IMG/VR virus record: IMGVR_UViG_3300045919_000097
Span: 1-64,000 of that record
From: a virus
Length of the DNA stretch: 64,000 nt
Reading direction: 5' to 3' (one strand)
In this document: positions 1 through 64,000 of the stretch, in pieces
How the letters are laid out: each line of letters starts with the position of its first letter
How positions within the stretch are numbered: position 1 is the first letter of the stretch
Notes under the pieces: generated by a model
Seen by the model: only the letters and a program-made list of their open reading frames with translations
The model's database searches: none
What the model was told of the DNA's origin: nothing
Position numbers and translations under genes: made by a program

Positions 1-229
1 CTTTGACCGCGGCAGGCTTAGCAGCTTTGGTTTCGGTAGCAGCTGGTGCGGCTGCAGCTGGTGCGCCGTTCTTGGCAACGAACTTCTTTGCGCCTTCGAT
101 GTCGCAGTAGAAGGTACCGTCGCGGCTGACGATGAAGTCGTCATAATCAGACTTGGTGACGCCAATTTTGCGCAGGGCAGAAGTGGCAGAATCGCGTGCA
201 GCGTATTTGGTGGCGTTTGACATGTTCAT
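1..229 (-). CDS. Small early protein with Ala/Lys-rich tail (3' end outside window)
   Basis: The visible part is 76 residues, from an ATG at 229 running off the left edge. The first 50 residues form a compact soluble segment (KYAARDSATSALRKIGV, then SRDGTFYCDIEGAKKFV). After that comes a low-complexity Ala/Pro/Lys stretch resembling histone H1-like tails, also seen in the protein at 48716-49324. The start is supported by a GAGGA ribosome-binding site within a conserved leader and by a strong promoter at 290-318. An alternative ATG lies two codons downstream. The tail suggests nucleic-acid binding, which is inference. No family was recognised. Confidence 0.75.
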   Translation of the reverse strand, partial: MNMSNATKYAARDSATSALRKIGVTKSDYDDFIVSRDGTFYCDIEGAKKFVAKNGAPAAAAPAATETKAAKPAAVK

Positions 230-257
230 GGTTTGGTCCTCAGGCTTGGTTGATGAA

Positions 258-283
258 ATACACATTCAGGATTGTTTGTGTAT
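258..283 (-). promoter_or_regulatory. 5'-terminal mRNA hairpin of early leader
   Basis: On the minus strand ATACACA (283-277) pairs with TGTGTAT (264-258) around a 12-nt loop. The predicted transcript start, seven bases after the -10 box at 290-295, falls on the first base of this hairpin. Three other early leaders have a different hairpin in the same place, so the structure rather than the sequence seems to be kept. A role in mRNA stability is inferred. Confidence 0.55.
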
Positions 284-289
284 GAATGA

Positions 290-318
290 ATTATAGTGTG
301 CTCCATGCTGCTTGTAAA
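290..318 (-). promoter_or_regulatory. Early sigma-70 promoter P1
   Basis: On the minus strand: -35 TTTACA (318-313), 17-bp spacer, -10 TATAAT (295-290). Upstream is the box CAAATAAGTG, which recurs at the sister promoters P2-P6. It drives the gene at 1-229. It lies just beyond, and partly within, the 3' end of the small gene at 332-490. Confidence 0.85.
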
Positions 319-331
319 CACTTATTTGCAA

Positions 332-490
332 TTATTTTGATTTATTTGCACTATCACAAATACCAGTGTTCTTCCATGATGCTTTTGGTCCAAGAACTGG
401 ACCGCTGCTTTTGATACGGCAGCACGCCAAAGCATCAAATTGGAATATGTGGTATTTTCCACAGATCGAGCATTTGAATTTAACAGGCAT
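332..490 (-). CDS. Small zinc-ribbon-like protein
   Basis: A 52-residue reading frame from ATG at 490 to TAA at 332. It contains CSIC near residues 7-10, a CC pair near 23-24 and a further Cys near 45, which suggests a small zinc-binding knuckle. It starts 9 nt after the stop of the gene at 499-810, so it is probably translated by coupling. There is no clear ribosome-binding site. The promoter for the next gene sits immediately downstream. The function is unknown. Size and position fit the small early genes of lytic phages, but the call rests on cysteine spacing and gene packing only. Confidence 0.5.
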   Translation of the reverse strand: MPVKFKCSICGKYHIFQFDALACCRIKSSGPVLGPKASWKNTGICDSANKSK

Positions 491-498
491 ACTAACTA

Positions 499-810
499 TC
501 ACAGATATGAGTGTTCGTATTTGGCAACGTAGGCTTCCACGGCCAGCGTCTCGACCTGCTCAGAGGTGAGCTTCATCACGCCGCAGGTCAGCTTATGGCC
601 GAACGTGGTTTCAGTGCCATTGCAAGGAGGATAGATCTTGCGGTTCTTTTCCAGCGTGGTGATACTGTAATGACGGCAGCCATCTATTTCGACGAATGCG
701 GTTACCACACCGTCTTGGTAGACGTCAGCAAATCCAGGGAAGTCGAATGAGCGCACAACGTCTCCGATAGTGATCGAGCAGTCTGGGGTCTTTGGGTGAG
801 CAAGTTTCAT
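499..810 (-). CDS. Hypothetical early protein
   Basis: 103 residues, no recognised domain. It is a soluble protein with several Cys and His residues scattered in the middle (GCRHYS, YPPCNG, KLTCGV), which could bind a metal but do not form a standard motif. The C-terminal 30 residues look helical. The start at 810 is fixed by the leader GCTGAGGACCAAC before ATG and by promoter P2 at 858-886. A tandem promoter, P3, lies further upstream. Probably expressed early; function unknown. Confidence 0.75.
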   Translation of the reverse strand: MKLAHPKTPDCSITIGDVVRSFDFPGFADVYQDGVVTAFVEIDGCRHYSITTLEKNRKIYPPCNGTETTFGHKLTCGVMKLTSEQVETLAVEAYVAKYEHSYL

Positions 811-832
811 GTTGGTCCTCAGCGTAAGGATG

Positions 833-850
833 CTGCACGATGTTGTGCAG
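833..850 (-). promoter_or_regulatory. 5'-terminal mRNA hairpin of early leader
   Basis: Minus-strand CTGCAC (850-845) pairs with GTGCAG (838-833) around a 6-nt loop. The stem begins at the predicted start of the P2 transcript (about 851). It is followed by the GCTGAGGA leader and the ATG at 810. Confidence 0.6.
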
Positions 851-857
851 TGATGCT

Positions 858-886
858 ATTATACTGTGAGCCATTCCACTTGTAAA
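858..886 (-). promoter_or_regulatory. Early sigma-70 promoter P2
   Basis: Minus strand: TTTACA (886-881), 17-bp spacer, TATAAT (863-858), with the shared upstream box CAAATAGTTG. It drives the gene at 499-810. It is the downstream member of a tandem pair with P3. Confidence 0.88.
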
Positions 887-912
887 CAACTATTTGTGAG
901 TTGATTTACTGG

Positions 913-963
913 CTATAAACGTGTTGCGCAGGTCCGTTCCTCCCAGCCGGTAAGGTTTGCCAT
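913..963 (-). CDS. Possible leaderless 16-residue leader peptide
   Basis: The frame MANLTGWEERTCATRL starts with ATG at 963, seven bases after the -10 box of P3 (976-971). The predicted transcript would therefore begin at or next to the start codon. The stop is TAG at 913-915. It could be a leader peptide or chance. The only evidence is the exact placement relative to the promoter. A second gene, at 59641-59820, has the same leaderless geometry. Confidence 0.25.
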   Translation of the reverse strand: MANLTGWEERTCATRL

Positions 964-970
964 GACGGCA

Positions 971-999
971 ATTGTATCATGGCATCATAAACCTGTAAA
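971..999 (-). promoter_or_regulatory. Early sigma-70 promoter P3 (tandem with P2)
   Basis: Minus strand: TTTACA (999-994), 17-bp spacer, extended -10 TGATACAAT ending at 971, with the shared upstream box CAAATAAGTG at 1009-1000. It lies directly after the stop codon of the primase-helicase gene and would re-initiate transcription for the 499-810 group. Confidence 0.85.
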
Positions 1000-1016
1000 C
1001 ACTTATTTGCAAGCGT

Positions 1017-3053
1017 TCAATACTTTTTGGTCTTGACTGGCGCATCATTCAAGTGCGCTTGGATCGCTGCTGGCAAGGCGAATCCCCACTTTTCAAGGTT
1101 CCTGACGATGTAGTATCGGTCAGTCTTGCCTTTTGCTGTGATTGGCTTTCCGCCAAGTGCGTAGATAATGCCAACACGACGGAGTTCACGGCCGAGTCCA
1201 TTAGCCGTCGTTCCAGTTTTGCCATCTGGGTCATACAAGTTAAGTAGCTCTCGGTTTGTGTAGAGGTCATGGTGTAGATCAATCTGGCCGACTTTGAGGA
1301 TCTCTTCAGGAGATGTCAGGAGTGCTGAGACCCATGCACCAAGATCTGAGCGGACGTCAGCGATCATCCGTTCCTTTGCGGCCGTGCGGTATGCAGGTGC
1401 AGCTGGATTGAAGTCACTGCAGTCCACCTCATGCATCAAGTAGTTGAAGAGTGCTGCGGGTCCTGTGGTTTCAAGCCACAGTCCATAGTCTACGTAAAAC
1501 GCTTCATCGAGTGGAGGTGAAACGATCTCATGTATAAAAGCACGCCTGTCGTCGTCTTCAAGGAACAACGCTGTTGGTCCGTTAGCGGTGAAGTAGTAAT
1601 TAATACAGTCGGGCACGGTGAAAGATTGGACGTGCTTAATGTTAAGACGCAATTCCTTTTGGGTAATGAACTTCTTGAGACGGTCTGAATCATGACGTTT
1701 ATCTGAGCCAGTGACGTCATCGCCCATGACAAACTGCTTGTTCTCTGCCCATTCGTTGAATCCGTCATACAAGTCTTTCTGGTTGAGTTCAGTGAAGTTC
1801 TTCCCGTAGATGGCACCCATCGTGTATCCAATGAGCGACTTCCCAGTACCATGCTTAACACCCCATAGCAGCGCAGACGTGAACAGCTTTGTCCCTGGGT
1901 ATTGCAGTGGATACGCCAACCACTTGATGAACCAGTCTCTTGCAGCGTTGTCGTTCTTGAATAGGTGTTCAATAAGGTCTAGGAACGGCTGCACAACACC
2001 CTCTTCTGGGCTGCATCCCCAACCTGGCCAAGTATTCCATTGTTTCCGCCCATGCTGCTCGACTAGCTGCTCATGGCCTGGCATATACGTCAGCTGGTCA
2101 GCTTCGACCCGTAACGGCCACTTGAGCCAAGCAGCAGCTGCAGACACTGAGCGTATCGAGATTGCACCTGATGGTGACAGATACTGCTCAGCAAATTCTG
2201 TGGTCAGCGCGTGATCCTTGAAGGCTGAGGGTGCAACCTTTTGGCCTGTGTCTCTTACGAGCACTATGCCCGGGTTTTTAACGTAAACATATTTGTTGCT
2301 GATGTTGAACAGCGGTTGGGCCAGCGTGAGGATCTGGGCAGTATCGTCCATGAGTGTCTGGAAGCTCTCAGTGTTGCGGACGACCAGATAGTCATCAAGG
2401 CCAGTCTTGCCATCGTCTATCACGCTTGGCATGGGAAGTACATACGGAATTGCTCCGCGAGATGCCAAGACTTCTGCCAGCTCATTGAGTGCATTGCACA
2501 CATTCTCATTGGTCCTTGTGTCTGAGTCGTAGCAGATGAACACACGACGCTTGATCCAGTTTATCTGTTCAAGCTCAGGCAACAGCATGAAACCAGACTT
2601 GGCTGACTTATACGACTGCACACCACCAAGGCCGATTGTGGCAAACCCTTCCTTGCATGCCTTGGCAGCTTTTAGTTCACCTTCGGTTATGATCAGAGGT
2701 TCATTAGGATCATCTAGGATATCATCCCACGCAACGTTGGTAGGGAAGTACGCGGCTATACCAGAGTCCGGTGGCTGCAAGTAGCGCAGTGGTTTCTTTT
2801 TGGACTGAGCATCAAACCCGCCAGGTTCCTTAAGGATACGAACCCGGCTGTATTCAGGCCAATGTGGTTTGAATGTGAACGGCTTGCCTGTACGAGGATC
2901 CATGTAATTGAATACAAGGGCAGGAAGCGGTGGGTAACTCTTATCAACGGTCGTTGCTGACTCAACATACGTGATGTGCAGCTGCTTAGCATCTGCTAGA
3001 GTAAGACCGGAGGATTCGAGTTTCTTGGTGGCAAGTTCTTTGGCTTCAGCCAT
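1017..3053 (-). CDS. Bifunctional primase-helicase (DUF3854 toprim-like plus DUF5906 SF3 helicase)
   Basis: A 678-residue replication protein predicted to make primers and unwind DNA at the phage fork. The N-terminal third has the toprim-like signature of DUF3854: IITEGELKAAKA near residue 120, GLGGV near 142, and the acidic YDSDT near 175. The C-terminal half is a D5/DUF5906-type superfamily 3 helicase: Walker A GVKHGTGKS near 400, the acidic MGDDVTGSDKR, then FTANGPTAL and DDRRAFIHE (sensor and arginine finger). The start at 3053 is supported by AGAGGTGG eight bases upstream. It is the largest gene of the left leftward arm. The family assignment is firm; primase activity is inferred from the fold. 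Confidence 0.88.
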   Translation of the reverse strand: MAEAKELATKKLESSGLTLADAKQLHITYVESATTVDKSYPPLPALVFNYMDPRTGKPFTFKPHWPEYSRVRILKEPGGFDAQSKKKPLRYLQPPDSGIAAYFPTNVAWDDILDDPNEPLIITEGELKAAKACKEGFATIGLGGVQSYKSAKSGFMLLPELEQINWIKRRVFICYDSDTRTNENVCNALNELAEVLASRGAIPYVLPMPSVIDDGKTGLDDYLVVRNTESFQTLMDDTAQILTLAQPLFNISNKYVYVKNPGIVLVRDTGQKVAPSAFKDHALTTEFAEQYLSPSGAISIRSVSAAAAWLKWPLRVEADQLTYMPGHEQLVEQHGRKQWNTWPGWGCSPEEGVVQPFLDLIEHLFKNDNAARDWFIKWLAYPLQYPGTKLFTSALLWGVKHGTGKSLIGYTMGAIYGKNFTELNQKDLYDGFNEWAENKQFVMGDDVTGSDKRHDSDRLKKFITQKELRLNIKHVQSFTVPDCINYYFTANGPTALFLEDDDRRAFIHEIVSPPLDEAFYVDYGLWLETTGPAALFNYLMHEVDCSDFNPAAPAYRTAAKERMIADVRSDLGAWVSALLTSPEEILKVGQIDLHHDLYTNRELLNLYDPDGKTGTTANGLGRELRRVGIIYALGGKPITAKGKTDRYYIVRNLEKWGFALPAAIQAHLNDAPVKTKKY

Positions 3054-3192
3054 GTGCCACCTCTATAGAGGGTGCCAACACGACGCAGACGGCAATTTGC
3101 TGAGGACCACCTGTGAAAGCAACAGTCTGGATTTCGGGCCAGAGGTTGCGCGCACTATCTGCGCCGCGTTGACGAAACCGATTGTATGTCAT
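3046..3192 (-). CDS. Possible small ORF upstream of the primase gene
   Basis: A 48-residue frame from ATG at 3192 whose TGA overlaps the first codons of the primase-helicase gene. That arrangement would allow translational coupling and would fill an otherwise empty 150-bp gap. The product has no recognised motif and no good ribosome-binding site. It may be non-coding leader sequence instead. Confidence 0.3.
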   Translation of the reverse strand: MTYNRFRQRGADSARNLWPEIQTVAFTGGPQQIAVCVVLAPSIEVAHG

Positions 3193-3207
3193 AAGGGAAA
3201 GTGGTGT

Positions 3208-3681
3208 TTATTTATGTTCTTTTTTGAAGAGTTCTGAATAGTAATTCAGTTCTTCCTCGCTCATCCTTGTGCAGATGTAGCGGCCTTCGATACGTTCGCC
3301 AGTACGAGAATGCTTAAGGTAGATTTCCTTTTCGAAGGTTCTTGTGTTGCCGACTCGGACCCGGATTGAGGTCTCGGTGACCATCATTAGTTCAGCAGCC
3401 TCCTTCAATGAACAAGGTTTTGGGAGCATCTGATTCTGTACCTCGACCCAGTAACGCTTCAAATGTAGCCGACGAAGCTCCACAAGGCGTTTGAATGATT
3501 TACGCGCTGCTGAGTTCCTTGCTTCTTGGTGCAAGGCAACACGGTTCTTCATAAACGTGTTCTCGATTTTGTGGTGCAAGCACAATGCTTCGATCTGCTC
3601 AGATAATTCAAGTCTCTTCTTGAGCTGGATACATTTCAGCACATCTTCGAGCTTTGCTCCAAGCTCTTGGTTCTTAGCCAT
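3208..3681 (-). CDS. Putative helix-turn-helix regulator beside the divergent control region
   Basis: 157 residues if translation starts at the ATG at 3681, which has GGGGA five bases upstream; an earlier ATG at 3693 lacks one. The N-terminal 90 residues are charged and helical, probably coiled coil, with a Cys/His pair (LCLHHK). Residues near 95-115 (SLKEAAELMMVTETSIRVRVG) look like a MerR/excisionase-type helix-turn-helix, followed by a short beta segment (GERIEGRYICTRM). It is the first leftward gene next to the early/late switch region, a typical place for a phage transcription regulator. DNA binding is inferred and its target is unknown. Confidence 0.6.
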   Translation of the reverse strand: MAKNQELGAKLEDVLKCIQLKKRLELSEQIEALCLHHKIENTFMKNRVALHQEARNSAARKSFKRLVELRRLHLKRYWVEVQNQMLPKPCSLKEAAELMMVTETSIRVRVGNTRTFEKEIYLKHSRTGERIEGRYICTRMSEEELNYYSELFKKEHK

Positions 3682-4006
3682 TCCATTCCCCATACATTAA
3701 ATAGAAGGACTAAATTCTAGCCCGTTTTAGCCTTTAGCGGAATAAGCGCGAAAACGCTCCTACTACCCCTATATTAGGGTGCTATAGACTTCTCTCTTAT
3801 TCTATTCTTAGAATTCTCTAGAGCTACCTTTTGTTTGCTAAGTATACGATTCCGCTAAGAATTTAATTCTGCTTTTCTATTTACTTTTGCTTGGTTTTAT
3901 GTTATACGCGCTGAAATTGATTAGTTGTCGGCCCATTGCGCTGTGATTTGTGAGCGAAGTCGTAACGTGCAACGCACCGCGCACATAGTGGACCGCACCA
4001 AGTACA
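3682..4006. promoter_or_regulatory. Divergent control region between leftward and rightward blocks
   Basis: About 325 bp without a convincing gene. It is AT-rich, unlike its surroundings. An inverted repeat TTAGCGGAAT (about 3733) / ATTCCGCTAA (about 3849) encloses smaller palindromes: CCCTA-TAT-TAGGG near 3764-3779, AGCG-cgaaaa-CGCT near 3747-3760 and an AGAATTCT palindrome near 3811. A rightward promoter-like sequence is at 3880-3908. This is the point where transcription diverges, so operators for a switch protein are likely, but none can be assigned from sequence alone. Confidence 0.6.
3880..3908 (+). promoter_or_regulatory. Candidate rightward promoter for the late block
   Basis: TTTACT (3880-3885), 17-bp spacer, then TATACG (3903-3908) preceded by TG, an extended -10. 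It is the best match upstream of the small terminase gene, about 100 bp before its start. It is weaker than the leftward early promoters, as expected if a phage activator is needed. Confidence 0.4.
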
Positions 4007-4804
4007 ATGCGCTCAGTTCAATCACAACGAGCGAAGGACAAACCTGTGGCCACTAAGACCCAGGTCAAGCAGCAGGCTGTAAAGCCAGCGGCAAAGGCCA
4101 AAGCACAAACAGTCATTGATGCACCACGCAAACCATCTGCGCGTGCTTCAATCAATTCAGCGTACAAAGCACGGCAAAGCAAGGGCATTGTCAGACCTGC
4201 CCCAGTCGTGGACATCTTGCCAGACGGTCGTAAGGTCAAAGTGCAGAGCAAAAGGGGCAATGCACCTGGCAGCCAAGACGTGATCATCCACAAGGACAGC
4301 TGGATGAGGCACGGGATCCAGTCGTTCACACCACTGACCTCGGTCACAGTCCCTGCGCTGCTAGGTGCTATCGCGGCCACTGGGAACCTCACACTAGCAT
4401 GCGAGCAGCTGAACATGAGCAGGCTGTCTGTGTACGCGTTCAAGGCTGAAAGCCCAGAGTTTGCCAAGGCATTGAACGAAGCGCAGCAGCTAGGTGTCGA
4501 AGCATGGAAGGACGCAGCAGCCAAGCGCGCATTCCAAGGCTGGGAGCGTCCCATCTACCAGCAAGGCTTGCAGGTTGGTGCTGACCGCCACTTCAGTGAC
4601 ACGCTTGCTCTTGCCTTCCTCAAGGCCGCAGACCCAGAGCACTTCCAAGACCGGAGCCGCATGGAACTAGGACCTGCGGGTGCAGATGGTGGCGGCTTGT
4701 TCTCAGGCAAGACTGAGGAAGACATCAACGAAGCCCTTACCAACAAGATGAAAGCACTGGCCATCGTTGTCGAGAGCAGCAAGAAGACCGGCACAGACGT
4801 ATGA
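4007..4804 (+). CDS. terS: Terminase small subunit
   Basis: 265 residues. The first 60 residues are Lys/Ala/Gln-rich and disordered. The central part (VPALLGAIAATGNLTLACEQLNMS, then VYAFKAESPEF) has the helix-turn-helix pattern of small terminase subunits that recognise the packaging site. The C-terminal part carries the typical DPEHFQDRSRMELGPAG segment of phage small terminases. It ends inside the start of the large terminase gene (GTATGA overlap), so the two are coupled. The start at 4007 has a poor ribosome-binding site, so a downstream start is possible. The role, ring-shaped DNA recognition for headful or cos packaging, is known for the family. Confidence 0.8.
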   Translation: MRSVQSQRAKDKPVATKTQVKQQAVKPAAKAKAQTVIDAPRKPSARASINSAYKARQSKGIVRPAPVVDILPDGRKVKVQSKRGNAPGSQDVIIHKDSWMRHGIQSFTPLTSVTVPALLGAIAATGNLTLACEQLNMSRLSVYAFKAESPEFAKALNEAQQLGVEAWKDAAAKRAFQGWERPIYQQGLQVGADRHFSDTLALAFLKAADPEHFQDRSRMELGPAGADGGGLFSGKTEEDINEALTNKMKALAIVVESSKKTGTDV

Positions 4805-6480
4805 AGATCCCCACCACGCTCGCAGCCACCAAGACCAAGCCGCAGTTCCACGTTCCCAAGTTCAGGGCTGTCACAGCAAGCCCCATGATGCGTGAAGACA
4901 AGCTGTCGTTGTACACGGTGGCTGACGAGATGGAGCGGAGGCTGTGTGAATCGTCGCTGCACGCGTTCTTGCAGTTCGCCTGGCCAATCATGGAGCCGGG
5001 TCGTATGTTCGTCGACAACTGGCACCTGCGTGCCATCTCAGAGCATCTCGAGGCCGTGAGCAGGCGGGAAATTACTCGGCTCCTCATCAACGTGCCGTTC
5101 CGTACGTCTAAGTCCACAATCACGTCGGTTGCCTGGCCAGCATGGACCTGGATCCACGACCCGAGCCATCAGTGGTTGTGTGGCAGCTATGCGTCTAAGC
5201 TCGCCATCCGTGACAACTTGAAGATGCGTCGCTTGGTCACAAGCTCTTGGTACCAGAAGCATTGGGGTAGCAAGGTGCGGCTGGCATCGGACCAGAACGA
5301 GAAGATCAGGTTCCAGAACGAATCGATGGGTTACCGCATTGCGTTCGGTATGACGGGCGGAGTCATGGGCGATGGTGGTGACACTGTGCTCATTGACGAC
5401 CCGCACGACCGCAACGGTGCGCACTCAGAGGCCGAGCGCGAGACTGCATTGACCACGTTCGACGAGGGCATCATCAGCCGGTTGAACGACCCCATTGACG
5501 GTGCCATCTGCATCATCATGCAGCGGCTGCACCAGAATGATCTGAGCGGCCACGTGCTGAAGCAAGGCGGCTGGGACCACCTCATGCTGCCCATGGAGTA
5601 CGAGCCGCAGCGTCGGTGCAAGACGTCGATCGGGTTCCAGGACCCAAGGAAAAAGGACGGAGAACTCTTGTGGACAGCACGGTTTGATGAATCAACTGTC
5701 GAGAAGCTGAAGCGGTCGCTAGGTTCGTACGGAGCAGCTGGGCAGTTAGCACAACGGCCTGCGCCTGACGGTGGCGGGATCCTTAACACAGAGTTCTTCG
5801 AGCTTTGGCCAAGGAACAAGGACCTGCCAGACCTGTTCTTTGTGCTGCAGTCGTACGACACAGCATTCACTGAGAAGCACCAGGTCAAAGGCGATCCTTC
5901 AGCAGGCACCATCTGGGGCATCGGCGAGCACGAGTTCGGTGAACGCAAGGGCAAGAAGTTTGCCATACTGCTCGATGCTTGGGCTGACCAGCTCAGCTAC
6001 CCGAACCTCAAGAAGAAGGTCATGGAGGATTGGCAGGCCACATACGGCGGGATCAAGGACGACCAGCTGCACCCAAGCCGTAGGCCAGACGCCATCCTCA
6101 TCGAGAAGAAAGCAAGTGGGCAGTCATTGATCCAAGACCTGAGAGCACGCAACCTGCCGGTCCAGGACTACGACCCAGGACGTGCTGACAAAGTGGCTCG
6201 TGCACACATGACAGCACCATTCCTTGAGGACTGCGTGTTCTACCTCATCGAATCAAAGAAGGACCCAGGCAAGCCAGTCACGTGGGCACGTCCATTGGTA
6301 GAACAATGTGAGCAGTTCCCGAATGGCGAGCACGACGACCTTGTGGACACGTTTACACAAGCCTGCATTTACTTCCGTGATTCTGGCTTCCTGGAGTTCG
6401 AAGTTATCCCTGATGACGAGGTTGAAGAAATCGACTACGCCACACAAAGAAAAGCGCGTCAGAACCCGTACAAGCGCTAG
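4801..6480 (+). CDS. terL: Terminase large subunit
   Basis: 559 residues; the ATP-driven DNA packaging motor and nuclease. The ATPase domain has a deviant Walker A (VPFRTSKST near residue 98-106) and Walker B TVLIDDPHD near 195. The nuclease domain shows the acidic metal ligands of the RNase H fold: QSYDTAFT near 350, LIEKKASGQ near 436 and HDDLVDT near 515. Length and motif order match phage large terminases. The start codon overlaps the stop of the small subunit. A candidate structured RNA and terminator follow the stop. In place of the usual GxGKS/T the loop reads FRTSKST, a form also found in other phage terminases. Confidence 0.95.
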   Translation: MKIPTTLAATKTKPQFHVPKFRAVTASPMMREDKLSLYTVADEMERRLCESSLHAFLQFAWPIMEPGRMFVDNWHLRAISEHLEAVSRREITRLLINVPFRTSKSTITSVAWPAWTWIHDPSHQWLCGSYASKLAIRDNLKMRRLVTSSWYQKHWGSKVRLASDQNEKIRFQNESMGYRIAFGMTGGVMGDGGDTVLIDDPHDRNGAHSEAERETALTTFDEGIISRLNDPIDGAICIIMQRLHQNDLSGHVLKQGGWDHLMLPMEYEPQRRCKTSIGFQDPRKKDGELLWTARFDESTVEKLKRSLGSYGAAGQLAQRPAPDGGGILNTEFFELWPRNKDLPDLFFVLQSYDTAFTEKHQVKGDPSAGTIWGIGEHEFGERKGKKFAILLDAWADQLSYPNLKKKVMEDWQATYGGIKDDQLHPSRRPDAILIEKKASGQSLIQDLRARNLPVQDYDPGRADKVARAHMTAPFLEDCVFYLIESKKDPGKPVTWARPLVEQCEQFPNGEHDDLVDTFTQACIYFRDSGFLEFEVIPDDEVEEIDYATQRKARQNPYKR

Positions 6481-6484
6481 TCCA

Positions 6485-6615
6485 CAAGTGCAAAGTGGCT
6501 AGAATCTGCCAAACGACGAGCGGAGTAGTCTCATGGTAGAATTGGTTGTCTCCCTAGCCGCTACTTTGCAGTTGCCGGCTCTTCGCCCAGGGCTCACAAG
6601 GTCCTGGGCATTTTT
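6485..6615 (+). ncRNA. Candidate structured RNA between terL and the ART-domain gene
   Basis: A 130-nt intergenic stretch begins with a long helix. TGCAAAGT plus GGCTAG (6489-6502) pair with CTAGCC plus ACTTTGCA (6554-6570) around one 3-nt bulge. CAA/TTG pairs (6485-6487 with 6572-6574) extend it across a G-G mismatch, giving 17 base pairs in all. The enclosed 51 nt can form further short pairings, such as ACGAC (6513-6517) with GTTGT (6545-6549). An intrinsic terminator follows directly. This looks like a stable small RNA or a cis-acting attenuator for the next gene. It does not fold as a normal tRNA. It was not matched to any named RNA family. Confidence 0.55.
6585..6615 (+). terminator. 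Intrinsic terminator just before the ART-domain gene
   Basis: A perfect 7-bp stem GCCCAGG (6585-6591) / CCTGGGC (6603-6609) with an 11-nt loop, followed by ATTTTT. The next start codon, ATG at 6618, comes only 3 nt after the T-run, leaving no room for a ribosome-binding site. The element could therefore end the terminase transcript or act as an attenuator for the following genes. Confidence 0.8.
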
Positions 6616-6617
6616 CC

Positions 6618-7937
6618 ATGGCTAATTGGGCTCAACTTATCAAGTCTTCGGGCGGAACTCTTCGCCGCATGGCCGAAGAGATGGAAACACTGCAACTTCC
6701 TGAACAGCTCAAAGGGATCTTCCCAACAGCAACTGGTGAGACCATCCCAGTTTATCATGGTTCTCCACACGCTTTTGACGAGGTCAATTTCACTGACAAC
6801 CTGCGCACAGGTGAAGGTGCAATGGCCTTCGGACCTGGCGGCTACACATCTGGCAACCGACCACTGGCCAAGCACTATGCAGACACGCTGAGCAAAGGCA
6901 AATTCATCCAGCCACGCAGGCCAAGCGGTCCGTTGGGTGACACATTCCTCACAATGCAGAAAGCACTGCGCCTTGATCCTGAAGCAGCTATTGCATACAT
7001 GCAAGGAAAAACTTTCAACAAGGCTGAGACCATTGGGCTGACAAACCCAAATCGAGTCATGCCCACTGGTGAAAAAGCGGTTTACAACTATCGTCCTGGT
7101 GACGACTTGCCTGTATCAACTGGCAATGACGTCAACATTGATGCTTACCGCGAGTGGTTGAAAGAAAAAGGTGTTACCCCTGAGGAACTCAGGCTTCGCC
7201 GCATGGTTCCAGGCAACATGGATGAACTGCTTCGCATTGGTGATCGCCTGGCAGGAGGACCCAGTCCCATTCTGGGCTCAAAGCCAGCAGGTACAAGGGT
7301 ATTGCGTGATGGTGTTGGTCCTTTCCGTAACCGGATGGATCTGAATCCTGGTGAAGAATGGATGGGTAATGACACAAGCGTTGTCAACAACCTGCGTGCA
7401 ACGGCCGCGGCACAAGCAGGTGTGCCAGGTCCTATGTACAAAGCATCGCTCAGCAACTATTCGCCAGGTACTGGGACAGGTCGTGTCCCGATTGGCGACC
7501 TTGGTCCTTTGAAGAACTGGGATGGCAAGATTATTCCTGGTAAGCCTGGGCAGCAGATGCCAAGTACAGATCCAAAGATCTACGAAATGGCATTGCACGC
7601 TAACCCTAACCTGCTGCTGTTCCAAGACTATCCGCTTGAAGCCCAGACAGCAATCCACGGTGCACTCAGCCGTCTATACGACATTTCAGGTATCAAGCCA
7701 TTGCCAATGACGGCAAAGGGCGAAGAGCTCATCAAAAAGCTGCCAAACGACGCACGTGGCATGCAGATGATGAACGAAGCAGGTATTCCTGCATCAGCGT
7801 TCTTGCGAGCTGGCCGTAGAGGCGATAGCTCGATCCCATCGGCGTTCAATCCTGACGACTACAACTTTGTCATTCACAATGACGATGCCCTTAAGATTCT
7901 TGATGTCAAGAACAAGAAGAAAGGCGGAACGGTATGA
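6618..7937 (+). CDS. Polyvalent virion-type protein with ADP-ribosyltransferase-like domain
   Basis: 439 residues. Residues about 43-95 (VYHGSPHAFDEV, then TGEGAMAFGPGGYTS and AKHYAD) match the ADP-ribosyltransferase-like domain common in phage polyvalent proteins, where such domains are thought to modify host proteins on infection. The rest has no recognised fold, and the protein ends in KKKGGTV, a variant of the GGxV motif shared by other virion proteins here. It overlaps the next gene by 4 nt. The start is uncertain: the ATG at 6618 directly follows a terminator, and ATG at 6669 is an alternative that keeps the domain. Catalytic activity is inferred from domain similarity. Confidence 0.7.
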   Translation: MANWAQLIKSSGGTLRRMAEEMETLQLPEQLKGIFPTATGETIPVYHGSPHAFDEVNFTDNLRTGEGAMAFGPGGYTSGNRPLAKHYADTLSKGKFIQPRRPSGPLGDTFLTMQKALRLDPEAAIAYMQGKTFNKAETIGLTNPNRVMPTGEKAVYNYRPGDDLPVSTGNDVNIDAYREWLKEKGVTPEELRLRRMVPGNMDELLRIGDRLAGGPSPILGSKPAGTRVLRDGVGPFRNRMDLNPGEEWMGNDTSVVNNLRATAAAQAGVPGPMYKASLSNYSPGTGTGRVPIGDLGPLKNWDGKIIPGKPGQQMPSTDPKIYEMALHANPNLLLFQDYPLEAQTAIHGALSRLYDISGIKPLPMTAKGEELIKKLPNDARGMQMMNEAGIPASAFLRAGRRGDSSIPSAFNPDDYNFVIHNDDALKILDVKNKKKGGTV

Positions 7938-10900
7938 CCGAGCCCACCGAAAAGCAGATCAAAGCTGGCAATTACCCAAAGGGCCACGTCTATGCCCATG
8001 GGATGCGCATCAGCATCGAAACGCCTGCTGACGAGTTCCGTAGCGGAACGGACAAAGAAGGCAACGAGTGGTCAAACCGCATGCAGTACGACTACGGATA
8101 CATCCGTGGCACTGAGGGCAACGACGGTGACCATCTTGACGTGTTCCTGGGTCCTGACTACAAGGACCACCAGTTTCCAGTACACGTAATTGACCAGCAC
8201 GATCCAGATACTGGCAAATTTGACGAGCATAAGGTCATGATGGGCTTTCCTGACAAAAAGTCAGCACTTGATGCTTATCATGCGCATTATCCTGAAGACT
8301 GGAAGGGCGCTAAAGCCATCACTCCGCTCCATGTCGACGACTTCAAGGACTGGGCACTGAAACCAGGCATCAGGAAGAAGCCTCTGTCTCAGGTCAAAGG
8401 CTATGCTGAAGGCGGTTCTGTCGGCGGGTTCTTGGCTGATCCACAAAGCTGGGACGACATGGGAAAGAACCTTGGAGCCACTGCCAACCGGACTCTTATC
8501 GGCTTGGCGGGCCTTGGTCCCGACGTCATCAACTGGGGCCTAAAGCAGATACCTAGATCGCGTTCTCTCAGCGACGTTGTTAAAGGCAATACCGATCTTG
8601 GCTGGGGCTCATCTGAGCCAATCGGAGGGACGGACTGGCTCAACCGCAAAGCCAGGGAGCATGGTATCGCCACAAGCAGTGGAAACGAGACGGCAGACGC
8701 CTGGGGCGATGCTGCTTTTGGCCTGGCAACTGCAAGCCCCACAGCACTCATGAATACGCTTGGCAAAGGGGCTCGTGGTGTTGCTCGTGGAGTAGGCCAG
8801 GCGATTGACCAAGGCATGCAAGGCGAGGGTGCTCTCAGCAAGGTACTGGCTCCAGTCCAGCCAGCTTATGCTGTGAAGCCTAAAGGCGGCAACTGGTCTA
8901 CGACACTTGGATCAAACCCTTCGCACCTTACTTTCCATGATATTACTGGAGATTCTGTCGCTACTAATCAATGGCGCGACAAAACACTTGCCAAGTATAT
9001 CAGTACACAACTTGGAACCGCTGACGATCCGTTACTTGCCCTTGAAAAAGAAGGAAGACTCCACGTTGACAAAGACCAGCTTATCGAGTCTGCAATGGAC
9101 GGGCGCTATGGCGAAGCATACGGATATGACGGAGACCTTTTCAAAGGAGATGCTAGACACGAGGAGCTGACAGGAAGGAAGTTGCGCACGCCCTGGGAAG
9201 CAAATGCAGATTCTTCTATGCGGTCACACGGTCCCCAGACAGAAATACAAGCACTCAAGGATCTTGCACACAAGCGTCCGGCAGATGGTCGTTCATGGAT
9301 TGATCACGGTGCAGAAGTCGATCCTGATACTGGCGAAGTCCTGTACCATGAACTTCCTCTCAAGGCTTGGTCTGAAGCCCATCCTGGAAATGCTTACCTT
9401 GCCAAACACCAGTGGCTGGAATCTGCTCCAAGAGGTACAGACATCTGGAACGTGACAAGCCTTGACAACCTTGGTTTCCAGCACATGCTTGATTATTTGG
9501 GGTCTGCTACAGATGCCCATGCTGCACTTGAACACCATGGATCAATTGAGGCTATGCGTACAGCAGCCCAAGGTGCTCTTCCAAATGCTGCAATTCACGA
9601 CCTCATTCCAATGGTTGAGCGCAATCTGCATTTGTCGCCAGAGCAATTGTCGCGTACGTCAGTTGCCGACGCATCAGCAAAAACCTCAGAGTGGAACAAA
9701 CTGCTGAGTTCTAGGAAAGCAACAGAGACTTCTGCACAGGTACCTACGTTCAGGGAATACGAAAATGGTTCCTACTGGAAGTCTATCCCAGACGTGAACA
9801 CAGACAAAGATGCCCTTTCTTATGCAATGGCACACGGCAGAGATGCCGGATGGTGCACTATGCAGAATGGACTGTGCAGCCTTTATGGCAGCGGAGGAAG
9901 CCGCTTGCACATCCTTCACGATGCTGAAGGCAAGCCAAAAGTCCAGATCATGACAAAAGAAGGTGATTCCACAATGGAAGGTGCTTCTCAAATGTTCCAT
10001 CAGGCACACGGTCGTTTTCCAGGAAGCGTAAACGAACTTGATGAATGGGCAGGTGAAAACGGAATCCGCATCAATGACAGCACTGAACCTGGTAACCCGT
10101 CTATTGCTGAAATCAAAGGGCGCCGTAATGGTAGTCCAGATGCTTCGGATATTCCAGCCATCCAAGACTTTATCAAGACGTATTCACCAAACTGGGATGA
10201 TATTGGTGATTTGCGCAATTCTGGAATGGCAAAGTACCAGGGCAAGTACGCTCCGATAAGAGAAGTCGAAACGCTTCTTAAGCCTCGCATCAAAGAAGCT
10301 CGAGATTTTCTTGATAACCATCCGGCATTTGAGTCACATCGGCAGGCTGAAAAAGATTTCTTAGATTTTCTCCATAGTGGAAACAGCAGGTATGACGAGC
10401 AAGGCACGGCTCAAATGAGGCACCTTGAGCGTGGAGCAGGACAGCCACTGCATCAAAACATGCCGTATACCATGCGTGAAATGAAGGCAATGCTGGACTA
10501 CCCGGCAGATTGGGTCAACGGTAGAGACGAGTCAAAATATGATGTGCTTCAAAAGCACCTTGGAAGAATAGACGCTTTGAAGAGCCTTGTCCAAGATGGT
10601 GCTCATCGTGATGTCCACACATATCCGCCAAAGTTTGCGTCAGGTGGCACAGTTGGTGGCAACAACCTGCAGATTGCACCTCTTGGTGGCTGGGGCTGGG
10701 GTTATATGAATAGCGGTCAACCAGGAACAATGCCTGCGCCTCAGCCTGTACAAGCGCCAGACTTCAGCATTGAGAAGTTCAACCCAGGCGGAAACAGCAC
10801 AAGCATTATCAATCCTGGTGGAGATCACACTGATTTTAGCTCTGGTGCGCGTGGTGCAGATACTGGCATTGCAGGTGGCATTGGAAAGATTGCAAGCATG

Positions 10901-11563
10901 ACTGGTGCATTCAACACCATTGCAAGGGATCCTAACCTTGGTGCTCTTAGCTCTTATGCAGGTGCTATTGCAGGTGCTGCTGACGGCCAGTACGGTGGCG
11001 TTGGTGGACTCATTGGGCGTGCAGCAACTGACGGAAACCCAATTGGAAAGCTTGCAGGTACCTTGCTTGGCGGACTTGTAAGCGACACTCCAATGTCCAC
11101 AAGAGACGCAATGAGCACAGCTGTAGGATTTGTGCCTGGTATTGGAACCGCTTATAGCTTAGGTAACTTCGTTACTGGAGGCGCTCTTGCAGACGCAGCG
11201 TTTGGATCCAATGTAAAACCCACAGAAAGTGGAGGTTACGTACCTGCTCAGCCTGGGTGGTTTGGTAACTTTGGTCTACAATCCACACCAAAGATCGATG
11301 CCAGCAACCTTGCAGCTTCAATGAACAACCCAGACTATAGCAACGAAGTCCACCTTGCTATTACTCAGCCAAATACTGTCAACACAAACAATATGGACAA
11401 TGAAAAGCCTGCGGCCCCTGTAGCGCCCGCACCAGCACAATCAGACTACAGCAACGAAGGACGTAACTATGGTGGTCCAGGTGGAAATAGTGGAGCTGCT
11501 ACAGGCGGCAACAATGGCGATGCATCAGGCGGTGGCGATCGTGGTACCCGCGGCGGATTCTAA
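7934..11563 (+). CDS. Giant polyvalent protein with phage InPase domain
   Basis: 1209 residues. Residues 1-150 match the phage 'inorganic pyrophosphatase' domain (InPase, PF18823): GNYPKGHVYAHGMRISIE, YDYGYIRGTEGNDGDHLDVF and DEHKVMMGF. A YAEGGSVGG motif follows near residue 157, then an Ala/Gly-rich, partly hydrophobic region. Around residues 630-665 a GWCTMQNGLCSLYGSGG / LHILHDAEGKPKVQI segment resembles the PcfJ-like domain of polyvalent proteins. A second GG motif (FASGGTVGG) is near residue 902, and the last 300 residues are Gly/Ala/Asn-rich. Domain fusions of this kind next to the portal are usually carried in the virion and injected. It overlaps the upstream gene by 4 nt. The enzymatic roles are unproven. 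Confidence 0.72.
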   Translation: MTEPTEKQIKAGNYPKGHVYAHGMRISIETPADEFRSGTDKEGNEWSNRMQYDYGYIRGTEGNDGDHLDVFLGPDYKDHQFPVHVIDQHDPDTGKFDEHKVMMGFPDKKSALDAYHAHYPEDWKGAKAITPLHVDDFKDWALKPGIRKKPLSQVKGYAEGGSVGGFLADPQSWDDMGKNLGATANRTLIGLAGLGPDVINWGLKQIPRSRSLSDVVKGNTDLGWGSSEPIGGTDWLNRKAREHGIATSSGNETADAWGDAAFGLATASPTALMNTLGKGARGVARGVGQAIDQGMQGEGALSKVLAPVQPAYAVKPKGGNWSTTLGSNPSHLTFHDITGDSVATNQWRDKTLAKYISTQLGTADDPLLALEKEGRLHVDKDQLIESAMDGRYGEAYGYDGDLFKGDARHEELTGRKLRTPWEANADSSMRSHGPQTEIQALKDLAHKRPADGRSWIDHGAEVDPDTGEVLYHELPLKAWSEAHPGNAYLAKHQWLESAPRGTDIWNVTSLDNLGFQHMLDYLGSATDAHAALEHHGSIEAMRTAAQGALPNAAIHDLIPMVERNLHLSPEQLSRTSVADASAKTSEWNKLLSSRKATETSAQVPTFREYENGSYWKSIPDVNTDKDALSYAMAHGRDAGWCTMQNGLCSLYGSGGSRLHILHDAEGKPKVQIMTKEGDSTMEGASQMFHQAHGRFPGSVNELDEWAGENGIRINDSTEPGNPSIAEIKGRRNGSPDASDIPAIQDFIKTYSPNWDDIGDLRNSGMAKYQGKYAPIREVETLLKPRIKEARDFLDNHPAFESHRQAEKDFLDFLHSGNSRYDEQGTAQMRHLERGAGQPLHQNMPYTMREMKAMLDYPADWVNGRDESKYDVLQKHLGRIDALKSLVQDGAHRDVHTYPPKFASGGTVGGNNLQIAPLGGWGWGYMNSGQPGTMPAPQPVQAPDFSIEKFNPGGNSTSIINPGGDHTDFSSGARGADTGIAGGIGKIASMTGAFNTIARDPNLGALSSYAGAIAGAADGQYGGVGGLIGRAATDGNPIGKLAGTLLGGLVSDTPMSTRDAMSTAVGFVPGIGTAYSLGNFVTGGALADAAFGSNVKPTESGGYVPAQPGWFGNFGLQSTPKIDASNLAASMNNPDYSNEVHLAITQPNTVNTNNMDNEKPAAPVAPAPAQSDYSNEGRNYGGPGGNSGAATGGNNGDASGGGDRGTRGGF

Positions 11564-11572
11564 GGAAGTAAC

Positions 11573-14500
11573 ATGAAAAAGACACGCGTCCATCCAATGG
11601 CAGATCTTCCTCCTGTAGACCAGGACAATTCAACTGCACCAGAAGACACGGACCAGGAGTCAGTTATCCCTGGAATTCCTGACGGCGATGGTGACTCAGA
11701 CGTCATTGACGATGACAATATGGAACTGCAAGAGGATGGCAGCTATATTATTAAGGACGATGACGATGAAGATGAAAAAGGTTCTGTTGAGTTTGACTCA
11801 AACTTGGCAGATGACGTCATTCCTGAAGATGAACTGACCCAACTGGGGACCGAATTCATTGAACTGATTGCCGCAGACAAAGAAGCCCGCAAGGACCGTG
11901 ACAAGCAATACGCTGAAGGTATCCGCAAGACTGGACTTAGTGGTGGTAAGAATTCAGGTGCTGACTTTGACGGGGCCAGCCAAGTTGTCCACCCGATGAT
12001 TGCCAAGGGTTGCGTTGACTTTGCATCCAAAGCCATCAAGGAACTGTTCCCATCAGCCGGGCCTGTACGCACACAGATCATGGGTGACCAGACAGAGTCT
12101 AAGATTGACCGCGCAGAGCGCAAGAAGACGTACATGAACTGGCAGCTCACTGAGCAGATTCCAGAGCACCGTCCTGAATTTGAAAAGATGCTAAGCCAGC
12201 TGCCACTGGGAGGATCCCAATACAAACGCTGGTGGCGTGATGCTGATATGAAACGGGCGCGTACTGCTGCCGTCTATATCGACGATGTCTTCCTGCCATT
12301 TGACCAAAACGATTTCTATACGACGCCGCGGCTGACGCACAGGGAGTTCCTTGGACGAGCTGAATTTGAAGCTCGTGTAGCCTCTGGTCTTTACAGGGAA
12401 CTTGACGTCTCAAACCTTGGAGATACTCCAGAACGCAGCGATGCAGAAAAAGCCTCACGTGAAGTTGAAGGTGTTAATGATGACGCTGCAGCTTATCTGT
12501 CTACAGGCGGAACACGTGAAACCTACTGTGTTTACGCAAACCTTGAGTTGAAAAGTGATCCTCTCACCAAAGGCAAACTGGCTCCGTACGTTCTTCACGT
12601 TGAAGAGTATGGATCAAGTGTACTTGGCATTTATCGTAACTGGGCTGAAAAAGATGAGCGCCGGCAAAAACTGCATTGGATGGTTGAATACAACTTCATC
12701 CCATGGCGCGGTGCTTATGCAATTGGACTTGCTCACCTGATCGGAACCTTGAGTACTGCATCAACAGGTGCACTCAATGCACTCCTGGACTCTGCACACA
12801 TTGCAAGTTTCCCTGGTGGCCTTAAACTCAAGTCTGGAAGGACGTCTGGCCAGACTGTCCAAATCAACCCTACTGAGCTGGTTGAAATTGATTCTCCAGC
12901 AGGTGTTGACGACATCCGCAAGTTGGTCATGGCTTTCCCGTTCAATGGGCCCAGCCAAGTGCTTAACGTACTGCTTGAATGGCTTACTCAACAAGCTGAA
13001 ATGGTTGTTAGCACAGCTTCTGAAAAGATTGCTGATGCAGGTGCCAATATGCCTATGGGCACGGCTTTGGCTCTTATTGAAGGTGGTAGCACAAACTTCA
13101 GTGCTATTCATGCACGCTTGCACCACTCAGCCCGCAAAGAGCTTGAAATCCTGCACCGTCTCAATGCCACATACATGAAGGATCAAGAGACCGTTGAGGA
13201 GCTTGGTGAACTGGTTGTCTATAAAGAAGACTTCCAGGGTCCAATGGACATCATCCCAGTCAGTGACCCCAACATCTTTAGTGAAGCTCAGCGGTACGCT
13301 CAACTGCAAGCTGTTCTGCAACTAGAAGCAATGCCGCAGTTCCAGCCATTGTTCAAGCCTGAACGTTTGCTAGTACGGGCTCTCAGGTTGCTCCAGATCA
13401 GTTACGCAGACGATATTGCAAACCTGCCTAAAGATCCAAAGCGGATGACCTCCGTGGATGAAAATGCGGCAGCTGCTCTTGACGATGGAACACCGCTCAA
13501 GGTTTATGAGGAGCAAGACGACCTTAGCCACCTGGAAAGCCACGTTACGTTCATGACGTCTCCGCTGCTTGGTGCAAACCCGTTGATTGGTTCTACGGCG
13601 CTTCCAAAACTGCTGGCTCACTGCAAAGAGCACTTGATTGCTTACTATCGCAAGCACCACAAAGCAGCGACAGAAGCATTATCTGCCATTGCAAAGCACC
13701 AGAACATGCCTCTTGACCAGCACCGCGCAGAGTCGTTGGGACACTCATTTGCTGACAAGGCAATGGCCCAGCAGCTGTCCTCAATGGTGGCACCAGGCCT
13801 TGAAAAGGCGGAGAAGCTTGCACAGCAGTTCATGCCAAAGCCACCTGCAAGCCCTGACAAACTGGCAGAGATCGCGTCCAACGAAAAGATTGCTGGTCAG
13901 ACTGCCCAACTTGAAATGCAAAAAATGCAAGCTGCACAACAAGCTGATATGCAAAAGCACCAGCTTGAATTGCAAAGCAAAGCCGCTGAGCGGCAAGCCA
14001 ATGACCAGAAAGAACTTCAACGGATGCAGATTGAGCTGTCATTCAAGTCTCAAGAGGCTGAAAAAGAAAGGCGCAGCAAGCTTGAACTGAGACAGCTTGA
14101 ACTAAATGCAGAAGCTGCAAACAACGAACAGGATCGTGCCCTTACACAAAGCACAGCAGTTCTTGCCGCAAATATAGAAAAGATGCAGGCTGATAATGAC
14201 AGCAGGATTGCACAACTGACTTTAATGGTGCAAGACAAGCAAGTAAAATCTGGTGAAGAAAACAAACGCATTCTTGCTGATATGAAAGCTCGAAGCGATC
14301 AAGCTTTGGCCGTTTTACAGTCTATGCTAGCTAAGCAAGAAGAAAGCGCAGAAGCAGCTTCTAAACCAGACATTAACTCAGTTATCACCAGTTTGCTAGA
14401 AAGCGTCCAGGAAAATGCGCAGCAATTAGCTCAGCACATGTCAGAGCAAAACGAGATGTCTAGCCAGACGCTATCAGAAATTGCAGAAGGAATGAAATCA

Positions 14501-14599
14501 CTGCATAAGGCTCACTCAGCCCCTAGAATTGCCCAATATATACGAGATCCATCAGGAAATGTTTTAGGCGTTAAATCCACAATCGAAAACCAGGAGTAA
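11573..14599 (+). CDS. Portal protein with long C-terminal coiled coil
   Basis: 1008 residues, longer than most podovirus portals (about 500-750). The first 75 residues are highly acidic. Residues about 80-720 carry the portal core: DFDGASQVVHPMIAKG, the wing segment GGSQYKRWWRDAD, FSAIHARLHHSARKELEIL and QISYADDIANLPKDP. The last 230 residues are Gln/Lys/Glu-rich coiled coil (KMQAAQQADMQKHQLELQ and on), expected to form a long barrel or rod inside the head. The twelve-subunit ring is the DNA gate and the docking site for terminase and adaptor. It starts after an AAGGAAGT ribosome-binding site and lies nine bases after the preceding gene. Confidence 0.85.
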   Translation: MKKTRVHPMADLPPVDQDNSTAPEDTDQESVIPGIPDGDGDSDVIDDDNMELQEDGSYIIKDDDDEDEKGSVEFDSNLADDVIPEDELTQLGTEFIELIAADKEARKDRDKQYAEGIRKTGLSGGKNSGADFDGASQVVHPMIAKGCVDFASKAIKELFPSAGPVRTQIMGDQTESKIDRAERKKTYMNWQLTEQIPEHRPEFEKMLSQLPLGGSQYKRWWRDADMKRARTAAVYIDDVFLPFDQNDFYTTPRLTHREFLGRAEFEARVASGLYRELDVSNLGDTPERSDAEKASREVEGVNDDAAAYLSTGGTRETYCVYANLELKSDPLTKGKLAPYVLHVEEYGSSVLGIYRNWAEKDERRQKLHWMVEYNFIPWRGAYAIGLAHLIGTLSTASTGALNALLDSAHIASFPGGLKLKSGRTSGQTVQINPTELVEIDSPAGVDDIRKLVMAFPFNGPSQVLNVLLEWLTQQAEMVVSTASEKIADAGANMPMGTALALIEGGSTNFSAIHARLHHSARKELEILHRLNATYMKDQETVEELGELVVYKEDFQGPMDIIPVSDPNIFSEAQRYAQLQAVLQLEAMPQFQPLFKPERLLVRALRLLQISYADDIANLPKDPKRMTSVDENAAAALDDGTPLKVYEEQDDLSHLESHVTFMTSPLLGANPLIGSTALPKLLAHCKEHLIAYYRKHHKAATEALSAIAKHQNMPLDQHRAESLGHSFADKAMAQQLSSMVAPGLEKAEKLAQQFMPKPPASPDKLAEIASNEKIAGQTAQLEMQKMQAAQQADMQKHQLELQSKAAERQANDQKELQRMQIELSFKSQEAEKERRSKLELRQLELNAEAANNEQDRALTQSTAVLAANIEKMQADNDSRIAQLTLMVQDKQVKSGEENKRILADMKARSDQALAVLQSMLAKQEESAEAASKPDINSVITSLLESVQENAQQLAQHMSEQNEMSSQTLSEIAEGMKSLHKAHSAPRIAQYIRDPSGNVLGVKSTIENQE

Positions 14600-14602
14600 T
14601 AA

Positions 14603-15007
14603 ATGACTATTCAATATTCCACTACTCACCGCACCAATGCTATGAGTCAGTTAAATACTGACATTGGAGCCAATGCAGTTATCAAGGTGTTTACAGGAGC
14701 GGCCCCGGCAAACTGTGGAACTGCTGATACAGGCACGCTTCTTGTCACATTTGCCGGTAATGCTGGTGGATTTGGATCTGCATCTGCTGCTGTATTGACA
14801 GCCGCTGCGGTAGCCGCTGCAACAGCCTCAGGAACAGGAACGGCGGGGTATTTCCGCATCTACCCAAGCGCTGCAACCACTACCAACGCGGTGGTTCAGG
14901 GAACCTGCGGATTGTCTGCTGCTGACATGATCCTGACCAATACGTCAATCACCAGCGGGCAGACTTGCAACTTTACTAGCCTGACAGTTACAGCCTTCGG
15001 AGTTTAA
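14603..15007 (+). CDS. Conserved small virion protein
   Basis: 134 residues, Ala/Thr-rich and beta-rich with no charged core, typical of phage decoration or accessory virion proteins. The N-terminal pattern (IQYSTTHRTNAMSQLNTDIGANAVIKVFTGAAPANC) is familiar from a widespread uncharacterised phage protein family located between portal and capsid genes. It starts three bases after the portal stop, with AGGAG overlapping that stop. The exact place in the particle is unknown. Confidence 0.7.
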   Translation: MTIQYSTTHRTNAMSQLNTDIGANAVIKVFTGAAPANCGTADTGTLLVTFAGNAGGFGSASAAVLTAAAVAAATASGTGTAGYFRIYPSAATTTNAVVQGTCGLSAADMILTNTSITSGQTCNFTSLTVTAFGV

Positions 15008-15008
15008 C

Positions 15009-15356
15009 ATGGCGCAGGGTACAGCAACGCTTGACTTTGGTGCCTATCCTGGCGCAAGTGATGCGTCTGTGGCGGTTACTGGTCAGACAGCGATTACGGG
15101 GTCATCTTTGGTTGAGGCATGGATATTTCCTGCTGCAACTACGGATCACAGTGCTGATGAGCATTGGGTTGAATCATTAAGGGTGTTTGCAGGAAACGTA
15201 GTCGCCGGTACAGGGTTTACTATTTACGGGCGCAATGAAAGTGAACTGTTTGAACCTGTGTCGCAGTCTGGTGGCAGTAAATCATTTGCCGGTGCTGGTG
15301 GTGGAACTGGAACTAGGTTGTATGGCAAATGGAACATTGGCTGGGTGTGGAATTAA
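15009..15356 (+). CDS. Conserved small virion protein
   Basis: 115 residues, beta-rich (TATLDFGAYPGASDASVAVTG at the start, LYGKWNIGWVWN at the end). It belongs to a common but uncharacterised phage family found next to the preceding gene. The conserved ADEHWVESLRV segment is in the middle. It starts immediately after the upstream stop and is probably translated together with it. No catalytic motif is visible. It is likely a minor structural or assembly protein. Confidence 0.65.
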   Translation: MAQGTATLDFGAYPGASDASVAVTGQTAITGSSLVEAWIFPAATTDHSADEHWVESLRVFAGNVVAGTGFTIYGRNESELFEPVSQSGGSKSFAGAGGGTGTRLYGKWNIGWVWN

Positions 15357-15365
15357 GGAAAAATC

Positions 15366-16019
15366 ATGGCAATTCAAGTACAAGGTAATGGCGGTGTAAT
15401 TGCAGACGTTGGCGGAACAGCGTTTCGCGCGCTCAATACGCAAATCAAGCCCATTGAATACGGTGCTTTGGGACACTACAAAGCGACCCTGAGGATGTCC
15501 TCTACGGCAGCGCAAACGGCTAACTCGCGCTTGCTTGAGTTGCAAAACCCGTCTGCATCCGTGCTGATCATTCCTACTCGTTTGACAGTTCGGGCAATGC
15601 AAACCGCTGCAGGTACTGCACAGGAAAATTCACTTGATATTTACAAGGCCACCAGCTTTACGGTTGTGTCCAGCGTCAACGCGGTTACAGGTGCTGCAAG
15701 TAAGAAACGAACCAGCATGGGCGCATCTGCCGCTGCCCTGCGTTACTTGACACTAACTGGTGTTGCTGCTGGTATGACTGGTTCCACGGCAACTAAAGAC
15801 ACTTTGCCTATTGGAACCATCCCATACAACGTGGCGGCAGCTATTCAGACCTCTGGCCCGATTGCAAACGTTGACGTATTTGATGACGTTAACGGTACTC
15901 ACCCGCTTGTCCTTGCTCAAAACGAAGGAATGGTGATTGAAAACCGTGTGCTTAACGTGACGTCCTATGGCGTGACATGGTTTATTGATCTTGCATGGGC
16001 TGAAGTACTAGCTTACTAA
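15366..16019 (+). CDS. Probable virion structural protein
   Basis: 217 residues, predominantly beta with many small residues. It contains YGALGHYKATLRMSSTAAQTANS and a C-terminal NRVLNVTSYGVTWFIDLAWAEV segment typical of phage surface or decoration proteins of unknown fold. A GGAAAAATC ribosome-binding site precedes the ATG. It lies within the run of small virion genes between portal and capsid. Function unassigned. Confidence 0.6.
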   Translation: MAIQVQGNGGVIADVGGTAFRALNTQIKPIEYGALGHYKATLRMSSTAAQTANSRLLELQNPSASVLIIPTRLTVRAMQTAAGTAQENSLDIYKATSFTVVSSVNAVTGAASKKRTSMGASAAALRYLTLTGVAAGMTGSTATKDTLPIGTIPYNVAAAIQTSGPIANVDVFDDVNGTHPLVLAQNEGMVIENRVLNVTSYGVTWFIDLAWAEVLAY

Positions 16020-16022
16020 TCC

Positions 16023-17288
16023 ATGTCTCTGCTTCTTGCCGTACAGGGGGCAGTAACCCCTTCTGCATCAGTTGCAGTAACTGAAGGCGCTGACACTCTA
16101 GCCGCAAGAGTTGGCCCCGTAGTAGCATTTAGCAGTGCCAATACTGACGGTGTGGACGTACTGGCTGCAAGCGTTTCGGTAGTTAGTGCAAGCGTAAATT
16201 TCAGTTCAGCAACAACAGACGGTGCTGATGTCCTGGCGGCATCGGTATCGCCAATTGTTGCCATAAGCAGTTCCACCACAGATGGTGCAGACGTATTAGC
16301 ATCTGCTGTATCGCCAATTGCTGCCGGTAGCGTTTCTGTCACTGACGGTTCCGATGTATTGTTATCAGCGGTATCGCCAATTGTCAATCTGAGCAGTTCC
16401 ACCGCGGATGGGGCTGATGTACTAGCTAGCAACGTATCGCCTGTTGTAGGGCTTTCTAGTGCTACTACAGACGGTGCTGACACGCTATCAAGTGCTATCG
16501 CTCCGATTATTGGGGTAACAAGTGCTACGACTGACGGTGCGGACGTACTTGCGGCGGCGGTTGACCCTGTATCTGCTGGTGCTGTATCTGTATCGGTAAG
16601 CGTTACGGACGGGTCAGACACTGCAAGCGGTGCGGTTGGGCCAATCGTTGGGGTTTCTGTAGCTACAACAGATGATGCAGATTTACTTGCCTCTTTTGTT
16701 AATACAGTAGTTGGATTTTCTAGTGCGACAACAAACGGGGCAGATGCGCTTGTTTCTAGTGTTGCACCAAGAATAGATTTTAGTTCTGCTACTACAGATG
16801 GTGCCGATACTCTATCTGCTCAAATAGACGCGACTATAGCATTGTCTAGTGCTGTCACAGATGGTGCTGACACGCTGTTAGCTAATGTTTTAGTGGGAAC
16901 AAGCCAGATAGATTTCAGCGCTTCTTGGAGCAATGGACCAGATACGCTAAGCGCACTAGTAGATCCTCAAGCACTTGGTAAGAGTCACACAGATCTTTAT
17001 ATTACACAAATGCTTGTAGATTACTACACAAAGGCATTTGACAAAAAGCCAGAGCACATACCACAGTCTTTTAACCACACAAAACCCATAAAAAGCACTG
17101 AGGTAAAAGTTGCTGAGTTGGTAAAACAAGCCAAAACCGCTCTTTTATCACAAAATGAGTATGGAGCTGCAAATGCTGTGGGCTACGCCTTAGAATATGG
17201 AGCGTTAGTGGTAGATTTTCCTGCATTCTTGAAAGAACGCAAAGAGCGAGAAGATCAAGAACTGCTACTTTTATCAACAGTTTTGTAG
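16023..17288 (+). CDS. Virion protein made of fourteen 21-residue tandem repeats
   Basis: 421 residues. Residues about 20-325 consist of some fourteen imperfect repeats of about 21 residues with the core TDGADVLAASVSPIV. Each would give one or two beta strands with an acidic turn, suggesting a beta-solenoid or stacked sandwich fibre. The last 90 residues are different: helical and charged (LVDYYTKAFDKKPEHIPQSF and on). The start four bases after the upstream stop lacks a clear ribosome-binding site and is probably coupled. It is likely a virion fibre or decoration. The identity of the repeat family is unknown. Confidence 0.55.
   Translation: MSLLLAVQGAVTPSASVAVTEGADTLAARVGPVVAFSSANTDGVDVLAASVSVVSASVNFSSATTDGADVLAASVSPIVAISSSTTDGADVLASAVSPIAAGSVSVTDGSDVLLSAVSPIVNLSSSTADGADVLASNVSPVVGLSSATTDGADTLSSAIAPIIGVTSATTDGADVLAAAVDPVSAGAVSVSVSVTDGSDTASGAVGPIVGVSVATTDDADLLASFVNTVVGFSSATTNGADALVSSVAPRIDFSSATTDGADTLSAQIDATIALSSAVTDGADTLLANVLVGTSQIDFSASWSNGPDTLSALVDPQALGKSHTDLYITQMLVDYYTKAFDKKPEHIPQSFNHTKPIKSTEVKVAELVKQAKTALLSQNEYGAANAVGYALEYGALVVDFPAFLKERKEREDQELLLLSTVL
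16068..16960 (+). repeat. About fourteen tandem 63-bp coding repeats
   Basis: Successive units read approximately [S/A]-T-T-D-G-A-D-V-L-A-A-S-V-S-P-I-V-A. They have diverged in DNA but are conserved at the DG(A/S)D core. Two units carry short insertions. The pattern indicates expansion by in-frame duplication followed by drift. Confidence 0.75.
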
Positions 17289-17296
17289 GAGTAACT

Positions 17297-17500
17297 ATGG
17301 CCTCTGAAGCAGTATCCCAACACAAGCGGATGGCAATGAACAAAAGTACTGGTCACGTTTCTCGTGTATCATCTTTTGCCAAAGGGGGTTCAACAGGAAA
17401 CCTCAAAACCGGCATAAAAGAAAATCCAATCACCGTTTCAAAAATGAACAATGGCGTCCCAGGTATGAAAAAGGGTGGCAAGACAAAAGACGGATGCTGA
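17297..17500 (+). CDS. Small basic virion-associated protein with GG motif
   Basis: 67 residues, strongly basic, with SFAKGGSTGN near residue 28 and a C-terminal MKKGGKTKDGC. The FAKGG segment belongs to the (Y/F)AxGGxV motif family that recurs in several virion proteins of this phage. A GGAGTAACT ribosome-binding site precedes the ATG. A DNA- or head-associated role is plausible but unproven. Length and composition match short uncharacterised proteins found near phage capsid genes. Confidence 0.6.
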   Translation: MASEAVSQHKRMAMNKSTGHVSRVSSFAKGGSTGNLKTGIKENPITVSKMNNGVPGMKKGGKTKDGC

Positions 17501-17503
17501 TCA

Positions 17504-17683
17504 ATGAGCGAATCTTTAGTCATTGTTCTTCACAAAAGGCGTGACGACCTAGAGCAAAGTGTATTTGAGTTTCCTCCTTCCACATGGGATGAATTTCAGA
17601 GACGTCTTGGCCAGTGGATTGAGCTGACCAATCTTATCAACGAGCTTGAGCGACTTGCACAGGAGCAAACAAATGAAAGTTAA
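17504..17683 (+). CDS. Small hypothetical protein
   Basis: 59 residues from ATG at 17504 to TAA at 17681. The product is a soluble, mostly helical acidic/basic mix (LHKRRDDLEQSVFEFPPSTWDEFQRRLG). It begins three bases after the preceding stop and overlaps the next gene by 11 nt in another frame. That tight packing is the main support for its being real. No family recognised. Confidence 0.6.
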   Translation: MSESLVIVLHKRRDDLEQSVFEFPPSTWDEFQRRLGQWIELTNLINELERLAQEQTNES

Positions 17684-17957
17684 AATCACATACATCAGTG
17701 GCCTTACTGAGACCGTAATTCAAGAGTCAGCAGCAACCCTTGAAGAATTCTGCAACATTCACTTTGGTTCTGCTTGGGAGCAGGCCAAGGAGTTTGGTGC
17801 AACGGTTGAAGAGGTTATTGAAGAAGCTGCACTTGAAGTAGAAGTCCTGCTAGGTATGTCCACAATGGATCTGGGCGCAATCAACACTGATCAAATCCAG
17901 TCTTTGACAACTGAACAGCTGTCAGCACTGAAGCCAGAAGAAATCAAGGCCCAATAA
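17673..17957 (+). CDS. Hypothetical acidic protein
   Basis: 94 residues. The ATG at 17673 is preferred because AGGAG lies seven bases before it, inside the end of the upstream gene. The product starts with a beta segment (KVKITYISGLTETVI) and continues with acidic helices (LEEFCNIHFGSAWEQAKEFGATVEEVIEEAALEVEVLLG). Function unknown. It sits in the head-assembly cluster before the co-chaperonin. Confidence 0.6.
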   Translation: MKVKITYISGLTETVIQESAATLEEFCNIHFGSAWEQAKEFGATVEEVIEEAALEVEVLLGMSTMDLGAINTDQIQSLTTEQLSALKPEEIKAQ

Positions 17958-17967
17958 GCCACCGCTA

Positions 17968-17984
17968 CAGGGCCGGTTGCCCTG
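17968..17984 (+). other. Intergenic hairpin
   Basis: CAGGGC (17968-17973) pairs perfectly with GCCCTG (17979-17984) around a 5-nt loop, in the 51-bp gap before the co-chaperonin gene. There is no T-run, so it is more likely an RNA-processing or stability element than a terminator. Confidence 0.4.
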
Positions 17985-18008
17985 CCTACATAGTGCTGAA
18001 GGAGCATC

Positions 18009-18479
18009 ATGTCATTTGCAGACTCGTTAGAAATAACAGATCAACTTCCGGGCGTAAGCCCTTTTTCTTCGACCATTGAAACCGATGGCACGATGGAAGA
18101 GTTCTTCCCCAACGCTGATCCTGGTTTTACCCCGTTTGGGTCTCGTGTTGTGGTGCAATTGCGCCGCGTCAAGAACACAACTAAGAGCGGGATTGTCCTG
18201 GCAACGTCCACCAAAGAGTCTGAAGCCTGGAATACTCAGGTTGCCAAGCTTATCAAGGTGGGTCCGCTTGCATTCAAGAAGCGTGACAGTGCCGAAGACT
18301 GGCCTGAAGGCGTTTGGGCAACACTTGGCGATTACGTTCGCGTTCCCAGATGGGGCGGTGACCGCTGGTCAGTCAGCATTGCCAAAGACGTTGAGGTCGT
18401 GTTCCTGGTCTTGAATGACCACGAACTCATTGGACGCATTGACGGTGACCCACTGAAGGTACGCGCTTATGTCCTTTAA
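18009..18479 (+). CDS. GroES-like co-chaperonin
   Basis: 156 residues with the GroES/Cpn10 fold. FGSRVVVQLRRVKNTTKSGIVLA is the first strand and mobile loop, where GroEL is contacted. KLIKVGPLAFKKRD and GDYVRVPRWGGDRWSV are the later barrel strands. A 40-residue acidic N-terminal extension and a C-terminal tail make it longer than bacterial GroES (about 97). Phage co-chaperonins (T4 gp31 type) pair with host GroEL to fold capsid protein. Its position before scaffold and capsid genes agrees. The ribosome-binding site GAAGGAG precedes the ATG. No GroEL is encoded in the window. Confidence 0.85.
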   Translation: MSFADSLEITDQLPGVSPFSSTIETDGTMEEFFPNADPGFTPFGSRVVVQLRRVKNTTKSGIVLATSTKESEAWNTQVAKLIKVGPLAFKKRDSAEDWPEGVWATLGDYVRVPRWGGDRWSVSIAKDVEVVFLVLNDHELIGRIDGDPLKVRAYVL

Positions 18480-18771
18480 GCCTGAAGACTTCGTTGAACG
18501 GATAGAGTACCACCTCTATCAAGATACCCGCATGATGGGATGCGCATTAACTATGAAAAATGGGTTTGTTGTGCATGGTTATGCGGCTTGTACTCACTTG
18601 GTCAAGTTTGATCCGCAGGTTGGGATGAAGCTCTCTCGTGAGGATGCAATGCGCAAAACTGAGGAGATTATTGGTTTCCTCGTTTTCGAGGCAGAAGCTG
18701 CTGATAACAGAAAGCTGTTGCCAATGATCAAAGATTTTATAACCGTTCTGAAGGAGAACAAAAATGCCTGA
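18469..18771 (+). CDS. N4 gp49/Sf6 gp66 family protein
   Basis: 100 residues matching the phage gp49/gp66 family (PF13876): TMKNGFVVHGYAACTHLVKFDPQVGMKLSREDAMRK, then IIGFLVFEA. Members are common near head genes or early genes of many phages, and their function is not known. The gene overlaps the co-chaperonin by 11 nt and the scaffold by 8 nt, so it is translated with them. No catalytic residues are evident. Confidence 0.75.
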   Translation: MSFKPEDFVERIEYHLYQDTRMMGCALTMKNGFVVHGYAACTHLVKFDPQVGMKLSREDAMRKTEEIIGFLVFEAEAADNRKLLPMIKDFITVLKENKNA

Positions 18772-19828
18772 AGCAACTACAATGGTTGGTGACTCAGACT
18801 TGTCTGATGCAGTCACTGATCAAGATCTTAAAACGCTTGACCGAGAGATTCAAACTCAGACCAAGACAGACGGTGACGGCGAAACAAAGACTGATGAACC
18901 CAATCAGACGTCTACCCAAAGTCAAGACAACAATGACGATGACGACGACGAAAGTTCTGCTCGTCACACCGCTGAAGAAAACGAAGCCGCTTCTGAGGAA
19001 GAGCGTGAACAGATCAGAGCACGCCGCAAGAAAGAACGCCTTGCACGGCGCCAGCACCAGAAGGATCGTTTTGAGACACTTCAGCGCACTGTTGAAAGTA
19101 CAATGGAGCAGAATCGGATGCTTCAGCAGCGTCTTGGCCAGCTTGAGCGCAGTGATCAAGCAGCTCAGATTGCACAACTTGATGATGCCATCAAAGAGTC
19201 TGAGGATCTTGTCAACCGGTTTACAAGCATTCACGCTGATGCCGTGGCCAAAAACGACGGTGTTACGGCAACACGCGCAATCCAAAGTCTACTGTCAGCT
19301 CGTGACCGCTACACTCAACTGAGTGGTGTCAAGCAGCAAATCAACCAAGCACAAAGTGCACCATCTCCGGTTGATCCTTCAGTTGCCAAGAATGCGCAGA
19401 TCTTTCATTCGCGCAACAACTGGTACAAAGGCCCACAGAGCACTGACCAAGACAGCGTCATTATGACGTCGCTTGATACCGCGGTTGCCCGCGAAGGCTT
19501 TTTGCCAAACACACCTGCATACTGGAAAGAGCTCGAAGCTCGTGCCAAGAAGTATCTTCCACACCGCTACGCTAGCGCAGATGCAGGTTCTGGTCAGCAA
19601 CCCACAAACGAAGGTGGAGAAAGTGGATACAATCAGGACGAACGTGGACCACGCTCTCCAGTTGGAGGAAGTAGTCAGCGGGGTAACTCTGGTGGACAAA
19701 CGAAAGGAGAGTTCAAGCTTTCAAAGGAACGTGTATCAGCAATGAAAGAAGCTGGTTTGTGGGATGATCCCGGAAAACGAGCTAAGCAAATTGCAGCATA
19801 CCGCAAGTACGACACTGAACAGTCTTAA
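18764..19828 (+). CDS. Putative capsid scaffolding protein
   Basis: 354 residues, very hydrophilic. It has an acidic disordered N-terminus (DDDDDESS), a central Arg/Lys/Gln-rich coiled coil (RARRKKERLARRQHQKDRFETLQ through LGQLERS) and a Gly/Ser/Gln-rich disordered part. The C-terminal basic helix (LSKERVSAMKEAGLWDDPGKRAKQIAAYRKY) is of the type scaffolds use to bind capsid protein. Composition, size and position two genes before the capsid gene support the role. It would line the procapsid interior and then leave or be cleaved. No protease gene was recognised. Confidence 0.7.
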   Translation: MPEATTMVGDSDLSDAVTDQDLKTLDREIQTQTKTDGDGETKTDEPNQTSTQSQDNNDDDDDESSARHTAEENEAASEEEREQIRARRKKERLARRQHQKDRFETLQRTVESTMEQNRMLQQRLGQLERSDQAAQIAQLDDAIKESEDLVNRFTSIHADAVAKNDGVTATRAIQSLLSARDRYTQLSGVKQQINQAQSAPSPVDPSVAKNAQIFHSRNNWYKGPQSTDQDSVIMTSLDTAVAREGFLPNTPAYWKELEARAKKYLPHRYASADAGSGQQPTNEGGESGYNQDERGPRSPVGGSSQRGNSGGQTKGEFKLSKERVSAMKEAGLWDDPGKRAKQIAAYRKYDTEQS

Positions 19829-19851
19829 ACTCAAACTTTCAAGGAAACATC

Positions 19852-20478
19852 ATGGCAACCTCCAAACCAACTCCCAAGACAGCTCGTTCCACAACTAAAT
19901 CTTCTGCTGACGATCGTGTCCGCAGAGACAAAGCTCCTACCGCACGTGGGGATCGCGGCATCGATGAAGATGCAGCACGTGCAAATCAGACCGGATTGAT
20001 CAATGACATGGACGAGTTCCAAAAGCTGCTCGCAAGTGAATTTGATCAAGTGGCGCTGCCAACGCCACCTGAAATTCCCGGATGGCATGTATGCTGGCTC
20101 ACAACCGGGTCTGCTTATGACACTGTGCAAAAACGTCAGCGGTTGGGGTATATACCCGTGACTGCGAGCGAACTGCCTGGGTTCGAGACTGGTGGAATAG
20201 CTTCTGCACAATTTGGTGGTGCTATCACTTGCAACGAGATGGTTCTGTTCAAAATCTCTTCTGACCGCTATCAGATGATGATGAACACGTTTCACAACAT
20301 CCGTCCGTTGGAAGAGGAAGAAAACATCTACGCACAAGTGCAGGAACTGTCTGGCGATACCGATAGCAAAGGCAAACCGGCAGTCCGTAAGGTCGCAGGT
20401 GACCAGGACGACGGATTCACACAGTTGGGCAAGAGCATTGAGCGTGCCAAGAATGGTATGCCCGTGTTTGCGCCTTAA
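19852..20478 (+). CDS. Hypothetical head-region protein
   Basis: 208 residues. The first 50 residues are basic and disordered (KTARSTTKSSADDRVRRDKAPTARG). The remainder is a mixed alpha/beta domain with IPGWHVCWLTTGSAYDTVQKRQ, RLGYIPVTASELPGF and LFKISSDRYQMMMNTFHNIRPLEEE. This arrangement is familiar from uncharacterised proteins between scaffold and capsid genes of related phages. A probable assembly or minor capsid component; no enzyme motif seen. CAAGGAAAC precedes the start. Confidence 0.6.
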   Translation: MATSKPTPKTARSTTKSSADDRVRRDKAPTARGDRGIDEDAARANQTGLINDMDEFQKLLASEFDQVALPTPPEIPGWHVCWLTTGSAYDTVQKRQRLGYIPVTASELPGFETGGIASAQFGGAITCNEMVLFKISSDRYQMMMNTFHNIRPLEEEENIYAQVQELSGDTDSKGKPAVRKVAGDQDDGFTQLGKSIERAKNGMPVFAP

Positions 20479-20496
20479 TCATCAAGGAGTCTCTCT

Positions 20497-21063
20497 ATGA
20501 GCGCCACAAGTGCACCCTTCGGGCTGCGTCCGTCATACCACCCTTCTGGGCTGGATCGGGCGCGCGAGTACAACATGGCCGCATCCTATGCAACGCCTAT
20601 CTACAAAGGTAGTCCCGTTGCGTTGGTCGGCAACCTGATCAATATCGCCGCATTCCAGACGGATTGGCTAGGTTCTTTTGCCGGTGTTACTTACACCGAC
20701 GTCACTGGCAAACCTACCGTGACCAATTTCTGGCCCGGTGCTTTGACTGGTGCAACGGCTATCACTGCATGGGTCTTTGATGATCCTCTGACGGTGTTTG
20801 CCATCCAGGCCAACGGTTCCATTGCAGCTAACTTGATCGGACGTCAGATTGACTTCGATTCTGGTAGCATCGCATCTGGCAGCACGTCTACTGGATTGAG
20901 CACTGCCATGGCAGCTTCTGCTGTTTTGTCAGCGACTACCCAAGGTCAGTTGTCCATTGTGGACTATGACCTCGCCCCGACCAACACTCCTGGTGATGCA
21001 TTCACCGTGCTGATGGTTCGGAATGCACGCAGCCAGATGGTTGCCAACAAGGTCTCTGTCTAA
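20497..21063 (+). CDS. Putative capsid decoration or structural protein
   Basis: 188 residues, beta-rich and low in charge. The APFGLRPSYHPSGLDRAREYNMA start, FAGVTYTDVTGKPTVTNFWP and the C-terminal VDYDLAPTNTPGDAFTVLMVRN are typical of a conserved phage virion protein encoded directly before the capsid gene. AAGGAG precedes the start. An outer head decoration role is inferred from position and composition. Confidence 0.65.
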   Translation: MSATSAPFGLRPSYHPSGLDRAREYNMAASYATPIYKGSPVALVGNLINIAAFQTDWLGSFAGVTYTDVTGKPTVTNFWPGALTGATAITAWVFDDPLTVFAIQANGSIAANLIGRQIDFDSGSIASGSTSTGLSTAMAASAVLSATTQGQLSIVDYDLAPTNTPGDAFTVLMVRNARSQMVANKVSV

Positions 21064-21074
21064 GGAGCATGACC

Positions 21075-22100
21075 ATGAAATTCTTCAAAACACTCATGGC
21101 CTCCATAGCCACCTTGTTTGCCGGCATTGGCGAACGCATTCACGCCGCCGTCTTTGGTTACATGGGAAGCATGGGACTTGTCCTGTTTGCAGCTCCCATG
21201 CGTTCCAACGACTTCCGCGCCATTGTGGAGCCTATCCTCAATGAAGCGTTTGACGGCGTGTACGACCAGCGCAAAGATGAATGGAAGCAGGTCTTTAAGG
21301 ACCGAGACGGCATTCCGCGTGCTTACCATGAAGAACCAGTAATGTACGGTTTTGGTGTTGCGCCCCAGCTGCCTGACGGCCAAGCTGTGACGTATCAGCA
21401 AGGCGGTATCCTGTTCAATCAGCGTTACTACTACCAAGTGTTTGGCCTGGCATACGCCCTGACCAAGGTCCTGGTTGAAGACGGTGATCACATCCGCATC
21501 GGTCGTATCTTTGCTGAGCATCTGGCACAATCCCTGGTTGAAACCCAGGAAACCCTGGCTGCCAACATCCTGAACCGCGCATTTACTTCCACCTTCACTG
21601 GTGGCGATGGCGTGTCTCTGGTTAGCACGGCTCACCCCATTGTGGGTGGTACGTTCAGCAATCAGTTGTCCAATGCAGCTGCACTGAGCCAGACATCTCT
21701 GGAACAGATGCTGATCCAGATCCGCAAGGCAGTTGACAACACCGGCAAGAAGATCCGTCTGGAACCCAAGAAACTTGTGGTTGCTCCTGACAACGTCTTC
21801 CAGGCTGAAGTGCTGCTCAAGTCTGTACTGCGTGCAGGCACCATGAACAACGACATCAACCCTATCAAGTCCATGGGTGTTCTCGATGGTGATGCTGCTG
21901 TTCTGAGCCGTTTGACTTCGGCTTCTGCATGGTGGATCCAAACCAACGCACCGCGTGGCCTTAGCATGCTGATGCGCCGCCGCTTGGAAAAGAGCATGGA
22001 AGGTGACTTTGAGACCGATTCGATGCGGTACAAGGCTACCATGCGCTACATTCCAGGTTGGACTGATCCACGCGCTGCTTACGGCACTCCAGGGATCTAA
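21075..22100 (+). CDS. Major capsid protein
   Basis: 341 residues. From residue 42 on (MRSNDFRAIVEPILNEAFDG, DEWKQVFKDRDGIPRAYHE, FGLAYALTKVLVEDGDH, then LVVAPDNVFQAEVLLKS) it follows the HK97-fold major capsid proteins of podoviruses. The start at ATG 21075 has AGGAG seven bases upstream; an ATG at 21069 is too close to it. This leaves about 40 N-terminal residues that are strongly hydrophobic (MKFFKTLMASIATLFAG, then GSMGLVLFAAP), which is unusual for a capsid protein. They could be a cleaved propeptide. The scaffold and decoration genes are directly upstream and a strong terminator is downstream. Confidence 0.88.
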   Translation: MKFFKTLMASIATLFAGIGERIHAAVFGYMGSMGLVLFAAPMRSNDFRAIVEPILNEAFDGVYDQRKDEWKQVFKDRDGIPRAYHEEPVMYGFGVAPQLPDGQAVTYQQGGILFNQRYYYQVFGLAYALTKVLVEDGDHIRIGRIFAEHLAQSLVETQETLAANILNRAFTSTFTGGDGVSLVSTAHPIVGGTFSNQLSNAAALSQTSLEQMLIQIRKAVDNTGKKIRLEPKKLVVAPDNVFQAEVLLKSVLRAGTMNNDINPIKSMGVLDGDAAVLSRLTSASAWWIQTNAPRGLSMLMRRRLEKSMEGDFETDSMRYKATMRYIPGWTDPRAAYGTPGI

Positions 22101-22116
22101 TCCAGTCGTCAGAACC

Positions 22117-22150
22117 AAAAGCTGCGCAGTCTCAGGGTTGCGCAGCTTTT
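22117..22150 (+). terminator. Intrinsic terminator after the capsid gene
   Basis: A perfect 12-bp inverted repeat AAAAGCTGCGCA (22117-22128) / TGCGCAGCTTTT (22139-22150) with a 10-nt loop. The A/T ends make it able to act in both directions. It would limit read-through from the highly expressed capsid gene. Confidence 0.85.
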
Positions 22151-22166
22151 CACATAGGAGCCAAAC

Positions 22167-23354
22167 ATGCTTTCAGTCACATCCGGCCCGACCATTGCGT
22201 CTGGCAACACAAATCCGGTTCAGAATGCCGAACCTGATCAAGGACCCAGCCTGACATTCCAGGGCGCTGGTCTTACTGATCCTCGTTACGTTGCCAACAT
22301 TGGCGGCGCACCTGGGACAAAAATCTATGGCCTGTATGCCAATTCTTACTTGGTCAGCACTGATGCACTTCCGGTGACTCTGGCTACCAACAAGATTGCT
22401 GCAGCCCAAGCAACAACCTTGAACGTTCCAATGACATTGGCTTCTGCGCAAACAGCTGGTGTTGCGCCTTTGATTCCAGTCCTTCCGTTTGGGTCACCTC
22501 CCATTGCGGCAAGCTTGGTGAACACCGTTGCGCTGGACTTTGGATTCACGGTTGGTAACACTGCAAGCAACAAGACTCTGACCATCCCGGCAGGTGCTTG
22601 GCGGTTCTTCTACAGCGGTCAGCGCATTTGCATTGCTGGTGCAAACGGTGCTAGTGCTGCTCCATTGTTTACCACAGTGGCTGCAGCTGTTGTGCCAGGA
22701 ACCACCACCATCACGCTGGCTGATGCTGCAACGGCAACTTCCAGCAATTGCGCCATTGGTTCTGCTCATCCAACGCTGAATGCTGTATGGCCATTTGTTC
22801 AGGCAGGTCAAAGCATCACGTTGTTTGATCCGACTCAAGGTATCTGCCGCGCGGTGTCTGTGGTTGGTATTGCAGGTTCTACTGCTGGTAACTACACTGT
22901 TCGTGGATACGACGTGTGGGGTGTTCCAATGACTGAAGTGCTTGCTTTTGCTGGTGGTGCAACTACTGTCAGCGGAAAGAAAGCCTTCAAGCACATTGTC
23001 AGCGTGACGCCTTCAGTGTCTTCTGCCAACAGTATTGCCGTGGGTACTCTGGATGTCATTGGGATCAACTTCCGAGCTGACTTCTGGGAATACATGGACA
23101 TCTTCATGGCTGGATCGTTTGTGACAGCAAGTACTGGATGGACTGTGGCTGACGTTTCAACGCCGACTGGAACAACCGGCGACGTGCGTGGAACTTATGC
23201 ACTGCAGACTGCGTCAAACTTTGACGGCACCGTGGCCAACTGGCCTACCAGCCGCCGGTTGGCAATGTTCAGTTCGCTGCCAATTTTCAACAGCATCAAT
23301 GCAACCAACTTGAACTTTGCATCGCTGTTTGGCAACACTCAGTTTGCTGGTTAA
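22167..23354 (+). CDS. Probable virion structural protein
   Basis: 395 residues, beta-rich, Ala/Thr/Gly-dominated, with few charges. Segments such as LTDPRYVANIGGAPGTKIYGLYAN, FVQAGQSITLFDPTQGICRAVSV and VRGYDVWGVPMTEVLAFAGG suggest stacked beta domains of a head or connector decoration protein. ATAGGAG precedes the start, just after the terminator. No known family was identified by eye. Its position directly after the capsid gene and its composition support a structural role. Confidence 0.6.
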   Translation: MLSVTSGPTIASGNTNPVQNAEPDQGPSLTFQGAGLTDPRYVANIGGAPGTKIYGLYANSYLVSTDALPVTLATNKIAAAQATTLNVPMTLASAQTAGVAPLIPVLPFGSPPIAASLVNTVALDFGFTVGNTASNKTLTIPAGAWRFFYSGQRICIAGANGASAAPLFTTVAAAVVPGTTTITLADAATATSSNCAIGSAHPTLNAVWPFVQAGQSITLFDPTQGICRAVSVVGIAGSTAGNYTVRGYDVWGVPMTEVLAFAGGATTVSGKKAFKHIVSVTPSVSSANSIAVGTLDVIGINFRADFWEYMDIFMAGSFVTASTGWTVADVSTPTGTTGDVRGTYALQTASNFDGTVANWPTSRRLAMFSSLPIFNSINATNLNFASLFGNTQFAG

Positions 23355-23375
23355 AGTGTCCAGGAGACTTTCCAC

Positions 23376-24386
23376 ATGGCTACAGCACCGACTACATCGG
23401 GCACTGTTGGTACAACTGTTTTTGACGTCACAACGCTCATAGAGCATGGGTTTCGTCGGGCAGGCAAGTTGCCGTCTACAGTGTCAGGTGAGTTGTTGCT
23501 GGCAGCCAAGGAAAGTCTCTTTCTTTTTCTGACATCACTTGTCAGCCAAGGCGTCAGCCTTTGGTGCATCAAGAAAAGTGTCATTCCGCTTGTCATAAAC
23601 CAGCTTCAGTATGGTCTCCCACCAGGTGCCACAAACATCCTGGGATTGAGTTACCGCACTGATACCACACTTACACCTGCAAGTTCCATTTCAGGTGCTG
23701 GTTACAGTGGACAGTTCTTTGCTTCTGCGGTTATCCCCACAAACGTCCAGATCAAGCTGGCAGTGGCCGCAACTCCACAACTTGTGGTCGAATATTCAAA
23801 CGACAACATCACTTGGACGCAGGTTGCTGCCTTCGACTACCAGCAGTCTCAGCTGCCCGCAGGAACCTCTCTGGCTGAAGACATTGAGAACTCAGCTTCT
23901 GCGACTTACTGGCGCGTCAGAGATACATCTGGGACCCTAGCTACGTTGTCCTCAATAGTCTTTAGTAACGCACCTTCTGAGATCCCGATGACTGCGTTCA
24001 ATCGGGACGATTACTACAGCCTGCCCAACAAGACATTCCAATCCAGCCGAAGCCTTCAGTACTGGTTTGACAAGCAAATCAACCCAGTTTTGTGGTTGTG
24101 GCCAGTGCCAAATACACCAGATCAGATTGTGGCGCAATACCAACGCCAGATCCAAGATATTGGAACCTTCACAAATACTGTTGAGGCTCCACAACGCTGG
24201 TACGAGTACATCACCTGTGAAATGGCAGTACGCTGCGCACTTGAAATGCCTCCGGCAGAATTGCCACAAGGGCGTCTTGAGTACCTGACCGTAATGGCAT
24301 CTACGCAACTTGATATTGCAGCAGCTGGTGAAACTGATGGGGCTCCAATAAAGATCCAGCCAAACCTTAGGGGATACACAAGATGA
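23376..24386 (+). CDS. Head-tail connector/neck protein (adaptor-like)
   Basis: 336 residues. The start (TTVFDVTTLIEHGFRRAGKLPSTVSGELLLAAKESLFLFLTS) and the later DYYSLPNKTFQSSRSLQYWFDKQINPVLWLWPVPN belong to a widespread podovirus particle protein related to tail-tubular A/adaptor proteins. A beta insertion (about residues 105-190) with YWRVRD resembles a sugar-binding or Ig-like domain. It overlaps the next gene by 4 nt. A separate DUF6682 adaptor is encoded at 34883, so this one may sit on the head side of the neck. The role is inferred from similarity of pattern. Confidence 0.6.
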   Translation: MATAPTTSGTVGTTVFDVTTLIEHGFRRAGKLPSTVSGELLLAAKESLFLFLTSLVSQGVSLWCIKKSVIPLVINQLQYGLPPGATNILGLSYRTDTTLTPASSISGAGYSGQFFASAVIPTNVQIKLAVAATPQLVVEYSNDNITWTQVAAFDYQQSQLPAGTSLAEDIENSASATYWRVRDTSGTLATLSSIVFSNAPSEIPMTAFNRDDYYSLPNKTFQSSRSLQYWFDKQINPVLWLWPVPNTPDQIVAQYQRQIQDIGTFTNTVEAPQRWYEYITCEMAVRCALEMPPAELPQGRLEYLTVMASTQLDIAAAGETDGAPIKIQPNLRGYTR

Positions 24387-24613
24387 GCTTGTATTTGAAC
24401 ACCCTTGGCAAATCTGAGCTTACAATTGCTGTTTGTGACCGTTGCAAAATGAAGCGGAGCATTACTGACCTGATCAGTGACCCAAATGCCACCGGTCTTC
24501 GTGTTTGTGTTTTTGGTTGTGTAGACGACCTTGATCCTTGGCGTTTGCCGCCTCGTGCAGCAGACAAAATCACAGTTCAATATCCCCGTCCAGATGAGCC
24601 TTTGACTGCTTGA
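24383..24613 (+). CDS. Small zinc-finger phage protein
   Basis: 76 residues with CDRCKMKR near residue 18 and VCVFGCVDDLDPWRLPPR near 42: two cysteine pairs expected to bind one zinc ion. The DPWRLPPR ending is typical of a short conserved family located between neck and tail-fibre genes in many podoviruses. It is coupled to the upstream gene by a 4-nt overlap. The molecular role is unknown; it may be an assembly factor. Confidence 0.65.
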   Translation: MSLYLNTLGKSELTIAVCDRCKMKRSITDLISDPNATGLRVCVFGCVDDLDPWRLPPRAADKITVQYPRPDEPLTA

Positions 24614-24630
24614 CGGGTTAGGAGGTTGCC

Positions 24631-24948
24631 ATGCGCCCAGTTAACAGAACAATCACTACCATCACTGCTGATGTGTGGGTCCCACTGGATGTCACTCAGA
24701 ATCCATTTCTCTGCCAGGTAGGTTGCCGCAATCTTGGCGGTGCCACGTATCAAGTGGATTACACTTACGATGATCCGTTTGATGCAGTCAATGCACCAGT
24801 GGTATTTGGCCAGTTGACTAACATGCCAGCAGGTTCAACAACTAGCAAAGATCAAACGCTGACTGGCGCAGTCCGTGCAGTGCGGCTTAACGTGACTGTG
24901 GCAGGTTCTGGCGTCAAGATGACGGTCATTCAAGGCCTTGGTCTGTGA
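24631..24948 (+). CDS. Conserved small virion protein
   Basis: 105 residues, all-beta in pattern (VPLDVTQNPFLCQVGCRNLGG, VDYTYDDPFDAVN, VRAVRLNVTVAGSGVKMTVIQGLGL). This short family commonly precedes tail-fibre genes in podovirus genomes. A perfect AGGAGG ribosome-binding site precedes the ATG at 24631. It is possibly a tail or fibre-attachment component; function unproven. Confidence 0.65.
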   Translation: MRPVNRTITTITADVWVPLDVTQNPFLCQVGCRNLGGATYQVDYTYDDPFDAVNAPVVFGQLTNMPAGSTTSKDQTLTGAVRAVRLNVTVAGSGVKMTVIQGLGL

Positions 24949-24952
24949 CCTC

Positions 24953-27900
24953 ATGCAAAAGTATTTTAACACCGTAGACACGATCAGTGGTCCTGTTGTC
25001 TCCGGAGTATCAGTACTTGTAGGGTCCTATCCAGGAGGATCCACTGCGTCTCTGTTTGCTGACGCTGCTGGTACAATTCCGCTTTCAAATCCAGTATTCA
25101 CAGATTCTACCGGATACTTTGAGTTTTATGCTGCAAGCGGTCATTACATCTTGACGCTAAGCGGCCACGGCATTGGTACCAGGGTCATAAATGACATATT
25201 GCTAGAAGACCCCACGATAAACCTTGCTGTTGGCGGTAGCACACCGGCCCCGGGAACAGTATTAGATATTCAAGGCACAACTGGTGCACTGAAACTTCCA
25301 TCTTTAACTACGGCGCAAAAGAATGCGCTTGTCAATGTTGGTGGTGGAATTCTGTGGGACAACACTTTAGGAACAGCACAAATCAATGACGGTACTGGTT
25401 GGGCGTCTATAGCACCAAACTGGGCGTCTCCAGGAGCCATTGGTAGTATCACTCCGAACACTGGAGTATTCACAACACTACGCGCGAATGGCGCGGCAGC
25501 AACCCCAGCTATTTCAGTAGGCGGCGCTGCATTTGTTGGGTGGAACAATGCCAACTGGCAAGTGATCGACTACGGTAATTACGGTGCTGTAGCAGGTTCT
25601 TTAAGCACTAGTAGTCTTTTTGTTCTTTCAAATGCTTATAGTGATGGAACAACCAAATACAAGGTTTCAGGTTTTGCTCACATATTGGCGCTTTCTCTAA
25701 CTTCAGGTGCATCTACTTTAAGTGCCTACGCTTCAGGTATTTCCGGCGGCACTTTGGGAGTTCCGACAAGCCAATTAGCTGTTAATCAAACAACTATAGC
25801 TTCCAATATTAACGGCACAACAGTTACATCAGTTTCCTCCACAGGCCTAGCAGTAACAGGCACGTTTAGTGCTAGTGGTGTAGTAACTGCGCAAGGTAAT
25901 GCTGGTGCTGGTGGTTTTGTAGCGGCAACAAGTGCATTTAGTGCTGGCTCTGTAAATTACTACGGCACGGATAACAGCGGAAATAGTTACATCAATACGC
26001 CAACGACAAAAAGTGGCTACTTGAATGTAAACAACACACCTGTAGTCCAGTGGTCATCTACCGGCCTAGCAGTAACAGGTGCGCTTAGTGCTACTGGTAC
26101 ATTAAATGGCCTATTGAGCCTTACAGGGACAACTGGATGGAGTGGAACAGGCATTGCCTCAACTGGTGGAAATTATGCCTTTGCTGTAAATGATTCCGCT
26201 AGCTCTACATTTGGAGCATGTAGTTCGTATGCTATGGTTATCAGTGCAGCAGCTACTCGCAACATTGAATTTAACATTGGTGTAAATAACAAAGTAGCCA
26301 CCCTAGACACCAGCGGCAACCTTGGTCTTGGTGTTACTCCTAGTGCTTGGTTCGGTGCCTCTGGTGCAAATGGCAAAACTTTGCAGGGTGATAGTTGGGG
26401 TATTGCATCTACCACAGGATTAGATACCACTGTTTATGTAAATAATGCAAGGGCTACTGCTTACGGAAGTGCTGGTTCTGCTTTTTGGGTTTACCGTGCA
26501 TCGTCTGGCGCAGCTTCTTACGCACAAACTGCAGGAATACATTCTTGGCTCACAGCCCCATCAGGAACAGCAGGTAACGCAATCACTTGGACGCAAGCGA
26601 TGACGCTAGACGCCAGCGGCAATCTTGGCATTGGAGTTACTCCTGCTGATCTAACAAATAACTTCAAGTCATTTTGGTTGAATGGAACTGTTCAGTACGC
26701 AAACGGTCCAAACAATTTATCAATCGGAACCAACATTAAAGGTCCAGTTGATGCAGGCGGCGAGGCTGGGACGTACAACGTAAGTGCTGCCTCTACTAGA
26801 TACAAACAGTCTTCAGGTATTCATTATTGGTTCACGGCGGCGTCTGGAACCGCTGGTAACGCGATTACTTGGACGCAAGCAATGACGCTGGATAACTCCG
26901 GCAATCTCGGCCTTGGTGTTACTCCTAGTGCTTGGGGTAGTGGTTACTCCGCAATACAACTAAATGGAGGGGCAATTGACAGTCCAAATTCTACAATCTT
27001 TGACGTAAGGTGCAACAGCTTCTATAACGGAACGCAGGAAATCTACCGCACTGCAGGGTTTGCGACGTTATATAGAAGTACCTTAGGTATACACCAATGG
27101 TTTAATGCTCCTTCCGGCACAGCAGGCACGGCGATAACCTTCACACAAGCGATGACGCTAGATGCTAGCGGAAATTTGGGTGTGGGGGTTACTCCTAGTG
27201 CTTGGGTAGGCGGATTTAAAGCATTAGAGTTTAGTGGGGGCGCTTCTTTTTCTGCTACTGGTAATGGGCCATATATGATTGCAAATGCGACGTATATTGG
27301 CGCAGGAGTTTGGACATATAAAACTACTAATCCATCAAGCCAATATTATCAAGCCGGTGGAGTTCATATTTGGCTAAGTGCCCCTTCTGGTACTGCGGGA
27401 ACTACAGCAACCTATACACAAGCAATGCTGCTGGATGCCAGCGGCAATCTCGGCCTTAACTCAACTCCTTCTACTCTGACAAATAATTGGAGGCAGATAA
27501 CTTTACAGGGAGTCACATTTAATTCAAACGGAATTAACAATTTAATTATTGCAACAAATACCACTGGTGACGTAGGTGGAACTTTAAATTATGGGTCAAC
27601 AAATCCATCTGCTTATTATCAACAAACTGTGGGGCTTCATAGATGGTACAACGCTCCCTCCGGTACAGCAGGTAATCCGATAACTTGGACGCAAGCAATG
27701 ACGCTGGACGCATCCGGCAATTTGCAGCTTGGAATTACGACCAATCCCGGAAGTTTCTACCGTCAAGTAATTTCTGGTGATTTTGGTGTCCACACGACAA
27801 ACGATACTGCCGGTGTAACACAAATAAAGATGGGTGTCAGCACGTCAATGCCGCAAGGTATTGCGTCTATTGTTGCAACAAAAACTGCGGTTGGGGCTGG

Positions 27901-29098
27901 GACTCTGGCATTCGGCACAGCAGTTGGCGGGACATTGACAACCCAGATGACCCTAGATGCCAGCGGCAACCTCGGCCTTGGTGTTACTCCTAGTGCTTGG
28001 AGCAATTACAAAGCAATAGAAACCGTTGGCGGCTCGTTAAATACTGTCAGCTCTGGAATTATAAACGTAACTCAAAATGCCTATAACAATGGCACAAATT
28101 GGATATATAAAACTACGGCGCCAGCTTCAATAGCAAATCAAACTGCTGGGCAACATATTTTATATACAGCCCCATCTGGCACAGCAGGTAACGCGATAAC
28201 TTTCACGCAACAGTTATCACTGTCTTCTACGGCGCTTACTGTAACGCCAAATATTGTTGGCAACACTGCAACAGCCACAGTAGGAACAGATACAACCGCA
28301 CTTGCAAGCACCGCCTTTGTGCATCAAGAGGCTCCGCAACTATTTGCACAGCTTCAAGTAACTGGCCTTCCCGGAGTTGGTAGCATCGGTTTAGCGGCCT
28401 CAATCCCAAGAATTGATTTTAGAAACAATACTCCTGCCGGTACGCGGATAACGGTTTTTAACCCAAGCATAGCATTCTTCCCATCAATAGATAACAGCAC
28501 GTATGGTGCACCGATTGTGGCTGGCACATATAATGTGCGGCTCACCATTCTTGCGTTATACAACGCTGGAACAGTTACTGGCGGATTGGTGAATGGACTT
28601 CTTGTTGATGAAGGCACACTAGTAAATACAACAATATCATCGCCATCTAATAATTCTGCCGGTGTTATTTACTCTCAATCTGCGCTGACCAATGTACCTT
28701 TTCGCATACTTGGATATGTGGATTTAACCTATCAATTCCCAGGGGCACCTCCTTGGCAGGCGGTTGTTGCGGTTATACCCGCTGGTATCACTGGTTTTGG
28801 GCTTGGAGTATCGCAGGACTGGAGCGTGGTAACTGGCTCTAGGTCATTAAATCCGGCAACGCCATTCTGGAATGGTACCGGTCGGCCTATTGAAGTGGTA
28901 GCGTCAGTGACGTGTAGTGCTGCCGGTGTAAATGCTGCTACTGCAATAGTCAACGGAGTAACTATTGCTTCTTGCGCAATTGGAACTGCTGCGGCAGCAT
29001 TTCAAAATACGTTGCGGTTCACGGTGCCGAGCGGGCGCTCATATCAGGTTAATACAACTGCAGCATCCGTATTGAATCTTTGGAGCGAACTCCGCTAA
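24953..29098 (+). CDS. Large tail fibre with repeated modules
   Basis: 1381 residues from ATG at 24953, just after the upstream stop. The N-terminus (YFNTVDTISGPVVSGVSVLVG, then TDSTGYFEFYAASGHYILTLSG) is a virion-anchoring head of the kind seen on podovirus fibres. The middle (about residues 450-1080) is a row of about 90-residue modules, each ending in TQAMTLDASGNLGLGVTPSAW or a variant. Such SGNLG(L/I)G repeats form long trimeric beta-helical shafts. The C-terminal 250 residues are unrelated to the repeats and may hold the receptor-binding tip. No intramolecular chaperone (S74) motif was seen. Confidence 0.8.
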   Translation: MQKYFNTVDTISGPVVSGVSVLVGSYPGGSTASLFADAAGTIPLSNPVFTDSTGYFEFYAASGHYILTLSGHGIGTRVINDILLEDPTINLAVGGSTPAPGTVLDIQGTTGALKLPSLTTAQKNALVNVGGGILWDNTLGTAQINDGTGWASIAPNWASPGAIGSITPNTGVFTTLRANGAAATPAISVGGAAFVGWNNANWQVIDYGNYGAVAGSLSTSSLFVLSNAYSDGTTKYKVSGFAHILALSLTSGASTLSAYASGISGGTLGVPTSQLAVNQTTIASNINGTTVTSVSSTGLAVTGTFSASGVVTAQGNAGAGGFVAATSAFSAGSVNYYGTDNSGNSYINTPTTKSGYLNVNNTPVVQWSSTGLAVTGALSATGTLNGLLSLTGTTGWSGTGIASTGGNYAFAVNDSASSTFGACSSYAMVISAAATRNIEFNIGVNNKVATLDTSGNLGLGVTPSAWFGASGANGKTLQGDSWGIASTTGLDTTVYVNNARATAYGSAGSAFWVYRASSGAASYAQTAGIHSWLTAPSGTAGNAITWTQAMTLDASGNLGIGVTPADLTNNFKSFWLNGTVQYANGPNNLSIGTNIKGPVDAGGEAGTYNVSAASTRYKQSSGIHYWFTAASGTAGNAITWTQAMTLDNSGNLGLGVTPSAWGSGYSAIQLNGGAIDSPNSTIFDVRCNSFYNGTQEIYRTAGFATLYRSTLGIHQWFNAPSGTAGTAITFTQAMTLDASGNLGVGVTPSAWVGGFKALEFSGGASFSATGNGPYMIANATYIGAGVWTYKTTNPSSQYYQAGGVHIWLSAPSGTAGTTATYTQAMLLDASGNLGLNSTPSTLTNNWRQITLQGVTFNSNGINNLIIATNTTGDVGGTLNYGSTNPSAYYQQTVGLHRWYNAPSGTAGNPITWTQAMTLDASGNLQLGITTNPGSFYRQVISGDFGVHTTNDTAGVTQIKMGVSTSMPQGIASIVATKTAVGAGTLAFGTAVGGTLTTQMTLDASGNLGLGVTPSAWSNYKAIETVGGSLNTVSSGIINVTQNAYNNGTNWIYKTTAPASIANQTAGQHILYTAPSGTAGNAITFTQQLSLSSTALTVTPNIVGNTATATVGTDTTALASTAFVHQEAPQLFAQLQVTGLPGVGSIGLAASIPRIDFRNNTPAGTRITVFNPSIAFFPSIDNSTYGAPIVAGTYNVRLTILALYNAGTVTGGLVNGLLVDEGTLVNTTISSPSNNSAGVIYSQSALTNVPFRILGYVDLTYQFPGAPPWQAVVAVIPAGITGFGLGVSQDWSVVTGSRSLNPATPFWNGTGRPIEVVASVTCSAAGVNAATAIVNGVTIASCAIGTAAAAFQNTLRFTVPSGRSYQVNTTAASVLNLWSELR
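26290..28215 (+). repeat. Array of about 280-bp tail-fibre modules
   Basis: Seven to eight copies of the LDASGNLGLGVTPSAW box recur roughly every 260-290 bp (near 26305, 26600, 26885, 27150, 27425, 27700 and 27945), together with a PSGTAGNAITWTQAM box just before each. The DNA of the boxes is highly similar while the sequence between them differs. That pattern favours recombination-driven swapping or gain and loss of modules. Confidence 0.75.
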
Positions 29099-29103
29099 CC
29101 ACC

Positions 29104-29292
29104 ATGAAAAAAGTACAGTTACTTCTGCTGATACTACTTTCTGGGTGCGCAAGTAGCCCACACACATCCACTCTCATTGCATGCGACCCGTTTTGCTTTT
29201 TGCAGGTTAGTCCGCCAAAGCGCAAAGTTGATTGTCTTGTCATTGATGGCAAAGACCTGAAAGAATGCCAATTTTCTAAGGAGGCTAACTAA
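29104..29292 (+). CDS. Small lipoprotein
   Basis: 62 residues with a classic lipoprotein signal: KK, then a Leu/Ile-rich core and the lipobox LLSGC (Cys near residue 15). The mature part of about 48 residues has four further cysteines. It is expected in the outer or inner membrane of a Gram-negative host. It lies between two tail-fibre genes, not in the lysis cassette, and an Rz1 is encoded elsewhere, so a superinfection-exclusion or receptor-masking role is possible. The start at 29104 is chosen over a TTG eight codons upstream because it gives the correct signal peptide. Confidence 0.65.
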   Translation: MKKVQLLLLILLSGCASSPHTSTLIACDPFCFLQVSPPKRKVDCLVIDGKDLKECQFSKEAN

Positions 29293-31433
29293 TGTCATTA
29301 GCAGTCATTCCAAGCGGTGGAGGCTTAGTTAACATCTTTGCCGGATCTGCAGTACAACCATCGCAAACATCGTATTTGGCACTGACTCTATCAGCCAATA
29401 CTGTTACCTACTGGCCGCCGTACGTTACAGGAACACAAACTCCTTTACCAAATCTTTTTGATGTCACTCCATCGGCTGGAGGACTTTCAATCACACTTCC
29501 AGATGCCACTTTGGCAAGTGACGGCCAAGACTTTCTTATTTATAATCTTGGCGCATTCACGTTCACACTGTTAAACGCTTCAGGAGGTACTGTTGCAACA
29601 GTAGCACCAGGACAGCAGAAGTATCTGTATTTAGTTGACAATACATCAATTGGCGGGTCTTGGAGAGTAACTCTATTTGGAGTGGGAGCAAGCGCACCTG
29701 ATGCTTCTGCATTAGCTGGTAGTGGATTGAAGGCAATAGGATCCACTCTTAATCAGTCTTCTGTAACTGCAACAATCAGTGCCAGTCAGACTCTTGGAAC
29801 TGGCGATAGATCTAAAACCTATGTAAATAATGGCGGCGCAATAACTCTGACTTTGCCTTTGTCAACCACTGTTGGAAATGACTACTTTGTAGAGTTGCGC
29901 AACCAGGGTTCTGGTGTTGTTACCATAAGCCCATCTGGTGGTGAACTTGTTGATGGTAGCGCAAGTATTACTCTTCTTGTGAATGAAAGTTGCTTCCTTC
30001 AATCAGGAGTAGGTGCATGGTACACGATTGGCCGGGGACGAAACCAGCAATTCAATTTTACTCAATTGAGCAAACCTGTTACTGGCGGTACAGTCACTCT
30101 CACACTGACAGAAGCCAGCAATGTAGTCCAAACCTACACAGGGGCCTTAGTGAGCAACTGCACGGTGGTTTTACCAGCAGTTGTGCAAGTGTATTACATC
30201 AGCAACCAGACCAGTGGGGCATTCAGCCTGATATTCCAGAGTCCGACACCTGGAACAACTCTTAGTATTCCCACAGGCCAGAATGCTGTTGTATTCTGCG
30301 ATGGTACTAACGTTATCAATGCATCTACATCAGTCGGTGGTATCAGTTCTTTGCTTTTGAATGCCGGCAGTGTTAGTTCTCCATCTCTTGCGCTTGCTGC
30401 AACAAACAATGGTCTGTTTGCGCCAAGCAGTATTTCACTCGCAGTAACAACAAACGGATCTGAAGTTATCCGCTGGTTGGCTGGCCAGTCTTTGTCTGTA
30501 TCAGGCACGGCCGGTGCTCCATCATATTCTTTTGTTACGTATCCAGGCACTGGTATGTACAACCCAGGTGCCAATCAGCTTGGCTGGGCAACTGCTTCAG
30601 CTGCTCGCATGTCGCTTGATGCATCTGGAAACCTTACACCGGCAGTTGACAATACTCAAGCGTTTGGATCTGCAATTCTTAGATGGGCTAATGCTTACGC
30701 AACTACATTCAACGGAAACCTAGTTGGAAACGTCACTGGTAATTTGACCGGCAATGTCAGCGGATCTGTTGGCACTGCGACAAACCTTTCTGGTACTGTC
30801 CAGTGGTCAATTCCATATCAGTCTGCTTCTGGCATCACTTCGTATGCAGCAAACGGAACAACTGGTCAAGTCTTGGTTGCTACTACAGGTGCTGCACCAA
30901 GCTGGGCAAACGCAGCACCAAAAGCTACAAACCTTGATGGCACCACACAATGGTCAATTCCATATCAGTCTGCATCTGGTGTTACTTCATACTTGAGTTC
31001 TAGCACTGCTGGACTCTTGATGACTGCTGGTGGTGCTGGTGCACCTAGCTGGGGAAGTGCGCTGCCAACAACAGCAACCATCAGCGGTTTTGCTGTCGGC
31101 TACAAGGAAGTTCCTCAGAACTCACAGAGTGCTGTGTATACGACCGTGCTGTCAGACAGTGGCAAGCAGATTTACCACCCATCTGCAGACGTTACTGCTC
31201 GGACATTTACCATTGATTCAAATGCCAACGTTGCGTACCCAATTGGGACTGCTCTCACGTTTATCAATGACGTATCAGCAGGTATTGTGACTATTGCAAT
31301 CACTGCAGACACCATGGTCTGGGCCGGTAATAGTGGTGCAACAGGTTCCCGCACATTGGCTGCTGGTGGCATGGCAACAGCTGTGAAAATGACGTCTACT
31401 CGCTGGATGATCTCAGGAAGTGGGCTGACATAA
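29292..31433 (+). CDS. Second tail fibre/spike-like protein
   Basis: 713 residues, beta-rich. It contains repeated carbohydrate-module-like segments (SITLPDATLASDGQDFLIYNLG, GAITLTLPLSTTVGNDYFVELRNQGSG), then ARMSLDASGNLTPAVDNTQAFG. Near residues 470-600 there are two similar copies of a block with VQWSIPYQSASGITSY. The LGNLTGN-type stretch (NLVGNVTGNLTGNVSG) is typical of trimeric phage fibre shafts. The start overlaps the lipoprotein stop. It is probably a branched-fibre component or receptor-binding protein; the exact role cannot be set from sequence. Confidence 0.65.
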   Translation: MSLAVIPSGGGLVNIFAGSAVQPSQTSYLALTLSANTVTYWPPYVTGTQTPLPNLFDVTPSAGGLSITLPDATLASDGQDFLIYNLGAFTFTLLNASGGTVATVAPGQQKYLYLVDNTSIGGSWRVTLFGVGASAPDASALAGSGLKAIGSTLNQSSVTATISASQTLGTGDRSKTYVNNGGAITLTLPLSTTVGNDYFVELRNQGSGVVTISPSGGELVDGSASITLLVNESCFLQSGVGAWYTIGRGRNQQFNFTQLSKPVTGGTVTLTLTEASNVVQTYTGALVSNCTVVLPAVVQVYYISNQTSGAFSLIFQSPTPGTTLSIPTGQNAVVFCDGTNVINASTSVGGISSLLLNAGSVSSPSLALAATNNGLFAPSSISLAVTTNGSEVIRWLAGQSLSVSGTAGAPSYSFVTYPGTGMYNPGANQLGWATASAARMSLDASGNLTPAVDNTQAFGSAILRWANAYATTFNGNLVGNVTGNLTGNVSGSVGTATNLSGTVQWSIPYQSASGITSYAANGTTGQVLVATTGAAPSWANAAPKATNLDGTTQWSIPYQSASGVTSYLSSSTAGLLMTAGGAGAPSWGSALPTTATISGFAVGYKEVPQNSQSAVYTTVLSDSGKQIYHPSADVTARTFTIDSNANVAYPIGTALTFINDVSAGIVTIAITADTMVWAGNSGATGSRTLAAGGMATAVKMTSTRWMISGSGLT

Positions 31434-32188
31434 TGAGCGCCATACAACAAGTTCTTGCTGGTTCTGGCTCACGCAAGGTGGTCAACCTGACGATTGCTGC
31501 CGACACACAAAATTACGTTCTAAACACAGCAAAAGTGACCGGCTATGTGTCCGGCACCACCGATGTAACGCTGACCATCAACTCGACCATCTATGTTGGC
31601 TCGTCCACCACAGCGGGTATCGCGCTTGACGTTGACACAAGCTGGAACGCAGCCGATACCGTAACCATTGTCAACAACGGATTCATTGTCGGGGCTGGTG
31701 GTGATGGCGGAGGCAGTGGGTTTAGGTCTGGCGGCATAGCTGGGGGCGCTGCCGGAGCGGCATTGCGCGCGCAACGCGCATTAAAAATAACTAACAACGG
31801 AACGGTAGGCGGCGGCGGTGGTGGTGGTGGCTCATCCGGTGGTTCAGCTAACTGCCCATGCGGCCCTTGGTGGAACGGCCCACCGGGCGGCGGTGGTGCT
31901 GGGTATAACCCCGGCGCTGCTGGCGCAGTGAATACTTCTGGGGCATCTTATCCCTACAGCCCGGCGGGTGCGGGGTCTAGAACTGGTGGTGGCGGTGGTG
32001 GAAGCATGATTAACGCATTCACATATCCCGGAGGTAATGGGGGTGGTCTGGGCGCTAATGGCGGGTCTGGCACACCCTCCACAAATTCTGGAGCCGGAGG
32101 TGGGGCTGGCGGTAATTGCACAACCACAGGCTCCAATGCAAATATCACATGGCTAGTTAACGGAACTCGACTGGGGACACTTGGATGA
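31433..32188 (+). CDS. Glycine-rich tail adhesin (polyglycine-tip) protein
   Basis: 251 residues. After a 75-residue beta domain (VLAGSGSRKVVNLTIAADTQNYVL), the product is dominated by glycine runs: VNNGFIVGAGGDGGG, NNGTVGGGGGGGG and RTGGGGGGS. T4-like gp38 adhesins and related fibre tips fold such runs into polyglycine II helices that present receptor-binding loops; here the loops would be the intervening Asn/Ser/Tyr/Pro segments. It overlaps the fibre gene upstream and a chain of three coupled genes downstream. It is the most likely host-range determinant in this cluster. Confidence 0.65.
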   Translation: MSAIQQVLAGSGSRKVVNLTIAADTQNYVLNTAKVTGYVSGTTDVTLTINSTIYVGSSTTAGIALDVDTSWNAADTVTIVNNGFIVGAGGDGGGSGFRSGGIAGGAAGAALRAQRALKITNNGTVGGGGGGGGSSGGSANCPCGPWWNGPPGGGGAGYNPGAAGAVNTSGASYPYSPAGAGSRTGGGGGGSMINAFTYPGGNGGGLGANGGSGTPSTNSGAGGGAGGNCTTTGSNANITWLVNGTRLGTLG

Positions 32189-32469
32189 TTACTTCATACA
32201 CCTACAAAATTGTTGCCACGTACCCGGAATTGGGGACGATGGATATTTTGTTTTCAAGCGACGGTTATCCAGATTTGTTGGTTGGTGCAACCATGCCAAT
32301 CACTGGGCAGACCATTGAAGATGTTGTTCGGGCATACGCTCCGCTTGGGCAGTGGATACGCGGAAAACTGGGGTTTGTCGAAGTGCCAGTTGATACGACA
32401 GGCGTTATCGAAGTGCCAGTTGCAACCGCACAAGAAATTGCAGTTCCATCAGGGATTCAGACAATATGA
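32185..32469 (+). CDS. Hypothetical protein coupled to the adhesin
   Basis: 94 residues, soluble, starting with SYTYKIVATYPELGTMDILFSSDG and ending in a repeated VEVPVDTTGVIEVPVATAQEI stretch. No family was recognised. The 4-nt overlaps with both the adhesin and the cupin gene indicate co-translation, which suggests a fibre-assembly chaperone or tip accessory. That is inference from position only. Confidence 0.55.
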   Translation: MITSYTYKIVATYPELGTMDILFSSDGYPDLLVGATMPITGQTIEDVVRAYAPLGQWIRGKLGFVEVPVDTTGVIEVPVATAQEIAVPSGIQTI

Positions 32470-32738
32470 CCGAGCGCGTAATACCAAAAGTTCAGTACAA
32501 CTATGCGGGCCTTGTAAACGCAATGTACGTTGCCAACATTGGCGAAGGCTTGCCCAGACACGAACACGAAACGGCGCATCTGACATTTTGCCTCCACGGC
32601 AGCATTGCAGTGCGCAAAGAAAACTTCAATGGGGTTTTGAAACAGGGTGACATGCCACTCAACCTCAGAGAGAATGAGTGGCACGAAATTGAAGCGCTTG
32701 AAGATGGCACCGTCTTTATTAACCAGTTTGCACAATGA
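32466..32738 (+). CDS. Small cupin-fold protein
   Basis: 90 residues with one cupin barrel: IGEGLPRHEHETAHLTFCLHGSIAV near residues 26-50 (metal-binding HxHxxxxxH-like motif 1) and LRENEWHEIEALEDGTVFINQF near 67-88 (motif 2 with a His). It is short for a cupin but complete in pattern. It overlaps both neighbours by 4 nt: the adhesin-linked protein upstream and the 2OG-oxygenase downstream. A metal-dependent enzyme or small-ligand sensor is possible; the substrate is unknown. Confidence 0.65.
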   Translation: MTERVIPKVQYNYAGLVNAMYVANIGEGLPRHEHETAHLTFCLHGSIAVRKENFNGVLKQGDMPLNLRENEWHEIEALEDGTVFINQFAQ

Positions 32739-33289
32739 GCCTCGGAAACTATTACTGGAAGTGGGACGAAACAATCCCTAAATCACTGATTGACATGGCT
32801 CTCAGTGAGGCTGAGGCACGTGAAAAGCAAAGCGGTGGAGTCGGCATAGGTTCGGACAACGCGCCGACCATTAACGCCACTGTTAGAAAATCGGAAATCG
32901 CGTTTGAATTATCAACGCACTGGTTGTGCGGCATCGTCGCAAATTACGTACTTCATGCCAATCAACTTGCCGGATGGAACCGGTCTCTGCTGGCCCCCGA
33001 AGTTTTGCAATATGGGGTGTACAGACCCGGCGACTTTTATGACTGGCACATCGATTGTGATTTGGTGTCGCTCAGTGCAACCAATAGAAAACTCTCTGCC
33101 ACATTGCTGTTAAGCGACCCGGCAGATTTTGAAGGCGGCGAATTAGAAATTGAAGGCTGCGAGAAAGTAGTTCTCAAGCAGGGTTCGCTTATAGTTTTTC
33201 CATCAATGCTACGGCACCGCGTAACTCCAGTGACCAAGGGTAAACGCATTTCCGCAGTGAGTTGGATTCATGGCCCAACAGCTTGGTAG
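32735..33289 (+). CDS. 2-oxoglutarate/Fe(II)-dependent dioxygenase (prolyl-4-hydroxylase-like)
   Basis: 184 residues. The iron-binding facial triad is visible as H-I-D in YDWHIDCDL (about residues 107-115) and the distal His in FPSMLRHRVTPVTKGKRISA (about 151-170), where the Arg/Lys following would bind 2-oxoglutarate. LQYGVYRPGDFYDWH and the GGELEIEG turn are standard for PKHD/P4H-type enzymes. Such dioxygenases hydroxylate proteins or small molecules. Here the gene is the last of four coupled genes that begin with the adhesin, so modification of a fibre tip is a reasonable hypothesis. The substrate is not established. Confidence 0.8.
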   Translation: MSLGNYYWKWDETIPKSLIDMALSEAEAREKQSGGVGIGSDNAPTINATVRKSEIAFELSTHWLCGIVANYVLHANQLAGWNRSLLAPEVLQYGVYRPGDFYDWHIDCDLVSLSATNRKLSATLLLSDPADFEGGELEIEGCEKVVLKQGSLIVFPSMLRHRVTPVTKGKRISAVSWIHGPTAW

Positions 33290-33303
33290 TAAGGGGAATT
33301 TAA

Positions 33304-33576
33304 GTGATAGAACCATCTCAAGAACCAGACCACTGGGTCCTTAAAAAGGAAATTCAGCTCACCCATGTGATTACTACTATTGGGGTTGCATTTGCTGCCT
33401 TCATGTATGTAAACGCAATGGAAAAACGGCTTACCCTTATTGAGGAACGAGTGTCATTGCAGAAAGAGCAATCAGTCAGTCATGACAAGTCTATCACTGA
33501 AACCTTTACCCATATTAACAGCCAGATCGACAAAATGGATGCCAAACTCGATCGCCTTATTGAAAGACGCAAATGA
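33304..33576 (+). CDS. Membrane-anchored coiled-coil protein of the lysis region
   Basis: 90 residues from GTG at 33304 with GGGGAA upstream. One transmembrane helix (about residues 20-40, HVITTIGVAFAAFMYVNAM) is followed by a charged coiled coil (EKRLTLIEERVSLQKEQ through INSQIDKMDAKLDRL). It overlaps the DUF5675 gene by 4 nt at the head of the lysis cassette. It may be a holin/antiholin or a membrane anchor. A two-helix holin-like protein is encoded further down at 34181. Confidence 0.55.
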   Translation: MIEPSQEPDHWVLKKEIQLTHVITTIGVAFAAFMYVNAMEKRLTLIEERVSLQKEQSVSHDKSITETFTHINSQIDKMDAKLDRLIERRK

Positions 33577-33980
33577 AACTTCAAGTCAAACGCAATCAGT
33601 GCCGTACAATCTGCACGCTTGGTCAATTGTTCATTGACGGCGTGTTTGAATGCTACACGCTTGAGGATCAAGTGCGACCAATGGAAGAGCACAAAGTCTT
33701 TGGGTTGACTGCAATTCCTTACGGCCTTTATGATGTGGATGTTACATATTCTCCACACTTTGAACGTGAATTACCACTGCTGAAAAATGTGCCTGGATTT
33801 GAAGGTGTCCGCATTCACCCAGGTAATACGGCTTCCGATACAGAAGGTTGCCTGCTTCTTGGGTCTGAGATTGTGGGCGACACAATTACCCATAGTCGTG
33901 TGGCGTTTGAGTCAGCTTACGCTAAAATAAAAGTTGCGCATGATAATGGTGAGAAAATCACCATTGAGTATACGGAGTAG
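33573..33980 (+). CDS. DUF5675 protein, candidate endolysin
   Basis: 135 residues matching DUF5675 (PF18925): GQLFIDGVFECYTLEDQVRP, then GLTAIPYGLYDVDVTYSPHF and the signature GFEGVRIHPGNTASDTEGCLLLG. The His...Gly-Cys arrangement resembles the active site of L,D-transpeptidase/YkuD-like peptidoglycan enzymes. No canonical lysozyme, amidase or endopeptidase gene is present in the cassette (membrane protein, DUF5675, small protein, holin, Rz/Rz1), so this protein is the best candidate for the wall-degrading enzyme. Activity is inferred from context and motif. Confidence 0.65.
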   Translation: MKLQVKRNQCRTICTLGQLFIDGVFECYTLEDQVRPMEEHKVFGLTAIPYGLYDVDVTYSPHFERELPLLKNVPGFEGVRIHPGNTASDTEGCLLLGSEIVGDTITHSRVAFESAYAKIKVAHDNGEKITIEYTE

Positions 33981-33983
33981 GTC

Positions 33984-34184
33984 GTGATAAACCTGTCGCA
34001 GGAAGATTATTCTGATCTGCTTCCAATTGAGCAACTAGCGTTGGACAGGCTGATTGAAAAATACAATCAGTACGTTTTGCAGGGCCGTGCTGCTGAAGCA
34101 CGAGGTGTCTGCAGATCTATAGGCATAGTCTTTCATACGTTAAAAAGTTCACCAGAATCAAATACTGAATGGAGTGGATTATGA
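33984..34184 (+). CDS. Small hypothetical protein in the lysis cassette
   Basis: 66 residues from a GTG start three bases after the DUF5675 stop, overlapping the holin gene by 4 nt. It is soluble and helical (DLLPIEQLALDRLIEKYNQYVLQGRAAEARGV), with no membrane segment. Similar short helical proteins occur in lysis or late regions of other phages. Function unknown. Confidence 0.6.
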   Translation: MINLSQEDYSDLLPIEQLALDRLIEKYNQYVLQGRAAEARGVCRSIGIVFHTLKSSPESNTEWSGL

Positions 34185-34402
34185 AATTCATAACTGATAT
34201 TCTCACTGGTCTCGATGGCGAAACACACGACATAGCACGCTGGAGCTGGGTTGCAAGTATGCTTACTTTGTTTGCAGCTACTTTGCATGTGGCATGGTCA
34301 AAGGGCGCTGTTGATTTGGCTGCATTTGGCACAGCCGTTGCCACAATTGTTGCAGGCCATGGTGCTGCGATCTGGGCCAAAAAAGATACGGAGCCAAAAT
34401 GA
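34181..34402 (+). CDS. Putative two-helix holin
   Basis: 73 residues from ATG at 34181 (GGAGTGG upstream; an ATG four codons earlier is possible). It has two transmembrane segments, WSWVASMLTLFAATLHVAW (about 22-40) and LAAFGTAVATIVAGHGAAIWA (about 48-68), and a charged C-terminal KKDTEPK: the layout of class II holins. The N-terminal FITDILTGLDGETHDIAR is conserved in a phage holin-like family. It would open the inner membrane to release or activate the lysin. It overlaps the spanin gene by 4 nt. Confidence 0.7.
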   Translation: MKFITDILTGLDGETHDIARWSWVASMLTLFAATLHVAWSKGAVDLAAFGTAVATIVAGHGAAIWAKKDTEPK

Positions 34403-34881
34403 ACTTCTTAGGAGGATACAAATATGTTGTGGACTTCATTGTTATTGCTTTGCTTGTTGCTGGAATTGCGTTTGGCATTCACAAATACAATTCCTACCAG
34501 CAAGATATTGGCTCTGAGCGAGTTCAACAGCAGTGGGACCAACAAAAGTTACTGGATAAAACCGCGGCTGACAAGCTGCGTGATCAATTTCAAAAGGATA
34601 AAGACGATGCACTTGCTCAATCAGCTGCTAACATTAAAACTGCGAATGCTCTTGCTGCTGCTGCCGTTTCTTCTGGCCGGGTGCTGGACAGTACCTTGCA
34701 AGCCATCAGAACCAGCTCAGCCAGTACTGCCATCGATGCCAATCGCAAGTACGTCACAGCCCTCACAGAAGTACTCGGAGACTGTAAAGATCAATACAGA
34801 CAAATGGGACGAGAAGCTCAAGGCCACGCTGACGACTCCTTGATGTACCAGCTTAGTTGGCCAAAAGTCAAAGGAAATTGA
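34399..34881 (+). CDS. Rz: Rz-like inner-membrane spanin
   Basis: 160 residues. One N-terminal transmembrane helix (about 8-26, YVVDFIVIALLVAGIAFGI) is followed by a long charged, Gln/Lys/Asp-rich periplasmic coiled coil, the i-spanin design. An outer-membrane lipoprotein frame is embedded inside it in the +1 frame (34646-34843), as in lambda Rz/Rz1. Together they would fuse inner and outer membranes in the last step of lysis. Overlaps with the holin upstream support a single lysis operon. Confidence 0.8.
   Translation: MNFLGGYKYVVDFIVIALLVAGIAFGIHKYNSYQQDIGSERVQQQWDQQKLLDKTAADKLRDQFQKDKDDALAQSAANIKTANALAAAAVSSGRVLDSTLQAIRTSSASTAIDANRKYVTALTEVLGDCKDQYRQMGREAQGHADDSLMYQLSWPKVKGN
34646..34843 (+). 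CDS. Rz1: Rz1-like outer-membrane spanin lipoprotein, nested in Rz
   Basis: 65 residues in an alternative frame wholly inside the Rz-like gene. It begins MLLLLLPFLLAGC, a perfect lipoprotein signal with lipobox LAGC, and continues with a proline-rich stretch (PCKPSEPAQPVLPSMP), the two hallmarks of o-spanins. The end at 34843 leaves the last 38 bases of Rz outside the overlap. It lacks a strong ribosome-binding site, as is common for nested Rz1 genes. The arrangement is strong evidence for a Gram-negative host. Confidence 0.82.
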   Translation: MLLLLLPFLLAGCWTVPCKPSEPAQPVLPSMPIASTSQPSQKYSETVKINTDKWDEKLKATLTTP

Positions 34882-34882
34882 T

Positions 34883-35518
34883 GTGGCCTATGCCCTTACA
34901 TACTCACTGCTTGTAAGCTCTATTCAGAGTTACAATGAAAATTCTAGTGATAAATTTGCGGCGCAAATACCGCAGTTCATATCCAATGGCGAAAACCGTG
35001 TTGCAGCTGATATGAAGCAACAAGGATTCCAGAGCGTGGTGGCTGGAACTTTTGTTGCTGGTGTTAATGGTGCAGTTGTATCTAAACCTGCATTCTGGCG
35101 TGAAACCATCAGCTTTAACTACAAGGATCCTGTACTTGGGTGGCAACCAATCCGCATTCGCGCTCTTGAGTACCTCAAAAACTTCTGGCCGCTACAAGGT
35201 AGTACGTCACCACCGCGGTTCTATGCTGACTATAACTTTGAGAATTTTCTTGTGGCGCCGTCTCCTGACCAAGCATACGCATTTGAGCTTGCATACTATG
35301 CGCGGTTAGAACCTCTTGACGCTACAAATCAGACAAATTGGCTTACATTTAATGCGCCACAAGTGTTGCTGTATGCTTGCTTGCTTGAAGCTGCTCTTTG
35401 GCTTAAAAACTCAGAGTTGATAGCTTTGTTCCAAGGTCAGTACAATGATCAAAAGAGCAGTATCCTGCAGGAAAACGCAGAGCGTCTTGGTGATCGTAAT
35501 GAGGCGGTTGCTCGATGA
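34883..35518 (+). CDS. Head-tail adaptor protein (DUF6682, SU10-type)
   Basis: 211 residues starting at GTG 34883 directly after the spanin stop. The sequence follows the phage SU10/DUF6682 adaptor family: LTYSLLVSSIQSYNENSSDKFAAQIPQFISNGENRVAADM, RIRALEYLKNFWPLQG, then FLVAPSPDQAYAFELAYYARLEPL and APQVLLYACLLEAALWLKN. In SU10-like podoviruses this protein bridges portal and nozzle. It overlaps the nozzle gene by 4 nt, consistent with that pairing. Confidence 0.78.
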   Translation: MAYALTYSLLVSSIQSYNENSSDKFAAQIPQFISNGENRVAADMKQQGFQSVVAGTFVAGVNGAVVSKPAFWRETISFNYKDPVLGWQPIRIRALEYLKNFWPLQGSTSPPRFYADYNFENFLVAPSPDQAYAFELAYYARLEPLDATNQTNWLTFNAPQVLLYACLLEAALWLKNSELIALFQGQYNDQKSSILQENAERLGDRNEAVAR

Positions 35519-37503
35519 GCCAAGGCGGACAACCATCTCCATTGTTTACGCTGACATCACAAGCAGGTGTCAGGCGTGATGGTACTGACCTTGATTCTCC
35601 ATTTTATGCTGATGTTACATGGACAAGGTTTCAGCGCGGAAAGCCACGCAAGATAGGCGGTTACACTCAGCTCAGTGGTCAGTTAAATGCTCCCATTCGT
35701 TCTGTATATGTGGACGCGCGTAACGGGCAAATTACCTCTCACTATTTTGGCAAGTGGGGCATTCAGCGTCAACTGCTATCAGGTGTATCTGCAACAGGTC
35801 TTGTTGATCGCACTCCAGTAGGTTTTACACCAAGTGACTTTTTGACGTGGTCTCAAGGTGTCATGTACAGCTCAACAGGTGGGTCGTACTCAGCACTGAT
35901 TACTGCAGCAACCCCAGATCTTCTTGACGTCACTTCAGATGTTGGTGGTAGCGTGTATGCAGGAGATGTAGGATCTACTGATATTTTTGGTGTTATTAGT
36001 GATGGTAGTGGTCCTATTAGCATCAGTGGCGGAGTTTGTGTGCTGCAACCATTCTTGGTCGTGTATGGCAGCAATGGCCTTATCAGGAACACCAATGCCA
36101 ATGACTATTCTGCGGCCACAGGGTGGTCCACAGGAACCGGCTATGCAAATACAGCAAACGTTGCAGGTACCAAAATTATCCACGGGGCACCTGTTCGAGG
36201 AGGTAGTGCATCTCCTGCAGGCCTTTTCTGGGCTCTTGATGCAGTCATCCGCATGTCATTTGTTGGAGGCACTAAGATTTTCCAATATGACACTCTGAGC
36301 CAGCCAACATCGATACTTGGCAAGAAGACAGTTGTTGAAGTTGACGGCAGGTTTTTCTGGATAGGCACTGACCGCTTCCTTATGTACAGCGGTGTTGTGC
36401 AAGAACTGCCCAACCAGATGAACGTCAATGATTTCTTTGAAAACCTGAACTACGCGCATCGCAACAAAGTGTGGGGTACTAAGATCCCGCGTTACGGCGA
36501 AATCTGGTGGTTTTATCCGCGTGGCACTGATACAGAGTGCAAAAACGCCGTCATCTACAATTATGTTGAAAACACTTGGTACGACGCCAAAGCAACTCGT
36601 GGTGCTGGCCACTCAGTGCAGGTGTTTAACAAACCAGTGTGGGCTGGTGATGAGGATGCTCAAAGCACGATAGCACTTACAATTGGGACTACACTAGGTA
36701 CCAGCGCAGCTACAGCTGCAGGCATTGCCGTTTTGAATTTTGCAACTTCACCTGCAGCCGCCGGTGTAGCAGCCGGTCAAAAAGTAAGTGGGTCCACAGG
36801 ACTTCCAATTAATGCAACAGTGCTTTCAGTTGCGGCTCTTACCGTAACATTGACAGCAAACTGCATTGGTTCAGGTGTAGCCACTGGTGCTGCTTTGACT
36901 TTCACGTCAATGACTACTGGGTTTGTTTCTGGTCAAACGGCAACTGGTGGGGCATCAGGAGCCACTGGCATTGTTGTACGAGCAACGGCTATAGCATTGA
37001 ATCTGCAGAATGTGACTGGTACTTTTAATTCGGCAGAAACTGTGACTGGGCCAGCAGGAGCCACCTGCAAAACTATTGCTGCTAGCTACTCGCAGACATT
37101 GACAAGCGTGTATGTGCATGAAGTCAACTGGGACAAGATCCTAGGGCAAAACGCTTACGCCATTCCTGCAAGTTTCACAACATGCAATTTTGGATTGGCT
37201 GTAGGTTCACCATTTGGTGATGCACCACAAACACTCGATGTAAAAACACGTGTTCTTCGAATGGAACCAGACTTTGACCAGACTGGAGACATGATTGTTA
37301 CTGTAAATGGCAAAAGCTACGCTAACCAAGCTTACTCAGTTCAAGACCAACAAACTTTTGGTGTTAACACAAACTTTGTGGATTTGAGAGCACAAGAACG
37401 CATTGTCCAGATGCAGGTAAGCAGCAATACTCTCGGTGGGTTCTTTCAGCTTGGCCAAGTTCTTATGAAGCTCGCTCCTGGAGACGAGAGAGGTAATGGC
37501 TAA
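35515..37503 (+). CDS. Tail nozzle (beta-propeller) protein
   Basis: 662 residues. The first 380 residues have the propeller-type pattern of P22 gp10/SU10 nozzle proteins: RRDGTDLDSPFYADVTWTRFQRGKPRKIGGY, VYGSNGLIRNTNANDY, VEVDGRFFWIGTDRFLMYSG and WWFYPRGTDTECKNAVIYNYVENTWYD. About 150 residues of low-complexity Ala/Thr/Gly-rich beta sequence (about 385-530) are inserted before the propeller closes (VHEVNWDKILGQNAYAIP, then TRVLRMEPDFDQTGDM). The insertion is an unusual, probably surface-exposed domain. It is coupled to the adaptor gene upstream and the next gene downstream (overlapping stop/start). Confidence 0.78.
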   Translation: MSQGGQPSPLFTLTSQAGVRRDGTDLDSPFYADVTWTRFQRGKPRKIGGYTQLSGQLNAPIRSVYVDARNGQITSHYFGKWGIQRQLLSGVSATGLVDRTPVGFTPSDFLTWSQGVMYSSTGGSYSALITAATPDLLDVTSDVGGSVYAGDVGSTDIFGVISDGSGPISISGGVCVLQPFLVVYGSNGLIRNTNANDYSAATGWSTGTGYANTANVAGTKIIHGAPVRGGSASPAGLFWALDAVIRMSFVGGTKIFQYDTLSQPTSILGKKTVVEVDGRFFWIGTDRFLMYSGVVQELPNQMNVNDFFENLNYAHRNKVWGTKIPRYGEIWWFYPRGTDTECKNAVIYNYVENTWYDAKATRGAGHSVQVFNKPVWAGDEDAQSTIALTIGTTLGTSAATAAGIAVLNFATSPAAAGVAAGQKVSGSTGLPINATVLSVAALTVTLTANCIGSGVATGAALTFTSMTTGFVSGQTATGGASGATGIVVRATAIALNLQNVTGTFNSAETVTGPAGATCKTIAASYSQTLTSVYVHEVNWDKILGQNAYAIPASFTTCNFGLAVGSPFGDAPQTLDVKTRVLRMEPDFDQTGDMIVTVNGKSYANQAYSVQDQQTFGVNTNFVDLRAQERIVQMQVSSNTLGGFFQLGQVLMKLAPGDERGNG

Positions 37504-37742
37504 TGTCTGTGGTCAATTACGCCTTTCTCCCCACACCAAACACGGTAAAATTCATGGAGTGGGCCACCTTAGCAACTGAACAGTTTGCTGCGTACGGTAT
37601 CCCAGTTCCTTTGAGCGAAGCCGCTTGGCAAAGCTGGGCAGAGAATTTCTCCAACGGGTCTGTTCCTGGTACACCAGGTCCTGATCCGTACGGGTTCCCA
37701 GATTGGCAAAGTTGGGCTAATGCCTTGATAGGCACAACGTAA
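37503..37742 (+). CDS. Small virion-associated protein
   Basis: 79 residues, Trp-rich, with two similar WxSWA segments (AAWQSWAENFSNG and DWQSWANALIG) around a Gly/Pro linker. The start overlaps the nozzle stop. Short proteins of this kind follow nozzle genes in related podoviruses, but the function is unknown. It is possibly a tail-needle or nozzle accessory protein. Confidence 0.6.
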   Translation: MSVVNYAFLPTPNTVKFMEWATLATEQFAAYGIPVPLSEAAWQSWAENFSNGSVPGTPGPDPYGFPDWQSWANALIGTT

Positions 37743-37752
37743 AGGAAACAAC

Positions 37753-38730
37753 ATGTCTGAAGATTATTCGTACGAAGACACACCAATGCCAGACACGCCA
37801 ACTGGCCCGTCACAAGCATCTCCTGACTATTCCTACTCAGGTGGAGACATGGGCCCAGCACCGACTGCACCAGGCGGTGGTTATGGCCAAGCAGCAACCA
37901 TTGACAACAATCAATACGTCCCAGGTGGTGATTTAGGACCTGGTGCTGGTGCACAAATCAGTAGCTCAGGTCAGTATGTACCTGGCGGCGATCTTGGACC
38001 AGGTGCTGCTGCGGCGCAAAATGCTGGTGCATCAGGTCAAGCTGCTCTCATTAACTATCTTTCAGGAACACCAAAATCTGAAGGCGACGGCATCTTTACG
38101 CAGCTAATGAAAGGTTCTGGCATCCTCAACAAAGATGGAAAGCTAGATCTCTCAGACCCAAATTCGTTTGATCGCCTTATGCGCACCATTTCAGTTGGGG
38201 GCACAATTCTTCAAACGCTTCAAGGTCCTCAAAACCAGAAATCTCCACAGCAGTTGCAACAGCAGTTCAAGGGTCCATTTGATCAATGGAATCCGACTCA
38301 GCAAGCAGCTGCAGACAAGTACTTCAACAATCCCAACATTGGGCACTCATTGAATTATGCCCACACAATGGGTTCACCAATAGTGCCATCACGCCGATAC
38401 GCAGCTGGTGGTCCTGTCGAAGGTTCTGTTGACGATTCAAATCCTCAGTTCATGAGCCAAGGTGCTCTGAGCTTGGTGAAAGGTCCAGGCGGTGGCCAGG
38501 ATGATCTTGTGCCTGCACGTCTTGCCAACGGTGAATACGTGCATGATGCAGACTTTGTCAGCGCTCTTGGTGATGGCAGCAACGAGCACGGCGCCAAGAT
38601 CCTTGACAAACTTCGTGAACTTGTGCGAGCGCATAAGCGGTCGGCGTCTCCTGACAAAATCCCGCCAAAGACAAAGTCAATCATGCACTATTTGTCTAAG
38701 GCAAAAACAGAGGTAGGCAAAAATGGCTGA
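37753..38730 (+). CDS. Virion protein with GG motif and conserved GQDDLVPARL block
   Basis: 325 residues. The N-terminal 110 residues are Gly/Pro/Asp-rich with two copies of QYVPGGDLGPGA. RRYAAGGPVEG is near residue 215. The conserved block GGQDDLVPARLANGEYVHDADFVSALGDGSNEHGAKILDKL follows near 245-285; it is found in many phage internal virion proteins of unknown role. The C-terminus is basic (KRSASPDKIPPKTKS). It overlaps the next gene by 8 nt and heads the row of ejection-type proteins. Confidence 0.65.
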   Translation: MSEDYSYEDTPMPDTPTGPSQASPDYSYSGGDMGPAPTAPGGGYGQAATIDNNQYVPGGDLGPGAGAQISSSGQYVPGGDLGPGAAAAQNAGASGQAALINYLSGTPKSEGDGIFTQLMKGSGILNKDGKLDLSDPNSFDRLMRTISVGGTILQTLQGPQNQKSPQQLQQQFKGPFDQWNPTQQAAADKYFNNPNIGHSLNYAHTMGSPIVPSRRYAAGGPVEGSVDDSNPQFMSQGALSLVKGPGGGQDDLVPARLANGEYVHDADFVSALGDGSNEHGAKILDKLRELVRAHKRSASPDKIPPKTKSIMHYLSKAKTEVGKNG

Positions 38731-39748
38731 TGGAGCACTCTCATACCTGTTTGGTGCCAACCAGCCATCAAACGTAGATTCGTCTACTGCGGCCAGCAAT
38801 GGCTTGCCAACATGGTACCAGCAGTATCTGTCTGGGATTGCAGGCAAAGCCACACAGGTGGCTGGTGCACAGGACAACATGCCTATACCAGCACAATCTG
38901 TGGCTGGTTTCAATGGTGACCAGACCCAAGCTTTCCAGCAGGTCCGTGACAACCAAGGCTCGTGGCAACCGGCAATCAATGCGGCAACAGGAGCCGCAAG
39001 CAGCATTGTTCCAGGTGCTACCAACCTTGTTGGACAAGCTCAGTCTGCGGTGTCTGGACCTGCTCAGACGTGGGATACTACGCAAGCGCAGAAGTACATG
39101 AGCCCCTACACTTCACAGGTGGTGGATAACATTCAACGTCTTGGCTTGAGGAACCTCAATGAGAATCTACTCCCAGCTGTGCAGGACCAATTTATTGGCT
39201 CTGGTCAATTTGGTTCCACCCGCAATTCAGACATCCTTGGTCGTACAGTTAGGGATGCCAATACAGACATCTCAGGGCAAGTTGGCAACGCACTCAACGC
39301 AGGGTACACCAACGCTCAAACAGCATTCACGAGCGACGCCAACCGGGCTCAGCAACAACAGCAACTCCAAGGGTCAACAGCACTACAAGGCGCAGGCGCA
39401 CTCACAACGGCAGGCGCGCAAGGGGCTACGACGCTAGGTGCACTTGGACAGACCACTCAGGCTCTTGGAAACACAGATGCTGCTACACTTAACGCATCTG
39501 GTACTCAGCAGCAAGCACTTGACCAGCAAGGTCTAAATACCAACTACACCAATGCAACAAATGCCAACAACTTTGACTGGAACAATCTGAACAACCTCAA
39601 TTCTGTTGTTCGTGGCCTTCAACTTCCTCAGACTGCGGTGCAAACCACAAACCAACCGGCAACACCTTCAAACGGTATGTACAGTGGTTCTGCAGTCTCT
39701 GGCATTGGTGCTTTGGCATCTACGTTCAATAACGGCAAAACTGCATAA
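38723..39748 (+). CDS. Internal virion (DNA ejection) protein
   Basis: 341 residues, Gln/Ala/Asn/Thr-rich and almost free of Lys. The pattern (AGFNGDQTQAFQQVRDNQGSWQPAINAATGAAS, YTSQVVDNIQRLGLRNLNENLLPAVQDQFIGSGQFGSTRNSD) is typical of P22 gp7/gp20-like or Sf6-like ejection proteins that leave the head with the DNA. A long Gln-rich helical region follows (QQQQQLQGSTALQGAGAL). The position between the nozzle and the transglycosylase gene supports the assignment. Confidence 0.65.
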   Translation: MADGALSYLFGANQPSNVDSSTAASNGLPTWYQQYLSGIAGKATQVAGAQDNMPIPAQSVAGFNGDQTQAFQQVRDNQGSWQPAINAATGAASSIVPGATNLVGQAQSAVSGPAQTWDTTQAQKYMSPYTSQVVDNIQRLGLRNLNENLLPAVQDQFIGSGQFGSTRNSDILGRTVRDANTDISGQVGNALNAGYTNAQTAFTSDANRAQQQQQLQGSTALQGAGALTTAGAQGATTLGALGQTTQALGNTDAATLNASGTQQQALDQQGLNTNYTNATNANNFDWNNLNNLNSVVRGLQLPQTAVQTTNQPATPSNGMYSGSAVSGIGALASTFNNGKTA

Positions 39749-39756
39749 GGATCACT

Positions 39757-41346
39757 ATGGCTGATCAAGAAGAAGCAGGTGCACTTAGCACAGTTCCAGT
39801 AGGTTCATCTGGCGTTGGTACAGCCAGAGGTCTGGCTTACGGCGGAGGTGGCGGTCCCATGGATGGCATCACCGGTGCACTGTCTGCTGCAATGGATCCT
39901 GAGCGAGGAGCAGCTACTGAGCGCCAAGCATTCTGGGCAGGCATGACAGGACCCAACAGTGGTGGCATGTCAAGTGTCAGTAACGCCATGGAGTCTCAGC
40001 TTAAAGCTCGATTGGAGCAGGATAAGCTGCGTGCTGCATACGTTCCGCTGATCATGCAGAGCCTTGTGCAAAACCGTCAGAACGATCTGGCTTACGCAAA
40101 GTTTGCACAGGATCGAGCTGAGAAGACAACTCCTTTGATCAATTCAGCTTTGTACGGTCTGCAGGCCAATGGCAAGACGCCAACATTGCAAGAAGCCCAC
40201 CAACGCATCAAAGATGTTGGCTCTATGTTCAGCATGAGTCCGCAAGAATTGCTGTCCCACCACGTTGCACTCCAGCGCGGAGCTGGTGATGACGGTTCAA
40301 AGATTGGTGATTACCTGCAACAGTTGAGGGTTGCAGCAGCACCTGCGGCCGAAGGTGTGCCAAAGTTTGGTGTCAATGCAAGCGGCCAAACAACCGTGCA
40401 AAATACTATTGCAGGCACTGTCACAGAGCCAAACACTCCTCCAGGTGGTGGCGTCAACCCAACTAAAACATCGGTTGAAGTTGACAAGATGTACCGCCAA
40501 GATCCCGGCAAATACACCGAGGATCTCACGACGTCTGTTGGTGCTTACAACGACATCCTTCAACGTGGTAATGCCATCCAGGCAAACCTGAATGAATTCA
40601 ACCCAGGCAAGTATGCTGGCCGAGTAGGCGGTATTGCAGCCGCAACCAAGGACCTTGCTACCAGGTTTCCAAATATTGCCACAAAGTATATCAATGATTA
40701 TGTGACTGCTTTGATGGGACCCAACGGCGACGGCAAAGACGCAAACCCACAAGCTGCCCAGCAATTTGCAGAAAGCTTGAAAGTCCAGGAAACGCTGGCT
40801 CAGTTGAAGTCGTCACTTGAAGGTGCTGGCCGCATCGGTCAGACTGAATTCCGGAACCTGAATGCATCTATGCTCAGCTCTGTGTCTGATCCAAAGGCGT
40901 TTGAGAAGTTCATGGACTACACGCGCGGACGTGCATCTAACATCACAAACAAACTGAAAGCTTGGGGCGAACATGCATCGACTCATGGTGATAATTTATC
41001 TGTGCCTGCTTTCGAGATCCCATGGCAGGTCAATGAAGCCACGCAGCTGATTGGAAACAAAGACCAGAAGCCAGCGTTTGGCCAGTTGAACGTTCCTTTA
41101 GGAACTAGGAACCCAGCTGTTCCAAACCCACAAAATCCAGCTGTTGTACAACCACGTCCTCAGCCGCCTGTGCAAGAAGCACCAAAGGCTCCTCCAAACA
41201 TTGACTTGTCTCAATATGAGCCAGGCACGCGTGTTGGCCCCACTGGTGTTCCTTACGTGATGGAAAACGGACAACCTCGGCCAGCACGTCAGCGCCAAGA
41301 ACCAAAAGGCAGGACTTGGTCTGGCAAAATCATTGGTGAGAACTAA
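39757..41346 (+). CDS. Internal virion protein
   Basis: 529 residues. A Gly-rich N-terminus (GLAYGGGGGPMDG) is followed by long helical segments (MESQLKARLEQDKLRAAYVPLIMQSLVQNRQ, LKVQETLAQLKSSLEGAGRIGQTEFRNLN) and a Pro-rich C-terminus (NPQNPAVVQPRPQPPVQEAPKAPP). The composition fits a virion protein released into the host at ejection. It ends three bases before the transglycosylase gene. No enzyme domain recognised. Confidence 0.6.
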   Translation: MADQEEAGALSTVPVGSSGVGTARGLAYGGGGGPMDGITGALSAAMDPERGAATERQAFWAGMTGPNSGGMSSVSNAMESQLKARLEQDKLRAAYVPLIMQSLVQNRQNDLAYAKFAQDRAEKTTPLINSALYGLQANGKTPTLQEAHQRIKDVGSMFSMSPQELLSHHVALQRGAGDDGSKIGDYLQQLRVAAAPAAEGVPKFGVNASGQTTVQNTIAGTVTEPNTPPGGGVNPTKTSVEVDKMYRQDPGKYTEDLTTSVGAYNDILQRGNAIQANLNEFNPGKYAGRVGGIAAATKDLATRFPNIATKYINDYVTALMGPNGDGKDANPQAAQQFAESLKVQETLAQLKSSLEGAGRIGQTEFRNLNASMLSSVSDPKAFEKFMDYTRGRASNITNKLKAWGEHASTHGDNLSVPAFEIPWQVNEATQLIGNKDQKPAFGQLNVPLGTRNPAVPNPQNPAVVQPRPQPPVQEAPKAPPNIDLSQYEPGTRVGPTGVPYVMENGQPRPARQRQEPKGRTWSGKIIGEN

Positions 41347-41349
41347 GCC

Positions 41350-43785
41350 ATGGATCTCAAACTTGAAGACCTGTCGCCAGAAGACAGGAAGGCTCTTCCA
41401 CACAATCATCCTCTGCTTGATGAGTATGCTGAGCGCATGGCTGCCAAGTACGGTGTTGATCCTGCACTTGTGCTTGGCATCAAGAACGTTGGTGAACGCT
41501 CTGAGTCTAACTCAGTCAGTTCTAAGAAGGCTCGTGGCGTCATGCAGACAATACCAGCCACGGCCAAAGCACTTGGTATTGTGGACCAGACAGATCCTGT
41601 CCAGTCCATTGAGGGCGGCGTCAAGCTCATATCCCAGCACAGCAAGCAGCTAGGTACGAGTGACCCCGCCGTTTTGGCGGCAGCTTACCACGCTGGCCCA
41701 GGTTCCAAAGCCGTGAAGTCTGGGGATTTCAGTGGAATGCCTAAGACTGAGGCTTACTCTCAACGGGTTGCTGACTACGTCAAGGCAAACCCTAAGACTG
41801 TACCAGCCCAACCGGCAGCTGAGCCATCTGAGACACCCTCTGATAAGCCAGGGATGACTAAATTGCCTGCTGGGATTACTATAGACGACCTCAATCCAGA
41901 CGACAAGATTGCATACATGAAGTCCTTCTACAAGGCCAATCCTGGAACGAGTCCCACAAGTGGAAACAGCTTTGGTGAGAATGCACTTATAGGTGCGGGT
42001 AAGTTCTTTTCCGATACCGGCTCAGGTCTCCGCCAGGTTGCTGCAAACGTGGTAAATCCAGTGACCCATGCTTTTGGCGGCAAGGATCTGCTTCCACAAG
42101 ATTATGAAGGCGAAAAAGAACGGCGCGTCCAGGACGATGCACTCATGCGTACGTGGGGTGGCAACATGGGATACATGGGTGCTGCTGCAACGTCCTTGGC
42201 TCTACCGGGTGCTGGTGTTGCTAAGGGCGTGGGATCAGTTGTGAATCCAATTGCACGGTTGCTGACAAACCCAGTTGCTCGTGCAGCAGTTGCCAAGTAT
42301 GGAACCATTGCAGGTGCTGCTGGTGCATTGTCTACGCTGACACCAACCACAAGACCAGGTGAACGTACTGAGAACGCAGCTGTCGGTGCTGCACTTGGAC
42401 CTGTTGCAGACGTTGCACTTAGTGGCGGTGCAAACCTTGCTCGGCGCGGTATCAACTGGGTTGGAGACCACGTAAACCTTGGTCCTCTGCTTCGCCCTTC
42501 GTTCAATGCCCAGGCAACACCGGAAGCAAGGCAGGCAGTTGCTCGCGCAGCCATGAACGACGTGCCAGTATATCCACAGCAGTTGGACGCGCCAGGAACC
42601 CAGCTTTCAGCTGGCCAGACTGCAGACCAGACGTCACGGCTGACGCGTGCAATGAATGCAACCCATGGATCTGAGTCTGATAATATCCCAGGCGCGTTGA
42701 ACGATACCAGAGACCGTCTTAGTGACGTCTATCAGCAGATCTTTGGCAACCGTACCATCCCGCTGAACACACCATCTGGACCTGCACCGGCCAACGGCTT
42801 GCCGCCTCCTGGAGGCACTCAGTCTCCAAGCATGCTTGCACAACGGTTGATGCAGATCAGGGCACAATACCTGCAAGCTAAGCCTATGAGCACGCCAGAC
42901 CAAGGTCTGCTGCAGGACATTGACTCTGCTCTTGCCCATATCAACAACGGTGGTACCTTGTCGGGACGCCAGTATCAGAACTACCTACGTGACTACAATT
43001 CTTCAGCGGCACGTGCTGCTCGTAGCTCCATCCAGAACAATGTGATGACTGGGTCTGCTGACCATGAAGCATCTGCAGCTTATGGCCAAATGCGTGATGC
43101 CTTAATGGACCACGCATCTCAATATATTCCTCAGTGGCATCAAGACGCATTCAGAACAGCCAACCGCCAATGGCGCAATATGGCAACGCTCCAGAAGTTG
43201 GCACCTGCTGACATCAATGCGGACTTTAATCCTACGACTGTGGCTCGTGCACTTCAGCGTACTCCAGGAGGTACGTACGATGCAACAGATCCTACGCTCC
43301 AAGATCTTGCTCGGTTTGGCACGTCGTTCATGGGTCTTGATGCTAACCAAGGCAAAAAAGGCATTTTTGATATTTTGAAATCCGGGGCAAAGAAAGCAGC
43401 TCCATTCATTGCTACTGGTCTTGGCGAAGGTGCATTGATTGCATCGAGTACAACTCATGAAGATGACGAAAGCCCATGGGTCAAGGTACTTAAAGCTTCG
43501 CTCTTGCCAGCTGGTTACATGGCAGCAGCAGCAGCTGGCCGAGGATCCTTGAACAAGCCAGTCACCTTGAACCAACTCAATGAGCCACGTGGTGCCCTTG
43601 CCGATCTTTCGCGAATCCTTCAGCTGGCTCCTGCTGTTGAAGGTGCTACTGCTGCCCACAGCAAAATGAATGATGATGGTGAGGAACTGGATGATGATGG
43701 ATACGTTAAAGGCTACAATCCAAAGGATTCTGGAGCACCACGCATAGAGGTCCACGGCATCGGCAACAGAGGAGATGGACAATGA
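41350..43785 (+). CDS. Virion-associated lytic transglycosylase
   Basis: 811 residues. The N-terminal 150 residues contain a soluble lytic transglycosylase (SLT/goose-lysozyme-like) domain: AAKYGVDPALVLGIKNVGERS with the catalytic Glu near residue 49, ARGVMQTIPATAKALGI and AAAYHAGPGSKAV. The rest is long and Ala/Gly/Pro-rich with hydrophobic stretches (MGAAATSLALPGAG, and others) that could insert into membranes. The usual ESxFNP motif is altered to NVGERSESNSV. This enzyme would open the peptidoglycan locally when DNA is injected. It overlaps the next gene by 4 nt. Confidence 0.8.
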   Translation: MDLKLEDLSPEDRKALPHNHPLLDEYAERMAAKYGVDPALVLGIKNVGERSESNSVSSKKARGVMQTIPATAKALGIVDQTDPVQSIEGGVKLISQHSKQLGTSDPAVLAAAYHAGPGSKAVKSGDFSGMPKTEAYSQRVADYVKANPKTVPAQPAAEPSETPSDKPGMTKLPAGITIDDLNPDDKIAYMKSFYKANPGTSPTSGNSFGENALIGAGKFFSDTGSGLRQVAANVVNPVTHAFGGKDLLPQDYEGEKERRVQDDALMRTWGGNMGYMGAAATSLALPGAGVAKGVGSVVNPIARLLTNPVARAAVAKYGTIAGAAGALSTLTPTTRPGERTENAAVGAALGPVADVALSGGANLARRGINWVGDHVNLGPLLRPSFNAQATPEARQAVARAAMNDVPVYPQQLDAPGTQLSAGQTADQTSRLTRAMNATHGSESDNIPGALNDTRDRLSDVYQQIFGNRTIPLNTPSGPAPANGLPPPGGTQSPSMLAQRLMQIRAQYLQAKPMSTPDQGLLQDIDSALAHINNGGTLSGRQYQNYLRDYNSSAARAARSSIQNNVMTGSADHEASAAYGQMRDALMDHASQYIPQWHQDAFRTANRQWRNMATLQKLAPADINADFNPTTVARALQRTPGGTYDATDPTLQDLARFGTSFMGLDANQGKKGIFDILKSGAKKAAPFIATGLGEGALIASSTTHEDDESPWVKVLKASLLPAGYMAAAAAGRGSLNKPVTLNQLNEPRGALADLSRILQLAPAVEGATAAHSKMNDDGEELDDDGYVKGYNPKDSGAPRIEVHGIGNRGDGQ

Positions 43786-44921
43786 GTGGCATTGTAGATC
43801 TGTCGCGCCTTGCTCGTGAAGGCGGAGGTGCACTGGCCGAAGCCTACTCCAATCTGGGCCGCAAATGGACACCTGAATTGCAAGCCATCCAGAAGCGTGT
43901 TGGTGAGTTCTATCAAGGCCTTACCTCGGCCAACCCTGAGTACTTTGCAACGTCTAAGGAGATCCCCAAAGGCGCTGATCCAGAGATCATGCGGTTGCTA
44001 GCCAAGAAGCATGGGTTTGATCCTGATGAGTTCAAGTATGAACAAGGATCTGTGACGCATCGTCCCACCGGTACATCCATTGGGCCCACTGGTGACACTC
44101 CATTGCTTCTTGCAAAGCAAGCACAAGAAGCCCGTGATAAAGGACAAGAGTCCTTAGCTCGTAGCATCATTGACAAGCTCAGGTTTTCAAAAGTTGCCGG
44201 GATGGGACCATCTAGTGACTTTTTGAATGCAGACTTGATCGGTGCCGATTCAGGTACTGGCATGGCGCGGAAGCTTTATCCATTCTACTCAGATTGGCTG
44301 ATGGCCCATCCAGGAACCGGGCTTGAGCAACAAGGTATTACGGGGTCTAACCTTCAGAAGAAGGCCATGTATCAACTTCAGCCATTGGAAAAGTATGGTG
44401 AAGGATTCATGAACCGTAGCGAATTTTCCCCAGGCCAACTTGATTCCAATTGGGGTCAGCACAACAACGTCAGCCGGTTGACTGGTTCAGATCTGCCAAC
44501 TCAAGTTGGTGCACTGAACATGGCTATTGGCAACAACACAAATGCCAAGATCCACACTTTGCTGCAGTCTGCGCACGATGAGCTTGGTTCTCGGCTCTTA
44601 GACACTGGTGCTGATACGCCAGAGTTCAAGGCCCTGCTAGCTAAGCTAGACAGAGCCAAGAACGCTGGACTGACCACAACGTCATTTCCATCGAGCAACA
44701 ATAACTTCCAAGACCTGTCTAGTATCATCAGAGACATCTCAGGAGAGCTCAAGATTGACCAGCCAGTTGGCTACGACAGCCTACGCCGCATGGGCATAAC
44801 TAACGACGTCCTGAGGAACCCAGATATGGTTCCCCAGGATATTCCTAGTGAGCTAACAAAGGGTCTTGCTCGGGCGAGAGGTGGGCTGGTGACCCAGTCT
44901 CGTACACCTCGCGGGCAGTAG
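43782..44921 (+). CDS. Internal virion protein, last gene of the late block
   Basis: 379 residues, helical and charged, with no enzyme signature. Residues 50-110 include NPEYFATSKEIPKGADPEIMRLLAKKHGFDPDEF. The C-terminus ends GLARARGGLVTQSRTPRGQ, carrying the GGxV motif shared with other virion proteins here. It follows the transglycosylase with a 4-nt overlap and is the last rightward gene. Its final 77 bases overlap, on the opposite strand, the 3' end of the deacetylase gene; no terminator separates them. Confidence 0.6.
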   Translation: MSGIVDLSRLAREGGGALAEAYSNLGRKWTPELQAIQKRVGEFYQGLTSANPEYFATSKEIPKGADPEIMRLLAKKHGFDPDEFKYEQGSVTHRPTGTSIGPTGDTPLLLAKQAQEARDKGQESLARSIIDKLRFSKVAGMGPSSDFLNADLIGADSGTGMARKLYPFYSDWLMAHPGTGLEQQGITGSNLQKKAMYQLQPLEKYGEGFMNRSEFSPGQLDSNWGQHNNVSRLTGSDLPTQVGALNMAIGNNTNAKIHTLLQSAHDELGSRLLDTGADTPEFKALLAKLDRAKNAGLTTTSFPSSNNNFQDLSSIIRDISGELKIDQPVGYDSLRRMGITNDVLRNPDMVPQDIPSELTKGLARARGGLVTQSRTPRGQ

Positions 44922-45720
44922 ACACAGTCCCAAGATGGAGCAAAACTGTCTTGCTTCCGTTGTAACCACCGGCCAAGTTAAACACAAGAGGTGTATCATG
45001 AGACTTGCAATGCTCAAAGACCGTGTAGTCGCGCTCCTTCCAGTCAACGTCATTCAAGTATCCGGCACCGTACGGGTCATCTTTGTGAGAGTCCGCACCG
45101 GCTTGGTAAATCACAAGATCCCAAGCTTTCTTGCTCAGAGACTCTTTGAGCCGCTCTTGCGCACGTACAAAGTCGCCCGCCGTCGACGACCGGTCCAAAG
45201 AACATTGTTCTAGCCAGTCATTCCATCCATGGTGCTCAATCAGGTCTTGAGTGCCATCACCATAGTGGCCATCACCGTCAACAATCAAGACGTTGGCCAA
45301 TGGGTTCATTGATTTGACCGCAGATGCCGCAAGTGCCAAGCCGTTGAAAGTGCAGTATCCAGCTGAGTGTGCATAGTGAGCATGGTGGAAACCAGACAAA
45401 GGCGCAAAGACTGGTTGACGGGTTTGGGCAGCTACGACTGAGGCATGCGTCAAGATTGAACAAGACATCAGTGAGTGATCGTTGGCAACTGGGCTGAAAT
45501 CCCCGTAACCATTCATGATTTCTCCGCGCATAATGCCACGCACCAGTTCACGGTTATGGATGTTGCACAAAGCTTCAAGCGTTGAGATCTCGCCTTGGAC
45601 GTCTTGTGTAACGTCAAAGATCTTGTCAACGGCCAAGTTTGCCGCCAATTGGAAAACCTTAGAACCTTTTGACAGGTTGGTTGCGCCAGTGATAGCGCGT
45701 GGTGCTTTGTAAATGATCAT
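44845..45720 (-). CDS. HDAC-fold deacetylase/amidohydrolase
   Basis: 291 residues of the arginase/deacetylase superfamily (histone deacetylase, acetylpolyamine amidohydrolase, acetoin utilisation). The complete active site is visible: the His pair in SGFHHAHYAHSAGYC (H112-H113), zinc ligands D150 and H152 in VDGDGHYGDGTQ, D210 in YQAGADSHKDDP, and the transition-state Tyr253 in LAGGYNGS. The fold normally removes acetyl groups from lysine or polyamine amines. Its ATG overlaps the stop of the dCMP deaminase gene, so it is translated with the nucleotide/base-modification operon. A role in processing a modified base or a polyamine donor is inferred. Modification of host proteins is an alternative. 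Confidence 0.82.
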   Translation of the reverse strand: MIIYKAPRAITGATNLSKGSKVFQLAANLAVDKIFDVTQDVQGEISTLEALCNIHNRELVRGIMRGEIMNGYGDFSPVANDHSLMSCSILTHASVVAAQTRQPVFAPLSGFHHAHYAHSAGYCTFNGLALAASAVKSMNPLANVLIVDGDGHYGDGTQDLIEHHGWNDWLEQCSLDRSSTAGDFVRAQERLKESLSKKAWDLVIYQAGADSHKDDPYGAGYLNDVDWKERDYTVFEHCKSHDTPLVFNLAGGYNGSKTVLLHLGTVSTAREVYETGSPAHLSPEQDPLLAH

Positions 45721-46235
45721 AATTGTATTCCAGGAATGTTGATTGTATACCTAAGATCATGTTGATCCCAGGAACGACCGGATCCTTCCCAAAGCGTTCT
45801 GGCTTCTGAATGAGGATACTCCTCAAGGAAAACGATCCGTTGGCATGATGTATTCAGCAGCAGCTTTGTACAGGTCATGCATGGGCTTGCTGTTACGTAA
45901 GCCGTGTGAATTGAATAAACGTCACGGCACTGAAGCAATGCATTCTGTTCAGCATGGATTGCTTGGCATCCATCAAGATTAGTACCACTAGGTGCGTGCG
46001 CAGCTGGGCAAGCATGTTGATAAACCAATCGCCTTGTGTTCTGAGTTGGATGGTCTTCCATCCCAGTTGGTTCATTACAATGAGGTTGCCCAGCAGCAAC
46101 GCCGTTGTACCCAGTAGCAAGCACGTGGCCGCGCTCGTTAAGCAGGACTGCTCCTACATTACGGCGCAGACACGTGGCACGTTCAGCAGTGACCACGGCT
46201 AATGCCATGGCCCATGAGTCACGACTAGGACGCAC
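45717..46235 (-). CDS. Deoxycytidylate deaminase
   Basis: 172 residues from GTG at 46235, chosen because the product then begins MRPSRDSWAMALAVVTAERATCLRRNVGAVL, the usual start of phage dCMP deaminases, and GGTGG precedes it. Zinc-site motifs HAEQNALLQ (His plus catalytic Glu) and SPCMTC (two Cys) are intact. It converts dCMP to dUMP, feeding thymidylate synthesis and lowering dCMP. It overlaps the hydroxymethylase gene upstream by 11 nt and the deacetylase gene downstream by 4 nt. T4 carries the same enzyme beside its hydroxymethylation pathway. Confidence 0.88.
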   Translation of the reverse strand: MRPSRDSWAMALAVVTAERATCLRRNVGAVLLNERGHVLATGYNGVAAGQPHCNEPTGMEDHPTQNTRRLVYQHACPAAHAPSGTNLDGCQAIHAEQNALLQCRDVYSIHTAYVTASPCMTCTKLLLNTSCQRIVFLEEYPHSEARTLWEGSGRSWDQHDLRYTINIPGIQL

Positions 46236-47019
46236 GTTCCCACCACCGTTCTTTATCGCCGGGCGATGTTTCACGAAGCACACGGAGGCACTCCATCAGA
46301 ACATCTTCGCTCTTGAACATGACAACCGGTGGCTCAACGCTCTGTGGGAAGTACATGGCCTTGCCATACTTCTCAACAATGGCCGTAGCTTCATCCCATT
46401 GCTCTTGATAGAGATGAGACGATGCTGCGGTCACATACAACATCCCAGGATGCAACAACGTGCCATACTGTTCGCGGATCCGAGCGCAGATCTTGTATCC
46501 AAGCATTGTGAAGTTAAACACGTCATATGGAAGACCCAGCCATGCGTCAGACGACCTCATGAATACGTGAATATTCAGTTCATTGCCTTTGCGGATGGAT
46601 GCAGTGATTGCCACGGTACAAGGTACATCCTTGGTTGCCGGCGGGTTCTCTTTCCAGATTGTCATGCAAGCTTGGCGTGTATTGACATCGTCAACTAGCT
46701 TCCTGCAAACATAGTCAATCTGGGATTCAATGCGAGGACCGTAGGCACCAAAGAACGACTCACCGTTATCGCTGAAATCAGCAATGCGCTTGTTCCAAGG
46801 TGCAATATCATCCACCTTGTTACTGCCACTGAGGATCCAGTAGGCTTCAGCGGCCATGAACCGGTAACTGAGCTTGCGTTCAGGTATGGTAAGCACTGGC
46901 CACTTCATGTTGACTACCACCCTGTGATGAGGCAGCTCCAGCGTCTGCTTTCCGCGCGGACTTACCTTGTCACCAACAGCCATGATAGCAGCCAGTGTTT
47001 TGATCCATTCAAAGTTCAT
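46225..47019 (-). CDS. Thymidylate-synthase-fold pyrimidine hydroxymethylase, probably dCMP-specific
   Basis: 264 residues of the thymidylate synthase/pyrimidine hydroxymethylase family. FFGAYGPR (91-96), RQACMTIW (115-122), the catalytic Cys134 in DVPCTVAI and FMRSSDAWLGLPYDVFNF are all visible. Two features point away from thymidylate synthase: Cys is followed by Thr as in T4 gp42 (synthases have PCH), and the residue that reads the base is Asp166 (GLPYD) instead of the synthase Asn. In T4 dCMP hydroxymethylase that Asp selects cytosine. The predicted product is 5-hydroxymethyl-dCMP from dCMP and methylene-tetrahydrofolate. A divergent synthase remains possible. Confidence 0.75.
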   Translation of the reverse strand: MNFEWIKTLAAIMAVGDKVSPRGKQTLELPHHRVVVNMKWPVLTIPERKLSYRFMAAEAYWILSGSNKVDDIAPWNKRIADFSDNGESFFGAYGPRIESQIDYVCRKLVDDVNTRQACMTIWKENPPATKDVPCTVAITASIRKGNELNIHVFMRSSDAWLGLPYDVFNFTMLGYKICARIREQYGTLLHPGMLYVTAASSHLYQEQWDEATAIVEKYGKAMYFPQSVEPPVVMFKSEDVLMECLRVLRETSPGDKERWWERAS

Positions 47020-47435
47020 TCGTCTTCATCCTTGATACGTGGATCCGCCAGGAAAAAACCGGCGTAGTTGATGATGTCAAGAGCAGTATCGTTCAATCCT
47101 TCAAAGTTAGAGGCTGAACCATCCATTTCTTTGCGGGTAAGTGATACGAAGCGCTCAGTCTTAGTATGCAGCATCTGTGCATAGCTAATGGTCCCAAAAG
47201 GGAAATAACCAGTGCGGTCAATCGTGTGCGGATCGCTTTGCCCATGGTTGTAGTCCTCACTCTTCTTGATGCAGAGCAGAGCAGCTGTGGCCAAAGCACC
47301 GGGATGACCTCCGCGGCGCTGGAGTTCCAGCAGTAGCAACTTAGTGCCGTAGCCTTTGAGGTCGTCAATGGCATACTGAAATGTCTCACCGATATGAGAC
47401 ACGCCTTCCGGCAATGGTGGTGTCATTCCAGCCAT
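47016..47435 (-). CDS. Nmad1/DUF1599 nucleotide-modification-associated protein
   Basis: 139 residues. KKSEDYNHG, GTISYAQMLHTKTERFVSLTRKE and GLNDTALDIINYAGFFLA match the DUF1599 domain, renamed nucleotide modification associated domain 1 (Nmad1) because of its recurring presence in phage base-hypermodification operons. The domain is helical and its reaction is not known. It overlaps the hydroxymethylase gene by 4 nt and shares a TAATG junction with the MazG-type gene. Together they form one coupled nucleotide-metabolism unit. Confidence 0.78.
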   Translation of the reverse strand: MAGMTPPLPEGVSHIGETFQYAIDDLKGYGTKLLLLELQRRGGHPGALATAALLCIKKSEDYNHGQSDPHTIDRTGYFPFGTISYAQMLHTKTERFVSLTRKEMDGSASNFEGLNDTALDIINYAGFFLADPRIKDEDE

Positions 47436-47923
47436 TACTTTGCCGCCCCATTTTGATCATACTTACCGTAGGCATTCAGCAGAGGCTGATTGTAGAAGGC
47501 GTTGAACTCTGCCCTGTCCAAAATCGCTTCAGTCTGAGGTGGGACCCAGCCAGGAGGCTTGCACACATCAATGTCAATGCCACGGGCAGTCTTGCCAATG
47601 ACTTTGGCCATGTTGGCACGTTGGACGTCCTGCCACAGATCTTCCCAAGGAAGACCCATCTCAATGGCAGTTCCCTTGGCAACGTAGACAAGGTCAATCA
47701 GTGCATCGGCCATGAGAGCCAAGTTGTTGTTGCCCTGAGCTTCCTTGAATTCATCCAGCTCTTCCTGCATGAACCGTATGCGTTCATGGACTCGCTGAGA
47801 CGTCACCAACCGCTGAGTCGGATGATTAGAGATTGGCTGCTTGAACTTCTCGTAAAAAGCGCGGACATCTTCCATCTCGTCATAGAAGAACATCCGCTTA
47901 ATGAAGGTAAGTAGTTTTCTCAT
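47435..47923 (-). CDS. MazG-type nucleoside triphosphate pyrophosphohydrolase
   Basis: 162 residues from ATG at 47923 (the overlap with the methyltransferase stop sets the start). It carries the all-alpha NTP pyrophosphatase pattern: FMQEELDEFKEA (EExxE helix), ADALIDLVYVAKGTAIEMGL (ExxD/DxxY helix), then WQDVQRANMAKV and CKPPGWVPPQ. Enzymes of this fold hydrolyse dNTPs to dNMPs. T4 gp56 dCTPase belongs to the same superfamily and supplies dCMP for hydroxymethylation while removing dCTP. By context this gene is a candidate dCTPase/dUTPase; specificity cannot be read from the sequence. Confidence 0.78.
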   Translation of the reverse strand: MRKLLTFIKRMFFYDEMEDVRAFYEKFKQPISNHPTQRLVTSQRVHERIRFMQEELDEFKEAQGNNNLALMADALIDLVYVAKGTAIEMGLPWEDLWQDVQRANMAKVIGKTARGIDIDVCKPPGWVPPQTEAILDRAEFNAFYNQPLLNAYGKYDQNGAAK

Positions 47924-48678
47924 TTGCGGCAGACCCAAAGGTTGTTCCGGGCATCATCTGGGTAGAGTGGTGCAAAGAGGCAAGAGATTGCATCATTGTC
48001 GTAATATTGTTCCAGCGCCTTACGGACCTCAACAATAGCAGCTTTGGAGGCTCTGTCCGTCTCCGCCTTCCCGATATGCTTGATGTCCATGAAGGTGCCG
48101 TAACGTTTTTCGACTGTGAACCCAGCCTTCTCAGTAGCTTTCTGGAGTTCGGGGACAGTGTACTCGTGAATATGGTTCGCTGCATGGCGCACTCCATCGT
48201 AGCAAGGTGTTGACATCAGCATGATGCCGCCAGGTTTGAGAGCTGCAAAGCAAGCTTTGAGCATCTTTGCTCCGTGCTCTACCTTCATGTGCTCAATGAC
48301 CTCGAAGTGAACCACAATGTCAAAGCCACCAGCGTTTTCACCTTTGAGGAGCTCTTTGTAGCGCTCAACAAAGTTGAATTCACCGAGGAAGTTCAAGCGT
48401 CCAGCATTCGATGGCTTGAGCTTGTTCAGATCAACGCCAGTGTAATGCAAGACATGGGGAGCAGCACCTCCGGTCAGGATTTTGCTCAACGGTTTGTCCT
48501 CACCGCATCCGATTTCAAGGACGCGGTCTTTGACAGTGATGAACCGTCGAGCATAGCTCCAGCGCCAGAAGTGCGCAGAGTAATCACGACCCAGCGTTTT
48601 CCCATGCCCATTGGCGTGGAGCTGAGTCGTGTCGTAGTCGCGATCGTCGCGATTCTTTTCTTTACGGGTGGTAGCCAT
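47920..48678 (-). CDS. Class I SAM-dependent methyltransferase
   Basis: 252 residues. SAM-binding motif I RVLEIGCGEDKPLSK lies near residue 52, the acidic TGVDLNKLKP near 80, and FDIVVHFEVIEHMKVEHGAKML with FAALKPGGIMLMSTPCYDG (motifs IV-VI) follow. The build is that of Methyltransf_11/UbiG-like small-molecule methylases, not of classical DNA methyltransferases (no target-recognition domain, no DPPY). It is the first gene of the coupled modification operon, with a GCTGAGGA leader 14-21 bases before its ATG. A nucleotide or base precursor is a possible substrate, which is inference. Confidence 0.75.
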   Translation of the reverse strand: MATTRKEKNRDDRDYDTTQLHANGHGKTLGRDYSAHFWRWSYARRFITVKDRVLEIGCGEDKPLSKILTGGAAPHVLHYTGVDLNKLKPSNAGRLNFLGEFNFVERYKELLKGENAGGFDIVVHFEVIEHMKVEHGAKMLKACFAALKPGGIMLMSTPCYDGVRHAANHIHEYTVPELQKATEKAGFTVEKRYGTFMDIKHIGKAETDRASKAAIVEVRKALEQYYDNDAISCLFAPLYPDDARNNLWVCRK

Positions 48679-48715
48679 TATTGGTGGGTCCTCAGCAGAG
48701 TTTTTCCACGCAGGC

Positions 48716-49324
48716 TTACTTGGCGTCGGGCGGATTCATGCCCTTCTTGGTCAGATCCTTACGGTACCAAGCAACGTAGCTGCGCTTGTTGTCGTCCAGG
48801 CCAAACTTGGCTTGTACTTTCTCGAAGATCTTGTTGTCGGTCAGCTTGTCATCCATGATCAATTGCTTGAACAGGGCAGCAGCAGTCTCGGCTGGGACCT
48901 TCTTCTCAGGTGCGCCGTCAGCAGATGCTTTTGCAGCAGTCTTTTTGGCGGCGGGTTTTGCTGCAGCAGACTTTGCGGCAGGCTTTTCCGTTTTAGCAGC
49001 GGACGCTTTTTTGGCAGTTGCCATTTGGATTTCCTTAGGGGTCAGTTTAACAAGGCGGCCGAGTTCTTCCAAGGCCTCCGCGGATGCCCCGACAGACATT
49101 GCATACTGTGCATAAAGCGCAGCGCAGCGTTCCGGCGGGTAATCAGTAAGCTGTTGGTACAACTCACTGAATGCTTTACTGGGCATTGATTCAACATTGA
49201 AGCCGTTCTCAATGCTCAGCGGAATGAATTCTACAGTGCTTCCACCGCGTAGTGCTAAGCACGTGCGGCGCTGCAGATCTGCACAAACGGCAGGAAATTT
49301 GGTGACTGGAGACAGTTTTGACAT
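48716..49324 (-). CDS. DNA-binding-like early protein with H1-type Lys/Ala linker
   Basis: 202 residues. An N-terminal 100-residue domain (ALRGGSTVEFIPLSIENGF, PPERCAALYAQYAMSVGASAEALEELGRLV) is joined by an H1-like Ala/Lys/Pro-rich linker of about 45 residues to a C-terminal helical domain (FKQLIMDDKLTDNKIFEKVQAKFGLDDNKRSYVAWYRKDLTKKG). The C-terminal pattern is repeated in other phage nucleoid-like proteins. An internal ATG at 49023 with AAGGAAAT upstream could give a second, shorter product. An extended -10 promoter and a GCTGAGGA leader precede the start at 49324. A DNA-binding role is inferred from composition. Confidence 0.68.
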   Translation of the reverse strand: MSKLSPVTKFPAVCADLQRRTCLALRGGSTVEFIPLSIENGFNVESMPSKAFSELYQQLTDYPPERCAALYAQYAMSVGASAEALEELGRLVKLTPKEIQMATAKKASAAKTEKPAAKSAAAKPAAKKTAAKASADGAPEKKVPAETAAALFKQLIMDDKLTDNKIFEKVQAKFGLDDNKRSYVAWYRKDLTKKGMNPPDAK

Positions 49325-49352
49325 TTGGTTCCTCAGCGTTGATGATGATCAT

Positions 49353-49361
49353 ATTGTATCA
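49353..49361 (-). promoter_or_regulatory. Extended -10 promoter candidate
   Basis: Minus-strand TGATACAAT (49361-49353) is an extended -10 element as in P3 and P5. No TTTACA lies 17 bp upstream, so this would be a -35-independent or weaker promoter. It precedes the H1-linker protein gene with a leader of about 20 bases containing CGCTGAGGA. Confidence 0.4.
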
Positions 49362-49365
49362 TGAT

Positions 49366-50847
49366 TTATGACCGCTTGCGCATCTTAGCATATTTTTGCA
49401 GTCCACTGAACAACGTCTTCTGGTCCTTGTCTTTCACGTGGAGCATATTCCATACGTACAAATCAATTGTGTTATCAGCAACAAAGACGTGGACAAAGAC
49501 CCGTTTGTTTTTGTTGCCTTGGCGGCGGACCCGGCGGATGAACTGGTCGTACACCTCTCCGTCCCATGTCAACGTGAACCACGCCACGTTGTTGCCGGCA
49601 TCTTGCAGATTCAGTCCGTGGCTCATGCCTTGCGGCTGTGCAAACAGTACATCAATTTCACCGTCATTCCATTTCTTTTCAAGATCTCTGAACTTGCTGG
49701 CTGGGTAGTCACTGGAAAAGACGGCTTTTGGGAATGCTTTGCGCAGACGCTCTTCCTCATGGGTAAACTCATAAGCCACAAGCAGCGGTTGGCCTTGCAG
49801 CTCATCGATGAGGTCTCCAAGTGCCACAATCTTTTCGTCATGCAGCTCCATCCACTCCCTGGACTTTTTTGGAGGCTGGAGCAGGTTAGTAACCTCAGGC
49901 GTCAAGAAGACCGCACCAGAGGCCATCTGACGGCACTTGCCCATGGCAACACCGGCATTCTTTGCTACCACCTTGCCTTCGTCTAGCTCAGCGATCAACT
50001 TGTCTTCAAGCTTAAGGTAGTTCAGCAAAGCTTTTTCAGGAAGCTCCACACGGATGACGTTCTCTATGAGAGCAGGCATCTCAATGTAGTCTTCGGCAGC
50101 CATCCGCAAAACCAGTGGATTCAGCTTTTCAAAGATGAGTTCATCTGACCCAGGTTTCAAATCCCAGCCAAATCCATTCCATGATGGCGTGAAGTACGTC
50201 TTGTAGAAGTGGGTGATGTACTGTCCAAAGCTCCGGCCTTGGTCCAGCATGTAGGTCTGAGCAAACAAGTGGATGTAACCGTTAGCTGCTGGAGATCCCG
50301 TCAGGCCCCACCGCCTGTGGAACAGTCCAATGACCTGCTTCATTGCTTTGAACCGGTCAGATCCATGGTTTTTGAATGCGGTCAGCTCATCAATGACAAG
50401 TGTCCCAAAGCCAAGCGCCTTGACCCGCTTCATATCAACTGAGACGGCATTCTTTCCAGTCCGTGGCGACTTGACCTTGGTGACGCCAAACAACCATTCA
50501 AGGCCGGCTGGGTTGATGACGTAGATGTCAGCCTTCTCTTTCAGCAGAGCATCCTTGTTGGGTCCATGCAAGACCACAATCTTGAAGTCCTTAAAATCAA
50601 GCCACTTCTCTGCTTCTCCAGGCCACGTAGCATGAGCAACGCGCAGTGGAGCAATGATTAGTGTCTTATCTTCTTTTCCGGCCTTGTACAGTAGCTTCAA
50701 GGCTGCTAGTGTTATTGATGTCTTTCCCAGACCCGGATCTAAGAACAATGCTCCGGCTCCGTGTTCCAGCAGGAATTTGACTGCTTTCTTTTGATAGTCG
50801 TGCGGCTTCCACGGACTTGGCAAGCGTTTGAAGAGCTCTATCTGCAT
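49366..50847 (-). CDS. SNF2-type DEAD/H helicase
   Basis: 493 residues from ATG at 50847. Superfamily 2 motifs are in order: WKPHDYQKKAVKFLL (Q motif), Walker A DPGLGKTSI, APLRVAHATWPGEAEKW (Ia), VIDELTAFKNHGSDRF (Walker B DE plus SNF2-like extension), WGLTGSPAANG (III), AQPQGMSHGLNLQDAG (V) and YDQFIRRVRRQGN (VI). It lacks a chromodomain or other targeting module and resembles helicases of many podoviruses. It is likely a fork-remodelling, recombination or replication helicase. Its first 182 bases overlap the VRR-NUC gene in another frame. A TTG nine codons upstream could also start it. Confidence 0.88.
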   Translation of the reverse strand: MQIELFKRLPSPWKPHDYQKKAVKFLLEHGAGALFLDPGLGKTSITLAALKLLYKAGKEDKTLIIAPLRVAHATWPGEAEKWLDFKDFKIVVLHGPNKDALLKEKADIYVINPAGLEWLFGVTKVKSPRTGKNAVSVDMKRVKALGFGTLVIDELTAFKNHGSDRFKAMKQVIGLFHRRWGLTGSPAANGYIHLFAQTYMLDQGRSFGQYITHFYKTYFTPSWNGFGWDLKPGSDELIFEKLNPLVLRMAAEDYIEMPALIENVIRVELPEKALLNYLKLEDKLIAELDEGKVVAKNAGVAMGKCRQMASGAVFLTPEVTNLLQPPKKSREWMELHDEKIVALGDLIDELQGQPLLVAYEFTHEEERLRKAFPKAVFSSDYPASKFRDLEKKWNDGEIDVLFAQPQGMSHGLNLQDAGNNVAWFTLTWDGEVYDQFIRRVRRQGNKNKRVFVHVFVADNTIDLYVWNMLHVKDKDQKTLFSGLQKYAKMRKRS

Positions 50848-51091
50848 TTGTGTGTGTCTCCACTTGATACCCAAGGACTTTCAATTCGCGGTGTATTTCG
50901 GCTTGCTTGGGTTCCGGTACATAGCCTTCGCGCTTGAACTCAAACAATATTGGGCGACCACCTGGAAACCAGATGATGCGGTCTGGATACCCTGTGTCGC
51001 CCAATATACTGAGCTTGCTTACCTTAAGGCCGTAGCGGTTCCAAGCTTCGCGAACGAACTTGTTTTCCTCATCGACCTCTTTGTCTCTCAT
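50666..51091 (-). CDS. VRR-NUC domain nuclease
   Basis: 141 residues. GDTGYPDRIIWFPGGRPILFEFKREG contains the PD...ExK nuclease signature of VRR-NUC (PF08774), followed by KQAEIHRELKVLGYQVETHTNADRALQTL, which completes the domain by about residue 93. The last 46 residues are a basic Ser/Arg-rich tail. Standalone VRR-NUC proteins act as Holliday-junction or structure-specific nucleases. The start overlaps the stop of the DEDD exonuclease gene (ATGA), and the last 182 bases overlap the helicase gene in another frame. Confidence 0.82.
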   Translation of the reverse strand: MRDKEVDEENKFVREAWNRYGLKVSKLSILGDTGYPDRIIWFPGGRPILFEFKREGYVPEPKQAEIHRELKVLGYQVETHTNADRALQTLAKSVEAARLSKESSQIPAGTRSRSIVLRSGSGKDINNTSSLEATVQGRKRR

Positions 51092-51627
51092 TTCAACACA
51101 ACAGTGGGATTATGTGCAAGGATTTCGCGCAAGTGAAGAGCTTGGCTTATTGCATCGTCCAGTGCATTGTGGTACGTGCCAGTGCGGACAATCTTTGGCA
51201 CGTTTGGTGCAGTATTCTTGATGGTGCGATAGCACCGTCCGTTGTATGGGATCCATCCTTGTTTGACTCCAGCCGCTTTGTAGGCAGCTGCAAGAATGGC
51301 ATTGTCAAAGTCAGCACCATTGCCCCAAACCTTGACGCCAGTAGCCTGGCTCAGGAACGTGTTGAATTCAGTCAGCACCTGGTTCAAGCTAACGTTGTCA
51401 AGCATGGCATCTGTGCGGACCTTGTTGGCCTCGATGCTTTGCTTGTCCCACCATTTGACCGTATCTGGGTCAATATGCAGGCCAGCTTCAATGCAGTTTT
51501 GAGTATTGACAACTTTGTAAAACCGTTCGCCAAGTTCAGACTCATCAAAAAACACAGCACCAATGCTGAGGATGACGCATCCAGGCACTACGCCAAGCGT
51601 CTCAAGATCTACCATTACATGTTTCAT
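51088..51627 (-). CDS. DEDD 3'-5' exonuclease (exoribonuclease/ExoVIII-like)
   Basis: 179 residues of the DEDDh exonuclease family (PF16473-like). MVDLETLGVVPGCVILSIGAVFF holds the first D and E, WGNGADFDNAILAAAYKAAG the second D, and HNALDDAISQALHL the His and last D. DPDTVKWWDKQS and RCYRTIKNTAP are typical of the phage branch. It removes nucleotides from 3' ends of DNA or RNA; the family A polymerase here already has its own proofreading domain. Coupled at both ends (TAATG and ATGA) to its neighbours. Confidence 0.82.
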   Translation of the reverse strand: MKHVMVDLETLGVVPGCVILSIGAVFFDESELGERFYKVVNTQNCIEAGLHIDPDTVKWWDKQSIEANKVRTDAMLDNVSLNQVLTEFNTFLSQATGVKVWGNGADFDNAILAAAYKAAGVKQGWIPYNGRCYRTIKNTAPNVPKIVRTGTYHNALDDAISQALHLREILAHNPTVVLK

Positions 51628-52049
51628 TAAATTCCCCTTGTTGATTCACCGACCAGCTCACCAGTGTTGGCACGCACTTGAACCGCACGGTCGTCGTACA
51701 GTTCAATCATGCCATAGTCCTTGACACAGGTGATGGGCAAGATTTCACCGAGATGCTCTTTGCACCATGCTTGAATGGCAGTAATTGCCAAACCGCAGCC
51801 TTTGATACGTTCAGAAGGCAGGCCAACACCTGGGATAATTGCCCACTCACCATGAAATGCTGTTGGTGCTGCAAAGGCAACTGGAAACACACGGGCAGTG
51901 AAAATTCGCACATCACGGCCCTCAGCACGCCACTTCTTGACTAGTTTAACCATTGGCGCAATGGGCTCACCGCAATGCGACTCATGGACCCACTTGTCAT
52001 AGGTTGCCAGCGTACCATCAAAATCTACTCCAATCCATCCGTGACTCAT
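51627..52049 (-). CDS. HAD-like phosphatase
   Basis: 140 residues. GVDFDGTLATYDKW is HAD motif I with both Asp residues, RIFTARV motif II, the Lys in CVKDYGMIELYDDRAVQV motif III, and DD motif IV. The whole HAD core is present without a large cap domain. A perfect AAGGAGG precedes the ATG at 52049. Small phage HAD proteins are often nucleotidases or polynucleotide phosphatases. The replication context suggests nucleotide or DNA-end processing, but the substrate is unknown. Confidence 0.75.
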   Translation of the reverse strand: MSHGWIGVDFDGTLATYDKWVHESHCGEPIAPMVKLVKKWRAEGRDVRIFTARVFPVAFAAPTAFHGEWAIIPGVGLPSERIKGCGLAITAIQAWCKEHLGEILPITCVKDYGMIELYDDRAVQVRANTGELVGESTRGI

Positions 52050-52058
52050 AATTCCTCC

Positions 52059-52787
52059 TTAGTACTTGCACAAACCAGGACCACCTTTGGCTTTGCCGCT
52101 TTGTCCATAAAAGCACCAGTGACATTTGTCATTGGGCTTAGCAACAAAGGATGTGTCGGCAAACATTGGTTTCACACGTTTTTCCCAAAGCTTTTTGAGC
52201 TTAGGAATGTCAGTGCGATCGTAAACTATTTCCTCATCCGGCATAGGATAAGTCATGCCTTGGTCAAGATACACAAGCCGAGGCTTCACGTATTCAATGT
52301 ATGGATGCAAAAGCAATGCGGCCAGTGCGTACAACTGGAGCTGCTCAAGATATTCCTCATGCAGTTCTGCACGCATCTTGCCAGACTTCCAGTCAGTAAC
52401 AATCATGATGTTGTTGGCTTCGACGTGGGCAGCATCTAGCTTGATACGGACCCAGCACTTGACCCAGTTATTCCACTCAGTCCTGTCCCACGTATTGGTG
52501 AATGCCCAGTTGTCTTCAACCGTGATACCAACAGCACGCTTCTTGTAGAGCAGCCGTAGCTTCTTGAACTCATCAGCAAAGAGCTTGAGTTCTGCTGGCA
52601 GCTTTGTGATAACACCTTTGAGGTACTGCTCAGCCGTTGTGTGGATGTCAGCACCACGTTGCATGGCGTCGTTCTTTGGCTCTGCAATCTTCATCAAAGC
52701 CGAGAGCTTGAACTTTAGTGGACATTGTCTCCAAAGAGAGTACCGGCTGAAGCTCCAAGAAGTAACTTTCATTTTATCGGTTGCCAT
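52059..52787 (-). CDS. Cas4/RecB-like PD-(D/E)XK nuclease
   Basis: 242 residues from ATG at 52787, overlapping the polymerase stop. WSFSRYSLWRQCPLKFKL with MQRGADIHTTAEQYL (RecB-type His motif), IMIVTDWKSGK (motif with catalytic D...DxK) and YLEQLQLYALAALLL (QxxxY) are all in the standard order. C-terminal CHWCFYG and GLCKY provide further Cys residues of a possible iron-sulphur cluster. It is likely a 5' exonuclease for recombination-dependent replication or end resection. There is no CRISPR array here. Confidence 0.82.
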   Translation of the reverse strand: MATDKMKVTSWSFSRYSLWRQCPLKFKLSALMKIAEPKNDAMQRGADIHTTAEQYLKGVITKLPAELKLFADEFKKLRLLYKKRAVGITVEDNWAFTNTWDRTEWNNWVKCWVRIKLDAAHVEANNIMIVTDWKSGKMRAELHEEYLEQLQLYALAALLLHPYIEYVKPRLVYLDQGMTYPMPDEEIVYDRTDIPKLKKLWEKRVKPMFADTSFVAKPNDKCHWCFYGQSGKAKGGPGLCKY

Positions 52788-54690
52788 ATAGCAGTTTGCC
52801 TTTCTTGTCGTAATCAATCAAATCTGCCCATGACTTGTCAGACCATGAACCTTCACTGAGCATTGGGACGTCAAACTCAATGCCCTCCATCGTAACTCTC
52901 AGACGCTCCATGCTGTCCTTGATTGTCTTCTTAGGAACTGATGCCGTGAGCTGGTCATGGACATTGAGCAAGAGTCTCTCACCGGGTTTTTTAACTTTGT
53001 GCCAGCGGATGATGGCTTCTTTTGTGCAGTCTGCAGCTGAACCCTGGATCAACGCGTTTGGCAGCTTGTAGCTGAATTCCATTGTGCGGCCGTTGATCAT
53101 CTTAGGCTCTTCGCAATAGTATTCACGGCCACCCCACGTCTTGATTGGGATATTGTTCTTGGCACGTTGCTTCATGTCCTTGTACATGTCCTTGAGCCCT
53201 GGATACAGCAAAAGAATTGCTTTCTTGAGTTCGCCAGCGTCTTCGACTGACATGCCATTCTTCTCAGCTAGCTTGCCCACGCCCATGCCGTAAATCAATC
53301 CCAAGTTGGTGTTCTTGACTGGCTTACGTTCATAGAACTTGCCCATTTTTTCCAGCTCAGCTTTGGCATAGTCGTGGAAGTCAATCCATGGATTCTCGTT
53401 GTATTTGTCCATGAGCTCACCACCATCGAAGTGAGCCAAGATCCGAGGTTCTTGCTGCGAGTAATCTCGGTCAATCAAGACGTCGCCATCCGTATACGGA
53501 ATGACGTAGCTTCTGCATTGAGGTAAGTCTGGAAGATCCTTGAGCGGACACTTTGGCAGCTTAGGATCCTGATGGTGCCACAGGTTGTCAAAGTCCTTAG
53601 GCATGTTCATGAACCACGTTGCAGACAAGCGCCCGGTCCGTGTTCCTATGGCCGTAGCGCCTTCTGCCGATTTTGTCTGGTTCCAGCTTGTGAAGATGTA
53701 CCCGCCTGAATTAGAGGCCATTTCCATCCATGGGCCCATGAACGTACCAACGCACGTTTTCAAGCTGGTGCGGTACTTGAGCATGGCCAGAAGCACCTTG
53801 TCAGATACTCCTACAAGCAGCGCATCCTTGTTAGTCTGGTATTTGCCAGTAGCCGTCAGTGGCATGAGTTCTTCATCGACCTTGCCGGCAGCAATCATGG
53901 CTTTCATCAACTCATCGCCAGAATTCAGGTTGATGTCTGGTGGTGCCTTGAGCGTCTTGATAATCCAAGCATCGATTTTGTGCTGCCAAGCCGTGTAGTC
54001 CAGCACATCTTTGACCAGCCTCTTGTAATCGACACGGATGCCTTCGCGCTCCATGGACAGCAAGATGAGCATGAGCTCACGCTCACGGTTGTACGCGCTA
54101 TACATTCCACGCTCAACAATGCTTTCGTACAACTTCAGGAAAAGACCCTCGGTGCGGTCAGTATCGCCTTCAGCATATTTGCCCACAATGTCAGCTGGTG
54201 CAAACGCAATGTACTTACCAAAGTAGTGCTCAGAAGCCTTAGACTTGCTGATCTTTATATCTGGTATTGGCTGGTTCTCTAGGAGCCAGTCTCTGACCTC
54301 ATCCTGCTCATCTGGAGACATAGAGAGGAGCCGTTCTGCAGACGGTTTAAGACCCAACTCAGTTTGGTTTGGATCATCTAGAAAGACCAGAAACAGGGTA
54401 TCGTGGATCTGTTGCCAAGGCAGCATGGGAAGGCCCATGTGGGTTTCAGCAACGTCTATATCAAACTTCCCGTTGTGGAAGATGACGCCATCATTGCTGT
54501 CCCAGACTTCTAGCAAAGCATCTCTGGCTTCGCCCCATGAGCAGTTGTTTCCAATGACGTGGCCCCAAGCATAGTACTTGGATTTCTTGCCGGGCTTTTT
54601 GATTGATACGCCGACTGGAACCGGAGGGTACACTGGTCGAGCCAGAATCCCCATCGTTTCAAAGTCTACGGTGGGTCTGGTGCTTTTCAT
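52774..54690 (-). CDS. polA: Family A DNA polymerase with 3'-5' exonuclease
   Basis: 638 residues. The N-terminal proofreading domain has VDFETMG and FHNGKFDIDV, with the last acidic motif in KYAEGDTDRTEG. The polymerase domain has motif A DRDYSQQEPRILAHF (from D407), motif B RKPVKNTNLGLIYG (R455, K459) and motif C NVHDQ (576-580). The residue equivalent to E. coli Phe762 is Leu463, the form reported to be common in temperate or slow phages and known to affect fidelity and speed. There is no 5'-3' exonuclease domain. It is the phage replicase, coupled to neighbours on both sides. Confidence 0.95.
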   Translation of the reverse strand: MKSTRPTVDFETMGILARPVYPPVPVGVSIKKPGKKSKYYAWGHVIGNNCSWGEARDALLEVWDSNDGVIFHNGKFDIDVAETHMGLPMLPWQQIHDTLFLVFLDDPNQTELGLKPSAERLLSMSPDEQDEVRDWLLENQPIPDIKISKSKASEHYFGKYIAFAPADIVGKYAEGDTDRTEGLFLKLYESIVERGMYSAYNRERELMLILLSMEREGIRVDYKRLVKDVLDYTAWQHKIDAWIIKTLKAPPDINLNSGDELMKAMIAAGKVDEELMPLTATGKYQTNKDALLVGVSDKVLLAMLKYRTSLKTCVGTFMGPWMEMASNSGGYIFTSWNQTKSAEGATAIGTRTGRLSATWFMNMPKDFDNLWHHQDPKLPKCPLKDLPDLPQCRSYVIPYTDGDVLIDRDYSQQEPRILAHFDGGELMDKYNENPWIDFHDYAKAELEKMGKFYERKPVKNTNLGLIYGMGVGKLAEKNGMSVEDAGELKKAILLLYPGLKDMYKDMKQRAKNNIPIKTWGGREYYCEEPKMINGRTMEFSYKLPNALIQGSAADCTKEAIIRWHKVKKPGERLLLNVHDQLTASVPKKTIKDSMERLRVTMEGIEFDVPMLSEGSWSDKSWADLIDYDKKGKLLYGNR

Positions 54691-54893
54691 GCGTTGTTGA
54701 CTATTTCATGACGCTCACGGTGAGCGCGCAGGTAGTTGTAGCGTGAATGGATCCGCAGCATGATGGTGGTACTCTTGCGAGGCCCGGTCTTTTCTGCCTT
54801 GAGGAGACGCAAGCATTCAGCTTCGTCTGCAACGTTCATCAAATGCTGGTTGAGGTCTGCCCACGTTCGTAAGACTTCATCTTTGTGCTTCAT
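54687..54893 (-). CDS. Small hypothetical protein upstream of the polymerase
   Basis: 68 residues, helical and charged (VLRTWADLNQHLMNVADEAECLRLLKAEK, then MLRIHSRYNYLRAHRERHEIV). It overlaps the polymerase start and the upstream gene stop by 4 nt each. No domain recognised. The pattern resembles short helix-turn-helix-like proteins but without a clear recognition helix. Likely co-translated with the replicase. Confidence 0.6.
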   Translation of the reverse strand: MKHKDEVLRTWADLNQHLMNVADEAECLRLLKAEKTGPRKSTTIMLRIHSRYNYLRAHRERHEIVNNA

Positions 54894-55372
54894 GGAGCTT
54901 CACCAGTTTGGGTATCACTTGCCATTGGCATTGATACTACGGTTGCTGGTACTCCATAGGAGTTATTGGGGCTTGGCGGTGTTGCAGGTATTGAAATAGG
55001 AGTGGTACCAGTTTGTACTGTTCTAAACGTTGGAGACTTGAACACCAGTTTCACAAGTTCGACAGCATCTTGGCGGCGCAGTTCTGCCAACTGAGCTTTA
55101 AGGTCTACAAGATCCATCTTTTGCTCACGCTCAATGACCTTATTCAGACGTTCATCAAGCTTGGCGTGGCACTCAATCTGAGTCAGCAAGTCTTTGTTTT
55201 TAGACTCAAGTTCTGTGATTCTTGATTCACGTAACTTGATAACACGCTGATCAGTTTCACGTTGCTCTCTAAGCAACTTAAGTTGTTCAAGCTCTTTGGC
55301 CAACACTTCGCCAACATGAGCTGGCAGTGTTTTCTTGATAATCAGGTGTATTTCTTCAGTCATATCAGTCAT
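54890..55372 (-). CDS. Coiled-coil protein of unknown function
   Basis: 160 residues from ATG at 55372 (GGAG seven bases upstream; an ATG four codons earlier is possible). A long coiled coil spans about residues 20-105 (LAKELEQLKLLREQRETDQRVIKLRESRITELESKNK and on), followed by a Ser/Thr/Pro-rich disordered tail. It lies at the downstream end of a structured intergenic region. It could be a replication accessory or scaffold; no family assigned. Confidence 0.6.
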   Translation of the reverse strand: MTDMTEEIHLIIKKTLPAHVGEVLAKELEQLKLLREQRETDQRVIKLRESRITELESKNKDLLTQIECHAKLDERLNKVIEREQKMDLVDLKAQLAELRRQDAVELVKLVFKSPTFRTVQTGTTPISIPATPPSPNNSYGVPATVVSMPMASDTQTGEAP

Positions 55373-55384
55373 AGTCTTCTCCAT

Positions 55385-55475
55385 CCTTTTAGAACCTCAC
55401 TGATCATGCCGGGTCATCAGCCCTGCCGTCGTCTTGATGAGGACTAAGCGTTACTACGCCAACCAGATCGGTTCT
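55385..55475 (-). other. Structured intergenic region with long inverted repeat
   Basis: The outer 10-bp repeat TTTTAGAACC / GGTTCTAAAA encloses about 70 nt. On the minus strand the interior can form CCTCA/TGAGG, GCGT-agta-ACGC, GGG-ctgatga-CCC and CTGAT/ATCAG pairings, several of which exclude each other. It directly follows a terminator and precedes the coiled-coil gene leader. It may be a regulatory RNA element, operator or replication signal. A hammerhead ribozyme was considered because CTGATGA is present, but the matching GAAA is absent. Confidence 0.45.
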
Positions 55476-55502
55476 AAAAAGACCCTGAGTCGAAGCCCAG
55501 GG
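55476..55502 (-). terminator. Intrinsic terminator after the SSB-like gene
   Basis: On the minus strand a 7-bp stem CCCTGGG / CTCAGGG (one G-T pair) with a 6-nt loop is followed by TCTTTTT. It lies about 50 bp after the stop of the gene at 55552-56418 and should end that highly expressed early transcript. Confidence 0.72.
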
Positions 55503-55551
55503 CAAAGTGGGACCCGTGCGCAATCGCAACAAGGTGTCCACAGGGAGGTAA

Positions 55552-56418
55552 TCAGTACTTGCGCTTGCTCACAACTTTTGCGGCAGGCTTGCCGGCAGCT
55601 GCTTTGCGCGAAACAGGACCGCGGACGGGCTTTTCTTCTTCCTCGTCAGAGATCTTATATGGAGACTCAATGGTCGCCGTTGCTTCGGTCTTGCGCTCCA
55701 TGATGACTGCCATCAATTCACTTGGCACGTTGCCCAGTGCTTCGAAGGTGACACGGAACTGGCTCTTGGCATCAGGCACGAGGCTGATCTTGGTGAAGAC
55801 ACCTAGAGGAGGACGCTTCAAGGTAGTTGCCAATGTCTTGACGTATGCAGCATACGCTTTGACAGAGGTCACTGGGAGCTTCATGAAGCCAATTTCAGAT
55901 GCGCGGTAAGCATCTTCATCTTCTTCCGGTTCAAAGTCGCCAGCCTTATTGATGTTGCCAGCAGAGATCAAGCCAAGACGCCGGATGTTTCGGCATGCTT
56001 TGCCCTTGCCCTTGTCAGCGGTTCCAAACTCGTTCATGTCACAGCCCTTGCAGGCGTCAGACTGGTTGGTGCCGGTTTCAATGGTATTTTCGTGGGGAAC
56101 CATTTCGGATTCATCACGTCCAAATGCAAAGCACTTGGGACCTTTGGGTTCATCAGGGTCGTAGTCCGATCCGTAGTAAACGTTCTCAAGGATACTGTCC
56201 AAGACAATGGCAACCATTTCATTGCCTTTAATCGGAGAGTCATTCCACGTGAGGATGCCGCCTTTGGTGCTGAAGAAGTTTCCGGTCGAAGTGCTGGCTT
56301 CAACCTTTGCTGCAGCTTCGGCCTGCTTGGCAAGTTCTTCGTCCCAGTTTGCCACGGCACGTGATGTACTGGGCTTTGCTGCGGTTTTGGCCGCAGGCTT
56401 TGCTGTCTTAGTTACCAT
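55552..56418 (-). CDS. Putative single-stranded DNA-binding protein
   Basis: 288 residues. Ala/Lys-rich basic ends (KTAKPAAKTAAKPS at the start; GKPAAKVVSKRKY at the end) flank a folded core with GGILTWNDSPIKGNEMVAIVLDSILENVYY, a cysteine cluster CKGCDMNEFGTADKGKGKACRNIRRLG (possible zinc site) and VFTKISLVPDAKSQFRVTFEAL. The acidic ISDEEEEKP near the end resembles the acidic tails of single-strand-binding proteins. The position in front of replication genes, with a strong terminator behind, supports this role, but the core fold was not firmly recognised. Confidence 0.55.
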   Translation of the reverse strand: MVTKTAKPAAKTAAKPSTSRAVANWDEELAKQAEAAAKVEASTSTGNFFSTKGGILTWNDSPIKGNEMVAIVLDSILENVYYGSDYDPDEPKGPKCFAFGRDESEMVPHENTIETGTNQSDACKGCDMNEFGTADKGKGKACRNIRRLGLISAGNINKAGDFEPEEDEDAYRASEIGFMKLPVTSVKAYAAYVKTLATTLKRPPLGVFTKISLVPDAKSQFRVTFEALGNVPSELMAVIMERKTEATATIESPYKISDEEEEKPVRGPVSRKAAAGKPAAKVVSKRKY

Positions 56419-56474
56419 GAAGGTTCCTTAGTGGTCAGAGGTTAGTAGTAAGTTCCGGGCTTTCCTGGATGTCA

Positions 56475-56493
56475 ACCTCAGAATCGCTGAGGT
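56475..56493 (-). other. Intergenic hairpin containing the CTGAGG leader motif
   Basis: ACCTCAG pairs perfectly with CTGAGGT around a 5-nt loop in the 88-bp gap between two early genes. It has no T-run. The CTGAGG half resembles the core of the early ribosome-binding leader, here locked into a stem. It may be a processing or stability element. Confidence 0.4.
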
Positions 56494-56506
56494 GCCGAGA
56501 TGCGTA

Positions 56507-56905
56507 CTATACCTTGTTCAGGGACAGCGTAACGACTTTGAACGGCTCCACGCCAGGAACCTTTTTGCCGGCTTCCCAGATCTCTTTGATGCCGCCAGGT
56601 GACAGCCGGTTCTGCATAAGATCCCAGCGCTTGCTTTTCACAATGTACGCATGGAAGGCATCAGCATCTGCAATCTGAGGTTCGTCGCGAGTCACAACAG
56701 TGACGCGAGCAATCTTGCCGGCAACGCCAGATGCTTCGGACTTTGGTAGCACTTCGATGATGTGAGCTTTCAAAGCTTTTTCTTCTGCTTCGACCTCATC
56801 GACCAGCTTCTGGCCTACCAGCCGTTTTGCTTTCAGTTCATAGAGCTTGTCGGCGCATTCACCGATGGCCTTGGGGAATTTGTAAACTACTGTCTTGGTT
56901 GCCAT
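56507..56905 (-). CDS. Conserved hypothetical early protein
   Basis: 132 residues. KAIGECADKLYELKAKRLVGQKLVDEVEAEEKALKAHIIEVLPKSEASGVAGKIARV is an N-terminal coiled-coil and beta segment; AFHAYIVKSKRWDLMQNRLSPGGIKEIWEAGKKVPGVEPFKVVTLSLNKV is the conserved C-terminal part. This is a widespread uncharacterised phage family, often next to single-strand-binding genes and recalling Gp157-like coiled-coil proteins. It has its own promoter (P4, 56938-56966) and a GCTGAGGATCAAC leader. Function unknown. Confidence 0.72.
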   Translation of the reverse strand: MATKTVVYKFPKAIGECADKLYELKAKRLVGQKLVDEVEAEEKALKAHIIEVLPKSEASGVAGKIARVTVVTRDEPQIADADAFHAYIVKSKRWDLMQNRLSPGGIKEIWEAGKKVPGVEPFKVVTLSLNKV

Positions 56906-56937
56906 GTTGATCCTCAGCGTTGGTTGATGAAGGTTTG

Positions 56938-56966
56938 ATTATAGCAAACTGCTGCATACTTGTAAA
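56938..56966 (-). promoter_or_regulatory. Early sigma-70 promoter P4
   Basis: Minus strand: TTTACA (56966-56961), 17-bp spacer, TATAAT (56943-56938) with TG one base before it. The upstream box AAAATAGTTG is as in the sister promoters. It begins 8 bp after the stop of the zinc-ribbon gene and drives the gene at 56507-56905. Confidence 0.88.
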
Positions 56967-56974
56967 CAACTATT

Positions 56975-57172
56975 TTAATCTCTCCACTCATTAGTCGGCA
57001 AATGCTTGGTGACATCAACGTGGTTTTTGTGTCGCTTCTCGAATGGTATCATTGTCTCTTTGGTCTTAAATCTATGATTGTTTGCGCATACACGCACTCT
57101 ATGCGGCGTACCGTCTGGCTGAATACGTGTGGACTCCACTGCGGTCCATGCTTTACACTCAGGGCATTTCAT
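56975..57172 (-). CDS. NrdR-like zinc-ribbon mini protein
   Basis: 65 residues from ATG at 57172 with AGGAG upstream. KCPECKAW near the start and VCANNHRFKTKETMIP form a zinc ribbon closely resembling the N-terminal domain of the ribonucleotide-reductase repressor NrdR (CPxC...RRR...CxxCxxRFxTxE), but with the second CxxC altered to CANNH. The ATP-cone domain of NrdR is missing. It overlaps the next upstream gene by 14 nt. It may act as a small DNA-binding or decoy protein; this is inference. Confidence 0.6.
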   Translation of the reverse strand: MKCPECKAWTAVESTRIQPDGTPHRVRVCANNHRFKTKETMIPFEKRHKNHVDVTKHLPTNEWRD

Positions 57173-57590
57173 CAATGGCTCCTATTCTGATGAGTGGTGC
57201 ACTTAATGCTTGTGCAAGGTCAAGCATTGCAGCCTTGAAGGCATTGTCTGTCTCCACAAGGCGATCCTTCCAGAACAGATCACCATTGGGAGCAATTCGG
57301 ATTACCTCTATGAGTGTGTCGTTCCTGATGGTTAAAATGTCAGGTGTAGCAGCAGGTGCTGTTGACTGGCAAATGGCGGTTGTTGTGAACACTCGACGCT
57401 CAGTGCCAAACACTCGACCAACTTCTTGCTGAAACGGTGTAGGAGCCAACGCCTGCTCAAGTGCTGTCTGTAGTGCTGCACGAGATTCCAAATAGGTTTT
57501 GTCGGTTCTGTCATGGCATACGTCCCAATCAACCGTGCCAGCCAAATCGTCAGCCATCTGATCTGCCAATCGCATCAGTTGTTCAATCAT
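57159..57590 (-). CDS. Hypothetical early protein
   Basis: 143 residues. The N-terminal half has helices with a Cys/His (VDWDVCHDRTDKTYLESRAALQTALEQAL). The C-terminal half carries ILTIRNDTLIEVIRIAPNGDLFWKDRLVETDNAFKAAMLDLAQAL, a conserved block of many small early phage proteins of unknown role. It overlaps its upstream neighbour by 4 nt and the zinc-ribbon gene by 14 nt. No enzymatic motif. Confidence 0.62.
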   Translation of the reverse strand: MIEQLMRLADQMADDLAGTVDWDVCHDRTDKTYLESRAALQTALEQALAPTPFQQEVGRVFGTERRVFTTTAICQSTAPAATPDILTIRNDTLIEVIRIAPNGDLFWKDRLVETDNAFKAAMLDLAQALSAPLIRIGAIDEMP

Positions 57591-58054
57591 GTCTGTTCCT
57601 TTCTTGCGCGTATGGCGGCGGCAAAGTCATGCAACCACTGTGCGTTTACGGTTACTTCCCCAAAGGGAGTGCTTTCCCCACCTTCTGGAAAACAATTTTC
57701 GATTTCTTCAAACGTCAATGGCGCACGCTCCCGCAACACTGCTGCGACTACTACTTCGCGGAGTTGGGTGGCTGTGTAGATAGGTTGCCAATCAAGTTGC
57801 GGTGAACACATGGCTTTGGTTTCTGGCCTTGCAAACATCCAATAGCCTTCCAGCTTCGGGTTTGGCTCTAACCATTGCCGATACCCAACAGGCTCCGGCA
57901 TCTCCACACCCGCCAGCAGTTCAGCAGTCCACTGTTCGCGCAGGAGGGCGGCGAAGCGGTCAACAAAACTTGCTGGTATGTTTCTGAAAAACTGATAGCC
58001 ACCTATTTCAACAATTGACGCACCTGTTTGCTCGGCCAGTTCAATGTTGGTCAT
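57587..58054 (-). CDS. Hypothetical early protein
   Basis: 155 residues from ATG at 58054, chosen because AGGAG lies before it and it overlaps the upstream stop. Segments GASIVEIGGYQFFRNIPASFVDRFAALLREQ, GYRQWLEPNPKLEGYWMF and PIYTATQLREVVVAAVLRER are typical of phage early-region filler proteins with a shared YTATQL motif. No catalytic residues. It is coupled to both neighbours. Function unknown. Confidence 0.6.
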   Translation of the reverse strand: MTNIELAEQTGASIVEIGGYQFFRNIPASFVDRFAALLREQWTAELLAGVEMPEPVGYRQWLEPNPKLEGYWMFARPETKAMCSPQLDWQPIYTATQLREVVVAAVLRERAPLTFEEIENCFPEGGESTPFGEVTVNAQWLHDFAAAIRARKEQT

Positions 58055-58821
58055 TCTTTGCTCCTGATGTTGTGGGCGGCTAACTGATTGCTGCAAAAAT
58101 CCCCTTCGTTGACCCAACAAAGAATTGTGTCGCCAGCATTGGTCAGTGCGTTGGTTGGCATATTGATGTTGTGGCCCCACATTATTTTTTCTTTGTCCAT
58201 CGTCACGCGCTCCATGCGAATCGGCTGCGGCTCACTGGCTGGCTGTGCTGGCGCTGCGCGAAGGTCAACGTCCTGATGACTTGTGGCAATCTGGCATGAG
58301 TTGCATATCACCGCTTCCGCTTCTTCTTTGGTGGCAAAGCGTTTCCCTCTGTGAGGGTCGGTATTGAAAAAACGGCAATCAACCTTCCCTTCGCCGGTAT
58401 ACCAACCGCACCATGCGCTCGTGCATTCAATCATCCAGTAAGTCTGTGGCACCGGCTCCACCGGCTTGCACACTTCATCTATTTGGTCTTTAGTCATCAT
58501 GTCTTTCATTGCAATCACCGAGAGTGCGATGGCTTTTTGTGGGGTGTCTGCCCATGCGTCTGCATAAGCGTCTTGCGGGATGTCAATCGCTCCAGAAAAC
58601 CAACCGCCTTGTTTTGGGTAGTGCATCGGGAATGCTTCGTACCTTTCCGCTATCGGCCCGATGACGTTCCAGTCGCGGTAGTCGAATGCGTACCACTGCG
58701 GGTATCCACTTTGGTCATCGCCAATATCAATCATAAAGTGGTCAATCCACCAACTACCGAAGTCGTCTTCTGCCCACCCAATCGCCAGCGCGAGGGCTTT
58801 GGATATTTCAAGGTCGGTCAT
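58051..58821 (-). CDS. Phage ABA-sandwich-like early protein
   Basis: 256 residues from ATG at 58821 with GGAGG upstream. Residues 1-125 (TDLEISKALALAIGWAEDDFG, WYAFDYRDWNVIGPIAERYEAFPMHY, DAWADTPQKAIALSVIAMKD) match the phage ABA sandwich domain pattern. The middle has CTSAWCGWYTG and KEEAEAVICNSC cysteine pairs (possible zinc site), and the C-terminus has INMPTNALTNAGDTILCWVNEG. The three parts look like an assembly of early-protein modules. Function not known. Confidence 0.62.
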   Translation of the reverse strand: MTDLEISKALALAIGWAEDDFGSWWIDHFMIDIGDDQSGYPQWYAFDYRDWNVIGPIAERYEAFPMHYPKQGGWFSGAIDIPQDAYADAWADTPQKAIALSVIAMKDMMTKDQIDEVCKPVEPVPQTYWMIECTSAWCGWYTGEGKVDCRFFNTDPHRGKRFATKEEAEAVICNSCQIATSHQDVDLRAAPAQPASEPQPIRMERVTMDKEKIMWGHNINMPTNALTNAGDTILCWVNEGDFCSNQLAAHNIRSKE

Positions 58822-58976
58822 GTCATGATCCTCCGCGCAGCCCAGCCAACGCCTTTGATGCAAAACCACACGCATATCATTACGATTGATCCTAGCCATG
58901 CTAGGAGGATCCCAATGTAAAAGATGATGAACAAGATACCGGCAATGCCGTACTTGATTGAGTCCCAAAGTGTCAT
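58818..58976 (-). CDS. Small membrane protein
   Basis: 52 residues: a short start (TLWDSIKYG), then a nearly continuous hydrophobic stretch (IAGILFIIFYIGILLAWLG, SIVMICVWFCI) sufficient for one or two membrane helices, and a basic end (KGVGWAARRI). A perfect GGAGG lies eight bases before the ATG at 58976, inside the upstream gene, and 4-nt overlaps join it to both neighbours. It is a likely early inner-membrane protein, possibly for superinfection exclusion or host membrane takeover. No homologue recognised. Confidence 0.68.
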   Translation of the reverse strand: MTLWDSIKYGIAGILFIIFYIGILLAWLGSIVMICVWFCIKGVGWAARRIMT

Positions 58977-59194
58977 TTCACCGCCTCCAGTTTTCTGTTG
59001 ATCCGTGCAATCACCTCATTAAAGTATTCCCGTTCAGCTTCAAGATCCTCAAGGTCCTCTGCGTATTCATTGACGTCTGGGCAACTTCCCATTTGCGTAT
59101 GCAAGTCAGAAATAGCAAGCTCCAAAGCACGGCGCAACATTTCCAACGATTTCTTGCCGGTGAATGTGATATTTGGTGTGCGAGCTTTTGTCAT
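58973..59194 (-). CDS. Small hypothetical protein
   Basis: 73 residues, helical, with an acidic middle (SCPDVNEYAEDLEDLEAEREYFNEVIARIN) preceded by a basic start. It is likely a two-helix coiled-coil hairpin. It overlaps both neighbours by 4 nt in the early cluster. Function unknown. Confidence 0.6.
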   Translation of the reverse strand: MTKARTPNITFTGKKSLEMLRRALELAISDLHTQMGSCPDVNEYAEDLEDLEAEREYFNEVIARINRKLEAVK

Positions 59195-59382
59195 GCTTGC
59201 CTCTTTGCTTTGTCTGTACCCAGCAGCGTTTTCTGGTAGGCGGGTTTACGGTGTTCAGCGCAGCAGACAAGGATGATGTCGTCGCCACGAAACCAGCTGG
59301 TCTCTATGGCAAACCGCTTTGACATCTTAGATGGGCATCCTGGATAGTCACATGGACGTGCCTGAGCTTGCTTTTTGGTCAC
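59191..59382 (-). CDS. Small putative zinc-binding protein
   Basis: 63 residues with CDYPGCPSKM near residues 11-20 and VCCAEHRK near 39-46: CxxxxC and CCxxH are a plausible zinc site. Basic overall (pI expected high). It overlaps both neighbours by 4 nt. No family identified; size and cysteines resemble phage early zinc-knuckle proteins. Confidence 0.58.
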   Translation of the reverse strand: MTKKQAQARPCDYPGCPSKMSKRFAIETSWFRGDDIILVCCAEHRKPAYQKTLLGTDKAKRQA

Positions 59383-59651
59383 TTTGGATCCTTGTTACAA
59401 GGACATTCTGCAGCGCCCAAATACTTTCCATTTGGCTGCAGTGGATTTTGATCTGAGCACCATGATTTATGCATTAAATCCTTGTTCTGGATCCTGCGGC
59501 CATCGGTCTTGTCGTAGACGCATGGGCAGGTGTACATGGCAATGTAGTTGGCCTTCTTGCCAGCTTGGCGCTGCTCAGGAATTACCTGAGAGACCGGTAT
59601 GTTGAACATCTCAGCAGCCTTCATGGCGTGAGGATCTTGATCAGAGTACAT
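59379..59651 (-). CDS. Mini protein with a DNA polymerase I O-helix (motif B) segment
   Basis: 90 residues from ATG at 59651, overlapping the upstream stop by 11 nt. Residues 6-40 align without gaps to the fingers of E. coli DNA polymerase I before and through the O-helix. D6 and H8 match the D-x-H, AAEMF matches AAEVF, EQR is identical, and R28, K32, N35, Y36 and Y40 fall at the spacing of R754, K758, N761, F762 and Y766. The remaining 50 residues are unrelated and hold a CPC...C...CPC cysteine set. No palm domain or motif A/C is present, so it cannot be a polymerase. Remnant, decoy or replisome-binding peptide are possibilities. Confidence 0.65.
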   Translation of the reverse strand: MYSDQDPHAMKAAEMFNIPVSQVIPEQRQAGKKANYIAMYTCPCVYDKTDGRRIQNKDLMHKSWCSDQNPLQPNGKYLGAAECPCNKDPK

Positions 59652-59820
59652 TCTGCAGTTCCAGTGTCTTGTCCATGAGATCCCGAGTTGCTTCCATCTC
59701 AGTGGCTCCGCGGCCAACAGGCGCATTTGGATTCTCGTAATCGTGATTGTTCCACACCGCAGACCAGTCAAAGTCACGGCATGGGACAGGAGGATTTTCA
59801 AAGATTGTTATGATTGTCAT
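59641..59820 (-). CDS. Small hypothetical protein, probably leaderless
   Basis: 59 residues from ATG at 59820 to TGA at 59641. It contains PCRDFDWSAVWNNHDYENPNAPVGRGATEMEATRDLMDKTLEL, the pattern of a common short phage protein (DWSA...GYGATExEAxxDL). The -10 box of promoter P7 ends seven bases before the A of the start codon, so the mRNA would begin at the ATG with no ribosome-binding site. Overlap with the next gene supports a real coding pair. Confidence 0.7.
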   Translation of the reverse strand: MTIITIFENPPVPCRDFDWSAVWNNHDYENPNAPVGRGATEMEATRDLMDKTLELQNVL

Positions 59821-59826
59821 GCTGCA

Positions 59827-59855
59827 ATTATATCAAGCAATTGATGTGATGTAAA
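59827..59855 (-). promoter_or_regulatory. Early sigma-70 promoter P7
   Basis: Minus strand: TTTACA (59855-59850), 17-bp spacer, extended -10 TGATATAAT ending at 59827. The upstream box is diverged (AACTAGATG). The distance to the start codon at 59820 predicts a leaderless transcript for 59641-59820 and the following run of overlapping early genes. Confidence 0.85.
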
Positions 59856-59865
59856 CATCTAGTTG

Positions 59866-59882
59866 AAAGGGCCGAAGCCCTT
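59866..59882 (-). terminator. Hairpin after the DUF932 gene
   Basis: Minus-strand AAGGGC-TTCG-GCCCTT: a 6-bp stem with the very stable UUCG tetraloop, followed by TCAACT, only a weak T-run. It lies between the DUF932 stop at 59887 and promoter P7, so it is a probable weak terminator or 3' stabiliser. Confidence 0.6.
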
Positions 59883-59886
59883 CCAT

Positions 59887-60855
59887 TTAGACCGTAGCTA
59901 GAGCCCGTTCGAATGCAGTGCTCTTGAGAGCATCGCCGCGACCAAACCATGCAGATGCCAGACGAGCATCGACAGTCTGCGACCGTGCAGAGTGATCGAC
60001 GAACTCCGTCACGCCGTTGACCAGACCCCACATGGTGCCGTTGGCGCCGAGCAAGGTTCCGCCCATGGCAGACTTGGTGAACAGATCCATGATCTTGGTG
60101 AACTGGCGGCTCTTGCGAACGTTTTCACCAAGGACCGTTTTGGTATCAACCAAGAGAGACTCGACGAACTCGCCAGCAGCCATGTTGCTGACCTGCTTCT
60201 TAGCCAGTGAACGTGCAGCCAGCATGAACTTGCTGAACTCGCCAGTAGCCAAGCCAAGCTCAGCCTTTGCATCTTCAGGACGGAAGACGCTGGTGTGCTT
60301 CAGCGTGAAGCTCTTGTTAGCATCCTTAGTCAGAGCCATCGACAAGGTGTTGTTGCACACGACACGGACGGTGGTGAACTTGGCAGTTGTTGCCAGAGTA
60401 CCATCGCAGCTGGTAGACAGAAGCAGATAACCACCGACACGGTCTTCGCCCATGACCACCGCATCGCCGCCGATTTTAGCCAGTGCCCAGAAGCGCTTGC
60501 CATCAAACAACACGCCTGCAGTATTGAGGACATAACCGTTGGCCTGAGTAAGGTCACGGAAGAATTCAAGCACTTCGCCCGGCTGGACGATCTTGTACTT
60601 GGGCGATACGATGCCAAGAGCAGCCTTCGTGTCAGAGCGGAACAGAACATGTGCGCCTTCAAAGATCTGCTGTTTATCGCCTTCGCCGTAACGGACGCGG
60701 CTGCGTTTGACAGCCCAGTCCATGCCAGCAGCCTGCTTCCAGGTCTCGATCGATGCACCAGCTTCCAGGGATTGGCCCAGACCATGCCACGGGGTTTCGC
60801 CCACGTAAGCCATTTCAGCAAACCCGTTTTTACGAGTAGATACAGCAGCAACCAT
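59887..60855 (-). CDS. DUF932 (phage/plasmid-like) protein
   Basis: 322 residues matching DUF932 (PF06067, TIGR03299): YVGETPWHGLGQSLEAGASIETWKQAAGMDWAV, FRSDTKAALGIVSPKYKIVQPGEVLEFF, TSCDGTLATTAKFTTVRVVCNNTLSMAL and GTMWGLVNGVTEFVDH near the C-terminus. It is very common on phages and plasmids. Its function is unproven, though a DNA-modification or repair link has been suggested. It has its own promoter (P5), a 5' hairpin and a GCTGAGGA leader, so it is probably abundant early. Confidence 0.85.
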   Translation of the reverse strand: MVAAVSTRKNGFAEMAYVGETPWHGLGQSLEAGASIETWKQAAGMDWAVKRSRVRYGEGDKQQIFEGAHVLFRSDTKAALGIVSPKYKIVQPGEVLEFFRDLTQANGYVLNTAGVLFDGKRFWALAKIGGDAVVMGEDRVGGYLLLSTSCDGTLATTAKFTTVRVVCNNTLSMALTKDANKSFTLKHTSVFRPEDAKAELGLATGEFSKFMLAARSLAKKQVSNMAAGEFVESLLVDTKTVLGENVRKSRQFTKIMDLFTKSAMGGTLLGANGTMWGLVNGVTEFVDHSARSQTVDARLASAWFGRGDALKSTAFERALATV

Positions 60856-60884
60856 TTTTAATCCTCAGCTTTCATTCACGTTGT

Positions 60885-60901
60885 ACCGCAATATCGCGGT
60901 A
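60885..60901 (-). promoter_or_regulatory. 5'-terminal mRNA hairpin of the DUF932 leader
   Basis: Minus-strand TACCGC pairs with GCGGTA around a 6-nt AT-rich loop, beginning at the predicted transcript start of P5 (about 60902). It is followed by the GCTGAGGATT leader and the ATG at 60855. Confidence 0.6.
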
Positions 60902-60908
60902 TGAGTGT

Positions 60909-60937
60909 ATTGTATCAAGCTCCCAGGTATTTGTAAA
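60909..60937 (-). promoter_or_regulatory. Early sigma-70 promoter P5
   Basis: Minus strand: TTTACA (60937-60932), 17-bp spacer, extended -10 TGATACAAT ending at 60909, with the shared upstream box CAAATATCTG. It drives the DUF932 gene. Confidence 0.88.
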
Positions 60938-60965
60938 CAGATATTTGTGGGAATTTCAAAAATTT

Positions 60966-61127
60966 TTACTGCCAAGGAGACCGCTTCGGCGCCCGCTTGA
61001 ATTTAGGCAGCTGCTTAACCCGTATCCATCGACCGTTGTCACAAACCCACTTAGTGCCGTTGGGATCTTCCACAAGCCTTGGCTGCTGGAGATGCTTCAC
61101 GATGAACTGAATGGGATCTTGTGTCAT
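60966..61127 (-). CDS. Small basic hypothetical protein coupled to ligase
   Basis: 53 residues from ATG at 61127, overlapping the ligase stop (ATGA). The sequence is TQDPIQFIVKHLQQPRLVEDPNG, then TKWVCDNGRWIRVKQLPKFKRAPKRSPWQ: Trp- and Lys/Arg-rich, pointing to nucleic-acid contact. It ends just before promoter P5. It may be a ligase accessory; no family recognised. Confidence 0.6.
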   Translation of the reverse strand: MTQDPIQFIVKHLQQPRLVEDPNGTKWVCDNGRWIRVKQLPKFKRAPKRSPWQ

Positions 61128-62023
61128 GACATGTCTTCCTTAGCTCTGAACCCTTTGAACACTGGAAACCGTGGAGCATCCTTGCAGCCGACTGGGAAGT
61201 ACTTGTAGGTCAGGACTTTTCCAATGAGCTTGGGGTCTCCCCAGATTGCAGCCCTTTGTGCGTCAGTAAAACCTGAGCCAACACCAAACTCCATTCCTTT
61301 GAAAGGTCCATTGATTCCGCGGACTTGGAGAGTACCCATAGTGTTCGTACCAACCATGCCGGACTTTTTGCTTGAGCGTTCAAGCTGGCCAAGAGCGTTC
61401 TTGATAGCCGTGTTACCATTGTGTAGTTTCTCTTCCATGCCTATCACAACAGCTTCGGCATCTGCAAAGCGTTTTAGCTTGATCAATGCTCCTTCGTTGA
61501 GTGTAGACCTGCCTTGCTTGTATTGTGACCCTAGGGACCTCATAATGAGTCCCTCGTACCCTTCTGTCAGGTAATGTTCTTCCAGTTTGAGGAGCTGCTC
61601 GGCACTATAGATGATGTGCTGCTTGACCTGGATGATGTTTTCAGTTCCACACATGCCGGCTAGCTTGACCTCAAGCCTCTGGTCTCTGTCTTGGAACGAT
61701 GCCATGCGGTCGTACAGGTCAAACACGTGGAACTTGAAGTCAGGTTCTCCAGCTTTAGACATGACTGCAGACTGGGTTGTCTGGAACACATCCTTGGCCG
61801 TTGGCGACCCGACAATCAATTCACCGTCCAACCCATCGAGTTTGAGGAACAAACCCAGGCTCTTTTGGATATGGACGTTTGGTATTGGCTTTAGGTTTCG
61901 GCTGACTAACTGGCCATCCTGAACTAAGCACCGTACCCCATCTAATTTCGCCGATACGGCCACGGGGTACGTTAGTTGCTGTGGATCTCTTATAGTTACG
62001 CCGAGCATTGGCTTGAATTTCAC
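61124..62023 (-). CDS. ATP-dependent DNA ligase
   Basis: 299 residues from GTG at 62023, preferred because GGGAGGGG lies just upstream and the codon overlaps the J-domain gene stop. It has the nucleotidyltransferase motifs: SAKLDGVRC (catalytic Lys of KxDG), SRNLKPIPN (Ia), LDGELIVG (III), FHVFDLYD (IIIa), TEGYEGLIMRS (IV) and LIKLKRFADAE (V). A C-terminal OB-fold follows with LQVRGINGPFKGMEFGVGSGF. A small replicative/repair ligase of the T7 class that seals nicks using ATP. It is followed by a coupled small basic protein. Confidence 0.93.
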   Translation of the reverse strand: MKFKPMLGVTIRDPQQLTYPVAVSAKLDGVRCLVQDGQLVSRNLKPIPNVHIQKSLGLFLKLDGLDGELIVGSPTAKDVFQTTQSAVMSKAGEPDFKFHVFDLYDRMASFQDRDQRLEVKLAGMCGTENIIQVKQHIIYSAEQLLKLEEHYLTEGYEGLIMRSLGSQYKQGRSTLNEGALIKLKRFADAEAVVIGMEEKLHNGNTAIKNALGQLERSSKKSGMVGTNTMGTLQVRGINGPFKGMEFGVGSGFTDAQRAAIWGDPKLIGKVLTYKYFPVGCKDAPRFPVFKGFRAKEDMS

Positions 62024-62304
62024 CGGCCCCTCCCTTCGCATTTGGGGCAGCGCATTTCGTGGCGATTGAAGCCTTTGCCGGCTTCGATTTTTCCCGTCCC
62101 ATCACAGTTTTTGCATCTTGCTTCATAATCAGTCTCGTACTTCATTGCCGCTTGGTACGCCTTACGGATCTCGGTAAACACCACAACGTTGGCGTCCGGG
62201 TTACTGTCAGGATGGTGCTGCTTGGCAAGCGTCCTCCATCGTGCTTTCAAGAATTCAGCCCCGCATTTTGGGACAACGCCAAGTATGTTGTGGTGTTTCG
62301 TCAT
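62020..62304 (-). CDS. Mini J-domain protein with half zinc finger
   Basis: 94 residues. Residues 1-55 are a minimal J domain with the HPD motif in KQHHPDSNPDANVVVFTEIRKAYQA, the segment that stimulates DnaK ATPase. Residues 62-94 hold one DnaJ-type zinc half-site (CKNCDGTGKIEAG, then CPKCEGRG). It lacks the Gly/Phe region and substrate-binding domain of full DnaJ. A phage J protein could redirect host DnaK to a replication complex, as the T-antigen J domain does. The coupling to DNA ligase supports a replication role; this is inference. Confidence 0.78.
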   Translation of the reverse strand: MTKHHNILGVVPKCGAEFLKARWRTLAKQHHPDSNPDANVVVFTEIRKAYQAAMKYETDYEARCKNCDGTGKIEAGKGFNRHEMRCPKCEGRGR

Positions 62305-62307
62305 AGT

Positions 62308-62547
62308 TTACTTTTCAGCAGCCTCATCGCCCGTTGAATCTTGGGCACCAAAAATCTCATTGAGATATTCGATCAGCTGATCTTTGGCGACCGGTACTTC
62401 GTGCTCTTCAATCGTCACGTCCTTCTTCTTGACCTCAAACGTGGCAACCATTTCATCACGGGTTTCACGTGCCAATGCATTGGTACCAGCGATCCGTGTC
62501 GCCAGTACCTCGTCACCGTCCTTTGCAATTACCTTATAGCAGCGCAT
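62308..62547 (-). CDS. Small hypothetical early protein
   Basis: 79 residues. It begins RCYKVIAKDGDEVLATRIAGTNALARETRDEMVATFEVKKKDVTIEEHEVPVAKDQLIEYLNEI, an alpha/beta ferredoxin-like pattern common to small phage early proteins, with an acidic tail. A CCTGAGGA leader precedes the ATG at 62547. Function unknown. Confidence 0.62.
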   Translation of the reverse strand: MRCYKVIAKDGDEVLATRIAGTNALARETRDEMVATFEVKKKDVTIEEHEVPVAKDQLIEYLNEIFGAQDSTGDEAAEK

Positions 62548-62586
62548 AGAGATTTCCTCAGGTTCAGCCCAAAATCAGGCAGAAAC

Positions 62587-62838
62587 CTATTCTACGCCGT
62601 CGCTGCTAAGCTTTTTGCCTTTGAGCGCCACCATTCTGTCGTAGTGCACCAAGAGGTCAAGCAAGCCTACTACGATCGGGCGAGCAAGCTCGATGTCCAA
62701 AGGTCCACGCATCTGGAAAACCAGGTCTACCTTCTGGCCTTTTTTCTTGATGACTGCCTGCACGTGGTCGTCGACGATGAGCTCATAGCCGGTGACCTCC
62801 GTGTAGTATGGGTCTACATGCTCACGAATTTGGTGCAC
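62587..62838 (-). CDS. Small hypothetical early protein
   Basis: 83 residues, mixed alpha/beta (VTGYELIVDDHVQAVIKKKGQKVDLVFQMRGPLDIELARPIVVGLLDLLVHYDRM). It overlaps the upstream gene by 17 nt. It resembles small phage early proteins of one-domain type; no family assigned. Confidence 0.58.
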   Translation of the reverse strand: MHQIREHVDPYYTEVTGYELIVDDHVQAVIKKKGQKVDLVFQMRGPLDIELARPIVVGLLDLLVHYDRMVALKGKKLSSDGVE

Positions 62839-62992
62839 TGGGTGTCTCCTGTGGATCTGTGGGTGTAGTAGCTGCTATGGGTTCGCTGACAAACTCCACT
62901 CCATCGATGGTCCACGCCCGTGCAGCAACCAGCTGCGCAAGGTTTGGTATCGGCTTTGGATGGTCGATGACCAGTACAATGACTGTCTTCAT
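62822..62992 (-). CDS. Small hypothetical early protein
   Basis: 56 residues from ATG at 62992. GAGGAG within the end of the upstream gene is the ribosome-binding site, which fixes this start over a longer frame. The product starts KTVIVLVIDHPKPIPNLAQLVAARAWTIDGVEF and ends in a Thr/Pro/Ala tail. One gene overlaps it downstream. Unknown function. Confidence 0.58.
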   Translation of the reverse strand: MKTVIVLVIDHPKPIPNLAQLVAARAWTIDGVEFVSEPIAATTPTDPQETPSAPNS

Positions 62993-62993
62993 T

Positions 62994-63266
62994 TCAGTAC
63001 TCCTCGTCGCGTTCGTACTCAGGATAGTCGGGTTCCATGCCATCAACCACTTTGTTCTGGATCCACTCGATGTCACGAGCAGTCAGGTTCTTGAACTGGT
63101 CAACGCCGTCCTTGTCGATGGCACTCAGCAGCGCGGTATACCCAGGCGAACCCGGATGTTCACGCGTCTGGCACTCTTCCTTCTCAATCTCGAATTCACA
63201 GGTAAGGTCCATGTCGACTTCGTCTTCACCGACAGTCACTGTGATAACTTGAATTAGTCCAGGCAT
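62994..63266 (-). CDS. Acidic hypothetical early protein
   Basis: 90 residues, strongly acidic (VGEDEVDMDLTCEFEIEKEECQ; the C-terminal YPEYERDEEY). Short acidic phage proteins can mimic DNA and inhibit host enzymes, but there is no direct evidence of that here. It has its own promoter (P6), a 5' hairpin and a GCTGAGGAC leader, so it should be abundant immediately after infection. Confidence 0.65.
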   Translation of the reverse strand: MPGLIQVITVTVGEDEVDMDLTCEFEIEKEECQTREHPGSPGYTALLSAIDKDGVDQFKNLTARDIEWIQNKVVDGMEPDYPEYERDEEY

Positions 63267-63285
63267 ATTTGTCCTCAGCAGGTTG

Positions 63286-63302
63286 CCGCATCAATCATGC
63301 GG
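63286..63302 (-). promoter_or_regulatory. 5'-terminal mRNA hairpin of early leader
   Basis: Minus-strand CCGCAT pairs with ATGCGG around a 5-nt loop, beginning at the predicted P6 transcript start (about 63303). It is followed by the GCTGAGGAC leader and the ATG at 63266. Confidence 0.6.
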
Positions 63303-63309
63303 TATGACC

Positions 63310-63338
63310 ATTATACCATGCACCTAGCAGCTTGTAAA
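63310..63338 (-). promoter_or_regulatory. Early sigma-70 promoter P6
   Basis: Minus strand: TTTACA (63338-63333), 17-bp spacer, extended -10 TGGTATAAT ending at 63310, with the shared upstream box AAAATAGTGG. It lies directly after the gene at 63347-63562. Confidence 0.88.
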
Positions 63339-63346
63339 CCACTATT

Positions 63347-63562
63347 TTAGATATACATGAACAAGTCATCCACAATTTCAATTGCTTGTGGGTTCTTGTA
63401 GTCTACTTTTCTTGCTGTACCATTGGCATACGGAGGATCGTTCTGCATACTGGGATCCTTCATGGCTTTTCTGATAGCTGCAGCACGTGACATCTCATCA
63501 ACAATTTTGATACAGGTGTGTAGGCCATCAACTTTTGGCCGGCGAATAACTAAGTACATCAT
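63347..63562 (-). CDS. Small hypothetical early protein
   Basis: 71 residues. YLVIRRPKVDGLHTCIKIVDEMSRAAAIRKAMKDPSM is a beta-beta-alpha pattern; the end KNPQAIEIVDDLFMYI is conserved-looking. No ribosome-binding site is obvious; it follows the DUF2786-type gene by two bases and is probably coupled to it. Unknown function. Confidence 0.58.
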   Translation of the reverse strand: MMYLVIRRPKVDGLHTCIKIVDEMSRAAAIRKAMKDPSMQNDPPYANGTARKVDYKNPQAIEIVDDLFMYI

Positions 63563-63564
63563 GT

Positions 63565-64000
63565 TTATTGTCCAATCATCAGGTTCTTTGCTGCGGCACC
63601 CATTGGGCGGTGAATGGATTCGCCGGCAGCAGCTTCTTGGCCTGCGTGGTACCCAGCGGATCCAAGTTGCTTCTTCTTGACATCAGCTTGCTTGCTTTCG
63701 CCAGCTGGGTCTGCTTTCTGTTCGATTAGAGCCTTGACATCGTCAGCCACTGCAAACTCATGGACTGTCTTGCCGATAGTCCGTACCCAGCCGGTGCAGA
63801 AGCCATCGATCTGGACCGTCTTGTTCTGGCGGCTCATGTAAGGGTTGGTCAGTGTCTTGGTGAACTCAGCGCGTGCCTTCAGGAGCTTCCGCTGCATGAC
63901 TTCGGCCGTGTACTGGGCCAGTTCAACCTGGCTTTTCAGACCAATGAAGATGTAAGCTCCAAATGGATCCTTCATCCAGCTACGAGCATGACGCCACATC
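63565..64000 (-). CDS. DUF2786/DUF7168-like protein (5' end outside window)
   Basis: The visible part is 144 residues of a longer protein. HARSWMKDPFGAYIFIGLKSQVELAQYTAEVMQRKLLKARAEF and QIDGFCTGWVRTIGKTVHEFA match the second half of DUF2786-domain proteins (DUF7168), and GYHAGQEAAAGESIHRPMGAAAKN is the usual C-terminal signature. DUF2786 proteins are common in phages; their function is not known. An ATG is present at 63999, but the missing N-terminal DUF2786 helix suggests the gene continues beyond the window. Confidence 0.7.
   Translation of the reverse strand, partial: MWRHARSWMKDPFGAYIFIGLKSQVELAQYTAEVMQRKLLKARAEFTKTLTNPYMSRQNKTVQIDGFCTGWVRTIGKTVHEFAVADDVKALIEQKADPAGESKQADVKKKQLGSAGYHAGQEAAAGESIHRPMGAAAKNLMIGQ

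What the first reader, a model, noticed from the sequence alone, without database searches (positions are those of the whole stretch)
6485..6615. Structured RNA plus terminator between terL and the polyvalent genes
A 17-bp helix with one bulge and one mismatch closes a 51-nt interior, and an intrinsic terminator follows at once, ending three bases before the next ATG. A gap of this kind inside a densely packed late operon is unexpected. It could be a phage small RNA made by processing or termination, or an attenuator/riboregulator controlling the injected-protein genes.
Basis: partly seen in the sequence, partly recalled or inferred. Interest (0 to 1): 0.75.

Follow-up and report, generated by a model that had tools for sequence, protein, structure and literature searches.

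The report
Widespread phage small RNA resembling host's
The gap after the phage's DNA-packaging gene encodes a roughly 70-letter small RNA that recurs in over a hundred uncultured phage genomes in unrelated positions and looks like a re-targeted copy of a small RNA that beta-proteobacteria use to switch genes off, so phages may be borrowing a host control circuit.

Summary
The conserved object is a compact element at about 6547-6615: an unpaired 5' UGUCUCC, a hairpin (AGCCG/CGGCU) carrying GCAGUUGCC, a short UCUUC linker, then the intrinsic terminator. Pattern scans of IMG/VR found 130 distinct phage loci with the same layout. Their stems differ in sequence but stay complementary (helix score 13.06 against 10.84 +/- 0.27 permuted). 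They lie in unrelated contexts: after terL, before terS, before DNA polymerase, before the major head gene, after endolysin, at the end of late operons. That argues for a trans-acting sRNA rather than a cis-attenuator of the next gene. The family is not in Rfam. Its closest relative is the betaproteobacterial double-hairpin sRNA (RF02278; S17S, bdhR1), which shares the 5' site, the hairpin position and the UU(n)GCCC-terminator frame. One phage member scores 40.3 bits against RF02278 (cut-off 50), the window 24.3. The hairpin content differs: GCAGUUGCC instead of CU-rich. The long helix 6489-6502/6554-6570 is absent from relatives and no stronger than 15% of shuffles. Best explanation: a phage sRNA, cut from or started near the 3' end of a phage operon, that pairs with ribosome-binding sites like its host counterpart. 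Targets, host and transcription are untested.

The parts
4801..6480 (+). terL, terminase large subunit, the gene upstream of the element
   Evidence: phrog_38, E 1e-81; relatives L001-L003 at 76-80% identity
6489..6502 (+).
   Evidence: MFE; not significant by duplex energy; no room for it in L002
6537..6542 (+). -10-like TAGAAT, 6 nt before the UCUCC site; also in L002; no good -35
   Evidence: -10 matches are not enriched across type A members, so weak evidence for a promoter
6547..6615 (+). predicted 69-nt sRNA
   Evidence: own fold z -3.3; CM R1, built without the window or L002, scores 6541-6615 at 46.3 bits, E 8e-10
6547..6553 (+). 5' single-stranded anti-Shine-Dalgarno-like site UGUCUCC (GGUUGUCUCC from 6544)
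   Evidence: same 5' end as RF02278 host sRNAs; TTG precedes TCTCC in 7 of 35 type A members, p 1e-6
6556..6580 (+). hairpin 1: stem AGCCG (6556-6560) / CGGCU (6576-6580)
   Evidence: stems covary across 54 representative members: 13.06 vs 10.84 +/- 0.27 in 1000 permutations, maximum 11.76
6568..6576 (+). GCAGUUGCC core in the hairpin
   Evidence: shared with L002, L020, L021 and 126 further phage loci; exact core was required by the scans
6582..6588 (+). UUnGCCC pre-terminator motif (UUCGCCC)
6585..6615 (+). intrinsic terminator, hairpin 2 and U-tail, 3' end of the sRNA
   Evidence: downstream terminator in 59 of 128 viral pattern hits vs 5 in the reversed control and 0 of 9 GTDB hits
6618..7937 (+). 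next ORF, 439 aa, no PHROG match; 22% identical to the ORF after the element in L002

Best explanation
Positions 6547-6615 encode a small RNA of about 70 nt from a large, undescribed family of phage sRNAs. Its 3' end is set by its own intrinsic terminator. Its 5' end is made either by endonucleolytic cut of the operon mRNA just before UGUCUCC, as RNase E does for Bordetella S17S, or in some members by a promoter directly upstream. It acts in trans: the unpaired 5' UGUCUCC pairs with the Shine-Dalgarno region of mRNAs and lowers their translation, probably with Hfq on the U-tail, as for the betaproteobacterial double-hairpin RNAs (RF02278). The hairpin presents a second, phage-specific seed, GCAGUUGCC, where the host RNA has a CU-rich loop. 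Shown: the architecture, its recurrence in many phage contexts, stem covariation, terminator association and similarity to RF02278. Inferred: that it is transcribed and processed, that it binds Hfq, that it pairs with ribosome-binding sites, and that phage and host families share ancestry rather than having converged.
For: 130 distinct phage loci with core, UUnGCCC and terminator. Terminator directly downstream in 59 of 128 viral pattern hits vs 5 reversed, 0 of 9 chromosomal hits and 0 of 39 bare cores. Alignment-free stem covariation about 8 SD above permutation. A CM built without the window finds it at E 8e-10 and L002 at 2e-8. Unrelated contexts: after terL, before terS, before DNA polymerase, before major head protein, after endolysin, after internal virion protein. 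RF02278 similarity: window 24.3 bits, E 0.0017; L002 22.6; L307 40.3, E 1.8e-7. Reciprocally, the phage model finds host RF02278 loci at E 7e-5 to 0.02, and its single hit at E<=0.001 in 398 Pseudomonadota genomes is an RF02278-type RNA. RF02278 RNAs pair with RBSs and S17S is RNase E-processed (PMC11722255; PMC5688073). 69-nt fold z -3.3. A few members have a s70-like promoter, e.g. L319 CTGACA-17-TATAAT (read from the sequence).
Against: The scans required the exact core and UUnGCCC (one also UCUCC), so their invariance proves nothing and the CM E-value is inflated by selection. No Rfam gathering threshold is reached. No transcript data. The host of this phage is unknown, and its nearest isolate TerLs are from Roseobacter phages at 47%, so a betaproteobacterial host is not established. 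No target was found: AUGGCAACUGC starts are rare in member phages and in Burkholderiales. A -10 box is not enriched upstream of type A members. A scan that did not require the core shows that it is not universal: L452/L471 lack it.
Confidence: 0.66

Rival explanations
1. It is only an elaborate intrinsic terminator/attenuator that reduces expression of the genes after terL; the upstream hairpin has no function in trans.
For: A strong terminator sits between co-directional genes. In several phages the element lies where a drop in expression would make sense, such as before DNA polymerase or at the end of late operons.
Against: A plain terminator does not explain the recurring UGUCUCC, GCAGUUGCC and UUnGCCC in unrelated contexts, or the covarying upstream stem. 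Where the element lies before a convergent gene at the end of an operon there is nothing downstream to attenuate.
Confidence: 0.17
2. The hairpin with GCAGUUGCC is a protein-binding site (for example anti-termination or decay protection) acting in cis on the 3' ends of phage mRNAs.
For: The core lies in hairpins of differing stem sequence, as protein-bound loops do, and always at transcript 3' ends.
Against: In some members UUGCC is paired (GGCAA/UUGCC) and in others unpaired, so the presented loop differs. It does not explain the RF02278-like 5' site and linker.
Confidence: 0.12
3. The first reader's long helix 6489-6502/6554-6570 is the functional structure: a long-form precursor in which the sRNA seed is masked until cleavage.
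For: It is the MFE of the longer RNA and covers the 5' arm of the conserved hairpin. A long and a processed short form exist for S17 (PMC11722255).
Against: Absent from L002 and other members. Duplex energy reached by 15% of shuffles; no family-wide excess (mean z -0.31).
Confidence: 0.05

Closest known systems
Betaproteobacteria_toxic_sRNA / double-hairpin RNAs (Rfam RF02278; B. cenocepacia ncS03/05/27/62 and bdhR1; B. pertussis S17S)
   Same: 5' UGUCUCC site, one hairpin, short UU(n)A/GCCC linker into an intrinsic terminator with a long U-tail, 57-70 nt total; ncS27 and S17 also have a longer form cut to a short one
   Different: Host hairpin is CCACC/GGUGG-like with a CU-rich loop; the phage hairpin carries GCAGUUGCC with freely varying stems. 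Host genes are chromosomal; these lie inside phage operons. Score below the family cut-off.
NmsRb / RcoF1 / NgncR163 (Rfam RF02877), Neisseria sibling sRNAs
   Same: Hairpin, CAGUU-containing stretch, CUUnGC before a GCAUUUUU terminator; 24.7 bits on 6518-6615
   Different: Less than half the cut-off of 52 bits; tandem chromosomal genes in Neisseria; the alignment spans only part of the element
anti-hemB (Rfam RF02837, Burkholderia RNA 7)
   Same: CU-rich first hairpin, second hairpin and UUUGCCCC terminator; L035 30.8 and L287 26.1 bits
   Different: Below the 49.5-bit cut-off; the window scores only 13.9
Known phage-derived sRNAs reviewed in PMC12197685
   Same: Phage-encoded regulators acting by base pairing
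   Different: The review text does not mention betaproteobacteria, Burkholderia or anti-SD sRNAs

Membership tests
RF02278 Betaproteobacteria toxic sRNA | Rfam gathering score 50 bits | tested here: not met
   window 24.3 bits, L002 22.6, best phage member L307 40.3
RF02278 Betaproteobacteria toxic sRNA | 5' UGUCUCC single-stranded site | tested here: met
   UGUCUCC at 6547-6553; TTG before TCTCC in 7 of 35 members
RF02278 Betaproteobacteria toxic sRNA | first hairpin with CU-rich loop (CCUCCUCCUUU) | tested here: not met
   hairpin holds CUACUUUGCAGUUGC; host loops are CU-rich
RF02278 Betaproteobacteria toxic sRNA | UU(n)GCCC linker and intrinsic terminator | tested here: met
RF02278 Betaproteobacteria toxic sRNA | encoded in betaproteobacteria | tested here: inconclusive
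   phage host unknown; nearest isolate TerLs are from Roseobacter phages
RF02278 Betaproteobacteria toxic sRNA | inhibits growth when overexpressed; represses mRNAs at the RBS | not testable with these tools
   needs experiment
RF02877 NmsRb | Rfam gathering score 52 bits | tested here: not met
   24.7 bits
Phage GCAGUUGCC sRNA family (this work, CM R1) | 5' UCUCC, GCAGUUGCC hairpin, UUnGCCC, terminator | tested here: met
   46.3 bits, E 8e-10, model built without the window
Phage GCAGUUGCC sRNA family (this work, CM R1) | covarying stem around the core | tested here: met
   permutation test
Phage GCAGUUGCC sRNA family (this work, CM R1) | expressed as a discrete short RNA | not testable with these tools
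   no transcriptome available
tRNA | ARAGORN / Rfam tRNA match | tested here: not met

The most novel reading that the evidence does not exclude
Phages of freshwater bacteria share a mobile sRNA cassette that copies the host's double-hairpin sRNA: the same anti-Shine-Dalgarno 5' end and terminator frame, but with the second seed swapped to GCAGUUGCC. It would enter the host's sRNA network during infection and redirect it to new mRNAs, spreading between unrelated phage lineages and inserting at operon ends.
Probability: 0.42. Interest if true: 0.86.

Novelty: new variant of a known kind. Interest (0 to 1): 0.72.

Why it matters
Few phage sRNA families are known to span unrelated phage lineages. 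This one is common in uncultured phages, absent from Rfam and not found in the isolate-phage collection by the searches run here. It resembles a conserved host regulator closely enough to suggest viral mimicry of an RNA regulator with an exchanged seed. If confirmed, it would make host sRNA hijacking in lytic infection directly testable, and the covariance model built here can find more members.

Tried and rejected
Long helix as the conserved structure: not in relatives, 15% of shuffles as strong, no family excess. tRNA or decayed tRNA (the stretch 6519-6560 looks like a tRNA 5' half): no ARAGORN or Rfam support. Cis-regulator specific to the next genes: contexts vary too much. Conserved promoter directly upstream: -10 matches not enriched. 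Target at AUGGCAACUGC starts: perfect match at window 49024(-), a 102-aa Lys/Ala-rich protein, and in L340, but not enriched among MATA starts; rpsB in Burkholderiales does not generally fit; SD-AUGGCAACUGC about 0.2 per genome. Chromosomal source with the same core: the one exact-pattern GTDB scan gave 9 hits, none with a terminator; CM hits in 200 Burkholderiales had no core. INPHARED phages: only terminator-level or chance similarity. Relatives of the downstream protein: none found in IMG/VR.

Full report
The window is 64,000 of the 64,899 bases of one IMG/VR phage record. terS (4007-4804) and terL (4801-6480) are identified by PHROGs. The 137-base gap 6481-6617 precedes a 439-aa ORF without a family match. 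An intrinsic terminator occupies 6585-6615 and has the strongest stem of 17 terminator-like sites in 3000-20000. However, 297 of 2000 shuffles of the upstream part pair with the element as well, and other members show no such excess.

Comparison with TerL relatives moved the focus. After terL, L002 (78% TerL identity) has GTCTCC...GCAGTTGCCCGCCTCTTAGCCC followed by a terminator, but none of the long helix. L001 has a degenerate version at the same place: stem GCCG/CGGC, loop with GCAGUCC, then a terminator. L003, L004 and more distant relatives have nothing comparable. A pattern taken from the window and L002 found further terminator-bearing copies in IMG/VR. Looser patterns gave 130 distinct loci.

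Controls. Of 128 viral hits to the core plus linker pattern, 59 are followed by a terminator on the right side, against 5 in the mirror position. The figures are 0 of 9 for chromosomal hits and 0 of 39 for bare cores. The stem around the core changes freely but stays complementary: ACCGC/GCGGU in L020, CCCGGC/GCCGGG in L232, CCCCAUG/CAUGGGG in L295, CUCC/GGAG in L277, GAUUGGC/GCCAGUC in L191. Swapping 3' flanks among 54 representatives lowers the mean helix score from 13.06 to 10.84 (SD 0.27, maximum of 1000 runs 11.76). This test uses no alignment and the pairing was not part of the type A search patterns; the one type B scan did fix a GGAG...CUCC pair, which permutation does not reward because it is then shared by those members. 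A covariance model of 25 type A members, window and L002 left out, scores the window at 46.3 bits, E 8e-10, far above anything else in 64 kb. The E-value is flattered because members were chosen with motifs seen in the window.

Two layouts occur. Type A, to which the window belongs, has UCUCC upstream of the hairpin. Type B has GGAG-CAGUUGCC-(R)CU-CUCC followed by UUCUUnGCCC, and lies 2-18 nt after the last gene of late operons. Flanking genes by PHROGs: internal virion or transglycosylase proteins (L213, L290, L020), DNA polymerase downstream (L295, L232), scaffold/protease-like protein upstream and major head protein downstream (L279, L351), head assembly (L326), terS downstream (L323), endolysin upstream (L307, L188), terL (window, L002). 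A cis-regulator of one gene set would not travel like this, whereas an sRNA gene would.

Relation to host RNAs. Small stretches scanned against Rfam give sub-threshold matches to betaproteobacterial sRNAs: RF02278 (window 24.3 bits, E 0.0017; L002 22.6; L307 40.3, E 1.8e-7), anti-hemB (L035 30.8; L287 26.1) and NmsRb (window 24.7). Host RF02278 RNAs read GUUGUCUCCUCCAYCCUCCUCCUUUGGUGGAUUUAGCCC plus terminator. Phage type A members share the 5' site (TTG before TCTCC in 7 of 35, 0.5 expected, p 1e-6) and the linker, but carry GCAGUUGCC in the hairpin. In reverse, the phage model picks out host RF02278 loci. Its only hit at E<=0.001 in 398 Pseudomonadota genomes is such a host RNA. Descent and convergence cannot be separated with these data.

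How it works. The 69-nt form folds with UGUCUCCCU unpaired, the hairpin, and the terminator. Literature on the host relatives gives the model: S17S is a 67-nt RNA cut from a longer transcript by RNase E; it pairs with ribosome-binding sites through its 5' end and first loop, and represses (PMC11722255). The Burkholderia homologues carry CU-rich unpaired stretches, and the authors compare them with the NmsRs, which pair with RBS regions (PMC5688073). Many type A members begin within tens of bases of an upstream stop codon with no promoter-like sequence, which favours processing. Some have a promoter-like pair, and the window and L002 share a lone TAGAAT. The second seed's target is unknown: the complement GGCAACUGC covers the start codon of a phage gene at 49024(-), but this is not a trend.

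Limits. Core invariance is partly by construction. A scan that required only GGTTGTCTCC and TTTnGCCCC found terminator-bearing loci with the core (L292/L313, L312) and one group without it (L452/L471). No expression data, host assignment or isolate member was found; INPHARED gave nothing.

Noticed in passing
window 6519-6560: GCGGAGTAGTCTCATGGTAGAATTGG resembles the 5' half of a tRNA (acceptor and D-arm consensus); no tRNA is called and no 3' half follows.
   Followed up: partly
window 48716-49024 (-): 102-aa Lys/Ala-rich protein (MATAKKASAAKTEKPAAK...) whose start AUGGCAACUGCC is perfectly complementary to the sRNA core; weak PHROG match of unknown function.
   Followed up: partly
L452 and L471 (near 6552 and 4643 of the reverse complement): Same 5' GGTTGTCTCC and TTTTGCCCC-terminator frame but a GGGC-GTAA-GCCC hairpin instead of GCAGUUGCC: a sister element without the core.
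   Followed up: no
L319:6790-6870, L297, L331: Members with a convincing s70 promoter (e.g. CTGACA or CTGACG, 17-nt spacer, TATAAT) right before the element, unlike most others.
   Followed up: no
L001:6675-6745: Degenerate version of the element after terL: stem GCCG/CGGC kept, core eroded to GCAGUCC, UCUCC lost.
   Followed up: partly
L188, L250: Type-B-like elements within a few hundred bases of predicted tRNA genes, L188 next to an endolysin gene; possible arm of a mobile or integration site.
   Followed up: no
window 7934-11563: N-terminal 150-200 aa of this 1209-aa protein matches DarB-like antirestriction, minor head and virion protein families, fitting the 'polyvalent protein' label.
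   Followed up: no

What the first reader, a model, noticed from the sequence alone, without database searches (positions are those of the whole stretch)
44845..45720. HDAC-fold deacetylase translationally coupled to a base-modification operon
The sequence shows a complete arginase/deacetylase active site (H112, H113, D150, H152, D210, Y253), and its ATG overlaps the stop of dCMP deaminase. That gene overlaps a TS-fold hydroxymethylase, which overlaps Nmad1, MazG-type and methyltransferase genes. Members of this superfamily remove acetyl groups from lysine or polyamine amines. Some phages attach polyamines or amino groups to 5-hydroxymethyl pyrimidines, so a deacetylation step on an acylated base or donor would be a new role. 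Deacetylation of host proteins, such as nucleoid proteins, is the competing idea.
Basis: partly seen in the sequence, partly recalled or inferred. Interest (0 to 1): 0.85.

Follow-up and report, generated by a model that had tools for sequence, protein, structure and literature searches.

The report
HDAC11-like deacylase in DNA-modifying phages
This phage carries an intact enzyme of the histone-deacetylase family next to genes that alter its DNA bases, but relatives show that the enzyme stays while the base chemistry is swapped between C, T and A, so it is probably a helper for living with an altered genome rather than a step in making the altered base.

Summary
In detail: 44845-45720 (-) encodes an intact HDAC-fold zinc hydrolase whose ATG overlaps the dCMP deaminase stop, as the last gene of a cytosine-modification operon. 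The closest solved structures are fatty-acid-binding deacylases (Vibrio cholerae HdaH, Leptospira HDAC11), not acetylpolyamine amidohydrolases.

The proposed role in making a modified base is not supported. (1) The same C cassette occurs in 47 other phage records without any HDAC, including cultured phage AXL3, whose DNA resists 35 of 37 enzymes, all with G/C in their sites. (2) Relatives sharing the window phage's virion genes keep the HDAC at the same site while the cassette upstream changes: cytosine (window, three relatives), thymine hypermodification with hmdU DNA kinase (four records), or adenine to 2-aminoadenine with PurZ/DpoZ (many records). (3) Three relatives with that virion arm but no cassette (Caulobacter phage RW, MW202545, CRP-901) have no HDAC.

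So the HDAC is a lineage-fixed accessory of phages with altered genomes, kept through changes of base chemistry. The likeliest role is deacylation of host (or virion) protein lysines; this is inferred. A base-deacetylation role survives only for the thymine relatives that carry a GNAT acetyltransferase.

The parts
44845..45720 (-). HDAC-fold (class IV / HDAC11-like) zinc amidohydrolase, last gene of the early operon
   Evidence: Pfam PF00850 7e-26; AF2 pLDDT 91.3; Foldseek best 9gky VcHdaH and 9gz5 Leptospira HDAC11; catalytic residues 50/50
45717..46235 (-). dCMP deaminase (ORF open from 46283; probable GTG start at 46235)
   Evidence: PF00383 6.9e-20, phrog_174 1.2e-34; start inferred from homologues and sequence
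46225..47019 (-). thymidylate-synthase-fold dCMP 5-hydroxymethylase or methylase
   Evidence: PF00303 3.4e-19; best PDB MilA CMP 5-hydroxymethylase; Asp in LGLPYD, as in nearly all cassette homologues and in AXL3
47016..47435 (-). small conserved protein, weak Nmad1/DUF1599 similarity
   Evidence: PF07659 E=0.06, under cut-off; phrog_18404 3e-15; homologues in L007-L009 and L095, none with a Pfam hit among those tested
47435..47938 (-). MazG/PRA-PH-type nucleotide pyrophosphohydrolase
   Evidence: PF01503 1.1e-16
47920..48678 (-). SAM-dependent methyltransferase, conserved member of the C cassette
   Evidence: PF13489 1.1e-15; in AXL3, MW202621 and others
48716..49324 (-). conserved protein between helicase and cassette, in C- and T-type relatives
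   Evidence: homologues in G041, G004, G069, AXL3
49366..50874 (-). SNF2-type helicase, shared early-arm gene
   Evidence: PF00176 7.4e-19, phrog_62 5.5e-131
43782..44921 (+). WS379/S395-family gene, convergent with HDAC (77-nt 3' overlap); flanks HDAC in the modified-genome relatives and is absent in the unmodified ones
4801..6480 (+). terminase large subunit, used to define the virion lineage
   Evidence: phrog_38 1.2e-81; 52-53% identity to G041/G004, 38-45% over the nuclease half in Z relatives
35515..37503 (+). virion structural protein, used to define the virion lineage
   Evidence: phrog_3287 3.1e-33; found in RW, MW202545, CRP-901, G041, G004, G052, G059

Best explanation
The gene encodes an active zinc-dependent deacylase of the HDAC11/VcHdaH type that is fixed in a clade of tailed phages whose genomes carry an altered base. 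It is co-transcribed as the last gene of the early arm, after whichever base-modification cassette the phage holds, and is not a step in making that base. Its likeliest work is removal of acyl groups from lysines of host (or virion) proteins during infection, a need common to phages with C-, T- or A-altered DNA. Shown here: fold, complete active site, purifying selection, position, and retention through changes of cassette. Inferred: catalytic activity, acyl-lysine as substrate, co-transcription and timing, and the link to altered DNA.
For: Retention across chemistries: C cassette in the window and L007-L009; T hypermodification cassettes (HMUDK_hel, dUMP-type TS, ADDT/GNAT/DAO or TAGT/APH/NTP-transferase) in L010, L298-L300; PurZ/DpoZ in L322 and many others, NCBIfam PurZ 333 bits >300 and DpoZ 803 >500. 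Shared virion arm: 15-24 of 34 window genes recur in G041, G004, G052, G059. Holding the modified-genome HDACs as one clade raises lnL by 14, AU p=0.75. C cassette without HDAC: 47 of 49 records. HDAC beside S395 in 64 of 64 loci with room. Closest structures: VcHdaH and Leptospira HDAC11; VcHdaH is a lysine de-decanoylase, and bacterial polyamine deacetylases are confined to cluster 4 (PMC11532494).
Against: No substrate has been tested. Class IV likeness rests on nearest match at about 20% identity, not on formal clustering. The retention pattern shows lineage inheritance with perhaps one gain, so it does not prove a shared function. Distant phage HDACs sit in many unrelated contexts. Three T-cassette records do carry a GNAT acetyltransferase, which keeps a base-linked role possible there.
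Confidence: 0.55

Rival explanations
1. One reading: the enzyme removes an acyl group from a hydroxymethylpyrimidine-derived base, its nucleotide, or an amine donor, as a step of base hypermodification.
For: Operon position conserved in the close relatives. In L298, L299 and L300 the cassette has ADDT, GNAT and an FAD oxidoreductase, the kind of set known from memory to build acetylated aminomethyl-dU, so an acetylated base could exist there.
Against: The same C cassette lacks HDAC in 47 of 49 records, including AXL3, whose DNA resists the tested enzymes with G/C in the site (PMC7504290). The HDAC is kept beside PurZ/DpoZ, where no acyl group is known. No GNAT relative was found in the window. 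The phages collection holds 95 HMUDK_hel and 204 PurZ-like records but only 7 HDAC records.
Confidence: 0.1
2. Polyamine deacetylase: frees spermidine or putrescine from N-acetyl forms to help pack or neutralise altered DNA.
For: Giant-virus APAHs with this activity are proven (PMC9992855). It would serve any base chemistry.
Against: Cluster 5 enzymes are the nearest by sequence and fold; APAHs rank lower. Bacterial polyamine deacetylases are confined to cluster 4 (PMC11532494). The residue after Asp-Pro in the DPxG motif is Tyr or Leu, not the Glu recalled for the HDAC10 gatekeeper. The viral APAHs found in that study were all from Imitervirales.
Confidence: 0.15
3. Counter-defence tied to altered genomes: the enzyme undoes an acylation that the host uses to activate or mark a response to phages with modified DNA.
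For: Within one virion lineage, records with a cassette have HDAC and the three without a cassette lack it. Two other phage clades pair HDAC with a DSP/PTP-type phosphatase gene, which suggests removal of protein modifications.
Against: The in-lineage correlation may be a single evolutionary event. No acylation-based defence matching it is known to me. PADLOC has no hit.
Confidence: 0.15
4. Neutral passenger: a lineage gene whose position next to the cassette is only synteny, acting on an unrelated host metabolite.
For: Many distant phage HDACs lie among tail, RNA-ligase or NAD genes.
Against: Kept through several cassette swaps with all catalytic residues and dN/dS 0.05-0.20.
Confidence: 0.15

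Closest known systems
Vibrio cholerae HdaH (cluster 5b; PDB 9gky/9gkv)
   Same: Best sequence-profile match (5.8e-39) and best fold match (TM 0.76); complete HDAC active site; similar size
   Different: About 20% identity; bacterial; not linked to nucleotide genes in the sources used; activity of the phage protein unknown
HDAC11 / Leptospira class IV HDAC (PDB 9gz5)
   Same: Second-best fold match; similar size
   Different: 20% identity; phage gene is in a DNA-modification operon
Rhodococcus phage E3 gp202 'putative histone deacetylase'
   Same: Phage HDAC-fold protein, CTFNGLALAA motif, 34.5% identity over 148 aa
   Different: Next to a tail-fibre gene, not a base-modification cassette; separate branch of the tree
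Imitervirales acetylpolyamine amidohydrolases (PMC9992855)
   Same: Viral members of the same superfamily with proven amide hydrolysis
   Different: Giant viruses; polyamine deacetylases; not the nearest by sequence or fold
Stenotrophomonas phage AXL3 C cassette (gp27-gp31)
   Same: Same MTase-MazG-TS(Asp)-dCMP deaminase order; genome refractory to enzymes with G/C in their sites
   Different: Has a P-loop kinase in place of the small Nmad1-like gene; no HDAC in the whole record
Z-genome phages (PurZ, DpoZ, DatZ)
   Same: The environmental Z phages found here carry the HDAC right after the operon
   Different: Cultured phages with PurZ are not among the HDAC-bearing records found by tblastn

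Membership tests
Classical Zn-dependent deacylase (HDAC family, PF00850) | Score above the curated cut-off | tested here: met
   91.7 bits against 27.9
Classical Zn-dependent deacylase (HDAC family, PF00850) | Zn ligands Asp-His-Asp, His-His dyad and catalytic Tyr | tested here: met
   D150, H152, D210, H112, H113, Y253 in 50 of 50 rows
Classical Zn-dependent deacylase (HDAC family, PF00850) | Arginase/deacetylase fold | tested here: met
   pLDDT 91.3; Foldseek E 4e-14 to 9gky
Classical Zn-dependent deacylase (HDAC family, PF00850) | Hydrolysis of acyl amides | not testable with these tools
   Needs enzyme assay
Class IV / cluster 5 (HDAC11, VcHdaH) | Closer to cluster 5 than to other clusters | tested here: inconclusive
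   Nearest by profile and fold, but formal clustering as in PMC11532494 was not run
Class IV / cluster 5 (HDAC11, VcHdaH) | Preference for long acyl chains | not testable with these tools
   Needs acyl-chain assay
Acetylpolyamine amidohydrolase (cluster 4) | Nearest relatives are APAHs | tested here: not met
   APAH 3q9b and 9gkz rank below VcHdaH
Base-hypermodification enzyme | Present wherever the cassette is present | tested here: not met
   2 of 49 C-cassette records have HDAC
Base-hypermodification enzyme | Tied to one base chemistry | tested here: not met
   Same clade with C, T and A cassettes
dCMP 5-hydroxymethylase (46225-47019) | Asp in place of the thymidylate synthase substrate Asn | tested here: met
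   LGLPYDVFNF; aligned with SDVFSF of MilA
dCMP 5-hydroxymethylase (46225-47019) | Product is 5-hydroxymethyl, not 5-methyl | not testable with these tools
   Xp12 has 5mC throughout (PMC7653180); sequence alone does not decide

The most novel reading that the evidence does not exclude
One phage lineage exchanges whole base-modification cassettes, switching which base is altered (C, T or A), at a fixed site next to an HDAC11-like deacylase that is always kept; the deacylase meets a need created by altered DNA itself, whatever the chemistry, for example by deacylating host DNA-binding or sensor proteins.
Probability: 0.3. Interest if true: 0.8.

Novelty: new variant of a known kind. Interest (0 to 1): 0.62.

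Why it matters
Modified phage DNA has been studied mainly through the enzymes that make the base. A deacylase that outlives swaps of the base chemistry points to a further function that altered genomes may need inside the host. The lineage also offers a natural series: one virion arm with C, T, A or no modification, which makes it testable what follows from the base and what follows from the phage. It also suggests that the cytosine modification implied by AXL3's restriction resistance comes from the TS(Asp)-MTase-MazG-deaminase cassette.

Tried and rejected
Single-sequence scan of viral contigs with the window HDAC found nothing, because its patterns were too strict. The first profile scan missed the T-cassette relative G041 because a pattern required Ala or Val after CTFNGL; a tighter profile recovered it. 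HDAC as an obligate member of the C cassette: rejected. HDAC fixed with the virion arm alone: held until RW, MW202545 and CRP-901 were found to share that arm without HDAC. Two origins for the modified-genome HDACs, as drawn in the quick tree: not upheld by the AU test. Scan with the 811-aa virion protein found no relatives and the WS379 alignment was too divergent to scan. Defence-family search was negative for the HDAC. The searches of the paper library made here found no report of this gene pairing; the key papers on base-modification domains and thymidine hypermodification are not held, so statements on those pathways are from memory plus Pfam names.

Full report
What is there. The window is 64,000 of 64,899 bases of an IMG/VR virus record. 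The minus-strand ORF 44845-45720 is an HDAC-family protein with a complete active site, conserved in 50 of 50 aligned homologues. The predicted fold is confident (pLDDT 91.3) and matches HDAC structures, best of all Vibrio cholerae HdaH with bound decanoic acid and Leptospira HDAC11 with bound dodecenoic acid. The viral structure library holds only giant-virus relatives. HDAC homologue pairs show dN/dS 0.05-0.20.

The operon. Upstream lie dCMP deaminase, a thymidylate-synthase-fold enzyme, a small protein weakly like Nmad1, a MazG-type pyrophosphohydrolase and a methyltransferase. The TS-fold enzyme carries Asp in LGLPYD and is closest among solved structures to MilA, a CMP 5-hydroxymethylase. 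The Asp is seen in nearly all cassette homologues and in phage AXL3. AXL3 has the same cassette, and its DNA was cut by only 2 of 37 enzymes, both with A/T-only sites (PMC7504290). The cassette therefore most likely alters cytosine; whether the product is 5hmC-derived or 5mC is open.

Close relatives. L007, L008 and L009 keep the whole gene order from the exonuclease to the HDAC. L010, L298, L299 and L300 have the HDAC at the same end of the early arm but a T-hypermodification cassette: 5-hmdU DNA kinase helical domain (PF18723) and a TS gene, with amino acid:DNA transferase, GNAT acetyltransferase, FAD oxidoreductase and HMUDK kinase in L298-L300, or a TET-associated glycosyltransferase, NTP transferase and APH-like kinase in L010. 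In L010 and G041 the TS has Asn where the C cassette has Asp.

A third chemistry. A large set of environmental records has the HDAC directly after DpoZ, PurZ, a dATP/dGTP pyrophosphohydrolase-like gene, an HD gene and an NrdR-like gene. NCBIfam scores the example L322 as PurZ (333 bits, cut-off 300) and DpoZ (803, cut-off 500). These phages should carry 2-aminoadenine in place of adenine.

One lineage. Profile comparison shows that the window, G041, G004 and the Z records G052 and G059 share most of the virion arm: terminase, the 1008-aa and 662-aa proteins and a dozen more. The gene that flanks the HDAC on its other side (WS379/S395) is one family across these groups, linked through L298. A scan for S395, not for HDAC, found HDAC next to it in 64 of 64 loci with room, and PurZ in 45, including the 41 loci with more than 4 kb upstream. 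A likelihood test accepts all these HDACs (with L018 and L023) as one clade (AU p=0.75, lnL 14 higher than the free quick tree).

Two controls. (a) C cassette outside the lineage: 47 of 49 records have no HDAC family match anywhere in the record. In the 50,697-record phage collection PurZ-like genes are found in 204 records, HMUDK_hel in 95 and this HDAC in 7. So none of the three chemistries needs the HDAC. (b) Virion lineage without a cassette: Caulobacter phage RW, MW202545 and Roseobacter phage CRP-901 share 14, 16 and 8 of the 34 virion-arm genes, have no TS, PurZ or HMUDK match in the stretches searched (PurZ and HDAC were searched in the whole records), and have no HDAC or WS379/S395. 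Within the lineage the HDAC therefore goes with having some cassette, but this may be one evolutionary event, and the RW, MW202545 and CRP-901 early arms differ in other genes too.

Reading. The HDAC is not a biosynthetic step for one base. It is an accessory that a modified-genome lineage keeps while exchanging the chemistry. The nearest characterised enzymes are lysine deacylases; bacterial polyamine deacetylases belong to another cluster (PMC11532494), and the viral APAHs in the survey read here come from giant viruses (PMC9992855). Deacylation of host or virion protein lysines is the most economical proposal. In two unrelated phage clades an HDAC gene overlaps or abuts a DSP/PTP-type phosphatase gene, which fits removal of protein modifications in phages more generally. 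Substrate, timing and benefit are inferred.

Limits. The records are mostly metagenomic, some partial. Phylogenetic placement rests on a quick tree. Pathway assignments for the T cassettes use Pfam names and general knowledge, because the primary papers were not held.

Noticed in passing
L294 (G041), L298, L299, L010, L322 and others against window 44845-50874: Whole base-modification cassettes for C, T and A appear to be exchanged at one site between the early arm and the HDAC in phages that share a virion arm.
   Followed up: yes
L049, L050, L058, L061, L063-L066, L071, L073, L074, L076, L078, L079, L082-L085: In two other phage clades the HDAC gene overlaps or abuts an upstream DSP/PTP-type phosphatase gene (PF00782; L063-type and L049-type).
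   Followed up: partly
L136 (Stenotrophomonas phage AXL3, gp27-gp31): The TS(Asp)-MTase-MazG-kinase-deaminase cassette offers a likely cause of the reported resistance of AXL3 DNA to enzymes with G/C in their sites.
   Followed up: partly
L087:9046-10008 and equivalents: Most C-cassette phages have, in place of the small Nmad1-like gene, a ~320-aa protein with a thymidylate-kinase-like P-loop half and a conserved C-terminal half without a Pfam match; the window clade lacks it there.
   Followed up: no
L007, L008, L009 at about 9989-10003; window 45718-45735: A TATAAT sequence lies just upstream of the HDAC ATG in the three close relatives (TACAAT in the window), hinting at a second, possibly leaderless, promoter for HDAC.
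   Followed up: no
LR756501 (W07) 345356-346513: A 735-kb huge phage with an HDAC homologue also encodes a full-length adenylosuccinate-synthetase family protein; PurA or PurZ not resolved.
   Followed up: no
window 43782-44921 and L322:10743-11930: The WS379/S395 family flanks HDAC in the modified-genome relatives but changes strand: convergent in C/T phages, co-directional in Z phages; function unknown.
   Followed up: partly
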